The position numbers were made by a program, and so were the translations under genes. Shown piece by piece: positions 1 through 64,000 of a DNA stretch of 64,000 nucleotides; position 1 is the first letter of the stretch; each line of letters starts with the position of its first letter. The notes under the pieces were generated by a model, which had not been told where the DNA came from, did not search any database, and saw only the letters and a program-made list of their open reading frames with translations. Source of the DNA: Trachythela sp. YZ-2020 (lineage: Eukaryota > Cnidaria > Anthozoa > Malacalcyonacea > Clavulariidae); contig JADLSH010000182.1 of assembly GCA_016169945.1 (NCBI GenBank), positions 124,001 to 188,000 of the forward strand, read 5' to 3'.

Positions 1-93
1 GATGAGTTTATAAGCGTGCTGAAGGTTTTCACATAGCAATTCTATGTTTTCTTTTCTTCCGAAAGGAAGAGTTAATTAATCATACTACATATT

Positions 94-3000
94 GCATAAC
101 TTCATGCATTTCAATATCTTTGTACACTTCTATAACTTCATGCACTTCCATAACTTGGTGCACTTGGATAACTTCATCCACTTCTACAAATTGATACACT
201 TGGATTACTTCATGCACAATAATAATTGGTACACTTGGCAAACTCCATGCACTTCAATAACTTGGTACACTTCTACAATTTCATGCACTTCTACAACTTG
301 GCACACTTGAATAACTTCATGCACTTCTACAACTTGGTACACTTAGATAACTTCATGCACTTCTACAACTTGCCACAAATGGATAACTTCATGCACTTCA
401 ATAACTTGACGCACTTCTATAACTTGGTACACTTGGATAACTTCATGAACTTCTACCACTTGGTACACTTGGATATCATCATGCATTTCAATAACTTGGT
501 GCACTTCAATAACTTGGCACACTTGCATAACTTCATCCGCTTCAATAACTTGGTGCACTTTAATAACTTGGTGCACCGAGACAACTTGGTGCACGTGAAC
601 TTCTTGGTACACTTCTATAACTTCGTACCCTTCTATAACTTGGTACACTTGGTTAACTTCATGCACTTCTACAGCTTGGTACACTTGGATAATTTAATGA
701 ACTTCTACAACTTGGTACATTTGGATAACTTGATGCATTTCTATAATTTGGTACACTTGGATAACTTGACGCACTTCTACAACTTGGTACACTTCTATAA
801 CTTCATGCCCTTCTACAACTTGGTACCCTTGGATAACTTGATGCACTTCTACAAGTTGGTACACTTGGATAACTTGACGCACTTCTACAACTTGGTACAC
901 TTCTACAACCTCATGCACTTCTACAACTTGGTACACTTGGATAACTTGATGCACTTCTACAAGTTGGTACACTTGGATAACTTCATGCACTTCAATAACT
1001 TAATGCACTTCTACATCTTGGTAGACTTGGATAATTTGATGCATTCCAATTATTACTTGCTAGGCTTGGATAACTTCATGCACTTCAATAAATTGGTGCA
1101 CATCAATAACTTGGTGCACTTCGATAACTTGATGCACTTCTATAACTTTATGCATTTCAATAACTAGGTGCACTTCAATAACTTGGCACACTTGCATAAC
1201 TTCATCCGACTAAATAACTTGGTGCACTTTAATAACTTGGTGCACTTCGACAGCTTGGTGCACTGGAACTTCTTGGTACACTTCTACAACTTCGTGCCCT
1301 TCTATAACTTGGTACACTTGGATTACTTCATGCACTCCTACAACTTGCTACAATTGGATAACTTCATACACTTCAATAACTTGATGCACTTCAATAACTT
1401 GGTACACTTGGATAACTTCATGAACTTCTACCACTTGGTACACTTGGATATCATCATGCATTTCAATAACTAGGTGCACTTGAATAACTTCATCCGATTC
1501 AATAACTTGGTGCACTTTAATAACTTGGTGCACTTCGACAGCTTCGTGCACTGGAACTTCTTGGTACACTTCTATAACTTCGTGCCCTTCTATAACTTGG
1601 TACACTTGGATAACTTCATGCACTGGCATAGCTTGGTACACTTGGATAATTTAATGAACTTCTACAACTTGGTACATTTGGATAACTTGATGCATTTCTA
1701 CAATTTGGTACACTTGGATAACTTGACGCACTTCTACAACTTGGTACACTTGGATAAGTTGATGCACTTCTACAACTTGGTACGCTTGGATAACGTCATG
1801 CACTTCAATAACTTGATGCACTTCTATAACTTGGTTCACTTGGATATCATCATGCATTTCAATAGCTAGGTGCACTTCAATAACTTGGTACACTTGCATA
1901 ACTTCATCCGATTCAATAACTTGGTGCACTTTAATAACTTGGTGCACCGCGAAAGCTTGGTGCACTTGAACTTCTTGGTACACTTCTATAACTTCGTGCC
2001 CTTCTACAACTTGCTACACTTCGTTGACTTCATGCACTTCAATAACTTGATACACTTCTATAACTGCATGCACTTCTATAACTTGGTACACTTGCATAAC
2101 TTGATGCACTTCTACAAGTTGGTACGCAAGGATAACTTCATGCACTTCGAAAACTCAATGCACTTCTACATCTTGGTAGACTTGGATAACTTGATGCATT
2201 CCATTTATTACTTGGTAGGCTTGGATAACTTCATGCACTTCAATAACTTGGTGCACATCAATAACTTGGTACACTTCGATAACTTGCTGCACTTCTATAA
2301 CTTGATGCACTTCAGTAACTTGGTGCACTTGGATAACTTCATGCACTTTTATAACTTGGTACACTTGATAACTTCATGCACTTCTACAACTTGGTACACT
2401 TCGCTAACTTCATAAACTTCAATAACTGGTACACTTCTATAAGTTCATGCATTTCTATAACTTGGTACCTTGAATCAGAATAACTTAATGCGCACTTCTA
2501 CAACTTGGCGCACTTGGATAACTTCATGCACTTCTACAACTTAATACACTTGGATAACTTAATGAACTTCTACAACTTTGGTACATTTGGATAACTTGAT
2601 GCACTTCTACAATTTGGTACACTTGGATAACTTGACGTACTTCTGCAGCTTGGTACACTTCTATAACTTCATGCACTACTACAACTTGGTACACTAGGAT
2701 AACTTGATGCACTTCTACAAGATGGTACGCTCGGATAGCTTCATGCACTTCGATAACTTAATGCACTTCTACATCTTGGTAGACTTGGAAAACTTGATGC
2801 CCTCCAATTATTACTTGGTAGGCTTAGATAACTTCATGCATTTCAATAACTTGGTGCACATCAATAACTTGGTACACTTCGATAACTTGATGCACTTCTA
2901 TAACTTGATGCACTTCAATAACTTGGTGCACTTCGATAACTTCATGCACTTCTATAACTTAGTACACTTGATAACTTCATGCACTTCTACAACTTGGTAC

Positions 3001-6000
3001 ACTTCGCTAACTTCATGAAATTGAATAACTTGGTGCACTTCAATTACGTCATGCACTTCTATAACTTGGTACACTTGACAACTTCATGCACTTCTACAAC
3101 TTGGTATACTTCGCTAATTTCATGCACTTCAATAACTTGGTGCACTTCGCTAACTTCATGAACTTCAATAACTTGGTACACTTCTATAACTTTATGCACT
3201 TCTATAACTTGATACACTTGAATAACTTCATGCACTTCTATAACTTGCATGGTGCACTTGGATAACTTCATGCACTTATACAACTTGATACACTTCGTTA
3301 ACGTCATGAAATTCAATAAGTTGGTACACTTCTATAACTTCATGCATTTCTACAACTTGCTACACTTGGGTAACTTCATGCACTTCTACAACTTGGTACT
3401 CTTGGATAACTTCATGAACTTCGATAACTTAATCCACTTCTATAACCTGGTACACTTCGATAACTTAATGCACTTCCACATATTGGTACACTTGGATAGC
3501 TTCGTGCACTTCTACAACTTGGTTCACTTGGATAACTTGATGCACTTCTACAACTTGGTACGCTTGGATAACTTCATGAACTTCGATAACTTAATGCACT
3601 TCTATAACTTGGTACACTTCGATAACTTAATGCACTTCAACATCTTGGTAGACTTGGATAACTTCATGCACCCCAATTATTACTTGGTACGCTTGGATAA
3701 CTTCATGCGCTTCAATAACTTGGTGCACGTCAATAACTTGGTGCACTTCGATAAATTGATCCACTTCGATAACTTGATGCATTTCTACAATTTGGTACAC
3801 TTGGATAACTTGACGTACTTCTGCAGCTTGGTACACTTCAATAACTTCATGCACTACTACAACTTGGTACACTAGGATAACTTGATGCACTTCTACAAGT
3901 TGGTACGCTCGGATAGCTTCATGCACTTCGATAACTTGGTACGCTTGGATAACTTCATGAACTTCGATAACTTAATGCACTTCTATAACTTGGTACACTT
4001 CGATAACTTAATGCACTTCAACATCTTGGTAGACTTGGATAACTTCATGCACCCCAATTATTACTTGGTACGCTTGGATAACTTAATGCGCTTCAATAAC
4101 TTGGTGCACGTCAATAACTTGGTGCACTTCGATAAATTGATCCACTTCGATAATTTGATGCATTTCTACAATTTGGTAAACTTGGATAACTTGACGCACT
4201 TCTACAACTTGGTACACTTCTATAACTTCATGCACTTCTACAACTTGGCATACTTTGCTAATTTCATGCACTTCAATAACTTGGTGCACTTCGCTAACTT
4301 CATGAACTTCAATAACTTGGTACACTTCTATAACTTTATGCACTTCTATAACTTGATACACTTGGATAACTTCATGCACTTCTATAACTTGCATGGTGCA
4401 CTTGGATAACTTCATGCACTTATACAACTTGATACACTTCGTTAACTTCATGAACTTCAATAAGTTGGTGCACTTCTATAACTTCCTGCATTTCTACAAC
4501 TTGGTACCCTTGAATAACTTCATGCGCACTTCTACAACTTGGCACACTTGGATAACTTCATGAACTTCTACAACTTGGTACATTTGGGTAACTTCATTCA
4601 CTTCTACAACTTGGTACACTTGGATAACTTCATGAATTTCGATAGCTTAATCCACTTCTATAACCTGGTACACTTCGATAACTTAATGCACTTCCTCATA
4701 TTGGTACACTTGGATAGCTTCGTGCACTTCTACAACTTGGTTCACTTGGATAACTTGATGCACTTCTACAACTTGGTACGCTTGGATAACTTCATGAACT
4801 TCGACAACTTAATGCACTTCTATAACTTGGTACGCTTCGATAACTTAATGCACTTCAACATCTTGGTAGACTTGGATAACTTCATGCACCCCAATTATTA
4901 CTTGGTACGCTTGGATAACTTCATGCGCTTCAATAACTTGGTGCACGTCAATAACTTGGTGCACTTCGATAAATTGATCCACTTCGATAACTTGATGCAT
5001 TTCAATAACTTCATGCACTTCTATAACTTGGTGCACTTCGCTAACTTCATGAACTTCAATAACTGGTACACTTCTATAACTTCATGCATTTCTATAACTT
5101 GGTAACCTTGAATAACTTAATGCGTACTTCTACAACTTGGCGCACTTGGATAACTTCATGCACTTATACAACTTGGTAAACTTGGATAACTTAATGAACT
5201 TCTACAACATGGTACACTTCGATAACTTAATGCACTTCTACAACTTGCCACACTTGTATAACTTCATGCATTTCAATAACTTGGTGCAATTCTATAACTT
5301 CATGCACTTCTATAACCTGGTACACTTAGATAACTTCATGCACTTCTACAACTTGGTAAACTTGGATAACTTCATGAACTTCAATAACTTGGTGCACTTC
5401 AATTACTTCATGCACTTCTATAACTTGGTACACTTGACAACTTCATGCACTTCTACAGCTTGGTATACTTCGCTAATTTCATGCACTTCAATACCTTGGT
5501 GCACTTCGCTAACTTCATGAACTTCAATAACTCGGTACACTTCTATAACTTTATGCACTTCTATAACTTGATACACTTGGATAAATTAATGCACTTCTAT
5601 AACTTGCATGGACCACTTGGATAAGTTCATGCACTTATACAACTTGATACACTTCGTTAACTTCATGAACTTCCATAACTTGGTACACTTCTATAACTTC
5701 ATGCATTTCTATAATTTGGTACCCTTGAATAACTTCATCCGCACTTCTACAACTTGGCACACTTGAATAACTTCATGCACTTCTACAACATGGTACACTT
5801 GGATAACTTCATGCACTTCTACGACTTGGTACACTTGGATAACTTCATGCACTTCCACAACTTGGTACACTTGGATAACTTCATGAACTTCGATAACTTA
5901 ATCCACTTCTATAACCTGGTACACTTCGATAACTTAATGCACTTCCACATATTGGTACACTTTGATAGCTTCGTGCACATCTACAACTTGGTTCACTTGG

Positions 6001-7622
6001 ATAACTTGATGCACTTCTGCAACTTGGTACGCTTGATAACTTCATCAACTTCGATAACTTAATGCACTTCTATAACTTGGTACACTTCGATAACTTAATG
6101 CATTTCTACATCTTGGTAGACTTGGATAACTTCATGCACCCCAATTATTACTTGGTACGCTTGGATAACTTCATGCGCTTCAATAACTTGGTGCACGTCA
6201 ATAACTTCGTGCACTTCGATAAATTGATGCCCTTCGATAACTGTCTTGATGCACTTCAATAACTTGGTGCACTTCGATAACTTCATGCACTTCTATTACT
6301 TGGTACACTTGGATAACTTCATGCACTTCAATAACTTGATACACTTCTATAACTTCATGCACTTCTATAACTTGGTACACTTGGATAACTTCATGCACTT
6401 CTAGAACTTGGTACGCTTGGATAACTTCATGCGCTTCAATAACTTGGTGCACGTCAATAACTTGGTGCACTTCGATAAATTGATGCACTTCGATACTTGA
6501 TGCACTTCAATAACTTGGTGCACTTCGATAACTTCATGCACTTCAATAACTTGGTAAACTTCGATAACTTCAAGCACTTCTATAACTTGGTGGTACACTT
6601 CGCTAACTTCATGTACTTCAATAACTCGGTACACTTCTATATGGATAACTTCATGCCATTCACTTCTATAACTTGGTGCACTTCGATAACTTCATACACT
6701 TCTACAACTTGGTACACTTGGATAACTTTGCGCACTTCTGCAACTTGATACACTTCGTTAACTTCATGACCTTGAGTAACTTGGTACACTTCTATAACTT
6801 CATGCACTTCTATAACTTCGTACACTTGGATAACTTCATGCACTTCTACAACTTGGCGCATTTGGATAACTTCATACACTTCTACAACTTGGTACGCTTG
6901 GATAACTTCATGAACTGCTACAACTTGGTACACTTGGGTAACTTCATGCACTTCTACAACTTGGTACACTTCTATAACTACATACACTTCTACAACTTGG
7001 TACACTTGGATAACTTCATGCACTTCGATAAGTTAATGTACTTCTACATCTTGGTACACTTGGAGCACTTGATGCACTTCAATAACTTGGTGCCCTTCAA
7101 TAACTTGGTCCCCTTCGATTACTTGATGCACTTCTATAACTTGATGTACTTCTATAACTTGGTGCACTTGAATTTCTTGGCTCACTTCCATAACTTGATG
7201 CACTTCAATAACTTGGTGCACTTCGGTAACTTCATGCACTTCTGTATCTTCGTGCACTTGGACAACTTGGTACACTTCAATAACTTGATACATTTCTATA
7301 ACTTGGTACTCTTCAATAACTTGATGCACTTCTATAACTTGGTGCACTTCGATAACTTGATGCACTTCAATAACTTGTTGCACTTCAATCAATTGGTGCA
7401 CTTCAATAACTTGGTGCACTTCAATCACTTGGTGCACTTCGATAACTTGATGCACTTCTATCACTTCCTGCTCTCGATAATTGGATGCACTTCGATAACT
7501 TCATGCACTTGGATAACTTCATGAACTTCTATAACTTGGTGCACTTGGATAACTTGATGCACTTTTATAACTTAATGCACTTCAATAACTTGGTGCACTT
7601 CAATTATGACTTCATGCGCTTA
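94..7622 (+). repeat. 18-bp minisatellite array 1 (36-bp dimer)
   Basis: A continuous tandem array of about 420 degenerate 18-bp units of the type CACTTCTATAACTTGGTA alternates with CACTTGGATAACTTCATG, so a 36-bp dimer is visible for much of its length. Because 18 is a multiple of three and the unit lacks stops in several frames, long open frames run on both strands. The plus frame reads HFYNLV-HLDNFM and the minus frame EVHQVI-EVYQVI. There are no introns, signal sequence or non-repeat domain, so I treat these frames as by-products of the repeat. Larger blocks recur: a variant reading HPNYYLVRLDN appears near 3.67, 4.05, 4.89 and 6.14 kb. A matching array in opposite orientation lies at 30.7-34.95 kb. 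Confidence 0.95.
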
Positions 7623-7863
7623 TGATATGAGTGAAACAAGCCGTAGTAGATACCTTGAGGTAAGCGAAAACGTATCTAAAATTCGTTAATTATTCATAAA
7701 CAAAATACGAAGGAAATTCATGACCCGTAGCGGATCAATATATTTGACATAGACTTGCTCAAATTTTCTCCTTCAATTTTTACAGCGAAGATAACATCAA
7801 TCCATAAAATTCCAACGCCAGTGAGCGTGCAAATCGAGTCATTTTAGAAGTCATATTCAAACC

Positions 7864-8798
7864 TTGCATGCAGTTCGGCCTTTATCAGATCTAAAACACT
7901 CGGCTGAGGGTCGATATCTTAAATCAGATAGAGACTTCTCGCGCGGTTTGTATATATTACTTCTATATCCATCATACCATCATACAGAAGACGCAAAAAC
8001 ATTAAAGAAACTTTTAGTGCATCCAGAGACAAACACAATAGTACGAACACTAAGCAATGGGGTTGTGTTAATTGTTCAACAAAATGTAACTTTTGCAACA
8101 AGAAATATATATCCAATCAAGCAAAACACTCGTGGCCAGAAATTCAAATTCGCGCTCGCTGCAAGTTCGTGGGTTTTCGTGCGCTCAGGCGACTCAGACA
8201 GAAAAATTCGTGACATACGCGAGGAAGGCCTTCGCATATCGCAATCACCGTCTTGTTTTGCCGCCTTGTCGCCATGGACTACAGAACACTCCATAATGCA
8301 AGTTCGATGGATGTTATGGCAAGCCAAACAAACGCAGAAGGCAGAAGGTCACTTTGATATATATGAAGTGGAGAAACATGTGGCCAAGCGTTGTGTTTCA
8401 GGGGTAAACTTTTTTGGGATTTTTGCATGTTGACTTTCTATAGCTACTGCATTTGCGTATTTCGTTTTAAATATAAATTCTTAAAACAAACTTATTACAA
8501 CACGTTTTTACCTAGGTTAATCAGTATCTAGTTAAGTGGCTTGGCTGGTCTAGATACGAGGCCTCGTGGGAGGGCGAGGATAATATAAGCGAAGATTATA
8601 TCGAGTAAGTACAACATTTATATCGATCGATTCGCCAGAATTATACTAATAGCATTCGGAATTGTAAGTAGAATTGCAGTCATGAATATGGAGTATAAAC
8701 TGTATATATTTGTTTGACATAGATATTTCAATAACACAAAGCCAGATGACAGCACCATTCTAGAGTCTGCTGCTGAGCTGAGACAGGCAGTAGAATGA
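7864..8798 (+). CDS. Chromodomain protein, C-terminal part, three exons (copy A)
   Basis: The model has exons at 7864-8403 (5' limit uncertain), 8516-8604 and 8723-8798. Donor GTAAAC is at 8404, acceptor CCTAG ends at 8515, donor GTAAGT is at 8605, acceptor ACATAG ends at 8722, and the stop TGA is at 8796. Across the joins the protein reads as a chromodomain: a first strand with FDIYEVEKHV, then QYLVKWLGWSRYEASWEGED with the aromatic-cage tryptophans, then a C-terminal helix ending ELRQAVE. Chromodomains bind methylated lysine on histone tails. The middle exon is 89 nt, phase 0 in and phase 2 out, exactly as in the chromodomain gene at 21.8-22.7 kb, so the two are related. The first ~130 codons of exon 1 match nothing I know and may be non-coding; the true start may lie nearer 8.27 kb or in an unseen exon. 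A RAG1-like exon lies convergently 3 kb downstream. Confidence 0.72.
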
Positions 8799-10426
8799 TA
8801 TTTAAAAGGAAAAGGTCACTTGGCAGTACCCCTCCCTTTTCCCCTCGACGTTTTCCTGTTTTTGGTGTGAAACCAAAACGGTGGTATCTCCTGGGGGAGG
8901 ATTGTTTTCCTGTGCAATATTTCCCTGTAGGCTGGGATAAAGTTAAGGTCGTACATGACCCGGTGTCCAACTTGGATACCCTGCCCGTGTTCGCTCATAT
9001 TTGTCCTGGTCACCTCGGAAATACCATGTACAGTTAAACAGTTAGGCCATCATCCCTTCTCAACGGTGCTACACTGAGAAGATGACATTCAAGGCCTTCA
9101 GGAAAGCTGGTTCAATGTAGTGTGCACCAGATAGCCCATTTTACTATTGATCAGTTAGTGGCTTTGCCAGATAAATATCCACTTGAATTATCCTGGCTGT
9201 GACTTTTCGGCACATTCAATTGAGTTGACAACTCATAAAAAGTTTGGATCGTAAAGCCTTACGCAAATAATCTATCTGCTTTTTATATCTGTGATAAGGA
9301 GAAAAATTGCAGCACATACATTGTGTGAGTTCACTATAGATTCACAAAATATAAATAATTTTTTTTACATTGGGAAAGTACTGAACATGAGTTACATACT
9401 AGGCATCGCTGCCATTTTTTCAAATATTGCACGTTATAGTGCCATATATATCATCTGGTGCACCCTTCTATTGTCCTACTGTAAACAAGGATTTACCGAA
9501 GAGCATAACATTTATTTACTGTGTCAAATTATAAGTAAAACCACCTAAATTGCTTACTGTAAAAAAGCTGTTTAAAAACACTTTGTACTGTTCATTGAAA
9601 ACTGCCAAGCAGCATTTTACTTTTAACTAATATTCTGAAATTGTTGTTCATTGGATACTTGGTCAAGCTCAAAATATACTCAGAAAAAGGGTTTTGAGCC
9701 ACATACAAGGAATGAAACATGAAATTAACCTATAAGCAAGTTTATACATGCCCATAGGCATTAGAAAGTTAAGTTAATGAAACAAGCGTTCGGATAAAAA
9801 GTAAAGTTGTGCAAAGTCTGGTTATCTTCAATTGCATCAGGTCAGGTACAAAGGTCAGCCTCTGAAACGCGTGATAAAGATCAGACACGCGTAGAGTGCC
9901 AGGAAAGTAACAAAGAACCATTGTCAAACACTTCCTCTCTTGTGCATGGGAAAATAGACCAATCAGGTCTCACCGTTTTGTCTGTATATGCTTCCTACTT
10001 GGGTCACAAGACTCATTGTGTCACTTGCAAGCCAAAGCGAAGGACCCTTTGCGGCGAAAAGTTGATTTTTCCACCCATCCCACCGTTCAATGATTTTGCA
10101 CCACTTTATCAGTTTATATAGATATATATACAAAAAAAAATTGTATATAGCGTTTCATTTATATTGTATGGTGGGCTATAATCAAGAATCTCATGGACTG
10201 CAATGGGTGCAGTGTTAACTGAATTATGGAGAGTTTCTAATTAATTATGTTACTTACGTCCACATTCTGTAATGCATACTATAAGGAATTGATTTTGCAA
10301 GTCTGTGTTTTGTAAAAATAAAAATTTTGGTTTTTGGGGATGGAGTACTCCCAAAGGTCACCCTCAACCCATAGACTCACAAATCGATGTACTATACAGT
10401 TAAAATATTAGATTAAAGTAGATCAT
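8799..10426. other. No recognisable gene
   Basis: This is AT-rich sequence with only short open frames that have no codon bias, motif or plausible splice context. I see no terminal repeat here that would close off the chromodomain copy upstream. Confidence 0.5.
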
Positions 10427-10725
10427 GTCCAACATGGGGACCACTACCACCTGAGGACATTAATTGCACCAGTCCAACATGCGGACCAATACCCCCTGAG
10501 GACGTCACCAGTCCAACATGAGGACCAATACACCCTGAGGACATCAATTACACCAGTCCAACATGGGGACCAATACCCCCTAAGGACATTAATTGCACCA
10601 GTCCAACATGGGGACCAATACCCCCTGAGGACATCACAAGTCCAACATGGGGACCAATACCCCCTGAGGACGTCAATTACACTACAGTCCAACATGGGGA
10701 CCAATACCCCCTGAGGACATTAATT
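10427..10725 (+). repeat. Minisatellite, seven units of 39-48 bp
   Basis: Seven units each begin GTCCAACATGGGGACCAAT and continue through CCCCCTGAGGACAT. Lengths are about 45, 39, 45, 45, 39, 48 and 40 bp. The differences are multiples of three or six in the AATTGCACC part, so the minus strand keeps an open frame (repeating RGYWSPCWTG) that I regard as fortuitous. Confidence 0.9.
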
Positions 10726-11652
10726 AGTTTAAACAATGAGTCTGTGGGGTGACACTTTGGCCTCAGTTTAAAGTATAATCGGAGCATTTCTCCCCAACAA
10801 CCCTTCTCCCACAACATTGTGTGTACTTATTGTCTCTGAATTGTTTTAAATATCAACTAAACGTATTGGAGCATTAACTGATGGCAAATTATTTACAACG
10901 ACCATCAAGCACACAACTCACAGCAACCAAAGAATGACATATTTGCTAGCTACTTTTTGATGAGATGATGGATAATTCCTTGCTGAGAAGGTAAATTATT
11001 TTTGGTCATGTACTTCCACTTTGATTGTATTTGTTTTTCAAATTTGTGCTGTTTATTATGAGAGACAAATCAACCCAGTGAGCATGACAGCACGTTTAGC
11101 AAAATCTCACCATTTATGGAGAGGAGTTTGGCGAATGGGGAAAATGGCGGTTGAAAGAGTTTTCGACCCCATTTAAGATTGAAGGCAAAATTTTAGCCCC
11201 TCCCCCCTCTGATGAAAGTAGAAAAGTTTCTGAACCCCACCCTTCTCAACCAGTCACTTAGACACACATTGTTCATGAAAATCTATTGATTATACATTAT
11301 AATTATTCTTAAGGATGCTGGAATGGGGGAGAGGGGCAGCTGCCCTTGTCCTTTACCAAGAGAAAGGGTGGCCTTTTAATATAAGGGATCTCCAGGGAAT
11401 GTGCGTTTATATGGAGAAAATACGTTTCCGGTATATTTTTTAGAAAAAGTATTTACAAGTGCTTAGAAAACAGAATTAATCCTGCCTAATCTAGATAGAG
11501 TTGTATATGGGGATTTCTCGTTCTGGCTAGACCGGATATCCCAACACGATCTCAGCTCATAGTTTATTTGTTGGGAAGAGATGGAAATGTTGACTCAGCA
11601 ATGTAAACCATATACTAAAAAGTGCAAGTATCAGACAGTGTTATTTCTCACC
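10726..11652. other. No recognisable gene
   Basis: Nothing coding can be supported. The other exons expected next to the RAG1-like exon at 11.65-11.82 kb, in particular one with a C-x2-C motif, were looked for on the minus strand and not seen. Confidence 0.45.
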
Positions 11653-11823
11653 TTGAGCACTAAACTACTTCAAGTTTCCATATCTTTTTATGAATTTCAC
11701 AACCTTCCAATGTGATATAACCTCTATCAATAACTTCGTTTATTTCTTTGAAGACATCTCTGAAAGAACACTTATAGGTGTCGTAATTCTCAGCTCCTCT
11801 TACAACCGCGAAAGTGTGATTCC
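11653..11823 (-). pseudogene. Orphan exon of a RAG1/Transib-like transposase
   Basis: On the minus strand an acceptor (ATTGTAG, ending at 11824) is followed by GGAATCACAC, the same exon boundary and phase as exon 3 of the RAG1-like gene at 18.9 kb. Translation begins GNHTFAVVRGAENYD, against GNHTVAIIKGHEDYD in that gene. It continues with the same spacing up to an ITLEG segment matching ISVNG. The end has decayed: the expected GGD-containing strand with the second catalytic Asp is not recognisable, and an in-frame TAG comes before the donor GTGAGA at 11652. No neighbouring exon was found, so this is a relic of a second, diverged copy. It converges with the chromodomain gene at 7.9-8.8 kb. Confidence 0.72.
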
Positions 11824-11825
11824 CT

Positions 11826-11925
11826 ACAATAATAAAATGTATGTGCACTACAAATACATGCATGCAGCAACCCCTCGCCACAGCTAAACAATGACAGTTC
11901 CCAACATTATACTAAGATGTTTTAT
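11826..11925 (+). repeat. Short dispersed repeat
   Basis: A stretch containing ACATGCATGCAG followed by CCCTCGCCACAGCTAAACA has weaker relatives near 49.25-49.33 kb and 63.46-63.53 kb. I see no terminal structure; it is probably a fragment of an interspersed repeat. Confidence 0.4.
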
Positions 11926-11937
11926 GTGATATATATG

Positions 11938-12905
11938 AAGTCACTCGCATCTAGACTGCGTTACAAGCTGCACTGACGAGCCGTTGAACGGCGAAACATG
12001 CATGTCTGCAGATTTGACTATATATATATATATATACGTGTAGGTTTAGGTCTACGAAACGCAAAGAGTGCTCGACAACATATAGTTAGAGCAAATTATA
12101 GATTTTCGCTTACCTCAAAACTTGTCTGCAACAGGCTGTTTCATCTGTAAAAGAATCATCAGGCAGTTTACAAGTATCGAAAAGAAATGACCGCTTATAT
12201 GCTTCCTGCCGGGGCGTGGGAGTGTGTGTGGGAGACAATGTGTGCATGCATGGCTTTGTTTGCGTTGTTTACGCGAAATTTGTTACGATGACGACATCGT
12301 GAAATTATTTCAGCTCTTTTGTTGAGTAAACAATCCTTGTTTTTTTCTTTCAAAATACAAAATTTTTCTTCTAAACATAAATTGCATCGTTTTGATCCTC
12401 CCGTATACGAAATAGAATGTTTTAAAATTTGCCAATTAATACTGATATTTGCCAATTAATTCAGTATTAATTGGCAAATTTTAAAACATTCTATTTCGTA
12501 TACGGGAGGATCAAAACGATGCAATTTATGTTTAGAAGAAAATTTTGTATTTTGAAAGAAAAAAACAAGGATTGTTTACTCAACAAAAGAGCTGAAATAA
12601 TTTCACGATGTCGTCATCGTAACAAATTTCGCGTAAACAACGCAAACAAAGCCATGCATGCACACATTGTCTCCCACACACACTCCCACGCCCCGGCAGG
12701 AAGCATATAAGCGGTCATTTCTTTCGATACTTGTAAACTGCCTGATGATTCTTTTACAGATGAAACAGCCTGTTGCAGACAAGTTTTGAGGTAAGCGAAA
12801 ATCTATATATATATATATATAGTCAAATCTGCAGACATGCATGTTTCGCCGTTCAACGGCTCGTCAGTGCAGCTTGTAACGCAGTCTAGATGCGAGTGAC
12901 TTCGT
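11938..12905. repeat. Long inverted repeat (arms ~440-500 bp)
   Basis: The left arm (about 11938-12450) and right arm (about 12468-12905) are reverse complements around a short centre at 12450-12468 built from CCAATTAATACTG and its complement. The left arm carries about 60 bp near 12040-12110 that the right arm lacks. Each arm includes a piece of the 285-bp satellite (CATGCATGTTTCGCCG). Open frames in the arms are mirror images of each other and are not credible genes. Confidence 0.88.
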
Positions 12906-13322
12906 ATTTATACACCATACTCTTGCCCTCACCAAGCGCATGTGGTACAATACTCAGACACATGCGCATCCAGACATGCGTGAAGTGTCTTGGGGCCAGA
13001 GTGCTCAAACGACCACAAGGGAAGTGAGCTTTTGCATTATAGCTTATTAGCCACCAATTAACCTCACAGAGTGCTCAACAAGACAAGTGAAGGAGCATAT
13101 ATAGTCAAATCTGCAGACATGCATGTTTCGCCGTTCAACGGCTCGTCAGTGCAGCTTGTAACGCAGTCTAGATGCGAGTGACTTCGTATTTATACACCAT
13201 ACTCTTGCCCTCACCAAGCGCATGTGGTACAATACTCAGACACATGCGCATCCAGACATGCGTGAAGTGTCTTGGGGCCAGAGTGCTCAAACGACCACAA
13301 GGGAAGTTAGCTTTTGCATTAT
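12815..13322 (+). repeat. ~285-bp satellite units, block 1
   Basis: About two tandem units have landmarks TGCAGACATGCATGTTTCGC near 12830 and 13114 (period ~285 bp). Each contains the imperfect palindrome CCGTTCAACGG and the sequence TTGCATTATAGCTTATTAGC. The Crypton-like element has split the last unit at GCATTAT / AGCTTATTAG. Confidence 0.88.
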
Positions 13323-13325
13323 TTA

Positions 13326-13428
13326 ACAATTAGTCGCCGAAGGCGAGGTGATTACAAGCCTATAGTCACTGAGCCGAAGGCGAAGTGACTATAGGCTTGT
13401 AATCACCGAGCCTGAGGCGACTAATTGT
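13326..13428. mobile_element. Foldback MITE nested in the Crypton left end
   Basis: A 103-bp near-perfect palindrome begins ACAATTAGTCGCC and ends GGCGACTAATTGT, with a short central loop. It is flanked by the direct repeat TTTA (13322-13325 and 13429-13432), a likely 4-bp target duplication. Removing it leaves the Crypton terminal repeat abutting the satellite. Confidence 0.68.
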
Positions 13429-13702
13429 TTTAGTATAATTTCAGTATTGAAAAAGTTTTATTTATAAATACAACTAATACACACGTTTATTTTATGAATA
13501 TAATTTGCATAAATAATTTACTTCCGTTTTTGAGTCACGCGACCTAATATCACATGACCTAAAAATTAAAACGGCTAAAACCTTCGGATCAACAACAACG
13601 TGGTCGAATCGCTTAAAAGAGATGCTAAATGTCTCGAATTTTACAAGATATGACGCATCAAAACGAACAGTTTAATACAAAACGATTGAAATAATAGTGT
13701 TA

Positions 13703-15159
13703 TTAATTGTTGATGTTAAACGTAAACGAACATCCTTGGAAAGTGCCACTTGGAAGAATCGATGCGGGACTCACACCATGTGTTTGAAGGATGTTTGCTT
13801 CATTCCTGCCGAAGTAGATTGTGCTGTTTTCAACAGTTGGACGGCTTTGTACTGGAGATGGAGGAACTGTTGTGGGGATGATCGACGAAGATGAGGTCGC
13901 TGCTGTGCTTTCTTTGCCATGAACAAAAGAGCTGAGCGTTGACGACATGTGTTTGAATTGGTTCAGAGTTGGCCTTTCACAATAACTTTCGATACTTGTG
14001 TCGCTTCTGTGGCCAGTCACCGCTTTAATTTTCCGCGTTTCGACGTTGTTGGACGACAGGATAGTGACCGTAGTGGCTCGAAGCGATTGGTTGGTGTAAT
14101 ACGGCGAGATGCCAGCTCTTTCAGACATATTTCTCAACATGTTGTCAAGAGTGTTATGGCCAATTGCCTTCTGCTCGTACCAAATCGTGGCTTGGTTAGG
14201 GTTAAACTTGGCCGTAAGATCCTTTGGCCGCTGAAACAGATTATCAATCTTTGGGTTAAGATGACTGAGGTACGCTTTGATGTTCTTCACTGGACATCTC
14301 GGCGAATTTGATATGGCGAAAATCTTGCCGTCCGAGTGGTCTTCAGTTCCTTCGATGCCGCCAGTGTGATTCTTGCTGGAAAGTACCGTTCCCGGTTCGT
14401 CTTTGTTGAGCTCGAAATATTCGTCTCCACCACTTGTGATGCAAAGACGTAGCATGGATTTCTTCAGGATACTCTGGTTTTCACGGCCTCGTTTGCCAAA
14501 ATACAGGGAAATATAAAACCAAACTGTTTGCATCAAACCGCGAGGATTACTTGTTTCAGCGCTGGCTAGTTCGCCTTTCTCGAAGAGCTGTTGTACGGCT
14601 TCAGCAGTCAAGGGATTTTTGTGCACTGTTCCAGCAATTTTACCACTGCCTATGAGGTGCTTCAGGTATGCATGTAGTGTTTTATTTGCTTCATTGAACA
14701 CGACGGCGTCACAAATTGAAAATGTTTTATTGTGCGGTTCTGACCGAAGATGGCGATCCAAGGCTGCCCGGATTGACATCAAGCTTGTTTTCTTGTAGTT
14801 TGAGCCATCCTTTTTCCTGGCAGAAACGTAAAACTTTGACAAACATTTGTTCATCTCAGGAATTTCCATGTCCTCGAATATCGTCGCAAACTCGGTTTGT
14901 TGTAAAAACCATTCTGTTTTAAAAAACAGTCAAAAAAGACATGTAAATTTGACTGTGTCGCTCCTAACTGTTTTTACCAGTTTTGAATTGTAAAATAAAT
15001 TGTTAAATATACTTAAAAAAGAGTATTTTTCTTACCTTTAAATAATTTCACACCATATTTTGTTGCCTCCTTTGTTTTCACAGGAATGACAGAGGCTTTT
15101 ATGTTATTAATTTCTGCTTCCGAAATTTTTGCAAATCGATTTTGAGGATTTTCAGCCAT
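13703..15159 (-). CDS. Crypton-type tyrosine recombinase (DUF3504-like)
   Basis: Exon 1 runs 15159-15036 (ATG start; donor GTAAG at 15035) and exon 2 runs 14913-13703 (acceptor AAAACAG). The join is phase 1 and gives 444 residues with no internal stop. The N-terminal part matches the SAM-like DNA-binding region of this family (LSKFYVSARKKDG, then SLMSIRAALDRHL). The catalytic part shows the box I Arg in YFGKRGREN, box II in TNQSLRATT, the following His in TGHRSD and the presumed nucleophilic Tyr in IESYCER. The first residue of box II, normally His in H-x-x-R, is Gln here. The protein would cut and rejoin DNA during integration of its own element. It ends in a Ser/Thr/Pro-rich tail of ~100 residues. 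The intact two-exon frame suggests a young copy, but the Gln makes activity uncertain. Confidence 0.88.
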
Positions 15160-15177
15160 TTTTTTGGGAAATTGAAA

Positions 15178-15219
15178 GCAATAGTTACTGCTCAGAGCAG
15201 TCTGAGCAGTAACTATTGC
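15178..15219. promoter_or_regulatory. Perfect hairpin just upstream of the recombinase start
   Basis: An 18-bp perfect inverted repeat (GCAATAGTTACTGCTCAG and its complement) with a 6-nt loop lies 19 bp upstream of the recombinase ATG and about 45 bp inside the element's right terminal repeat. A further half-copy, GTTACTGCTGAG, follows at 15227. It could be a recombinase binding site or a 5' UTR structure; the position is seen, the role is inferred. Confidence 0.5.
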
Positions 15220-15289
15220 CTCAGAGTTACTGCTGAGGGAGCCAATCAGAATGCTCAAAGGTCATTTTTCAATACTGAAATTATACTAA

Positions 15290-15728
15290 AGCTTATTAGC
15301 CACCAATTAACCTCACAGAGTGCTCAACAACACAAGTGAAGGAGCATATATAGCCAAATCTGCAGACATGCATGTTTCGCCGTTCAACGGCTCGTCAGTG
15401 CAGCTTGTAACGCAGTCTAGATGCGAGTGACTTCGTATTTATACACCATACTCTTGCCCTCACCAAGCGCATGTGGTACAATACTCAGACACATGCGCAT
15501 CCAGACATGCGTGAAGTGTCTTGGGGCCAGAGTGCTCAAACGACCACAAGGGAAGTGAGCTTTTGCATTATAGCTTATTAGCCACCAATTAACCTCACAG
15601 AGTGCTCAACAACACAAGTGAAGGAGCATATATAGTCAAGTCTGCAGACATGCATGTTTCGCCGTTCAACGGCTCGTCAGTGCAGCTTGTAACGCAGTCT
15701 AGATGCGAGTGACTTCGTATTTATACAC
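15290..15728 (+). repeat. ~285-bp satellite units, block 2
   Basis: The satellite continues after the Crypton insertion, with CATGCATGTTTCGCC landmarks near 15367 and 15652. It is cut at 15728 by the next element, after TTTATACAC. Confidence 0.88.
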
Positions 15729-15850
15729 CAGCCTCGTACCCAGGCTCGAAAGAGAGAAAAAATAAATAGAGATCAGTTGTTGAGCGAGCGCGAGGGGGTG
15801 CTTGGGGAGGACGCGAAGAAAATCGAGCCTGGCAGAAATTGATGTTAACA
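15729..15850 (+). repeat. Left terminal inverted repeat of the RAG1-like element
   Basis: This matches the right end (about 24530-24664, reverse complement) apart from a ~25-bp length difference near 15765. Within it CCAGGCTCG (from 15740) can pair with CGAGCCTGG (about 15826-15834). In the right end the same two positions read CCAGGCGC and GCGCCTGG, so the pairing is kept although the bases differ. Confidence 0.82.
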
Positions 15851-15869
15851 TGGCCGACATGAATATTTC

Positions 15870-16221
15870 ATGAAGAATAATGTAAATGAGAAAATCTGTG
15901 AAATGTTGCAAGAAATTGAAAGACCTGTCCACAAAGCAGTTATTTTGGGAAAGATCTTGTGTCCTAGAGAAGGTTGCATTGCTACAAGAGAATTATTTTA
16001 CGAAAGCGGCATTGATCGTCATTATCGTGTTAGACACAAGAGCGAATATTCAAGTTCTGAGCGGCACGAATCAATACAATCCTTTATATAGCAGAGGAAA
16101 TAAACCTTGCGATGTTGAGCTTGTATGTGATGGTTCACAAGCAAAATTTCACTGCTGGTATATAAACAAAAATGATGGGACTGAAGTATCCTTTCAGACA
16201 GAATGTTACTTTATCAAGCGG
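15870..16221 (+). pseudogene. Zinc-finger-like exon near the left terminus
   Basis: An ATG frame from 15870 encodes a segment with C-x4-C (CPREGC) and, 12 residues on, H-x4-H (HYRVRH), a plausible C2H2-type zinc finger for DNA binding. The frame stops at 16089. A shifted frame continues with a cysteine-containing stretch (NKPCDVELVCDG) up to a good donor GGTAAGT at 16222. I infer one broken exon with a frameshift near 16080; two separate exons or no gene are alternatives. It might be the first exon of the transposase gene or a separate accessory gene. The product family is not identified. Confidence 0.42.
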
Positions 16222-17176
16222 GTAAGTTATTTAGTATATGATATTATGATTTATTGATTTTTACAACTTTCATGGCCATTTTGTGCCAGCACAGTGGCTG
16301 GCCTTGTTCTGGCAAAAATGGCCAGTCCAAACTCCAAGACAGTCTGTTTTCTGACAGAACAGACACTGTCAGTGTCTGGATACTGTATTTCATGGCCAGA
16401 AATTCGAGACACGCGTTACTGCGCAAGCGCACAATCGGAAAAATATGGCGTCTGACAACAGTATAAAATTATCAGTAATGGTTCATAAAAATGGCAATAG
16501 AAGTCCAATTACAAAATAATTCAAATTTGTTCCGATGACTCGTAGTCATACAGGATCAGAGAGTCACACAAGGCTATATTTGACGTTTTGTTCTTACAAA
16601 AAAACAGGTCCAAACCGAACGAGAAGTTTGGGCATACAATCCGCTATACTGTAGTATACTAACCTTATGAGAATTTGACGAAAATCCCGTATTTCATGAT
16701 ATTTACCGGTCTCTAGCAAGTTACTCAGAATTGCTTTTCCATTTGTTCCGATGACATCGTAGAGTTAAAGTAATAGACGACACAACTGGGCTTCCATTTG
16801 TTAAATTATCAGCGTTTCGACAGGTCCTTTTTGTTCACCAAGAAGCTATGTTTTAAACTCAAAGACAGAACGACTTTGAGAATGTAAATAACGAAGATGA
16901 TACTCAAATGACTTGTCTTTGAACGCAAAATTTTTAGCGATATATTTGTCGGAATTCATCGAGAGATACATCAAATTGAAGCTACGAAACAGAGCTTTTT
17001 CACATGAATCATTTCCAGAGACGGCGATGTTACTGCTCAGCGTAAACAGCATTTGCACATTTACTTCCTGTCTCGTTACCATGGTAATTTAAGACCGCGA
17101 GCAAAATATCGCGCATTGAGGCGCCAAATTGAAATCCTTGTCTTCCTTCTCTGGCATGCAAATTTAATGCAAATTT
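16222..17176. other. Non-coding interior of the element
   Basis: No credible exon is seen between the zinc-finger exon and the transposase. There is a short palindromic patch near 16290-16400 with repeated TGGCCA and GACAGA words. Confidence 0.45.
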
Positions 17177-20100
17177 ATGGAAAATGCCCTGGATGTATAT
17201 TCCAACACCACATTTAAAAAGAATATAGTTGTTGATATAGAGCATTGCCAAAAATTCTGTAAAAGATCCGACGTTAAACCTGAAGAAGTTGCCTTTACGC
17301 TTCACATGTCGTTCGAACAATTAAACAGTCTGCACAAATTTTATGTAAAGCAAACTACATTTACCTACGTACAAATACTGAACGCGTTTATTGGCAAACA
17401 GTATTCTTTGAAGATACTGGAGAACTGTTCAAGAATCGAGGAACGTTTACGTATACATTGTACGAAAGTGGTACAACAACTTGTTGGGAAACACGGGGGA
17501 AGTCGGCAAAGTCTTCTTGTCAAAGTAAAGAGTGTAGCTGTTTTTCATAGCGAACTTAGTACCGTTACCTTGGTGAATGATTTACAAAGCCAAGTATCGC
17601 AGCTTGAAAGTGTAAATGCGTCGATTACTTTAGAAAATAAAATACTGGATGTAAAATGCAAAGAAGCATCAGCACATGTGAGTCAAATGCAGAAGAAAAT
17701 CGAGAAGGCTAATGTTGTTATTGAGAAACATAAAACGGAGAACAACAAATTGTTCAATGTGATTGAAAAAATTACGCCCGAAAGACGATTTGAGGATAAG
17801 GGAAAACATTTTTGGAAGTAGGAAAACGGCAGCAAGATCGTAAACTTCAAACTCTAGAAACAAGAGTCGACCAAGCGCTTTGGTTCTGTGAATCTTTTGG
17901 ACTCCATTTAGATTCTGTTAAATTAGTAGATGACTCTGGGAAAGCTCATAGTTTATCTTTTGGAGCAAAAGGATTGAAATCATATAAAGAACTCCCAGGT
18001 GAAGAACAGCAAGACATCCAACAAGTGTTGTTTATCATGGATAAATTTTGCATTGGTGAAGCCGCATACCATGCGCTAACTTGCTGTCAAGGAGGGGAGG
18101 AACTTCCAAGATCCTACCTAGTAAAGCAGTGCAAGGATGAGCTTAACAAGAATTTCTATATTGAAAGAACTCCCGGGAAAGCAAATGGAGCAGCTCTCAA
18201 TTTTGAAGATGAGTTAACAACAGTACTCAAAGATTTGGTAAGAGCACTCTTGATAATTTATTAATATTAAAATAAAATCAGGAATGGTGGACCCCCATGA
18301 CCATGACCAAATGTTTTCAGTATTTGCCCCCCCCCCCCTCAATTAACCATTTATAAAGTCTTTAATATGACCCAATGGCAGTTTAGGGTCCAACTAAATT
18401 AAAAGAACACAACAATCACAATCTCAACTGGATTGTGAAAGGAATAATAGTATATTGTCAAGAGATTATCAAATATTATATTTCATTGTTTACCGGTATT
18501 GTATTTTCAGATGGAGAAAGATAACAAATTAGGAGAAGTTCCAATTAAAGTGAAGATCAGTGGAGATGGTGCGAAGATGACCAGATTGACAAATTTCATT
18601 GTGATCAGCTTCTCTATTTTGAACCTGGAAGAAACTGTCATGTCTTCAAAAGGTAAAGTTTCTGTTTTAAAATATGAAGTGTCTGATTGGGAAACTGATA
18701 AAATCATCATGAGACTCTCAAGCTATTAATCCAAGTTCTTTTTCACTCATGGAGTTTAGTCCATGAGAGCTAGCCTGGACAACCCAAACTAATGCATTTT
18801 AATTTATATTTTTTACATTCAAGATTTTAAATGTCACAAATTAATTGGGTTTGAGAAAATGACACATTTCATTATTTTTTGCTACACAATTAGGGAATCA
18901 CACTGTGGCTATAATCAAGGGACATGAAGATTATGACCTTTTAAAGACTTCATGTTCAAAAATCTTTAAATGCATCAACAAATTGATAAAGGCAAGAAAG
19001 ATCAGTGTTAACGGAAAGGATGTGGACATTGAATTTTACCTAGGAGGTGACTATAAGGTAAAATTTCAAAATGCATTTAATATAACAAATTAAAAAACTA
19101 TAAAAATGCTCTCCCAAACATCAATTATACATTATTTTTATACAGATTTTAATTCTTAATTTCAGTTCCTGTTGTTGATACTTGGTATGAAAGGGGCTAC
19201 ATCAGACTATGCCTGTATTTGGTGCAAAATATTCAAGTTACAGAGGTGAGCCTTTTGTAGCATGAGTATTGCATTCCATGGGAATCACTTGTTTGCAACA
19301 TTGCTGTCATAAAAGTATACCTGTTGCAACAGGATGTGATTCCCTATGGATTAAAGTTCAAGTAATATCAGCAACAAAATCCCACCAACTTCCAATAAAA
19401 TCTGATCTCAATAGAGGTTACATAAGATGCAATTCTTAGTTGAGTCAGCATTTTGTTGCAAGTTGATGTGATTTTGTTCCCAATATGGTTAGGCTATCTG
19501 TAGATGTTCAAATATATACCAATTTCAACTATATAATGTACAAATTCCAGCCATGTAAGAATTGAATACCAATTTTCAACTCTTGCTATAGATGGGACAT
19601 GACAAAACCTCTAGCTTTTTGGGAAAGTCAGCATGGCAGATCAATTGAGGACATCCAAAATGTGCTTTAGATGGTACATTTTCCTGTCAATTTCAGCCGC
19701 TGCTTGATATAAAGCTGGAAAATGTTGTCATTGACGAACTGCATTTAATGCTTCGTATCACAGGTAATATTAATCATTGTCTAGCTATAATAACCCCCCC
19801 CCCCTCCTACAATTCACTATAATGAGTAAGATGGCAACCATTTTACCATTCAGAATTTAATTTACTTCTCACTATAGCTCACAGTAAATTGACAGGTAAC
19901 CATAATTTTCATCACCAAGCCCCTAGCTAATTAAGTAGTTTGGCATTTTTGTAGATGTGCTGACAAAAGTTTGATCAACGAAGCCCTTGAATGGGATGTG
20001 AAGGAGAACATGTCCAAAGCACCCAAGGACAGGTCAAACAATCACCTAATGGACCTAGTTAATGCCGTCAATGAATGTGGAGTCTCATTCAATGTCTGGG

Positions 20101-21354
20101 AGAAGAAGAATGCTGATGGGCAAGCCAGTGGTATCCATGATTTTACTAGCCTCATGGGCTCAGACAAGAAACTGTTGATGAAGCACCTCCCTGAGAATTT
20201 GAAGGATTGTATTCACCCAAAGCATAAGGATAGTGTTATCAATCTTTGGAAGGTATATTATATTCTACTTATTTATATTGATCAAAGTTAAATTTATTTA
20301 CTGAAAACAAAAAAGAGATATACAAAAAAATCCAATTAAACTTTTTAGAACTTCAGTGAGATTTATCAAATGATAAATGAACCAAGACCTTCTGCTGCTC
20401 TTATTGATGAGATCTTTCAAAAGGTTTGATATCCTCTACTTTTACAAACAGCTGGGCCCATCAGCCTTTAATATAGGTGACATTCCAAACACTAATCTTT
20501 GCCCAATAATCTTTTGTTGCAGAATACTTTGTAAGATTCTTTTCAAAAGTGGCAACATATAATTTTAAAATGTTTTTTTCAACTAGGCTTCCACTTGGAT
20601 TAAGTTATTTGTGTCTCTTGGTGGTAAAGTGGAAGGATGTGGAAAGCCCCGTGTTACACCATATATGCATTGCTTGGTTTACCATGTGCCAAACTTAATG
20701 CTGAAACATGGTGGTATAAAGAAGTTTACTGGTCAAGGTATATTTTTTTGTTTTAAGTATAATATTGCAGGAGTATACTGTAAAATAAAAATATTAAATA
20801 TAACAAAGTATAATAACTCAATGTTGTGTTTCTACTGTTGGTTTCATCCATAATGGAACCTGCCTGATGACTCCATTATAGGATGAAACCAACAGTAATA
20901 ACACAGCATTAAGGTATCATACCTTGTTATTGAATTATTTCATTATTTCATTGAATTCAAAGGGGTTGAGAAGAAGAATGATGTTGTACGCAAATTCCAC
21001 TTAACAAAATCAAATAAGTGGGATGCTACTAAGGATGTCCTGCTTGTTGGAAAACGGTTACAGGTAACGGGTAAACAAGAACGTACAACAAGGGGATACC
21101 AGAAACGAAAAGATGTTTGGTGGCACAAAGATATAAGGGAAACCCGAAGCAAAAAGCGAAGGGAATTGTTATATTCTCCCAATGATCAAGAATCTCAAGA
21201 AAGCAATTCAGATGGCACTGTAGATGTCGAAAGTCTATCTATTGCTGAAATCAAACAAAAGTTGAAAGACTTAAGAGTGCCAACTCGTTTTCGGAAAATT
21301 GAGAAGTTGCGATATATTCTGAAAAAAGCACTTGAAGATAGAACAGATATTTGA
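17177..21354 (+). pseudogene. RAG1/Transib-like DDE transposase, near-complete but disrupted
   Basis: Inferred exons are 17177-18237, 18511-18652, 18894-19057, 19166-19245, 19592-19661, 19697-19763, 19955-20252, 20349-20423, 20587-20737 and 20963-21354 (~830 codons; RAG1 has 1040). Exon 1 holds a coiled coil (about 17575-17790). The RNase H-type core follows: first Asp in SGDGAK (codon 18565), second Asp in LGGDYK (19049), C-x2-C in YACIWC (19214, 19223), H-x4-H in YMHCLVYHVP (20668, 20683) and Glu in GQGVEKKND (20968). D-x18-C-x2-C and H-x4-H-x19-E equal the spacings of RAG1 D708/C727/C730 and H937/H942/E962. A SAP-like domain (about 21232-21340) ends the protein. Lesions are an apparent one-base loss in an A run near 17800, TAG at 19668 with a 35-nt gap too short for a normal intron, and an apparent one-base loss near 19966. 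Role: excision and insertion of the surrounding element. Confidence 0.85.
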
Positions 21355-21389
21355 ATTACTGTAATATTTTAATCACTGCTGGATGGTAG

Positions 21390-21445
21390 CAACCTCGTAC
21401 CCAGGCTCTCACCTCTCTGGAGGTGAGAGCCTGGGTACGAGGTTG
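21390..21445. mobile_element. 56-bp palindromic MITE with the same termini and a 9-bp duplication
   Basis: A nearly perfect palindrome begins CAACCTCGTACCCAGGCTC and ends with its complement. It is flanked by GGATGGTAG on both sides (21381-21389 and 21446-21454). The first 17 bases match the large element's terminus at 16 positions, and the duplication is again 9 bp, so it was probably moved by the same kind of transposase. It sits just downstream of the transposase stop codon. Confidence 0.78.
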
Positions 21446-21758
21446 GGATGGTAGCAGCACTCCTGCCAGAATACATTTTTAACAAAAGGAAATTTTCCCA
21501 CAGGAATTATCAGGAAATTCATTACATGTAAGACTTCTAGTAAAAAATATTTGTCACTTTAAACAACAAATAATAATGAGAGATTATCTATTTTTGGATT
21601 TTGTGGGCAGGAGGAAAATGTTTTATCCAGCACTGACTTAAATATAGGGTTTCAGTTTTTCAAACATTGTAATAATATATATAAATAAATTGGGAACATA
21701 TTTTTATAATAGTACTGTAGTTTTCACATGCATTATTTAATTTAAGTATATATATAAG
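21446..21758. other. AT-rich convergent intergenic region
   Basis: This lies between the 3' ends of the two convergent genes. It contains AATAAA-like words on both strands and nothing coding. Confidence 0.4.
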
Positions 21759-22719
21759 TTAGTTATCATCTAAAGTATTTTCTTGGTTGCATGGGCTTCT
21801 TGCAATTGAGATACATATTTTCTCAATTGGAAACCTCTGTGATTCAACACCGTTTACTGTGTGTGTCTTTGGCGACCATGAAAGTACTGCCTTAGCCTTG
21901 AGAGGAAAATTTATCTTTTTCCCTTCACCTTGTGTGGTCAGGTAGTACCACCAATTAGGTGGAAGCATTTCAAAGCGGTCAAAGTCTCCTTTTTCATAAA
22001 GAATATGACCTCGATGTTCGCATGCTGTCCCCTTTCCTTGCACAACATACCGCCAAATATCATGGTCTATTTCAACCAGACATTTATTTCCAAGCGCTCT
22101 GGATTTCAGCATGGTCAAAATAACACCAGCAAATGCTCTGGTGGCATGCTCCAGTCAGGTGAGGATGGGCTTTGGTGGTCTTTCATAACCCCTAGATAAG
22201 GAACATGAAAATTAGTAGTTGTTAATATAAACCTCCTAATTGTTTCAACTAAATATATTAAATATTTGCACTACTTTTACTTTAACACACTTGCCTGAGT
22301 AACTCATTTGTCAAATTGTCTGATGGTTCCCATGTTGATGCCTGCAAGGGCCATCCTGCCCATTTGATAAGATATAAAACGTCCTAGATGGCAAATGAAA
22401 ATGTATTAAATGAAACATTTTAACGAAGTTGCTGTTTGTCGTTTATAAAGCTATAAATCAAGGGATAAATGCTCACTAAACAGCTATATGAAATTAATAT
22501 TATTATAAAGTAAGGTAATTAACTAATTATCGACTCCTTTTATTTAAGTTATTAACATGTAATACTTACATTTTTCACTTTCTTTCTGCTGATAAGCCTT
22601 TCTACTTGGTAAATCTTTCCTTTTTTCTTTGGTGGAGCACTGTTATACAACACAACTGAGCTAAAATTGTTTAACTCCACATAGTTTGTTAAACGCGTGT
22701 GTGAACGTTTAGCCGCCAT
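21759..22719 (-). pseudogene. Chromodomain protein convergent to the transposase (copy B)
   Basis: Exon 1 runs 22719-22570 (ATG; donor GTAAGT), exon 2 runs 22383-22295 (acceptor ATCTAG) and exon 3 runs 22191-21759. The N-terminus is basic (MAAKRSHTR) and leads to KIYQVERLISRKK, then LYLIKWAGWPLQASTWEPSD, a clear chromodomain with the strand, tryptophan and WEP motifs. Exon 2 is 89 nt, phase 0 to phase 2, as in copy A. Its donor reads CAG/GCAAGT, a likely GC-AG intron. Exon 3 keeps the frame for 12 codons, then has TGA at 22157-22155. The same frame continues ~130 codons with a Trp-rich segment (LPPNWWYYLTTQGEG) and stops at 21759. I infer CGA to TGA decay of an Arg codon. The product would bind methylated histone tails and could steer integration. 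The C-terminal domain is unknown to me. Confidence 0.78.
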
Positions 22720-22813
22720 TTTGAATAATTTTCGTAAATTTCGCGCTTGGCCGCTGTACTGATTTTGGCTCAATGTCTCGTTTTTCTGGCCATGTGACGA
22801 AACACTTGCTCAT

Positions 22814-23020
22814 GTTGTATTGTATTGTATTGTATTGTATTGTATTGTATTGTATTGTATTGTATTGTATTGTATTGTATTGTATTGTATTGTATTGTAT
22901 TGTATTGTATTGTATTGTATTGTATTGTATTGTATTGTATTGTATTGTATTGTATTGTATTGTATTGTATTGTATTGTATTGTATTGTATTGTATTGTAT
23001 TGTATTGTTTGTATTGTATT
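22814..23020 (+). repeat. (TATTG)n pentanucleotide microsatellite
   Basis: About 40 almost perfect copies are present, with one slip near 23008. It lies ~95 bp upstream of the ATG of the minus-strand chromodomain gene. The open frames in it, repeating YCIVL, are artefacts of the repeat. Confidence 0.97.
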
Positions 23021-23314
23021 TTTTTGATAATTTTATTTTATAAGCCAGAGGCAACAGTTTATTAGTAACATGTCCAGTGACTGCAAGAGGGAAACTGTGT
23101 GGTTTGTTAATCACTTCATACAGTTCAAAATATTAAACAATAAATGTCTGGCTTTAATAAAATAATATTCCTATTTTACAACATATTTACAGGCTTTTGT
23201 GCACAGTATATTTTGGAATGTGACAAAATGTGTTGACTGTCTGAGTAATAGTGGGCATTGGTGAGAGGGATATGATCTTAATAATATGTAACTAATATTT
23301 GTGTTTATCTTCAG

Positions 23315-23709
23315 GATCATAGATCAAATATGGTTACGCCGTCTGGTGCTGTTATAACATTACAAGAGCCAACAAGTGAGGGAGCATGTGTTCAGCTTTC
23401 TGGAGACCCTTTTTTGGACATTCTTCAAAATGTGTTTCATCATGACACCTTGAGTGTAACAATGACAATAAAGATACATTAACTGTTATTCCAACAGGAA
23501 GAGGTAAATCTGTTTGCTACTGGATTCCGGGTCTGGCAACTACAGGAGTCACGGTTGTAATAACACCATTATTTGCACTTCTAAATGACCAAGTTTCTAA
23601 ATTGAGGAACTATGGAATTAATATATGCTATGTCACTTAATTATGTCGGCTGAGGAGAGAGACATTACCTTTAATGAACTGACATGTGCATGGGGACACA
23701 GTTGAAGGA
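23315..23709 (+). pseudogene. RecQ-like DNA helicase fragment
   Basis: After the acceptor ATCTTCAG (ending 23314) a frame leads to LDILQNVFHHDT. A second frame then gives KDTLTVIPTGRGKSVCYWIP and TVVITPLFALLNDQVSKLRN, which are helicase motif I (Walker A, TGRGKS) and motif Ia of RecQ-family superfamily 2 helicases. A third frame carries MSAEERDITFNELT, matching the sequence that follows in RecQ. At least two frameshifts occur, and the Q-motif, DEAH box and motifs III-VI are missing. It lies inside the RAG1-like element but could be a captured host or other transposon fragment. Confidence 0.72.
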
Positions 23710-23964
23710 TTGACATAATCAATAAATACATATGACAAAATATCTTTGAACTGTCAAATAGACATGTAATATATTGTATCCGTGACTTGCAATCGGCCAT
23801 GTTGGTCCCCGTTTCAACAAAAGAATCTCATAATCTTCTATAGAATGGCAGCAATGTTGGTCACAAATTCAATTGTCTTTGGGGATTGGTTGCAAGTGAA
23901 GAATAAAAATTATAAAGCATAATGATATGAAAGTATAAATATAGATAATAATTTATTAATTTAC

Positions 23965-24408
23965 CATCTTGAACATCAAGTTTTTGAAATGATGCATTAA
24001 ATTCATCATCTGAATTCACTGATTCTGTTAAAAGAAAGTTTTTTTAGCAAAGTAAGTCATAAACGACAAACAAACAATTAATAACTAATAAGCACCATTC
24101 ATTTAATAGTCGAGCTTTATATACTATATAGCAAATGGACAGACTACATTTTATCATTTTATGAGTATTAAAATACGTCAATACAGAGTAAAATATAAAT
24201 AAGGATAAGTCTTTTTTAATCGACAGTTATAGATATCCACTTCATAGATAAATTGTGTGGCGCCGTGGCGGTAGGCAGAGAAAATTAAGCAGCAAAGACA
24301 TGCAGCATTGGCAATAGCTTGTTGACATGTTGTATTGCTAGAGTCTCGCCTAAAATATAAAGTAAAAAAATTATCTTCAGATGATAGTTCTTGGTCCATA
24401 TCATCCAT
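23965..24408 (-). CDS. Possible small spliced gene inside the right terminus
   Basis: On the minus strand an acidic start (MDDMDQELSSED, ATG at 24408) precedes a good acceptor (TATATTTTAG) and a frame rich in Cys and Ala (ANAACLCCLIFSAY). Further on there is a 60-nt exon (24024-23965) with acceptor TTTTAACAG and donor GTAAAT, reading SVNSDDEFNASFQKLD. The joins between these parts are not resolved and I recognise no family. It may be a third accessory gene of the element or chance. Confidence 0.25.
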
Positions 24409-24529
24409 GGATGGATAAAGAATGAGTAAATAAACGAGGAAAATGCTTAAACGCATAAAAAACGGGTTGATTTACGCGGATATATTCGATTCTTCACTTA
24501 TCGACATACATTCATCACATATCGGACAT

Positions 24530-24664
24530 TTTCTGCCAGGCGCTACTAATTCCCGTCGCGTCCTCCCCAAGCACCCCCGCGCGCTCGCTCAGCATAACCA
24601 CTGATCTATATAAAACACTGGAATAGTCCTTTTTTTCTCTCTTTTGCGCCTGGGTACGAGGCTG
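24530..24664 (-). repeat. Right terminal inverted repeat of the RAG1-like element
   Basis: This is the reverse complement of the left end. It finishes CGCCTGGGTACGAGGCTG and is followed directly by the second copy of the TTTATACAC target duplication. An extra ~25 bp lies in its outer third. Confidence 0.82.
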
Positions 24665-25235
24665 TTTATACACCATACTCTTGCCCTCACCAAGCGCATG
24701 TGGTACAATACTCAGACACATGCGCATCCAGACATGCGTGAAGTGTCTTGGGGCCAGAGTGCTCAAACGACCACAAGGGAAGTGAGCTTTTACATTATAG
24801 CTTATTAGCCACCAATTAACCTCACAGAGTGCTCAACAACACAAGTGAAGGAGCATATATAGTCAAATCTGCAGACATGCATGTTTCGCCGTTCAACGGC
24901 TCGTCAGTGCAGCTTGTAACGCAGTCTAGATGCGAGTGACTTCGTATTTATACACCATACTCTTGCCCTCACCAAGCGCATGTGGTACAATACTCAGACA
25001 CATGCGCATCCAGACATGCGTGAAGTGCCTTCGGGCCAGAGTGCTCAAACGACCACAAGGGAAGTGAGCTTTTACATTATAGCTTATTAGCCACCAATTA
25101 ACCTCACAGAGTGCTCAACAACACAAGTGAAGGAGCATATATAGTCAAATCTGCAGACATGCATGTTTCGCCGTTCAACGTCTCGTCAGTGCAGCTTGTA
25201 ACGCAGTCTAGATGCGAGTGACTTCGTATTTGACT
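24665..25235 (+). repeat. ~285-bp satellite units, block 3
   Basis: The satellite resumes immediately after the element with TTTATACACCATACTC, the sequence interrupted at 15728. Units follow with landmarks near 24877 and 25162 (period ~285 bp). Confidence 0.88.
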
Positions 25236-26104
25236 TCGAGTGACTTACTAATCGTGGATATAGTCGATTTTGGTATTTTTCATTCGAGATGATCCTCTGA
25301 GCCTGCGATGTATTGGACAGCGACAGTGATTTTCGGAGTTTTTTTAACCAGCCACACGTGTTCGCAATGTTCGCACCTCCTTTTCAAGTCGCAACAAATA
25401 CACAATATAAACGAGAATTGCCGTAAAAGGGCTTGATTATGTCCTATGATTATAAAAATGGTATCAAACTAAAGGGATTGGAAATCCCCGTCGAATGGTA
25501 GTATTTACGAGTATGTAGTGTGTAAACCAAAGGTAGGAAAGCGAAATGAATATTTAATTAGTTTGTATTATTGTTAATTTGTAAACAATACAAAGTTCAG
25601 AGGCGTTTGAATGGGGGTAAAGCAGCCGCATAGCGTTGTAAACAAACACAATTTACTTGGCTACAGAGATCGTAAAACGCTGAATTGAACGGTGGCATTG
25701 TCATCTACATAGCATGCACTGAACCGAAGATATGAACCTGCAAAGTCTTATAGCCATGTGGCTATATAAACATTAGCACCTAACGATAAAGGTGGCAAAC
25801 AGTTAATTGCCTATGATACTGCTCAGTTCAAAGTACTTACTGTTCAAAAATGAACAATAATCGATATATTACAATACATCAAATAAACAAATATGGTTTG
25901 TTTAATTTATATTATTACAAAGGTATCTGTTTCTAAACGTTCACGAACAATTTATCAGGTCAACAAACTGTCCATTAAATAGTAGTGTTTGGTGTCGTAG
26001 TTAATAGTTCTGTTGGGTTTGGTTCTTAATAATAGGGTTTGGTAATTAATAATAAATAAAGATCTGACCCCTCGCAGCAATTATCTTTCTATTAGAAATT
26101 ACTA
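25236..26104. other. No recognisable gene
   Basis: Unique-looking AT-rich sequence with no open frame, hairpin or terminal repeat worth reporting. Confidence 0.45.
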
Positions 26105-26820
26105 GTTATACACCATACTCTTGCCCTCACCAAGCGCATGTTGTACAATACTCGGACACATGCGCATCCAGACACATGCGCATACTCAGACACATCCAAT
26201 ACTCAGACACATGCGCATATATATTGGAGGCGTTGAACGCCGAAACATGCATGTCTGCAGATTGTACTATTTACGCTGCTTCACTTTAGTGTTGTTGAGC
26301 ACTCTGGCAAAGCTAATGGGTGTCTACTAGCGATAATCCAAAGCTCACTTCCCTTGTTGTCGTTTGAACACTCTGGCTCCATGACACTTTGCGCATGTCT
26401 AGATGCATTGATGTCACCGTGTTGTACCACATGCGCTTGGTGAGAGTAAGCTCGTGTTTATAAATACGGTTGACATCTCGTGTATAGAAGTGTACCAAGC
26501 TGCACTGAGGAGGCATTGGACGCCGAAACATGCATGTCTGCAGATTGTACTATTTACGCTCCTTCACTTTAGTGTTGTTGAGCACGCTGGCAAAGCTAAT
26601 GGGTGTCTACTAGCGATAATGCAAAGCTCACTTCCCTTGTGGTCGTTTGAACACTCCGGCTCCATGACAGTTTCGCATGTCTAGATGCATTGATGTCACC
26701 GTGTTGTAGCACATGCGCTTGGTGAGAGTAAGCTCTTGTGTATAAATACGGTTGATATCTAGCTGCACTGAGGAGGCGTTGGACGCCGAAACATGCATGT
26801 CTGCAGATTGTACTATATAT
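26105..26820 (-). repeat. Diverged inverted satellite units, block 4
   Basis: Three diverged units lie in the opposite orientation, marked by CGCCGAAACATGCATGTCTG near 26240, 26520 and 26785. They carry a shortened palindrome (GGCGTTGAACGCC or GGCGTTGGACGCC). With the reversed unit at 11.94-12.05 kb, the whole satellite cluster is bounded by reversed copies. Confidence 0.8.
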
Positions 26821-29084
26821 AAAATAATTCAAAATATTTGAACGTATAGTGTAAAGAGTGCTCAATACCTAACGGTAGAGCGAATTATATATATATGCTG
26901 TTTTTAATACTGAATCTAACGTCAACGATCATATAATTTGCATTGCTGAAACTGTGAACGATCTACTTAATGAAGCTATTGCAGAAACCATCATCACCTA
27001 ATCAGGGCCGTAGCTAGCAGGTAAAGATTGGGGGGTGTAAGTCGAAAATTTCTTAATCACACAATTGTTTTCCGAATAAGTAGGGGTACGCGCCGTAACC
27101 TAGGGGCGTTAACCTAGGAGGGTACGGGGGCATATTCCCCCGGTTAATGAAGTTTAATATGTTGAAATATATCGTAAAGTACTTTGGACAACTGGCAAAT
27201 TCAGCAAGACAACACCCACAACACACGCATTTTGTGGCATATATTTTGGGATGGAAGTGCTCGAACAGTCTAGAGGCTCTAGCGAACCTACCTTTTTACC
27301 TAGAGGAGACGGAGGTCCTCTAAATGGCAGAGGGTTGAGCCAGCTCTGGCATGTTGTTCAGCGAGTTGAGACCTGATGGTCTAGAGACCACCATTAGTTA
27401 TACTGAGACAATAAGGGCACTCAAGACCTGACAGAGCATGCAAAAACTGTAGGTTATTCTAGAGGAGACGGTGGGCCTCTAGATAACGGGTGGGGGGGGA
27501 CGGCGGCCTCCCGTTCAGGTCAGTCACCTCGTTGAAATTGAGTCCTAGTTGGACTTGGTGACCAACCATTGGTGCAGGGTACTCAACTATGTATGACTGA
27601 CCCATCGAGTCTCTAGGTCAGGTCATTAGGTCGCATTTACGACCTGAATGACCTGTAAAATGCACTTCACGTGGCGAAGTGTTGTCCCAATGGACAGCAC
27701 TTCCCTGTCATTAATTACAATCTGTACAAAGTACATATTGTCATTTCCGCCACGGGCCGAGTTTATTGATTACGCATATTTATAAATATGCGTAGGAGCA
27801 GTAAAAAGATGGAAGCGTAATTAGAGAAATAGGTTTGGAATTCGAAGCTGCAGAAACAGGCCGTTTTCCTTATTTATGTTGATTTTGCGCTTTGATGTGT
27901 CGATATTTTCTGACCTGCGTGCTGGAACTGGTCTGAGTTCTCGCAATATGTATTGGCACAGTTAAAGTGTGCAAAAATAAATTATGTACGTCGTTGCTAT
28001 AACGATTCACGAAGAGCCATTTCAAAGGTAACTTTCCATCAGTTATTACTCCATGCTTCAAAGGAAACGTATCTAAGTGCGAGAAGGAAATCGAAAAACT
28101 GAGTGCTAATATTAGAATGCTGTGCACATGCATGATGCCAACACTTATGCTAAGGCTGGATAATCAGGGAGGCCAGAAAAAACCTGCAGTACAGGAAAAC
28201 CTGGGTAGGGCCAAGACCAAGATTATATAAGGGACAAGCAGCAAGATTATATCTTGATCTTGCATTATATAAATATTTTAAAGTTTAAACTTCAGTATAA
28301 CAGCTTTGCGTTGTAAACTAGCTGAGCCCCAGTACTAATTTCATTCTCGCAATGCATGCAGTAATGTTAAAAATACAGATCATACAACAGAATGCACTAG
28401 AGTTCATAATTTAGTTGGGAACGATGAGGCAGCAAATCAGGGATTGACATGGAATTCAGGATTCAACATCGCCTGGTTTCATTCATATCTTTACTCCGTG
28501 CTTTACTTCGTCTTACTAACAACGAGAAAACGGTTTTCCCATCGGAATTTTAGGAAAACAATTTCATCAAACTTTTTAAACTAAACTAATTTATAGGTAA
28601 TCTATTTTGACTATTTATTTCTTGTAAATATTCGTAGATAATTCAGTGCACAGTTTTCTGTAACTGCAAACTATGAATCTATTAAAATCACTATCACTAT
28701 CACTACTCTGACGTGGAAAATATGGTGAAAGGGGGATTTTATGTACCAATGAATATCTATGCCACGCGAATTGAAACCCGACAATGCAGATACAGGAGTA
28801 TCCAAAACGTACATTTTTGCAGTGCCTTGGTTGTTTGTGCAGTTGTATGGTAGTAGACAAAGTAGCTGTTGACAGATTTACTGGGAAATAGGAAATTATA
28901 ACAATTAGGGAAATGTTTTGATGTTCATATCGGTCACGAAAACTCATGCACTGGACCTTATGTGGCATGCAGTAATAGAAAGTGGTAGTAAAAGAAAATA
29001 TTTGAAATACATTGTTTAGAGTCGACATGACTATCCATGATAATATGACTGTTGCATACAATTTGGGCCACATCCTCTGGCTTT
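26821..29084. other. No recognisable gene; weak internal repeats
   Basis: A short motif TCTAGAGGAGACGG recurs near 27300 and 27460 with CCTCTA-type surroundings. The rest is AT-rich with no supportable coding sequence. Open frames near 27.9-28.1 kb (hydrophobic start) and 28.6-29.1 kb lack splice or motif support. Confidence 0.45.
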
Positions 29085-29985
29085 AACAACATTGTGACTA
29101 ATGAGACTCGTAGAAATATACCAGGCAAGGGCTAGTTATAGTGGATCATACGAATAGTTTTAAATTCGGGATTTGATAGGTAGAGCCTTGTAGCACTATA
29201 CACCAGACAAGAGTAGACTCGTGTATAGCATCCTATTAATAGATATGAAAGTTGGGATAGGTAGCACAATACGCAAAGCATGCGGCTAATAGCACTATAC
29301 CAGACAAGATTAGTATATTCATGAATAGGATCATATTACAGCTACAAATTCAAGTTGAGATAGCTAGCACAAAAAGCTAGACAAGAGTATATTCATATTA
29401 TAGGATCATATTAAAGATTATAAATTCAAGTTGAGAGAATTAGCATAGAAAACGCACAAATGCTAAATGTGAGATCCATAGCACCAGGCCTGGCAAGAGT
29501 ATGTACATGTATAGGATCATATTATAAAAGCTAGAAATTCGAGTTGCGTTAAGTAGCAGAGTACGCCAAACACGGAACTCATAGCACTATACCAGACAAG
29601 AGTATATAGTCAGGTATAGGATCGTATTGAAAGCTAGTCAAGCTAGACAATTCGAGTCACTAAACATGAAAACATCCTAAATACTAAACATGAGACTCGT
29701 ATAGCACTATATCAGACAAGAGTATAGGCTATGTTCAGGTATATATATATATAATAATATAAGATCATATTATTCAGGTATAGGACCATGTTAAAAGCTA
29801 GAAAGTCGAGTTTAGATAAGTATAGCATAATGCACTAAACGTACTAAACATGAGATTCACAACAGCTAGAAGTTAGAGTTGAGATAAGTATAAATAGCGC
29901 TAGACATGACGAGAGTATATTGCTATATTCATGTAGAGGATCATATTAAACTTTTCTTCGAGACAAGATAAATAGCATACTGCAT
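29085..29985 (+). repeat. Degenerate tandem repeat, unit ~100-130 bp
   Basis: About eight imperfect units contain, in order, TAGCACTATACCAGACAAGA, a GTATA-rich patch, AGGATCATATTA, an AGCTAGAAATTCGAGTTGAG-like block and ATAAGTAGCA. Spacing varies, so it is an old array. Confidence 0.72.
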
Positions 29986-30667
29986 GTAACACTCTAAAAG
30001 TACACATATAGTTATAACAATAAGAAACGAACTCACTCTGTTTTAGTGTCCCAGAAATAAGATTAGGAGCGACAGCGATTTCCCAGGTTCAGAACAGAGG
30101 GAGCTTGTACATCTGAGGAAAAAAACAATCTCGTACCGAGAGGAAACTACGTCGGCCGTTCTTGAGTAGGTAAACATATATTGTTCGTGACTGTGCCATT
30201 TATCCCGGGCCATCGCAATGCAAGCGGTCCTCTTCAAAGTGCGGGATTTGTATATGGAAATCTGGAAATGAAAACTACACCAGCCGTTCTTTTGCAGGGA
30301 ATAAACAAATATTGTTCACAACTTGACAATTTGTCTCTGATATTGGTGGTTGTACCGCAGCGTGACCCGGCGATCCTCTTGAACTTGTAACATTCCCCAT
30401 GGTCTTCCTGAGGTTCGAGCCAAGACTGGTTATTCTTTCCATCCTGAAGCCTTATAGCTTTTGCTCACAACGTAATTACACATGCTTTTTGTTGGTGTTT
30501 TGTTGTTTTTTTTGTTTTTTGTTTTTTTGTGGTACAAGGTTTGATACCTTGAAACAAACTTTGAAAAATTTCACTAGCACTGTTTACGCATTGAAGGAAA
30601 CCTTGCGAATGAGCAGCACACCCATAAACTGTACCCAAATGCCTTTAGTACAAAATAGTTGGGGACA
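29986..30667. other. No recognisable gene
   Basis: A 183-codon frame runs from 30399 into the minisatellite, but its first part is low-complexity and its second part is repeat, so I reject it as a gene. Confidence 0.45.
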
Positions 30668-33600
30668 AATGCCTTTAGTAGAAGTGCATTACGTTATAGA
30701 AGTGCACCAAGTTATGGAAGGGCATAATGTTATAGAAGTGCATCAAGTTAACGAACTGCACCAAGTTATAGAAGTGCATGAAGTTATAGAAGTGTACCAA
30801 GTTATTGAAGAGCATGAAGTTATCAAAGTGCACCAAGATATCCAAGCGTACCAAGTTGTAGAAGTTCATGAAGTTATCCAAGTGTACCAAGTTATAGAAG
30901 TGCATCAAGTTATTGAAGTGCAACAAGTCATCCTAGTGTACCAATTGTAGAAGTGCATGAAGTTAGCGAAGTGTACCAAGGTATAGAAGTGCATCAAGTT
31001 ATTGAAGTGCACTAAGTTATCCAAGTGTACCAAGTTGGAGAAGTGCACGAAGTTATTCAAGTATACCAAGTTGTAGAAGCGCATGAAGTTATAGAAGTGT
31101 ACCAAGAAATTCAAGTGCACCAAGTTGTCGAAGCGCACCAAGTTATTGAAGTGCACTAAGTTATTGAAGTGAATGAAGTTATTGTAGTGCTGAAGTTATA
31201 GAAGTGTACCAATAAATTCAAGTGCACCAAGTTGTCGAAGTGCACCAAGTTATAGAAGGGCATAATGTTATAGAAGTGCATCAAGTTATCGAACTGCACC
31301 AAGTTATAGAAGTGCATGAAGTTATAGAAGTGTACCAAGTTATTGAAGTGCATGAAGTTATCAAAGTGAACCAAGTTATTGAAGTGCACCAAGTTGTTGA
31401 AATGCATGAAGATATCCAAGCTTACCAAATTGTAGAAGTTCATGAAGTTTTCCAAGTGTACCAAGTTATTGAAGTGCACCAAGTTATTGAAGTGCACCAA
31501 GTTGTTGAAATGTATGAAGTTATCCAAGTGTACAAAGTTACAGAAGTGCATGAAGTTATCCAAGTGTACCAAGTTATTGAAGTGTTGAAGTTATAGAAGT
31601 GTACCAAGAAATTCGAGTGCACTAAGTTGTCGAAGTGCACCAAGTTATTGAAGTGCTCCAAATTATTGAAGTGCGTGAAGTTATCCAAGTGTACCAAGTT
31701 ATTGAAGTGCACCAAATTATTGAAGTGCATGAAGATATCCAAGTGTACCAGGATGTAGATGTTCATGAAGTTACCCAAGTGTACCAAGTTATAGAAGTGC
31801 ATGAAGTTATAGAAGTGTACCCATTTATTGAAGTGCATGAAGTTATCAAAGTGCACCAAGTTATTGAAGTTTATGAAGTTATCCAAATGTACCAAGAAAT
31901 TGGCGTGCATGAAGTTATCCAAGTGCCCCAAGTTGTAGAAGTGCATGGAGTTATCCAAATGTACCAAGAAATTGGCGTGCATGAAGTTATCCAAGTTAAC
32001 CAAGTTGTCGAAATGCATCAAGTTATTGAAGTGCATCAAGTTATCCAAGAGAACCAAGTTGTAGAAATGCATGAAGTTAGCGAAGTGTACCAAGTTATAA
32101 AGTGCATTAAGTTTTCCAAGTGTTCGAAGTTGTAGGAGTGTATCAAATCATCCAAGTGCACCATGCAAAGTTGTAGAAGTGCATTACGTTATCGAAGTGC
32201 ACCAAGTTATAAAAGGGCATAATGTTATAGAATTGCATCAAGTTATCGAACTGCACCAAGTTATAGAAGTGCATGAAGTTATAGAAGTGTACCAAGTTAT
32301 TGAAGAGCATGAAGTTATCAAAGTGCACCAAGATATCCAATCGTACCAAGTTGTAGAAGTTCATGAAGTTATCCAAGTGTACCAAGTTATAGAAGTGCAT
32401 CAAGTTATTGAAGTGCAACAAGTTGTTGAAATGCATGAAGATATCCAAGCGTACCAAGTTGTTGAAGTTCATGAAGTTTTCCAAGTGTACCAAGTTATTG
32501 AAGTGCTGAAGTTATAGAAGCGTACCAAGAAATTCAAGTGCACTAAGTTGTCGAAGTGCACCAAGTTATTGAAGTGCTCCAAATTATTGAAGTGCGTGAA
32601 GTTATCCAAGTGTACCAAGTTATTGAAGTGCACCAAATTATTGAAGTGCATGAAGATATCCAAGTGTACCAAGATGTAGATGTTCATGAAGTTACCCAAG
32701 TGTACCAAGTTATAGAAGTGCATGAAGTTATTGAAGGGCATCAAGTTATCGAAGTGCACCAAGTTATAGAAGTGCATGAAGTTATAGAAGTGTACCCAGT
32801 TATTGAAGTGCATGAAGTTATCAAAGTGCACCAACTTATTGAAGTTTATGAAGTTATCCAAATGTACCAAGAAATTGGCGTGCATGAAGTTATCCAAGTG
32901 CACCAAGTTGTAGAAGTGCATGAAGTAATCCAAATGTACCACGAAATTGGCGTGCATGAAGTTATCCAAGTTAACCAAGTTGTCGAAGTGCATCAAGTTA
33001 TTGAAGTGCATCAAGTTATCCAAGAGTACCAAGTTGTAGAAATGCATGAAGTTAGCGAAGTGTACCAAGTTATAAAGTGCATTAAGTTTTCCAAGTGTTC
33101 GAAGTTGTAGGAGTGCATCAAATCATCCAAGTGCACCATGCAAAGTTGTACAAGTGCATTACGTTATCGAAGTGCACCAAGTTATAAAAGGGCATAATGT
33201 TATAGAATTGCATCAAGTTATCCAACTGCACCAAGTTATAGAAGTGCATGAAGTTATAGAAGTGTACCAAGTTATTGAAGAGCATGAAGTTATCAAAGTG
33301 CACCAAGATATCCAAGCGTACCAAGTTGTAGAAGTTCATGAAGTTATCCAAGTGTACCAAGTTATAGAAGTGCATCAAGTTATTGAAGTGCAACAAGTCA
33401 TCCTAGTGTACCAATTGTAGAAGTGCATGAAGTTAGCGAAGTGTACCAAGGTATAGAAGTGCATCAAGTTATTGAAGTGCATTAAGTTATCCAAGTGTAC
33501 CAAGTTGTAGAAGTGCACGAAGTTATTCAAGTATACCAAGTTGTAGAATTGCATGAAGTTATACAAGTGTACCAAGTAAGAGAAGTGCAAGAAGTTATCC

Positions 33601-34955
33601 AAGTGTACCAAGTTATTGTAGTGCTGAAGTAATGGAAGTGTACCAAGAAATTCAAGTGCACCAAGTTGTCGAAGTGCACCAAGTTATTGAAGTGCACTAA
33701 GTTATTGAAGTAAATGAAGTTATTGTAGTGCTGAAGTTATAGAAGTGCACCAATAAATTCAAGTGCACTAAGTTGTCGAAGTGCACCAAGTTATTGAAGT
33801 GCTCCAAATTATTGAAGTGCGTGAAGTTATCCAAGTGTACCAAGTTATTGAAGTGCACCAAATTATTGAAGTGCATGAAGATATCCAAGTGTACCAGGAT
33901 GTAGATGTTCATGAAGTTACCCAAGTGTACCAAGTTATAGAAGTGCATGAAGTTTTTGAAGTGCATCAAGTTATCGAAGTGCACCAAATTATAGAAGTGC
34001 ATGAAGTTATAGAAGTGTACCCAGTTATTGAAGTGCATGAAGTTATCAAAGTGCACCAAGTTATTGAAGTGCACCAAGTTATTGAAGTGCATGAAGTTAT
34101 CCAAATGTACCAAGAAAATAGCGTGCATGAAGTTATCCAAGTGTACCAAGTTGTAGAAGTGCATGAAGTTATCCAAATGTACCAAGAAATTGGCGTGCAT
34201 GAAGTTATCCAAGTGTACCAAGATGTAGAAGTGCATTAAGTTATCGAAGTATACCTAGATGTAGAAATGCATTAAGTTATCGAAGTGCATGAATTTATCC
34301 AAGTGTACCAAGTTGTTGAAGTGCATGAAGTTATTTACATATACCAAGATTTTGGCGTGCATGAAGTTATCCAAGTGTACCAAGATGTTGAAGTGCATTA
34401 AGTTATCGAAGTATACCAAGATGTAGAAATGCATTAAGTTATCGAAGTGCATGAAGTTATCCAAGTGTACCAAGTTGTAGAAGTGCATAAAGTTATCGAG
34501 GTTTACCAAGTTATAGAAGTGCATGAAGTTATCGAAGTGCACCAAGTTATCGAAGTGCATGAAGTTATCCAAGTATGCCAAGTTCTAGAAGTGCAAGAAG
34601 TTATCCAAGTGTACCAAGTTATAAAAGTGCATTAAGTTATCCAAATGAACCAAGTTGTAGAAGTGCATCAAGTCATCCCAGTGTACCAAGTTGTACAAGT
34701 GCATTACGTTATCGACGTGCACTAAGTTATAGAAGTGCAGGATGTTATAGAAGTGCATCAAGTTATCGAAGTGCACCAAGTTATAGAAGTGCATGAAGTT
34801 ATAGAAGTGTACCAAGTTATTGAAGTGCATGAAGTTATCAAAGCGCACCAAGTTATTGAAGTGCACCAAGTTATTGAAGTGCATTAAGTTATCCAAGTGT
34901 ACCAAGTTGTAGAGGTGACGAAGTTATTCAAGCGTACCAAGTTGTAGAAATGGAT
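30668..34955 (-). repeat. 18-bp minisatellite array 2, inverted relative to array 1
   Basis: About 238 units of TACCAAGTTATAGAAGTG type, the exact complement of the unit at 94-7622, in 36-bp dimers. Open frames again cover both strands. Blocks recur at a larger scale: a run translating as VIEVLQIIEVREVIQVYQ begins near 31647, 32568 and 33793, i.e. at spacings of 921 and 1225 bp, so long blocks were duplicated after the 18-bp array formed. It ends abruptly in unique sequence at about 34955. Confidence 0.95.
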
Positions 34956-35275
34956 GAAAAGCACGGCCACTGTTTTGATTTTTCTCCCTTCGGCTCTGAT
35001 TGTTAAACTTTCCTCGGAAATGTCATTATGTCAATACAATATGAACAAAATTATAATAGGTTTGAATCCAAAGTCTGTCAGAAAGCAAGAACGAGTAGAC
35101 CTAAACGGGAAGGAAAAAGCTAGCCAACAACGAGAACGGGACATAAACGGCGAATAAAGATTCGTAGCTGTTTCTGAGCTCGAAATATCCTTTTTTGCTT
35201 GAAAGTTGGCATTCAACGGCAACAAGAAACGCGAAAATCTGTGCTATTTTGACATTCAAAGATACAAAAGCTCTA
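34956..35275. other. No recognisable gene
   Basis: A short unique stretch between the minisatellite and a MITE, with nothing coding that I can support. Confidence 0.4.
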
Positions 35276-35542
35276 TTTAAATTAATTGCCTATGCAACGA
35301 AATTTTTGCCTCAATGTGTGCCAAGTTTCATTGAATTCTACTAAATCATCACCAAGATGTCGGACTTTCTTTTTATTGCCACTTTCTCAAACACAACCAG
35401 TGACGTCACAAATCAAAATTTACAAAGTGCGATAACTTGGGAATGAGATGAGATATAAACGTCATTCTTCATCATTCGAGGTGTACTTTTTAACAAAACA
35501 ATATAAAATCAGGCAAAAATTTCGTTGCATAGGCACTTTAAA
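35276..35542. mobile_element. MITE with ~25-bp terminal inverted repeats
   Basis: The left end reads TGCCTATGCAACGAAATTTT and the right end carries its reverse complement (TTCGTTGCATAGGCA). Both are bordered by TTTAAA. The ~200-bp interior has no open frame. The family is not determined. Confidence 0.7.
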
Positions 35543-35622
35543 CACAAAACAAACCAAATTTGTCCACCGTTCTAGAAAAACGAGAAATGCAACGAGAAAA
35601 ACCTACACAAATACGAAATACT

Positions 35623-36274
35623 AGTGTATTTTATCTTCGATATTGTGTCCTTCGATATTTCGTCAAATAGCGGCCATTGCAATGCCTCGCCGCTTCTCTT
35701 ACCGATAAATGCCACCTCTTCGAAAAACTAGAGTAGCATAGTCCCACTTGAAAAGAAAAACCTCCCATAACAAATTTAGGATCAGAATCAAAGTCACGCG
35801 CAATCTTCGCGAAAACTGCTCGTGGGTTACTTGACAGGGGGGGGGAAATATTTTCACGAAACGCTGTTTCGCCACCACAGAACCCTGTAAATATATTATA
35901 TTTATTGTATTTTTATGATTTATGATAAAAACAATAGAAAATACGCAAATATTTATTGTTTTTTTCATAAATCATAAAAAAACAATAAATATAATATATT
36001 TACTGCCTTTACTGGGTTCTGTGGTGGCGAACCAGCGTTTCGTGAAAATAATGCCCCCGCCCTGTCAAGTAGCCCACGAGGAGTTTTCGCGAAGATTGCG
36101 CGTGACTTTTCTGATCCTAAATTTGTTATGGGAGCTTTTTTCCTTTCAAGTGGGACTATACTACTCTAGTTTTTCGAAGAGGTGGCATTTATCGGTAAGA
36201 GAAGCGGCGAGGCATTGCAATGGCCGCTATTTGACGAAATATCGAAGGACACAATATCGAAGATAAAATACACT
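35623..36274. mobile_element. Foldback element, arms ~320 bp
   Basis: The left arm (35623 to about 35955) begins AGTGTATTTTATCTTCGAT. The right arm (to 36274) is its reverse complement with small indels, for example a G run at 35838 reduced in the other arm. The centre is an AT-rich AAACAATA/TATTGTTT hairpin. Mirror-image open frames in the arms are not genes. Confidence 0.88.
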
Positions 36275-36659
36275 GCACTGCTTCAAAACTTGACGAAACT
36301 TGGTTGAAATCTTCTTTAACCATCTATCATTATGTAAAAGTACAACAATTGGATGATACTTGCGAGATTCGGCGATAAAATGCAAACAAGGCGGCAAAAT
36401 ATGGCTGAAACCGTGTTTTGGTGGAGGGGTAAGTGAAATAAAATGTATTATATTTAAACAACACAATGTCAATCCTTATGAAATCTACAATAATTATATT
36501 AAATTAAGCATAGTTTTTCATCCCATGATAAAAATTGTTAGGAAATAAGAAAATTTAATCTCTGCCAGGTATATTAGTTATTTCATGGATAATTAGCAGT
36601 TGACCTGGGGTGGTGCATGGTCATTTTCTTGTAAAATATTATACTTAGACAAATTTTTC
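36275..36659. other. No recognisable gene
   Basis: A short linker between the foldback element and the inverted duplication; nothing coding is supported. Confidence 0.4.
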
Positions 36660-38141
36660 CTTCCAATAACTACCCCTAAAAGCAACCTTCTCAACACCAT
36701 AAGCACTTCAGAAAGGCTGTCGCTTCTGCTTTTCGGAAGTTAGAGCTATGTTGGCACTGCCGGTTCAGGGCGGGGTCATTTTCAGGACTTTCGTCCCGGA
36801 TTCAGGTTTTGGCACATATTGTTGTTGTTGACCGCCATGGTCATTTTACCCTAAAACAGTTGAGATTGCCTGTGGTAAATGAAACGAATACAAACTGCTA
36901 TATAGGTCCTAGACTAATGTAAGTAAGTTTATATGTTAAAACAAGATAAATGAACATTTACAATTTAAGACAAGGAATCCGCAACAGCGCTAGCCAATTT
37001 CTGCGGCCCCATTAGATTAACATAGATATTACAAATACAACGATGACAAGCACTATAACATACAACAAAGGAAAAACAACGTCATTACTCTACCTGCTGC
37101 ACGAGATTGGAACAGCTAGACTACGGAGATAGTTACACTTTGGACATATGATTTTCTACGAGCGAGGATCGTCTGCCTTAAAACAAGATCTTAAAGATGT
37201 TGTGTAATATTCATGTATCCTCGTATTAAATGTAGAGAGGTCACATTCGTCTAGTTTTAGTTCGTCATTGAGAAAGTTCTATACGCGTGTTGTTCGAATA
37301 AGGAAGGACTTTGACGCGTGGTTGTCTTACGTCTTAGAACAATGAATTTAGTGGAAGTACTGGCAGAAGATCTAGTTTGTCTGGAGGTACGGTAACTGGA
37401 ATAACAGAAGGATTTATGTTAATAATTAGTCAGTGTATTATCTTGTAAAAGAGAACCATATCAAGGTATTCGTACAAATAACAGATGTTAGAAGCGATAG
37501 ATTTTTTAAAATGTAGTAACCGTCCGATAAACAGTTTTTGGGCTATAACATGTAGCTGAGGCTAGCAGAATTAGAATATGCATAACAAAGTATTCAACTG
37601 TTCAATCCCATTTGAATATGCAACAGTTGCTCAAAATACAATTAGTTTTCGCGGTTGACTCGCTTTAAATTAGAAAATATATTACCTTAGGTGTACCTTT
37701 CTTTATTTTGCTTTACGCAGCAGACAAAATATCCTAGTACAAAAATTACTTAACTTGCAATTCTAGTATGGTTATATCAGTGAAAAACAAATTATGATTC
37801 AACAGTTCAATACTTCCAGCCTCAGCTACATGTTATAGTCCACCCGCATTTTGGGCTCAGCGCAGAACGCGTCATTTCGGTGCGCGGTGGAAACTCCGAA
37901 TTGGTCTATTAACAATCTCAGTTAATAACGAATATATTGACCGAATATATTTTTGGCACAATTATTGATCAATGTCTGATTTGGATTACAGTTGAGCATC
38001 TTTTGTTTCCATGAATGTATTTAAAACATTTCTACTACAACAATAACATACAATTACAGCGCTGCACTGATACAAGATAAGAGTAAAATCGTTATTGCTA
38101 GTGCTAACTCAATGAAATAAAAAAATGTTGTGGCATCTTCC

Positions 38142-38716
38142 TCAAACGTTCTTGCTGTATTTTCTTCTCCACTTAATATATTTGCAACATACGTAGAAGG
38201 GTATTGGGCCTCGGTTGCATGCCACTTCTGAGAGATTACATTGATAAGTACGCAGTGTACCAACACTACCATCGTTGCAAGTACAATACGTTCTCTTGAC
38301 TATCTCCGTCGAATCATCTAAATGAAATCGCAGTAATAAAATGTTGAAACATTTCCCCCATGATTTCAAATCAGAAAAAGGGATATTCATCAGAGGCCTG
38401 CAAAAAGTCATGTTACATTTCGTATCGTGAATTATTGTGTTAAACTACACGGCACAAAAAACATAATTGCAATCTTAACAAAACGAAAAGAACATGAGTT
38501 TCTTAACGCGCACAAAAATATAGAGAAAATATTAGGGAAGAAATGTACACAAAAGTTAAGACATCTTGAAGGGATTCGATTTCAAATATCCAATAACAGA
38601 CTAACAGTTTCTTTACCTGCAGAATCTTTCTTATCTAGTTGCCAACGTGGCAAACCAGAACACAGCCCGATGAAAAACAGTATAGTGATAACTGCAAATA
38701 CTTGCGATTGATTCAT
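38142..38716 (-). CDS. Secreted cysteine-rich peptide, sea-anemone type I Na-channel-toxin-like (gene 1)
   Basis: Coding exons are 38716-38617 (donor GTAAAG) and 38317-38142 (acceptor TTTCATTTAG), joined in phase 1 to give 91 residues. The first exon encodes a hydrophobic signal peptide of about 21 residues and the start of a propeptide. The second gives the propeptide end with a KR processing site and then a mature peptide with C-x-C, C, C and CC, the six-cysteine order of sea-anemone type I sodium-channel toxins. NDG after the second Cys is also typical of that family. Such peptides are made in venom gland cells or nematocytes and slow channel inactivation. The intron inside the propeptide fits the known gene structure. 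The mature region has a longer basic tail after CC than usual. The presumed 5' UTR donor is TTAAGT instead of GTAAGT (around 39073-39078), so normal splicing of this copy is in doubt. Confidence 0.8.
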
Positions 38717-39162
38717 TATGATGCAACTGAAACAGAATTCCGAAATTTTAACATTCTGTGTGTTCGAAGAAACAAATGCATGCAAACTAAAAACCTTTTC
38801 ATACGATACATAAAATAATATCATCTCAAAGTTTTCGCCCGAATGTTTCAGCAAGAGACACCCCTATTGAACACCTGAATTAAACATACAACTGTAATAC
38901 AGTATTTTCATGCACAGTTTGACTGAGGTGCTGTTTTTGCAGAAGGACTATTGTGTGACAACAATTAAAATGTTCTCCATAAGGATAGTTAAAACAATAT
39001 ATGTACAAGGGCCATCGACTCAAAGAGTTAATCTTCCATGAACTTTACGATGTTAATAATATAACTATAAAACTTAACAGCCTTTTCTAAACTTTCTTTC
39101 CCTCTTGCAATGCTGTTTTCACCAAGTTCCCTACAAATTTGAACCAGCAGAAAAGCTCTCCT

Positions 39163-39171
39163 CTATTTATA
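39163..39171 (-). promoter_or_regulatory. TATA box of toxin-like gene 1
   Basis: TATAAATAG on the minus strand lies ~450 bp before the ATG and upstream of a presumed 5' UTR exon. The same position in gene 2 reads TATAAATGG. Confidence 0.6.
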
Positions 39172-39850
39172 ATGAAACTTTGATTCTCATTATCTCACAG
39201 TCGCATCTATTTTACATTGTTTACAGATAATGAATTTCCTGTTTCACAATACTGGTCGGTGTCGGCCTTTCTATTCTATGGAGTTGGTGTCGGTGCACTT
39301 CAATGCCTAGTGAAGTATACGATTCGCTAATATAGCTAATAATTACATACTTACCGCTTAGCTGTCGAGGACCAATGGACCATACATCATGCATCGCATT
39401 CAAGAATGAATTTCCTGCGTGTCTACCGCGTCTCTCGCAATATCGGGTGTTATTCATATGCGTGTCAGCTTGTCTATAATTTGATTGCGTAGCAATCTAT
39501 ACGTTAAAGCACCAATGCAAAACCAATTTTTAATATATAGTTATAATGATGTTACACTATTTAGTTAGTGGCGTCAGTAGTTGGGAAAATGCGATTCGTG
39601 CATATCATCTTAAACTTTAATTAAAACTGTCAAAAAACATGGATATTGTATAAAATTTTAAATGCATTTCATTGTGGCGAACAGCGCCCCCCCACCAATA
39701 AGCGAAAAAATAAAATTTTAACTTTCTATTCGTATCTATAATTGCATAACTCGTTTGAACTTTCCTGACACATAAAAATACTTCAAATTTTCGGAGATAT
39801 TCTGAACCGAAAAACACGGAAAGCCTAGCTTGCACGCAGGACACACAATA

Positions 39851-40547
39851 AACAAATACACAAGAACTCTCAATTTGTGTTCCTGCCTTAAGTGTCCTGC
39901 ATGTTTATTATGTTTATTCTATTTCAGTATTAACGGAAAGAATATCAATTCAATAAGACACAAGATATTTGTACTGCAAATGGCCGTTTGTATTTGCATT
40001 ACCGACTTTCCAAACGGTCTAGAATTAGCGTCCAATCAATGAATTGCAAGAAAATAACAACATTCAGATGTGTTACAAAACTTTATTTTGTGAATGTTTT
40101 GCAACAAAAATTACAAAATAACATCCCGTTTGGCTTCTTTAAACAGGGAAGCCATGCCTAAAACATCCGACATCTTAAACTAATCGAAAGCCAATTTTGA
40201 ATAAAAAACACTTTTTTTGATTTGAGAATACATAGCGCAGAATAGAATTATGATCTTTTGAAATATTTGCTAGAATGTGATGGAAACCATTTAAGAAAAG
40301 CAGATTTTAATTTCTGCAGTAATATATCAGTAAAAATTCGGCAGCTTTAAATAACAGGAGAGGATTACTATAGTCATTCTTTGCTTTGGTCGATTCCATC
40401 AGTACAATACCATGAACATTACTGATATTGGCCTGACCAAATAATTTCCTAAATTTGATTACAAGTTCATCGATATATTTTAAAAACACAACTTCGCCTA
40501 ATACGCTCATGGATGCAAGTTTGTTATAGCACATCATAATTTTTTTG
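39851..40547. other. No recognisable gene
   Basis: AT-rich sequence. From about 40310 it belongs to a segment that recurs in reverse complement at 62.5-62.9 kb. Confidence 0.45.
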
Positions 40548-40870
40548 CTCAGGCATTAATTATTTGTTTGGCATTTCTGCAGGCGACTAAAGAATGAAAT
40601 CACAAATTAAAGATTACAAAAATGAGATTTTTTGCCGGATTTCTACTCCGTCGTGACAGTACAAGAAAACCAAATGGTATAAGATGATATGCATTTTAGT
40701 ATATCACGCACTAACCGTTTTATGTACTCAAACATTACAATGATTGGAATACAAGACCTACTAGCTGCTTATCGTGGATATTGGCTTTGGGGGCGCAATC
40801 GTCAAGGCGTCCAGGTACTCCAGTTAACTCCCACATAGAAAGTTGACTGGGTGGGTCGGTGTCGTTCCCT
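40548..40870 (+). repeat. Dispersed segment R, copy 1
   Basis: About 320 bp beginning TTGCTCAGGCATTAATTATT and containing GCTGCTTATCGTGGATATTG. It recurs directly at 43435-43765 and inverted, in part, at 51770-51890 and 62530-62690. Confidence 0.8.
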
Positions 40871-40871
40871 T

Positions 40872-43390
40872 TTTTACAGTTCTCCGTCTATGTTGTCAGC
40901 CTAAGAACTACGCATACCGCGGCATACGACAGTTTTGCTATGCGAAGCGGTTTGATGAACTGCATTACTCCTAAATATACAAAAAAATATGTTATCTCAC
41001 GAGGCGATTTATAACACATTTCACCCTATAAAATATCCCAATTCAATTGTACTCTTCCCGGTTGAATAGCACATTTGACTATTGCTTGAGACAACCTTAA
41101 TTGAAATAGTTGTATGCCGATTATACGTATACCAAAAGCAACTTATTGCTGAGTGGACAAGTTCAGTTCGCTTGTCGCATTGAGATTAACGTACAAAATA
41201 TATGCATATTATCTGCAGAAAAGGATCGCAGATCACAAGTATGCAGGAACAAATAGCGGTAGAACTACAAAACCAAGGCATGCATATCGACTTCTTAATG
41301 CTTTCCCCGTGCATACATTTGAACAATTTGATATTTTTGGTGATCATGTTTGTTTATGGCAATTTTGCATACAATTGCAAAAAATGCACATAGGAGAATG
41401 TTGATTATTCTGACGAATGGAATACTGTATGTTGACTTCGATTGTATGGTAAAGAAAACACGATTTCAATTCTCTTGAGACCTAATTTGGGCGACGGTGA
41501 ATGCAGGATCTGCAAAATAAATATATTTGCAGACGGCGATGATAAGCATAAACTAAAATTTCCTTAAAGTATAACAACCAATAAGAACCCAAAACAACGT
41601 CATTACTCTACATGTAGCACGAGATTGGAACAGCTAGACTACGGACATAGTTACACTTTGGACATATGATTTTGTACGAGCGAGGATCGTCTGCCTTAAA
41701 ACAAGATCTTAAAGATGTTGTGTAATATTCATGTATCCTCCTATTAAATATAGAAAGGCCACATTCGTCTAGTTTTAGTTCATCATTGAGAAGGTTCTAT
41801 ACGCGTGTTGTTGGAATAAGAAAAAAAGGGAAAACATGCCTCGAGGAATGCATTTATCAGTATTTTCAATCAAATTGACTTTGACAAATCGATTTTTGCA
41901 AATTCTTCAACTTTGGAAGCCTATGGCTCCGTTTACACTATACCGGATACGCATGGTCACGACATCAAATTGAGCCATATCAAAGCGAGTTTAGCCCCCA
42001 AAATTATAATAGTATGATCTATTCAACAAAATCAGCTAACTGGCAAAAACCTAGGGTCAGGGATGCCGTAAAACGGCTTAAATTGATGTCGTGACGATGC
42101 GGATCCGCTATGGTGTAAACGGGGCCTAAATCTACTTGAAATACTAAGTTTTAGATTTTCAGATTTTATTCAAATTTGGCAAGTTTTCAAGACAGATAAG
42201 GCATGAAAAGTGCAAAAACAAAAGGACACGTACATGCTTGTATGAATTCAACCTTAACTACAACGAAAATATTCATTACATGACTTGTTTATATATATAT
42301 TTTATACCATATATAGGTTTTTATATACCATTGCTATAACAGATGGGATACTTAATGTAAACGACCGCCTTGTTTGCATGTGTTGAAAGCTCAAAAACTG
42401 TTATACAATGCGGTTCTGTTGTGCCCTGATGCAAAACAACTATATATAAACAAAATTGCAATCTGTGACTTCCCAAACTTGACAGGATGTAAATTATTTA
42501 ATTTTCGGTTTTTGCTTAAGAATACATTAAAAACAATTAATCTTTTCCTAAGCGTGAACTTTCGGCACCAAATACATTGTCAACTATCAATAAACAAGCT
42601 TTCAAAGCATCAAACCAACATATAGTATATTTGCTTGTCGACAATCATTAATTCATGGCACTCACGTGGCTGGAGTATTTTGCAACATTTGTGCATATTG
42701 AATTAAACACTATTCGAAGAGGGAGGGGAATTATGATGTTTGTGTTGAGAAGTGGAACTTGTAGGGAAGAAAGTGTAATACCGAGACAATGTAAAGATGC
42801 AAGCGGCCAAAAATTCTTGCGTCTGAAATAGGGCTGATATAATTCGCCACTTACTGACCTTATACCGTATCCCCGTTTCTGAAAGTGGTTTGTCAACAAA
42901 GCTCTTGAATCGTCAATGTTCCTTTTGCGTATTTCCAATGTTGCTATTAGACAGGCTATAGTATGGTTTCAGTTCATAACAGGAAATGTCATGCTTTTCA
43001 GCAATATCTGCAGCTCATTCACCGAGCACCAAAACGACCCAAATGACTGCGTACAGAGCATCATAATCAATCTAAGATAATTTCACACTAGAAATGAGTG
43101 ATTTATTGGAATGTTCGTAGTTGTCTGAAAGAGCACTCTATCTTACACGCTTAAAATTTCAATTCATCATAAACAGCAAGACAACTTGAAGGGCTTGCGT
43201 CACCATATTAGGTGTCGAGCCCCTATTGAAACTTACATGTATTTGAGTGTCCTGCGTGCAAGCCAGGCTTACAGTGTTTTTCAGTTCAAGATGTCTGCTA
43301 AATTTTGATGTATTGTTATGTGTCAGGAAAGTTCAAACGAGCTATGCAATTATAGATACGAATAGAAAGTTAAACGTTTATATTTTCGCT
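40872..43390 (+). repeat. Direct duplication, copy 1
   Basis: Begins CAGTTCTCCGTCTATGTTG and is repeated at about 44700-47455 with high identity. Open frames shared by both copies (near 41.15, 42.37 and 42.65-42.94 kb) have no recognisable domain, so a gene is not claimed. This copy carries a 202-bp insertion at 41925-42126 that copy 2 lacks. Copy 2 carries a ~390-bp insertion at 44983-45371. Confidence 0.85.
41925..42126. mobile_element. MITE, possibly PIF/Harbinger-like
   Basis: Present only in copy 1 of the direct duplication. The ends are GGCTCCGTTTACACTATACC and its near complement GGTGTAAACGGGGCC. The empty site in copy 2 reads CCTATATCTAC, the filled site CCTAT...TAAATCTAC, consistent with a short TA-rich (about 3-bp) duplication. 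The superfamily is inferred from terminus and target length only. Confidence 0.72.
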
Positions 43391-43434
43391 TAATACGCTC
43401 AAGGAGGCAAGTTTGTTATAGCACTTCATAATTT

Positions 43435-43870
43435 TTTTGCTCAGGCATTAATTATTTGTTTGGCATTTCTGCAGGCGACTAAAGAATGAAATCACAAATT
43501 AAAGATTACAAAAATGAGATTTTTCGCCGGATTTCTACTCCGTCGTGACAGTACAAGAAAACCATATGGTATTAGATGATATGCATTTTAGTATATCACG
43601 CACTAACCGTTTTATGTGCTCAAGCATTACAATGATTGGAATACAAGACCTACTAGCTGCTTATCGTGGATATTGGCTTTGGGGGCGCAATCGTCGAAGC
43701 GTCCACGTACTCCAGTTAACTCCCACATAGAAAGTTGACTGGGTGGGTCGGTGTCGTTCCCTTTCTTACCCTTCTACCGTAGCTGTGGTCTTTGATGGCA
43801 CATGATTCATAATTAGGTGCCTCTCAGAGGCGCCCTAACAAAGCCTTCGATTCGATCAGGTTGAGTTGCG
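43435..43870 (+). repeat. Dispersed segment R, copy 2, with adjoining block
   Basis: Same as 40548-40870. It is followed by TCTTTGATGGCACATGATTC...GGCGCCCTAAC, a block found inverted at 51673-51765. Confidence 0.8.
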
Positions 43871-44699
43871 TTCTTCGCAATTCAGCTTAGCTCTCAGTTG
43901 CAAGTAAGAATTATTAATCAGCACACCCTGACTTGTTCACTTCATAATTTTGGTACTGGGTATTTTTTCCTTAACAATAGCTGAATGTGTGGATTAGAAG
44001 ATTAGAAAATGGAAGGTTTGAAAAGAAGCAATGCATATAAGACAATTGATTTTAATCTGTTAATGATCCAAGTATACGCTATATGAAAAATAACTGCAGG
44101 GAAATATATTCTACACACGGCAAATTATTATGGCAGAATAAGATAACGATGAGTGCACGAATAATATATTATACTCTTAAACTCTGGTCAACCCACCAGA
44201 GACTCGTTTTAGCCTTATGTTTTCATCCCGTGGCGGTACAAACACATGTAAGACCCACTAGGTGAGACTGAATATTCTAAGGCATAGACGAATGAACCCA
44301 ACTCCCACATTAACGGTAATCATATAAAATAAATTGATGAAAAATTGTGATTTCTCTTTCTATCTCGTTGCACAAGCTAAAGCTTAGAAAAACTGACATT
44401 TCATTCGGGATTAACTTGGGGGAATAATTGAATCAGTCCCTCATCAGAAAATATAATATTGTATAATTAAACATAATCAATATATTCACAGAGAGGCTAA
44501 TAATAATCGCAGGGCTGCAGGTTCGATTCCTGCCAGGGACCTATAGTTGCATTTTTCGTAGCTGTTCTTGGTTAGGTCTGATAAATGTATATAATTTTCA
44601 CTCAATAATTTTCCATCTACAAAACCTTTCAATTATTCAATCGAGTGAGATTCCACCAAAATCTTAATAATAAGCTGCCCTATTATTTCTATCAAGAAA
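43871..44699. other. No recognisable gene
   Basis: Only a tRNA-like stem-loop (next entry) was noted; otherwise AT-rich sequence without supportable coding content. Confidence 0.4.
44505..44541 (+). other. tRNA-like T-arm remnant
   Basis: GCAGGTTCGATTCCTGC forms a perfect 5-bp stem with a 7-nt TTCGATT loop, the T-arm (B box) of tRNA genes, followed by CAGGGACC. No matching D-arm, anticodon arm or acceptor stem is present upstream, so it is a fragment or part of a tRNA-derived SINE. Confidence 0.4.
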
Positions 44700-47455
44700 A
44701 CAGTTCTCCGTCTATGTTGTCAGGCTAAGAACTACGCATACGACAGTTTTGCCATACGAAGCGGTTTGATTTGGTGAACTGCATTACTTGTAAATATACA
44801 CAAAATAGGATAAGTGCTCACCACTTGCTAATCTCACGAGGCGATTTATAACACATTTCACCGTATAAAATGTACCAATTCAATTATACTCTTCCCGGTT
44901 GAATAGCACATTTGACTATTGCTTGAGACAACCTTAATTGAAATAGTTGTATGCCGATTATACGTATACCAAAAGCAACTTATATTATATTATATTATAT
45001 TATATTAGCTTTGCCATATACAAACAACGTTAGCACAAACAATTGACAGAAACATCTGGCAGGGCAATCGCAACAGCTTACGCCAATTACTGCGATCCCT
45101 TAATTTAGACAAATATAAAAACACATATTAAACTATAAAAGTTACTTTTACACATTGCGACCCACAGGACCGCTTCCAGATTCCCAGAGGCTGACTAAAT
45201 TTAGATGAATCCGCTCAAACCTGTGCCTTCAGCAAAACCGAAATCGGCCCTACAAATAGCAATGTGCAAAATTAAGCACTACTGAACTTTAAGACTCTAA
45301 AACTAAAAACAACAAGTTATCGGTCTAGTCAGGTCTCGAGCTTGGTTGCATTTGATGCAAACCGATTTCTATTGCTGAGTGGACAAGTTCAGTTCGCTTG
45401 TCGCATTGAGATTAACGTACAAAATATATGGATATTATCTGCAGAAAAGGATCGCAGATCACAAGTATGCAGGCACAACTAGCGGTAGAACTACAAAACC
45501 AAGGCATGCATATCGACTTCTTAATGCTTTCCCCGTGCATACATTTGAACAATTTGATATTTTTGGTGATCATGTTTGTTTATGGCAATTTTGCATACAA
45601 TTTCAAAAAATGCACATAGGAGAATGTTGATTATTCTGACGAATGGAATACTGTATGTTGACTTCGATTGTATGGTAAAGAAAACACGATTTCAATTCTC
45701 TTGAGACCTAATTTGGGCGACGGTGAATGCAGGATCTGCAAAATAAATATATTTGCAGACGGCGATGATAAGCATAAACTAAAATTTCCTTAAAGTATAA
45801 CAACCAATAAGAACCCAAAACAACGTCATTACTCTACATGTAGCACGAGATTGGAACAGCTAGACTACGGACATAGTTACACTTTGGACATATGATTTTG
45901 TACGAGCGAGGATCGTCTGCCTTAAAACAAGATCTTAAAGATGTTGTGTAATATTCATGTATCCTCGTATTAAATATAGAAAGGCCACATTCGTCTAGTT
46001 TTAGTTCATCATTTGGAAGGTTCTATACGCGTGTTGTTGGAATAAGAAAAAACGGGGAAAACATGCCTCGAGGAATGCATTTATCAGTATTTTCAATCAA
46101 ATTGACTTTGACAAATCGATTTTTGCAAATTCTTCAACTTTGGAAGCCTATATCTACTTGAAATACTAAGTTTTAGATTTTCAGATTTTATTCAAATTTG
46201 GCAAGTTTTCAAGACAGATAAGGCATGAAAAGTCCAAAAACAAAAGGACACGTATATGCATGTATGAATTTAACCTTAACTACAACGAAAATATTCATTA
46301 CATTGATTGATTGATTGATTACATGACTTGTTTATATATATACTTTTATACCATATATAGGTTTTTATATACCATTGCTATAACAGATGGGATACTTATA
46401 ATGTAAACGACCGCCTTGTTTGCATGTGTTGAAAGCTCAAAAACTGTTATACAATGCGGTTCTGTTGTGCCCTGATGCAAAACAACTATATATAAACAAA
46501 ATGGCAATCTGTGACTTCCCAAACTTGGCAGGATGTAAATTATTTAATTTTCGGTTTTTGCTTAAGAAAACATTAAAAACAATTAATCTTTTCCTAAGCG
46601 TCAAGTTTCGGCACCAAATACATTGTCAACTATCAATAAACAAGCTTTCAAAGCTGATAAACCAACATATAGTATATTTGCTTGTTCACAATCATTAATT
46701 CATGGCACTCACGTGGCTGGAGTATTTTGCAACATTTGTGCATATTGAATTAAACACTATTCGAAGAGGGAGGGGAATTATGATGTTTGTGTTGAGAAGT
46801 GGAACTTGTAGGGAAGAAAGTGTAATACCGAGACAATGTAAAGATGCAAGCGGCCAAAAATTCTTGCGTCTGAAATAGGGCTGATATAATTCGCCACTTA
46901 CTGACCTTATATATACCGTATCCCCGTTTCTGAAAGTGGTTTGTCAACAAAGCTCTTGAATCGTCAATGTTCCTTTTGCGTATTTCCAATGTTGCTATTA
47001 GACAGGCTATAGTATGGTTTCAGTTCATAACAGGAAATGTCATGCTTTTCAGCAATATCTGCAGCTAATTCACCGAGCACCAAAACGACCCAAATGACTG
47101 CGTACAAAGCATCATAATCCATCTAAGATAATTTCACACTAGAAATGAGTGATTTATTGGAATGTTCGTAGTTGTCTGAAAGAGCACTCTATCTTACACG
47201 CTTAAAATTTCAATTCAACATAAACAGCAAGACAACTTGAAGGGCTTGCGTCACCATATTAGGTGTCGAGCCCCTATTGAAACTTACATGTATTTGAGTG
47301 TCCTGCGTGCAAGCCAGGATTGTAAGCCAGGCTTACGGTGTTTTTCAGTTCAAGATGTCTGCTAAATTTTGATGTATTGTTATGTGTCAGGAAAGTTCAA
47401 ACGAGCTATGCAATTATAGATACGAATAGAAAGTTAAACGTTTATTTTTTCGCTT
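44700..47455 (+). repeat. Direct duplication, copy 2
   Basis: Partner of 40872-43390. It contains an (ATATT)n microsatellite at 44983-45006 at the edge of its private insertion. The rest of that insertion resembles the segment near 36.96-37.04 kb (CGCAACAGC...CCAATTTCTGCGG-like). An expanded ATTG run is at 46304-46320. Confidence 0.82.
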
Positions 47456-47962
47456 ATTGGGGGAAGGGGGGACGCTGTTCGCCACAATGAAATGCATTTA
47501 AAGTTTGATAAAATATCCATGTTTTTTGACAGTTTTAATTAAAGTATAAGATGATATGAATCGCATTTTCCCAACTACTGACGCCACTGACTAAACATTG
47601 TAATATCATTATAACTGTATGGTATTGTTATGGCATTGGTGCTTTAACATAGATTGCTACGCAATCAAATTATAGACAAGCTGACGCGCATAGGAATAAC
47701 ACCCGATATTATGAGAGCGCGGTAGACACGCAGGAAATTCAATCTTGAATGCGCTGTCTGATGCATTGTCCTCGACAGCTAAGCGTTCAGTATGTAATTA
47801 TTGGCTATATTGGCGAATCGTATACTTCAGTAGGCATTGAAGTGCACCAACTCCATAGAATAGAAAGGCCGACACCGACCAGTATTGTGAAACCGGAAAT
47901 TCATTATCTGTCAACCATGTAAAATAGATGCGAATGTGAGATAATGAGAATCAAAGTTTCAT

Positions 47963-47971
47963 TATAAATGG
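47963..47971 (+). promoter_or_regulatory. TATA box of toxin-like gene 2
   Basis: TATAAATGG lies ~90 bp upstream of an intact 5' UTR donor (CTG/GTAAGT at 48057), and an acceptor (TCTGTTTCAG, ending 48438) lies 10 bp before the ATG. Confidence 0.62.
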
Positions 47972-48448
47972 AGGAGAGCTCTTCTGCTGGTTCAAATTTG
48001 TAGGGAACTTGGCGAAAACAGCATTGCAAGAAAGAAAGAAAGTTTAGAAAAGGCTGGTAAGTTTTATAGTTATATTATTAACATCGTAAAGTTCATGGAA
48101 GACAGTCGATGGCCCTTGTACATATATTGTTTTAGCTATCCTTATAGAGTACATTTTAATTTTTGTCGCTGCAGTATCCAAAAATTAGAAAATCAGAATA
48201 TTAACACAAAATAATCCTTCTCCAAAAATAGCACCTCAGTCAAACTCTGCATGAAAATATTGTATTACAGTTGTATGTTACTTCAGGTGTTGAATAGGGG
48301 TGTCTCTAGCTGAAACTTTCGGACGAAAACTTTGAGATGATATTATTTGATGTATCGCATGAAAAGGTTTTTAGTTTGCATGCATTTGTTTCTTCGAACA
48401 CACAGAATGTTAAAACTAATTTCGGAATTCTGTTTCAGTTGTATCATA

Positions 48449-49020
48449 ATGAATCAATCGCAAGTATTTGCAGTTATCACTATCCTGTTTTTCATCGGGC
48501 TGTGTTCTGGTTTGCCACGTTGGCAACTAGATAAGAAAGATTCTGCAGGTAAAGAAACTGTTAGTCTGTTATTGGATATTTGAAATCGAATCCCTTCAAG
48601 ATGTCTTTACTTTTGTGTACATTTCGTCCCTCATATTTTCTTTATATTTTTGTGTCCGTTAACAGTCTCATTTCCTTTTCGTTTAGTTATGATTGTAATT
48701 ATGTGTTTTGTGCCGTGTAGGTTAACACAATAATTCACGATACGAAATGTAACATGACTTTCTGCAGGCCTCTGATGAATATCCGTTTTTCTGATTTGAA
48801 ATCATGGGGGGAATGTTTCAACATTTTATCACTGCGTTTTCATTTAGATGATTCGACCGAGATAGTCAAGAGAACGTCCTGTCTTTGCGACGATGGTAGA
48901 GTTGGTATACTGCGTCCTTTAGAATGTGGTGGCTCAGAAACGAGATGCAACATGGCTCCATTCCCATATCCAGTCCCAATTCCTCCTTTTCGTTATGTAT
49001 GTTGCATACCTGCTTACTGA
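48449..49020 (+). CDS. Secreted cysteine-rich peptide, sea-anemone type I Na-channel-toxin-like (gene 2)
   Basis: Coding exons are 48449-48548 (donor GTAAAG) and 48848-49020 (acceptor TTTCATTTAG), phase 1, 90 residues. A 5' UTR exon at about 47995-48056 with an intact GTAAGT donor precedes it, giving the two-intron structure known for sea-anemone toxin genes (one intron in the 5' UTR, one in the propeptide). The signal peptide is the same as in gene 1. The mature part after the KR site has C-x-C followed by DDG, then C, C and CC, but a Pro-rich loop before CC is longer than in gene 1 and the tail is short. The two copies differ much more in the mature region than in the signal part, as is usual for venom peptide families. 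The target channel is not shown by sequence. Confidence 0.8.
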
Positions 49021-49139
49021 ATAAGACAATAAAGCAAGAACGTTTGAGGAAAATGCCACATTTTTTTTACTTCATAGAGTTAGCACTAACAATGACGATT
49101 TTACTCTTATCTTGTAACAGTGAAGCGCAGTAATTGTAT

Positions 49140-50270
49140 TTTATTGTTGTAGTAGAAATGTTTTAAATACATTCATGGAAACAGAAGAAGCTCAACTGTA
49201 ATCCAAGTCAGACAATGATCAATAATTGTGCCAAAAAGTGCTCAATATATTCGTTACTAGAAATACAGGCTTGCAGTAACCCCTCGCCCCAGCTGAACAT
49301 TGCCAGACATTACATTCCAAAACATTACTATTGCTAATCTTTTTTATCAAAAAATCTGCCATGCAAAGGTTGTAGGCGAGTCGGATATCTGCGTTCAAAA
49401 CAGATTTTTGGCATAGAAAACAGAATTGGATCCTTGGCTCACACGCCTCTTCACGACGCAATCAAAGGCTATCGCCAAATGAAATGTTTTACCTGACGTG
49501 ATCACTGTGACTTCCTTCATTTTAAATTTGCCATTAAAATTTTGATTATTACTCTAATGTTTGGAAAGAAGGGTGGAAGGAACAATATTATTTTGGGAAA
49601 TTTATTTTGAAAGAATAAAAAATGAAATTTTGTTTCAAGAAGAGGAAGCACAGTAGCCATGGCAACACGATAAAATAAACTTCTTTTCTGGAGTACAAAA
49701 CAACAGGTTACAAAAACTACAAAAATAATAAAAATATTAGTTGTTTTAGCCATACAAATCTGAGGTATATGGTGTAGGTATGTTCTTATGCATTCTATAT
49801 GCTTCAAATTAATGTTTAAATGCAACCTTCCGTTTACTAAAACGTTGCCAAAAGTTTATAAAACTAAACTGCCTTTTACTTATAAATTAGTTTTTGAAAT
49901 GAAATCAGTTGAAAATATACAAATTCTCTCGTGTGAAACGATTTCGCTCTCCTTTTAAGTTGGAACTTTTTGATAGAATAAAATATAGGATATTTTAATT
50001 GTAAAAAAATGAAAATCTATGTAAATAAAACAACATTCTTACGGCTATATCAACAATTTAATATAAGAAACTTGCCATATTTTTTCGACCATCTATCTCT
50101 ATTTATCCTTTTTTATAAAGTATAAACGATAAATTTGTTCCGCAGCTTTTCCTGAAGCCCCAAAAAGCTATTTATAAGTTATAATTCAGACTTACTGATA
50201 TGACTTACTCATGTTTTTTTTATAATTAGCTCATTCCACTCCTAACAAAGATTAGTGAGATGACCACCCA
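49140..50270. other. No recognisable gene
   Basis: Very AT-rich sequence downstream of toxin-like gene 2. A short dispersed repeat is near 49250-49330 (see 11826-11925). Confidence 0.45.
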
Positions 50271-51680
50271 TCACACCCATGAAACATAGCCATGCGCCGG
50301 CAAAACTTGATGAACTTTGGATTTCCCATTGCTTCCCTTTTTTTCCGGGTGTAAATATCCGCGTGGAATTAGTACCCTCGCACGGCGCTTCGCGCCGGCT
50401 CGGGGATTAACTGAGATTGTTATAGACCAATTCGGAGTTTCGACTGCGCACGGAAATGACGCGTTCTGCGCTGAGCCCAAAACGCGGGTGGACTATAACA
50501 TGTAGCTGAGGCTGGAAGTATTGAATTGTTGAATCATAATTTGTTTTTCACCGATATAACCATACTAGAATTGCAAATTAAATAATTTTTGTACTGGGAT
50601 AATTTTTCTGCTGCATCCTAAAGCGAAATAAAGAAAGGTACACCTAAGGTAATATATTTTCTAATTTAAAGGGAGTCAACCGTGCGAAAACTAATTGTAT
50701 TTTGAGCAACTTTTGCATATTCAAATGGGATTGAACAGTTGAATACTTTGTTATGCATAATCTAATTCTACAAGCCTCAGCTACATGTTATAGTCCAAAA
50801 ACTGTTTATCGGACGGTTACTACATTTTAAAAAATCATCGCTTCTAACATCTGTTATTGGTACGAACACCTTGATATGGTTCTCTTTTACAAGATAATAC
50901 ACTGACTAATTATTAACATAAATCCTTCTGTTATTCCAGTTACCGTACCTCCAGACAAACTAGATCTTCTGCCAGTACTTCCACTAAGTTAATTGTTCTA
51001 AGATGTAAGACAACCACGCGTCAAAGGTCCTTCCTTATTCGAACAACACGCGTATAGAACTTTCTCAATGACGAACTAAAACTAGACGAATGTGAACTCT
51101 CTACAGTTAATACGAGGATACATGAATATTACACAATATCTTTAAGATCTTGTTTTAAGGCAGACGATCCTCGCTCGTAGAAAATCATATGTCCAAAGTG
51201 TAACTATGTCCGTAGTCTAGCTGTTCCAATCTCGTGCTGCAGGTAGAGTAATGACGTTGTTTTTCACTTGTTGTATGTTATAGTGCTTGTCGTCGTTGTA
51301 TTTGTAATATCTATGTTAATCTAATGGGGCCGCAGAAATTGGCTAGCGCTGTTGCGGATTCCTTGTCTTAAATTGTAAATGTTCATTTATCTTGTTTTAA
51401 CATATAAACTTACTTACATTAGTCTAGGACCTGTATAGGAGTTTGTATTCGTTTCATTTACCACAGGCAATCTCAACTGTTTTAGGGTAAAATGACCATG
51501 GCGGTCAACATGGTAGATGTGCCAAAACCTGAATCCGGGACGAAAGTCCTGAAAATGACCCCGCCCTGAACCGGCAGTGCCAACATAGCTCTAATTTCCG
51601 AAAAGCAGAAGCGACAGCCTTTCTGAAGTGCTTATGGTGTTTAGAAGGTTGCTTTTAGGGGTAGTTATTGGAAGCAACTC

Positions 51681-51890
51681 AACCTGATCGAATCGAAGGC
51701 TTTCTTAGGGCGCCTCTGAGAGGCATCTAATTATGAATCATGTGCCATCACCGACCACAGAAACGGTAGAAGGGTAAGAAAGGGAACGACACGAACCCAC
51801 CCAGTCAGCTTTCCCTGTGTGAGTTATCTGGAGTACCTGAACGCTTTGACGATTGCGCCCCCAAAGCCAATATCCACGATAAGCAGCTAC
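51681..51890 (-). repeat. Inverted fragment of segment R and its adjoining block
   Basis: Reverse complement of parts of 43670-43870, including GGCGCCTCTGAGAGGC and AATATCCACGATAAGCAGC. It joins the inverted duplication to the next repeat array. Confidence 0.75.
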
Positions 51891-53597
51891 AATCACTTTC
51901 AAAAGTTGTTGGGACACCTGCAGTTTTAGAGCATAGGTCAATCTGTACACTTGTAATACACAATGGTCTCCCTCCCCTCCCCCCCCCCCTCCCCAATCAA
52001 TGTTGGTTTCCCAATTGTAAGACCATACCCCGTCAAATATGATAATATTTTGGACACAACATTGAATAGGGGGCGGGGGGATCGACTTTTGTCAATATAA
52101 TAGGTATTTGGGACATCTGTCCCAACATATTTGAAAAGGATTGTCTGAACACAATACCCAAATTTTTATTGTATATTTCAAAATAACTGGCAAAGAATGC
52201 TTTAAGGGCGATGTATTTATTTCTATATTGTGCATAGCAGATATAATACAACATTTCTAACCACTCTAGTTCGTGTGAAATTGGAAAAGTTAATAATTAA
52301 CAGAATATATGGGCGTTTGGGTATAGCATCTTTAATTCCCCAAAGTTTATTGTGTTTTTAGCTTTTATCAATTAAGTCCAAAACTATTGAATTATTTAAT
52401 GTGGTATAGTTTATCGCATAGCAATAGACTTCCGGTTATTATTCGTATACGAGCAATGGATCAGCCAACTGCTAAATTGGGTACTCAAACCAAGCAAGCG
52501 CTTAACTATCTAGAGCAGAATTCTCAGATAGATTTGTCTCCCCATGGCTCTCGTACCGCCCATGAAGGATCACTCAGATGGTAGTAAATTTGGAGGTACC
52601 TACTAAAAGAGGTGGTCACTTGGACATAGCTATAATTTCAAGCACTACGTTTATGTTGCAAGTTATCAGAAAGTTCGTGGATAGTAAATAGGATTGTAGT
52701 CAACCATTATACATTGCCTTGGGCACCAAACAACGCGCCACGGGTGGTTGAACTGATATGGTCATCACCATGGTGATGCAAGTCAGCTGGGGCCTTTCGG
52801 ATATATTTTATGTACAATTTATTCGAATCCTAGAAAATCAACAGAAAGAAGTGAGAGCATGTAATTCATGTTTTTCTAAACTTATTATCAACAATTCTAC
52901 CTCCGCTCTTGGGTCAAACCAATGTTAATTGTATGCGCAAGCTATCCTAATAAGCTTTTCCAGACTAAATAGACGATTGCCATCAAAGTAGCATCGGTTG
53001 ACACGTCGGTTGACACTATATAAAAATGAAATAACGAGCCACTGAAATGTTTTTAAAACAGAACAAGGCTGAGACTAATATGTTGAGAATATCTAACAAT
53101 GTGTTTGCTAGTCATTAAAGAGTTTAAATGTGATTAAGCCAAATTTTGGAGCGGTTGACACTTTTTTATATAAATATATCTGGTATACTGTAGTGATTTT
53201 TAGAGTTGAGTGTCAATCGATACACTTCACACAATTTTACATACTTTTTGGGAAAGAACAACCAGTAATATATCAACACAGGCTCCCTAACACTTTCTTT
53301 TAGTAGTTACTGTTGAAAAATTGAATATGCCGTATCAACTCAAAGCTATATTGAGGAAAATGTTGTACGATTTACAGTATCAACCGTGTGTCAACCGAAC
53401 ACGTGTTTCAAGCGTCTTATATTACATACATGTTTCACGTCCTAAATAATAGATCTATATTTAATCACAGCCTCAGTGCGCGTCGGCATACATAATAAAT
53501 GATCATAATAAATAAAAATATCTTCTACTGGTATTTGGAATATAGATTTACGGGATTATCCTTTACACTCCAGCCACGTTTCTTGATATATTTCTTA

Positions 53598-53864
53598 TTA
53601 GCAATTGCTTGATGGACTATACATAGTTGCTATTTTAGTCTGTGGGAAAATTCCCGATGGGATTCCTAGCCATTTTAGCAAGTTTGCGAATATAATACTT
53701 GTTCCCATACTTAAGAAGGTAACATGTGCCTGTGTTTCGTCAGATATATCTTTCGTCACAGACCATGTTAGCACACAGTGTAGCAAAACAGCGGCAGACG
53801 CTATAAAGTTATAACACAGACACATTGTACAATCAGTCGTCAAATATGCACGGCTCATACGCAA
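53598..53864 (-). CDS. Conserved hypothetical frame in the 2.5-kb unit (four copies)
   Basis: An 83-88 codon frame is kept open in all four copies (53598-53864, 58315-58581 and 61696-61959 minus; 59680-59931 plus). It has a hydrophobic stretch (FIASAVVLLHCVLTW) and a second one (TSIIFANLLKWLGI), as in a small secreted or membrane protein. Changes between copies include amino-acid replacements. The copies are too similar for an open frame to be strong evidence, no homologue is recognised, and the opposite strand is open as well. Confidence 0.22.
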   Translation of the reverse strand: MRMSRAYLTTDCTMCLCYNFIASAAVLLHCVLTWSVTKDISDETQAHVTFLSMGTSIIFANLLKWLGIPSGIFPQTKIATMYSPSSNC

Positions 53865-53876
53865 TGTCCGTCAATT

Positions 53877-55747
53877 ATCTAGTGGAGTTTTTCCAAAAAT
53901 ATGGTCGGAAGGCCTTATTACTCCTATACACAAATCGGGAAACAAAAGTGATCCTGGAAATTACAGAGGCATTTGCATTTCTAGCTGTTTAGGGAAATTT
54001 TTCACTTCAATTCTTAACGCACGTTTGAATCTTTTTCTGGAAGAAAACAGTATTTTGAATAAGTACCAAATAGGTTTTAGACATGGATTTCGAACGTCTG
54101 ATCATCTGCTCGTTCTTAAAACATTGATAGACAGTTATAAATTAAGACGAAAACCCATGTTTACATGTTTTGTAGACTTCAGGAAAGCATACGATAGTGT
54201 CTGGCGAGAAGGTTTATTTTTTAAACTGATAAACTACGGATGTAACGGAAAATTTATCACAATTTTACTAAACATGTACTCCTCTGTTAAATCAGCGGTT
54301 AAGCTCGAACAAGGTGTCACCCCATTCTTTCAATCCCATATTGGTGTGAAACAAGGATGTAATCTAAGCCCAACTCTGTTTAACCTCTTCATCAATGATA
54401 TACCTAAGTTGTTTAATACTACCTGTGAACCTTTGAAGTTTGGAAACACGGAGTTGAGTTGTTTATTATATGCCGACGATTTCGTCAAGATGTCAGAATC
54501 AGAATCTGGGCTACAACAATGCCTCCAAAAACTTGAATTATATACTAAGAAATGGAAATTACAAATTAACTTAAAAAAACGAAAATTCTGATATGAAAAC
54601 GAAAATTCCAAAGACGTCAATTTATCTCGTTCAAGTGGTACTTCGGAACTAATCTACTGGATTGTGTAAACGAATATACGTATTTAGGATTAACTTTTCA
54701 TTATACTGGTAATTTTAAGATAGCGATAACAATGTTATACAGCAAGGCATTACGTTTTTACAATTGCCTAATGCACAAACTTTCAAATGCAGAGAATATA
54801 CCGATTAAAACTTTACTAAAACTATTTTCTTCAATGGTGGTTCCAGTTTTATTATATGGTTGTGAAATCTGGGGTGTAGGATTATTAGGTAAAATCTCTT
54901 CGTTTGAACTCTTCCAAAAGAGATTTCTCAATATGGTAAATAAACTGGAATCATTACAGTTGAAATTTTTTAAACGTATACTCGGAGTCCACTCTAAGAG
55001 TACAAACCTAGCAGTATATGGTGAACTGGGTAAAGTTCCTCTAATAGTACAGGTCTCTACTTTAGTGACAAAGTATTGGATACGAATTGAAACTCCGATT
55101 ATATGAATACTCTTGTAGGAGAGACAGCAAGTTTTAATATCCGATCAAATACTCAGGCTATTAAATTCACAAACTATGTTTTAAAAATGTGTGATTTGGA
55201 ATCACTAAAAGGTATTTCTCTCCCACTTGAAAGTGTACATAATCTAGGTAAATATTTAAAAAATAGGTTATTTGCCTACTTCACTGATTTCTGGAAAGAT
55301 CAGATTGAACAAAGTCGTTACAGTGGTAAATTAAGAACCCTCGCACAAGTTAAGAATAAATTTGTATTTGAAAAAGATCTCCATGAAGTATGTAATGTTA
55401 AACATCGTCAAGCAATAACAAAAATGAGAATATCCGCACACAAACTACCGGTTGAATATGGCCGATATAATAAAACGCCATACGATGAAAGGATTTTTAC
55501 TGTATGTCAATCGAATGAAATTGGAGATGAATTCCACTATTTAATGTCATGCTCCAATAAAAAAATTGCAGAAACTCGAAACACTTTTTTAAATAATTTA
55601 TATAGTATCAATAGCTCTTTCCGCTTATTTGATACAAATAATTTGTTCTTATATATTTTAAATATTCACGATAAGTCCATTATGAAAATAATAGCAAAAT
55701 ATTTCCATGATATTCTCCTATTATATGATAAACAGTACATTGCGTAA
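53877..55747 (+). pseudogene. LINE reverse transcriptase ORF2 fragment
   Basis: In frame from the insertion edge the protein shows fingers and palm motifs in order: GNKSDPGNYRGI, FRHGFRTSDH, CFVDFRKAYDSVW (first catalytic Asp), GVKQGCNLSPTLFNLFINDI and LLYADDF (catalytic YADD). The thumb region follows (VVPVLLYGCEIWG). Near the end there is a His/Cys-rich tail (IGDEFHYLMSC). The endonuclease and the start of the RT are missing because of 5' truncation. Frameshifts occur near 54580, where AAAACGAAAATTC is duplicated, and near 55095. It copies RNA into DNA at a nicked target in intact relatives; this copy is dead. The clade is not assigned. Confidence 0.88.
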
Positions 55748-55890
55748 ACGTGCATATTATTATGTATAATATCAAGAGTGTGATATTTTAGAATCTTACA
55801 ATATTTTATAGTTATAATAACGATACGTTTTGTATCTTTTTCATGTAATTTCATATGTGCCTGTATTGGTATTTGATGAATAAAGATTAT
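53877..55890 (+). mobile_element. 5'-truncated non-LTR retrotransposon (LINE)
   Basis: The insertion splits the repeat unit between CAATGTCCGTCAATT and TTTTCCCGTGCATTTTAC, which are adjacent in the other copies. It begins inside the reverse transcriptase domain and ends after a short 3' UTR with AATAAAGATTATTATT. The target duplication is unclear (at most a few bp). Confidence 0.85.
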
Positions 55891-57712
55891 TATTTTCCCG
55901 TGCATTTTACTGAGCAATAATCGACGTCGCTAATTTTTCAGATAAATTTGCATATCACGCTTGCATAGGCCAGTTTCAATAATATATATCTTGAATCACT
56001 CCCCTCCCAATACATCGCATTTTATAGCTCCATATTGTATAACATACTATTCTGTCGCGTTATATTTCAAAGAATGCATAGGAAACGAGATATTATATGC
56101 CAATGCAATTCGCTAAATATGTTACGCTAAATGCTATTTGAATTTCATGAAAATAACTTTGAAAAATACTCTTTGACTGAAGGACGCTATAGACGCCTTT
56201 CAGACAATCACTTTCAAAAGTTGTTGGGACACCTGCAGTTTTAGAGCATAGGTCAATCTGTACACTTGTAATACACAATGGTCTCCCTCCCCTCCCCCCC
56301 CTCCCCAATCAATGTTGGTTTCCCAATTGTAAACCATACCCCGTCAAATATGATAATATTTTGGACACAACATTGAATAGGGGGCGGGGGGATCGACGTT
56401 TGTCAATATAATAGGTATTTGGGACATCTGTCCCAACACATTTGAAAAGGATTGTCTGAACACTATACCCAAATATTTATTGTATATTTCAAAATAACTG
56501 GCAAAGAATGCTTTAAGGGCGATGTATATATTTCTATGTTGTGCATAGCAGATGTAATACAACATTTCTAACCTCTCTAGTTCGTGTGAAATTGGAAAAG
56601 TTAATAATTAACAGAATATATGGGCGTTTGGGTATAGCATCTTTAATTCCCTAAGGTTTATTGTGTTTTTAGCTTTTATCAATTACGTCCAAAACTATTG
56701 AATTATTTAATGTGGTATAGTTTATCGCATAGCAATAGACTTCCGGTTATTATTCGTATACGAGCAATGGATCAGCCAACTGCTAAATTGGGTACTCAAA
56801 CCAAGCAAGCGCTTAGCTATCTAGAGCAGAATTCTCAGATAGATTTGTCTCCCCATCGCTCTCGTTCTGCCCATGAAGGATCACTCAGATGGTAGTAAAT
56901 TTGGAGGTACTACTAAAAGAGGTGGTCACTTGGACATAGCTATAATTTCAAGCACTACGTTTATGTTGCAAGTTATCACAAAGTTCGTGGATAGTAAATA
57001 GGATTGTAGGCAACCATTATACATTGCTTTGGGCACCAAACAACGCGCCACGGGTGGTTGAACTGATATGGTCATCACCATGGTGATGCAAGTCAGCTGG
57101 GTCCTTTCGGATATATTTTATGTACAATTTATTCGAATCCTAGAAAATCAACAGAAAGAAGTGAGAGCATGTAATTCATGTTTTTCTAAACTCATTATCA
57201 ACAATTCTACCTCCGCTCTTGGGTCAAACCAATGTTAATTGTATACGCAAGCTATCCTAATAAGCTTTTCCGGACTAAATAGACGATTGCCATCAAAGTA
57301 GCATCGGTTGACACGTCGGTTGACACTATATAAAAATGAAATAACGAGCCACTGAAATGCTTTTAAAACAGAACAAGGCTGAGACTAATATGTTGAGAAT
57401 ATCTAACAATGTGTTTGCTAGTCATTAAAGAGTTTAAATGTGATTAAGCCAAATTTTGGAGCGGTTGACACTTTTTTTATATAAATATATCTGGTATACT
57501 GTAGTGATTTTTAGAGTTGAGTGTCAATCGATACACTTCACACAATTTTACATACTTTTTGGGAAAGAACAACCAGTAATATATCAACACAGGCTCCCTA
57601 AACACTTTCTTTTAGTAGTTACTGTGGAAAAATTGAATATGCCGTATCAACTCAAAGCTATATTGAGGAAAATGTTGTACGATTTACAGTATCAACCGTG
57701 TGTCAACCGAAC

Positions 57713-58109
57713 CAGGGCCTTTTTTAACTAATGTACTGGAGGGGCCAAAGCCCCCCCAGCCCCAATGTTGGCCCCCCAGTAAGCTATTTTTGGCCCCCCA
57801 GTAAGCTATTTTTGCCCCTTTTGTCCAAAGTATAAGCCAAAAAGGGAAAAAAACTGAGTTTAGAGGAAAGTTATTGTATTCTCACAACAAAGCCTGGCTC
57901 CAAAAATTGTCTTGAATTTGAATTGGATATATCAAAAATTGTCTCTGAAAATGCAGGAAATCAAGCCACAGAGACTCATAAATACAAAAATTTTCCGGGC
58001 GAGGACCCCCAGACCCCCCTTCGCCTTCCCACACCTGTAATACACTACCTACTTGTTACGTCCCCTTTCAATGATGCCCCCCACTGATGATTTCTTAAAA
58101 AAGGCCCTG
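57713..58109. mobile_element. hAT-type MITE, 397 bp
   Basis: Terminal inverted repeats CAGGGCCTTTTTTAA and TTAAAAAAGGCCCTG, with the 8-bp direct duplication AACCGAAC on both sides (57705-57712 and 58110-58117). The insertion is absent from the other copies of the unit. The 15-bp CAGGG-type end and 8-bp duplication are typical of hAT elements. A short internal duplication of GGCCCCCCAGTAAGCTATTT is present. Confidence 0.88.
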
Positions 58110-61100
58110 AACCGAACACGTGTTTCAAGCGTCTTATATTAGATACATGTTTCACGTCCTAAATAATAGATCTATATTTAATCACAGCCTCAGTGCGCGT
58201 CGGCATACATAATAAATGATCATAATAAATAAAAATATCTTCTACTGCTATTTGGAATATAGATTTACGCGATTGTCCTTTACACTCCAGCCACGTTTCT
58301 TGATATATTTCTTATTAGCAATTGCTTGATGGACTATACATAGTTGCTATTTTAGTCTGTGGGAAAATTCCCGATGGGATTCCTAGCCATTTTAGCAAGT
58401 TTGCGAATATAATACTTGTTCCCATACTTAAGAAGGTAACATGTGCCTGCGTTTCGTCAGATATATCTTTCGTCACAGACCATGTGAGCACACAGTGTAG
58501 CAAAACAACGGCAGACGCTATAAAGTTATAACACAGACACATTGTACAATCAGTCGTCAAATATGCACGGCTCATACGCAATGTCGATCAATTTTCCCGT
58601 GCATTTTACTGAACAATAATCGACGTCGCTAGTTTTTCAGATGAATTTGCATATCACGCTTGCATAGGCCAGTTTCAATAATATATCTCTTGAATCACTC
58701 CCCTCCCAATACATCGCATTTTATAGCTCCATATTGTATAATATGCTATCCACGAACTTTCTGATAACTTGCAACATAAACGTAGTGCTTGAAATTATAG
58801 CTATGTCCAAGTGACCACCTCTTTTAGTAGGTACCTCCAAATTTACTACCATCTGATTGATCCTTCATGGGCGGTACGAGAGCCATGGGGAGACAAATCT
58901 ATCTGAGAATTCTGCTCTAGATAGCTAAGCGCTTGCTTGGTTTGAGTACCCAATTTAGCAGTTGGCTGATCCATTGCTCGTATACGAATAATAACCGGAA
59001 GTCTATTGCTATGCGATAAACTATACCACATTAATTAATTCAATAGTTTTGGACGTAATTGATAAAAGCTAAAAACACAATAAACCTTAGGGAATTAAAG
59101 ATGCTATACCCAAACGCCCATATATTCTGTTAATTATTAACTTTTCCAATTTCACACGAACTAGAGTGGTTAGAAATGTTGTATTACATCTGCTATGCAC
59201 AATATAGAAATATATACATCGCCCTTAAAGCTTTCTTTGCCAGTTATTTTGAGATATACAATAAATATTTGGGTATAGTGTTCAGACAATCCTTTTCAAA
59301 TGTGTTGGGACAGATGACCTATATGCTCTAAAACTGCAGGTGTCCCAACAACTTTTGAAAGTGATTGTCTGAAAGGCGTCTATAGCGTCCTTCAGTCAAA
59401 GAGTATTTTTCAAAGTTATTTTCATGAAATTCAAATAGCATTTAGCGTAACATATTTAGCGAATTGCATTGGCATATAATATCTCGTTTCCTATGCATTC
59501 TTTGAAATATAACGCGATAGAATAATATATTATACAATATGGAGCTATAAAATGCGATGTATTGGGAGGGGAGTGATTCAAGATATATATTATTGAAACT
59601 GGCCTATGCAAGCGTGATATGCAAATTTATCTGAAAAATTAGCAACGTCGATTATTGTTCAGTAAAATGCACGGGAAAATTGATGGACATTGCGTATGAG
59701 CCGTGCATATTTGACGATTGTACAATGTGTCTGTGTTATAACTTTATAGCGTCTGCCGTTGTTTTGCTACACTGTGTGCTAACATGGTCTGTGACGAAAG
59801 ATACATCTGACGAAACGCAGGCACATGTTACCTTCTTAAGTATGGGAACAAGTATTATATTCGCAAACTTGCTAAAATGGCTAGGAATCCCATCGGGAAT
59901 TTTCCCACAGACTAAAATAGCAACTATGTAGCTATAGTCCATCAAGCAATTGCTAATAAGAAATATATCAAGAAACGTAGCTGGAGTGTAAAGGACAATC
60001 GCGTAAATCTATATTCCAAATACCAGTAGAAGATATTTTTATTTATTATGATCATTTATTATGTATGCGGACGCGCACTGAGGCTGTGATTAAAATATAT
60101 ATCTATTATTTAGGACGTGAAACATGTATGTAATATAAGACGCTTGAAACACGTGTTCGGTTGACACACGGTTGATACTGTAAATCGTACAACATTTTCC
60201 TCAATTTAGCTTTGAGTTGATACGGCATATTCAATTTTTCCACAGTAACTACTAAAAGAAAGTGTTTAGGGATCCTGTGTTGATATATTACTGGTTGTTC
60301 TTTCCCAAAAAGTATGTAAAATTGTGTGAAGTGTATCGATTGACACTCAACTCTAAAAATCACTACAGTATACCAGATATATTTATATAAAAAAGTGTCA
60401 ACCGCTCCAAAATTTGGCTTAATCACATTTAAACTCTTTAATGACTAGCAAACACATTGTTAGATATTCTCAACATATTAGTCTCAGCCTTGTTCTGTTT
60501 TGCTACTTTGATGGCAATCGTCTATTTAGTCCGGAAAACCTTATTAGGATAGCTACTACTATGCTACTTTGATGGCAATCGTCTATTTAGTCCGGAAAAG
60601 CTTATTAGGATAGCTTGCGCATACAATTAACATTGGTTTGACCCAAGAGCGGAGGTAGAATTGTTGATAATAAGTTTAGAAAAACATGAATTAAATGCTC
60701 TCACTTCTTTCTGTTGATTTTCTACGATTCGAATAAATTGTACATAAAATATATCCGAAAGGCCCCAGCTGACTTGCAACATAAACGCATAGACTTGCAA
60801 CATAAACGCAAAGAATGCACCAAACAACGCGCCACGGGTGGTTGAACTGATATGGTCATCACCATGGTGATGCAAGTCAGCTGGGGCCTTTCGGATATAT
60901 TTTATGTACAATTTATTCGAATCCTAGAAAATCAACAGGAAGAAGTGAGAGCATGTAATTCATGTTTTTCTAAACTTATTATCGACAATTCTACCTCCGC
61001 TCTTGGGTCAAACCAATGTTAATTGTATGCGCAAGCTATCCTAATAAGCTTTTCCGGACTAAATAGACGATTGTCATCAAAGTAGCATCGGTTGACACGT

Positions 61101-62530
61101 CGGTTGACACTATATAAAAATGAAATAACGAGCCACTGAAATGCTTTTAAAACAGAACAAGGCTGAGACTAATATGTTGAGAATATCTAACAATGTGTTT
61201 GCTAGTCATTAAAGAGTTTAAATGTGATTAAGCCAAATTTTGGAGCGGTTGACACTTTTTTATATAAATATATGTGGTATACTGTAGTGATTTTTAGAGT
61301 TGAGTGTCAATCGATACACTTCACACAATTTTACATACTTTTTGGGAAAGAACAACCAGTATTATATCAACACAGGCTCCCTAAACACTTTCTTTTAGTA
61401 GTTACTGTGGAAAAATTGAATATGCCGTATCAACTCAAAGCTAAATTGAGGAAAATGTTGTACGATTTACAGTATCAACCGTGTGTCAACCGAACACGTG
61501 TTTCAAGCGTCTTATATTACATACATGTTTCACGTCCTAAATAATAGATCCATATTTAATCACAGCCTCAGTGCGCTTCGGCATACATAATAAATGATCA
61601 TAATAAATAAAATAATCTTCTACTGGTATTTGGAGTATAGATTTACGCGATTGTCCTTTACACTCCAGCCACGTTTCTTGATATATCTCTTATTATCAAT
61701 TACTTGATGGACTATACATAGTTGCTATTTTAGTCTGTGGGAAAATTCCCGATGGGATTCTTAGCCATTTTAGCAAGTTTGCGAATATAATACTTGTTCC
61801 CATACTTAAGAAGGTAACATGTGCCTGCGTTTCGTCAGATATATCTTTCGTCACAGACCATGTTAGGACACAGTGTAGCAAAACAACGGCAGACGCTATA
61901 AAGTTATAACACAGACACATTGTACAATCAGTCGTCAAATATGCACGGCTCATACGCAATGTCCATCAATTTTCCTGCATTTGACTGAACAATAATCGAC
62001 GTCGCTAATTTTTCAGATAAATTTGCATATCACGCTTGCATAGGCCAGTTTCAATAATATATCTCTTGAATCACTCCCCTCCCAATACATCGCATTTTAT
62101 AACTCCATATTGTATAATATACTATTCTATCGCGTTATATTTCAAAGAATGCATAGGAAACGAGATATTATATGCCAATGCAATTCGCTAAATATGTTAC
62201 GCTAAATGCTATTTGAATTTCATGAAAATAACTTTGAAATATACTCTTTGACTGAAGGACACTATAGACGCCTTTCAGACAATCACTTTCAAAAGTTGTT
62301 GGGACACCTGCAGTTTTAGAGCATAGGTCAATCTGTACACTTGTAATACACAATGGTCTCCCTCCCCACCCCCCCCTCCCAAATCAATGTTGGTTTCCCA
62401 ATTGTAAGACCATACCCCGTCAAATATGATAATATTTTGGACACAACATTGAATAGGGGGCGGGGGGATCGACGTTTGTCAATATAATAGGTATTTGGGA
62501 CATCTGTCCCAACACATTTGAAAAGGATTG

Positions 62531-62900
62531 TAGTATACAGTAGGTCTTGTATTCCAATCATTGTAATGTTTGAGTACATAAAACGCGGTTTGCGCGTGAT
62601 ATACTAATATGCATATAAAAATCTCATTTTTGTAATCTTTAATTTGTGATTCCATTCTTTAGTCGCGTGCAGAAATGCCAAACAAATGCCTAAGAAAAAA
62701 ATTATGATGTGCTATAACAAAGCATCCATGAACGTATTAGGCGAAGTTGGGTTTTTAAAAATATAGCGATGAACTTGTAATCAAACTTAGTAAAATATTT
62801 GGTCAGGCTAATATCAGTAATGTTGATGGTATTGTACTGCATGATGGAATCGACCAAAGCAAAGAATGACTATGGTAATTCTCTCCTGTTATTGAGCATT
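62531..62900 (-). repeat. Inverted copy of segment 40330-40760
   Basis: Reverse complement of part of segment R and the sequence upstream of it (for example AATCATTGTAATGTTTGAGT). It ends the repeat-rich block. Confidence 0.75.
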
Positions 62901-64000
62901 GTTTCCATGAATCAGTGCATGTATAGTCTATTAGTACCCTGAGAAAATGTCATGACAATTTTAAATAATGTGCAACTTCCATAATATTATAATTGTTATT
63001 TAATGAGGTATATTTAAAATACTTCAATAAAACCTACAGGTCATTGAGGTCAATGTAAATGCATGTAGCTGAGTGGATACATGAAATTTTTGAATTTTTG
63101 CCCTGAGGGATGAGAAATATTCCGAGGGCAAAGCCCAAGGGATATTTCATCCCGAAGGGTAAATTTTTCGGAATACCTCGAGTGAAAGGTCTATAAATGA
63201 TATATTAATATATTATACCGGACCTTGCATGACTTTTACTTGTACTAGATACTAGAAAACAGGCGATGAAATTAGATGACGGCCTGGGTACGAGCGGGGT
63301 ATTAAAAAGTCGAATACCCAGCTCAAGCGTGGTATTCAACTGGAATACCATGCCCCGGGGAAACGACTCAGGGTACAGGTATTCACTGAAAAACACCACG
63401 GTCATGTGGTACAAGCCTAGTTCTCTGATTGGACAAATTTATTGTGAGGTATAATATATAACTAGAAATACATGCATGCAGAATTCCCTCGCCATTTGAA
63501 CCAAACAATTTACTCCCCAAAAGTTATTGTAACATGAAGTACTGTGTCGACGAATATGTAACCATGGTAACACGCAACATTGTATATTTTTTATATTTTA
63601 ATTTGTACAAAATATTATTTTGTTTTTAACTATAAAATTATCAATTGCCCAACTATATAAAGTGGGTATATGCTATTATGTACTCGTTTAGCTTTGATTT
63701 ACTGTAACATTCAACCTTAGACGTTCACAAAACGTTTCGAAATTTTCAAAAAACTTCAACTGCTTTTCGAGGAATATTTTTCTACTTCGCACTAAAGATT
63801 TAATATTTCTTTTATTTTTCTATAACATATTTGAATCAATACTAAAATCAACTCTTAAAGATCAATCAATGTTGTATTGACCACACAGTATACTGCATGC
63901 TATGTTAAAAAATCGGCAAAGCATGAAAGCAAGCATGCAAAAAAACAGCAAAATAGACACTTGCCTGTTTAAAACGCTCCTTTTTCGGTCTTTCGACTGT
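62901..64000. other. No recognisable gene; small repeat remnants
   Basis: Contains a foldback of about 65 bp at 63099-63163 (CCCTGAGGGATGA paired with TCATCCCGAAGGG) and a fragment, GCCTGGGTACGAG, at 63283-63295 matching the terminus of the RAG1-like element. A short dispersed repeat is near 63460-63530. No supportable coding sequence. Confidence 0.5.

Follow-up and report, generated by a model that had tools for sequence, protein, structure and literature searches.

The window analysed here, a stretch of 64,000 nucleotides of the anthozoan Trachythela sp. YZ-2020 (contig JADLSH010000182.1, positions 124,001 to 188,000), very probably carries a cut-and-paste transposon of the CMCT clade, which comprises CACTA, Mirage, Chapaev, Transib and RAG1. 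The transposon is composed of two convergent genes, encoding a DDE transposase with a predicted RAG1-like fold and a chromodomain protein, within short inverted ends. It belongs to a large family in which copies share their ends, the two genes recur as a convergent pair and eight residues of the transposase are conserved, and for the transposase a fold like that of the RAG1 core is predicted. The convergent chromodomain gene inside a 6.4 kb element is new with respect to an earlier sequence-only reading, which had described a RAG1/Transib-like catalytic core, and constitutes a RAG-like layout with a different partner.

The mobile unit (16391-22794, 6404 bp, without strand) is larger than the transposase gene alone and contains both genes. 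It ends where the 99.5-99.9% identity to copies on four other contigs stops; these copies, one of which was matched in two pieces, end at the same bases as the window copy and are embedded in unrelated flanks, which demonstrates the past mobility of the family. In all five copies the unit is delimited by a left terminal inverted repeat (CATGGCCAGAAATTCGAGACA, 16391-16411, forward strand) and a right one (22774-22794, reverse strand), which are complementary at 19 of 21 positions, a match reached by none of 300 shuffles in each of two tests. All five copies read CATG..CATG at their ends (CATG/GCCAG), this CATG being either the terminus or a duplication, not both; none of the five has a target duplication outside CATG, CAC-type ends or a 5-bp target duplication. 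If the flanking CATG is the target duplication, the element proper covers 16395-22790. In another subfamily, CATG is confined to the right side in one of the two copies compared, and in a third subfamily it is absent from both ends. An empty site was not found, the one answered joined-flank query having matched two filled-site flanks and partial repeats. A CACAGTG near 16290 was rejected as a RAG-type signal, as it lies outside the shared ends. Genome-wide, relatives of the transposase occupy about 85 loci, at many of which the reading frame runs uninterrupted over a long distance, and a 161 bp probe from exon 3 is 100% identical at four other places.

The exons of the transposase gene are all on the forward strand. 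Exon 1 (17177-18237) encodes the N-terminal part with a coiled-coil-like stretch, which is matched by the N-termini of several relatives, L045, L046 and L062 among them. The first catalytic Asp (SGDGAK, at 18565) is located in exon 2 (18511-18652), the second (LGGDYK, at 19049) in exon 3 (18894-19057), C-x2-C (at 19214 and 19223) in exon 4 (19166-19245), and, following exon 5 (19592-19664), a histidine at the position of RAG1 H795 (IDELH, at 19742) in exon 6 (19697-19763). Exons 7 (19955-20252) and 8 (20349-20423) precede exon 9 (20587-20737), which contains H-x4-H at 20668 and 20683, and exon 10 (20963-21354), which contains the catalytic Glu at 20968 (GVEKKND) and a SAP-like C-terminus whose match to Pfam SAP is not significant (E 0.11). 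The spliced product has 835 residues. The division into about ten exons proposed from the letters alone stands for eight of the nine introns, which have plain GT-AG borders, whereas the exon 5/6 intron is doubtful: exon 5 is followed either by an in-frame stop or by a GT-AG intron which, at about 35 bases, is implausibly short. With frame breaks near 17800 in exon 1 and at 19955, at the start of exon 7, the window copy is degenerate and probably no longer autonomous.

The second gene, located head-on to the transposase gene on the reverse strand and inside the mobile unit in all five copies, probably encodes a chromatin-reading protein. Its exon 1 (22570-22719) contains the start codon and the first half of the chromodomain, exon 2 (22291-22383, end not exactly placed) the second half (IKWAGW...TWEP), and exon 3 (21762-22190, start not exactly placed), which has an in-frame stop near its start, a conserved C-terminal domain. 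The joined chromodomain exons match Pfam Chromo at 2.9e-12, and the aromatic-cage positions are mostly kept. Chromo was the sole Pfam match of the partner, with no kelch; its C-terminal domain found no match in Pfam or PDB, and folded alone it gave an unusable model (pLDDT 34). A chromodomain gene is found within 8 kb of 49 of the 85 transposase loci (0.26 neighbours expected), every one of the 49 pairs being convergent; for the other 36 loci, no such gene is listed within this distance. In diverged loci the chromodomain is split at the corresponding position, and the C-terminal domain recurs. A literature search found no paper on the pairing of a CMCT-type transposase with a convergent chromodomain gene, and none pairing Chapaev with a chromodomain gene.

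The window also contains the relic of a second, diverged element. Its transposase exon 3 (11660-11827, reverse strand; tblastn E 1e-5, 41% identity) has the splice acceptor position of exon 3 in the first copy, and its chromodomain exons (8359-8605, forward strand; Pfam Chromo 9.8e-10 on two joined pieces) are interrupted by an intron at the corresponding place and in the same phase. A putative C-terminal segment of the chromodomain protein (LSWSP; 8962-9102, forward strand) is weakly matched (tblastn E 0.012-0.022), with order and strand as expected.

The local spacings of the catalytic and zinc residues are, as had been claimed, equal to those of RAG1 (window/RAG1: second Asp to Cys 19/19, Cys to Cys 3/3, His to His 5/5, His to Glu 20/20), and the gap between the two Asp is indeed shorter, with 81 versus 108. 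The histidine at the H795 position is an additional landmark, and the long spacings on either side of it differ from RAG1 (48/65 from the second Cys, 159/142 to the first His of H-x4-H). When the product was aligned with mouse RAG1, by Needleman and by MAFFT, seven of the eight landmarks fell on an identical residue in either alignment, with D600 off by one, while the best of 2000 shuffles reached six (once) and the best of 300 MAFFT shuffles five. The local alignment score with mouse RAG1 was 74 versus a shuffle maximum of 66; this chance test is not perfectly clean, as the part of the reversed core from the second Asp to the end scored 57, above the maximum (54) of its own 200 shuffles. The 13 cores compared, comprising the window and 12 of 14 relatives (L062 and L063, whose frames lack the end motif, were dropped), all have the same eight residues, of which the first Asp and the Glu belonged to the pattern used for cutting the cores. 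The CMCT clade is defined by three catalytic acids with an ordered series of C(2)C, LH and H(3-4)H, by a RAG1/Transib-type RNase H core, and by 5'-CA..TG-3' termini with a 2-5 bp target duplication; the acids and the ordered motifs are present in all 13 cores, that of the window among them. The notion that this motif set is specific for RAG1 had to be abandoned: in PMC12730594 the eight-residue set is reported as common to EnSpm, Mirage, Chapaev, Transib and RAG1, and a motif set across the CMCT clade, including C(2)C, LH and H(4)H of Chapaev, is also reported in PMC4079192. Being common to the whole clade, the eight residues are by themselves no proof of RAG1/Transib.

The model predicted for one relative displays a RAG1/Transib-type RNase H core, and in the fold comparison RAG1, BbRAG1L and HzTransib account for all of the 44 best-ranked entries, far ahead of the next transposase. 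This comparison reaches the folds in the VIA list, whose listed rows include no CACTA, Mirage or Chapaev structure, so that the ranking does not distinguish these from RAG1. Core identity to the RAG1 side is 14-17% in the fold alignments, and the transposase core aligned with RAG1 460-1007, a segment that begins with the DNA-binding/dimerisation part, continues with the RNase H part and the zinc part, and ends with the C-terminal domain. RAG1 was the sole family matched outside the coiled coil in the PDB profile search (three of 20 matches, E 0.06-0.17), and the H-H-E part gave RAG1 alone in Pfam, while in the PDB RAG1 made up 11 of 14 matches in one search and 15 of 15 in another. The Pfam RAG1 matches come from core and end pieces of the spliced protein only, the best (PF12940) having 16.7 bits, below the cut-off of 25; the whole 835-residue protein gave no RAG1 match at E up to 10, and the whole frames of ten relatives matched neither RAG1, DUF1280 nor a named transposase family below E 1 (for L036, among the matches listed). 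Against the unspliced frames of the window, RAG1 gave its best match to an unrelated frame (E 0.078), with the exon 9 frame next (0.79), and RAG1 and HzTransib jointly ranked the latter ninth; the signal therefore needs the spliced product. No relative of the transposase was found in the prokaryote genome contigs, nor by protein scan in the viral contigs, where patterns gave 22 loci (best tblastn E 0.41). The RAG1-like core of the sequence-only reading is thus supported by the predicted fold of a relative and by the PDB profile matches, whereas its membership of RAG1/Transib is opposed by a chromodomain partner in place of kelch, by the lack of CAC ends and of a 5-bp duplication, and by a family profile that does not match HzTransib. 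Profile searches and predicted fold pointed clearly to no other DDE superfamily, nor did they provide a clear placement.

It is quite possible, though short of an even chance, that the element belongs to the Chapaev superfamily proper, as a Chapaev transposon that acquired a chromodomain gene. C(2)C, LH and H(4)H are the motifs given for Chapaev (PMC4079192), a 4-bp duplication would fit, and DUF1280 (PF06918), equated with Chapaev and grouped with RAG1 (PMC3985635), matches weakly around the first Asp in the window (E 0.017-0.052) and in two of five relatives (0.037 and 0.056), with a strength comparable to that of the RAG1 matches. All these matches, however, have about 13-15 bits, where the cut-off is 25, and none was obtained in the other three relatives or, at E up to 10, in longer window queries. 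Genome-wide, DUF1280 had no match at E up to 0.001, which carries no weight, as the controls were equally silent. The ends reported for Chapaev, with which the element was compared via profile and description, are CAC..GTG (PMC4079192) and not CATG/GCCAG. A true RAG1-like/Transib element, lying inside the RAG1-Transib branch with the chromodomain gene replacing RAG2L, appears unlikely. The predicted-fold ranking, with RAG1 ahead of Transib and the rest, the RAG1 matches of the H-H-E part and a window-RAG1 pair score of z 8.1, compared with z 10.3 for RAG1-HzTransib, all argue for it, but the ranking is non-discriminating, the HzTransib-window score is at chance level (z 0.7), the ends, duplication and partner are not those of this branch, and a genuine Transib exists separately in the genome (one match). 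The family profile did not detect HzTransib (-1.5 bits), nor did hhalign lift it above shuffle level (23.7 against 23.2). Adding the window row to RAG1 lowered the HzTransib score from 19.1 to 16.8 bits, less than adding shuffled rows (mean 5.4, maximum 16.2 in 60 shuffles).

The roughly nine introns in the transposase of the window subfamily would suit a domesticated host gene pair instead of a transposon, which we consider highly improbable: near-identical copies on five contigs, with common ends and unrelated flanks, contradict it for the window copy, and the many long uninterrupted frames among the 85 or so loci are also against it. Since chromodomains are found in retrotransposon integrases, the chromodomain gene could in principle be an unrelated neighbour, e.g. 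from a chromovirus retrotransposon; the probability of this is close to negligible, as it is contradicted by the convergence of all 49 pairs, and the gene's place inside the mobile unit and the features kept by diverged loci also oppose it.

For the two-gene CMCT transposon favoured here, we propose that the transposase binds the element ends as a dimer, that it would cut these ends with metal ions held by D-D-E, and that the cut ends would be joined to a new site, perhaps a CATG target with 4-bp duplication. The chromodomain protein would bind methylated histone tails and, by contacting the transposase, may steer it to, or hold it on, certain chromatin. RAG1 cuts antibody genes, and RAG1 and RAG2 are thought to derive from a transposon with two convergent genes; why the cutting enzyme travels with a chromatin reader is an unsettled question, on which this family bears. 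Being large and apparently recently mobile, and combining a RAG1-type enzyme with an unrelated reader in the same layout, it provides an outgroup for the RAG question, and its several long-frame copies are test material for asking whether reader-guided cutting is common in the clade. We tentatively suggest that it might represent a sister lineage of RAG1/Transib, long partnered with a convergent histone reader, in which case the layout of the RAG locus would be ancient in the clade, or would have arisen on two occasions in response to a common pressure for chromatin-guided cutting.

To our knowledge, no convergent partner gene has been described in Transib elements, and the element differs further from Transib (HzTransib) in the absence of a 5-bp duplication from its five copies; sequence comparison with HzTransib found no match in either direction. 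With Chapaev/CMC it has DDE, C(2)C, LH and H(4)H in common; the DUF1280 matches are weak, and a 4-bp duplication is possible. The CAC..GTG ends reported for Chapaev are absent. As described in PMC12730594, ESTA and other TET/JBP-carrying CMCT elements resemble it in a transposase similar to RAG1 by HHpred and in an accessory gene acting on a chromatin mark, although they are fungal and their accessory gene encodes a TET/JBP dioxygenase, which acts on methylcytosine, in place of a histone reader. According to PMC7204232, RAGL elements have kelch repeats in their partner RAG2L, a terminal repeat beginning with CAC, a 5-bp duplication and a C-terminal Cx2Cx3GHx4C (CCGHC) tail; here the partner is a chromodomain protein without kelch match, the CAC and the duplication are absent from all five copies, the tail was not seen by eye in the C-termini, and the core stays below the Pfam RAG1 cut-off (16.7 vs 25 bits) with its 14-17% identity. 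The putative histone reader differs as well, being a chromodomain here, whereas RAG2 carries a PHD finger (PMC7204232). What the element shares with RAG1-RAG2 and RAGL (ProtoRAG) is a DDE/zinc core with a predicted common fold and, as that source describes for RAGL, two convergent genes inside inverted repeats.

The transposon occupies positions 16391 to 22794 of the window and shares 99.5 to 99.9% identity with copies on four other contigs (one copy being matched in two pieces), and the flanks of these five copies are unrelated to each other. Its termini form a 21-bp inverted repeat, CATGGCCAGAAA..TTTCTGGCCATG, which was first detected as a 19/21 match, a level reached in none of 300 shuffles. 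A target duplication outside CATG was absent at all five copies, and the terminal CATG may itself represent a target duplication of 4 bp. The ends of a second subfamily are GCTAGAAATC..GATTTCTAGC; one of its two copies is bordered by CATG at both ends, the other at the right end alone, and a third subfamily (host loci L034 and L035) is without CATG at either side. A single joined-flank search of the host genome found no empty site. Across the left end (16268-16398), two direct copies of TTTCATGGCCA enclose approximately 110 bp that contain short palindromes and a CACAGTG and are possibly a small insertion, and a TTGTA pentanucleotide array (22815-23010) immediately adjoins the right end.

The ten-exon transposase gene is located at 17177-21354 on the forward strand. 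Its exon list, proposed from the sequence alone, is borne out as sequence by plain GT-AG borders at eight of the nine introns, the borders of the intron between exons 5 and 6 being doubtful; downstream of exon 5 there is a stop, or else an intron too short to be plausible. This copy is broken, with reading-frame disruptions near 17800 and near 19955. The spliced core extends from the Asp in SGDGAK to the Glu in GVEKKND. The sequence-only reading had assigned its zinc and active-site residues the local spacing of RAG1, which holds (D-C 19, C-C 3, H-H 5 and H-E 20, as in RAG1); the long intervals differ from those of RAG1 (81 versus 108 between the two Asp residues). In an unsupervised alignment with mouse RAG1, seven of eight landmark residues coincide, against at most six in 2000 shuffles; among the seven is the IDxLH histidine, which that reading did not mention, at the place of RAG1 H795. 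The C-terminal tail of the transposase (21220-21354) is SAP-like (Pfam SAP 0.11), and SAP/HeH-like tails are also found at loci L044 (Pfam HeH 0.083) and L046 (by eye), none significantly; the resemblance suggests an extra DNA-binding tail in some family members.

With the core and end pieces as queries, Pfam returned weak RAG1 matches (E 0.002 to 0.052), and the whole 835-residue protein gave no RAG1 match. Against the PDB, RAG1 represented 11 of the 14 matches for one query (E 0.35 to 1.2) and all 15 for another (E 0.039 to 0.29); for scale, RAG1 and HzTransib match at 0.0036 to 0.01 in a comparable search. The first-Asp region matched DUF1280 weakly (E 0.017 to 0.052), which longer window queries did not match. 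A family profile scored 16.4 bits against RAG1, the best of 2000 shuffled RAG1 sequences reaching 8.2; it did not find HzTransib, and of its 20 PDB matches 17 fell in the coiled coil and three were RAG1. For the frames of ten relatives, Pfam listed neither RAG1 nor DUF1280 nor any other named family of transposases below E 1 (for locus L036, among the matches listed). From five relatives, two C-terminal segments matched RAG1 (0.011 and 0.037) and two first-Asp segments matched DUF1280 (0.037 and 0.056). The single Transib-like match in the host genome obtained with an HzTransib piece (G000:C186:54467-54970, locus L075) is 47% identical, contains one stop, and is separate from the family.

The C(2)C, LH and H(4)H motifs are described as marks of Chapaev (PMC4079192), and DUF1280 as comprising Chapaev transposases that group in one clade with RAG1 (PMC3985635); DUF1280 genes are reported from Hydra and other cnidarians, one Hydra species having 13 and another 31 (PMC7642931). 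EnSpm, Mirage, Chapaev, Transib and RAG1 are all described as having this motif set (PMC12730594), so the motif argument of the sequence-only reading stands for the CACTA-Mirage-Chapaev-Transib (CMCT) clade, which includes RAG1, and not for RAG1 in particular. Membership of the window family in CMCT is well supported; for each of Chapaev, Transib and RAGL, at least one defining feature is absent or uncertain in it. Comparable proteins without a name, bearing VTPYxH and QGxEKxND, presumably exist in fish, molluscs and other cnidarians.

The partner gene (exons at 21762-22719) lies on the opposite strand, starts 75 bases inward from the right end, and encodes a chromodomain protein (Pfam Chromo 2.9e-12), whose chromodomain has LHP1, CBX and HP1 as nearest solved structures. 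At the positions that we take to form the cage, diverged partners have Y/F in 8/8, W in 8/8 and W/Y in 7/8. The protein also has a conserved C-terminal domain, for which no family was found in Pfam or the PDB. Exon 3 contains a stop in the window copy and is open at that place in three sibling copies; the copy on contig C82 gave two rows, one with a stop.

The family was followed through the assembly of the host, probably a cnidarian (578 Mb in 396 contigs), where a 161-bp exon 3 probe found five identical copies. A protein search gave at least 123 transposase matches, which come to at least 85 loci, fragments counted, when matches on one strand with no more than 3 kb between them are merged. 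At nine loci the frame runs for 785 to 852 codons without a stop, and the eight landmark residues are all identical in every one of the 13 cores aligned, a set that leaves out two relatives whose ends are broken. A second, diverged element, a relic in the same window, has the same convergent layout, with equal intron positions where readable. Among 25 loci outside the window's subfamily, part of 30 fetched and including several near-identical copies, tblastn placed the partner next to the transposase in 18 (weakest E 0.024). Genome-wide, using 123 transposase rows and 150 listed of 166 partner rows, a partner was found within 8 kb at 49 of 85 loci among the matches listed, compared with approximately 0.26 neighbours expected in any orientation. 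All 49 pairs are convergent, none being on the same strand or divergent, and the window's own subfamily contributes five. At the other 36 loci, the partner may have been lost or be too diverged for listing. Titles and abstract openings, with Repbase reports outside this scope, yielded no description of a chromodomain gene paired with RAG1, Transib, RAGL, Chapaev or another DNA transposon.

The window carries several other features. A 408-codon frame on the reverse strand (13703-14929) encodes a tyrosine recombinase like those of Cryptons (Pfam DUF3504 5e-11, Phage_integrase 2.7e-6) and is flanked by repeats that have relatives at 15417-15605 and 24518-25114. A DEAD/DEAH helicase fragment, RecQ-like by eye, is located at 23285-23640 on the forward strand (Pfam DEAD 1.1e-6, from two joined frames with an approximate query start), and frames with a YADD motif at 53815-55744, also forward, are presumably of a LINE-type reverse transcriptase. 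Long repeats at 226-7600 (forward) and 30366-34923 (reverse) translate as HFYNLVHLDN-like peptides.

By analogy with the families concerned, the RAG1-type transposase would most likely cut at the inverted ends and join them to another place in the genome, perhaps at CATG. The partner's chromodomain would read a methylated histone and, through a putative contact between both proteins, could guide or license the transposase. The PHD finger of RAG2 is a histone reader. The likeness between the window pair and RAG1-RAG2, whose second member is described with this PHD finger (PMC7204232), is one of layout and perhaps of logic, and is not extended to common descent of the partners.
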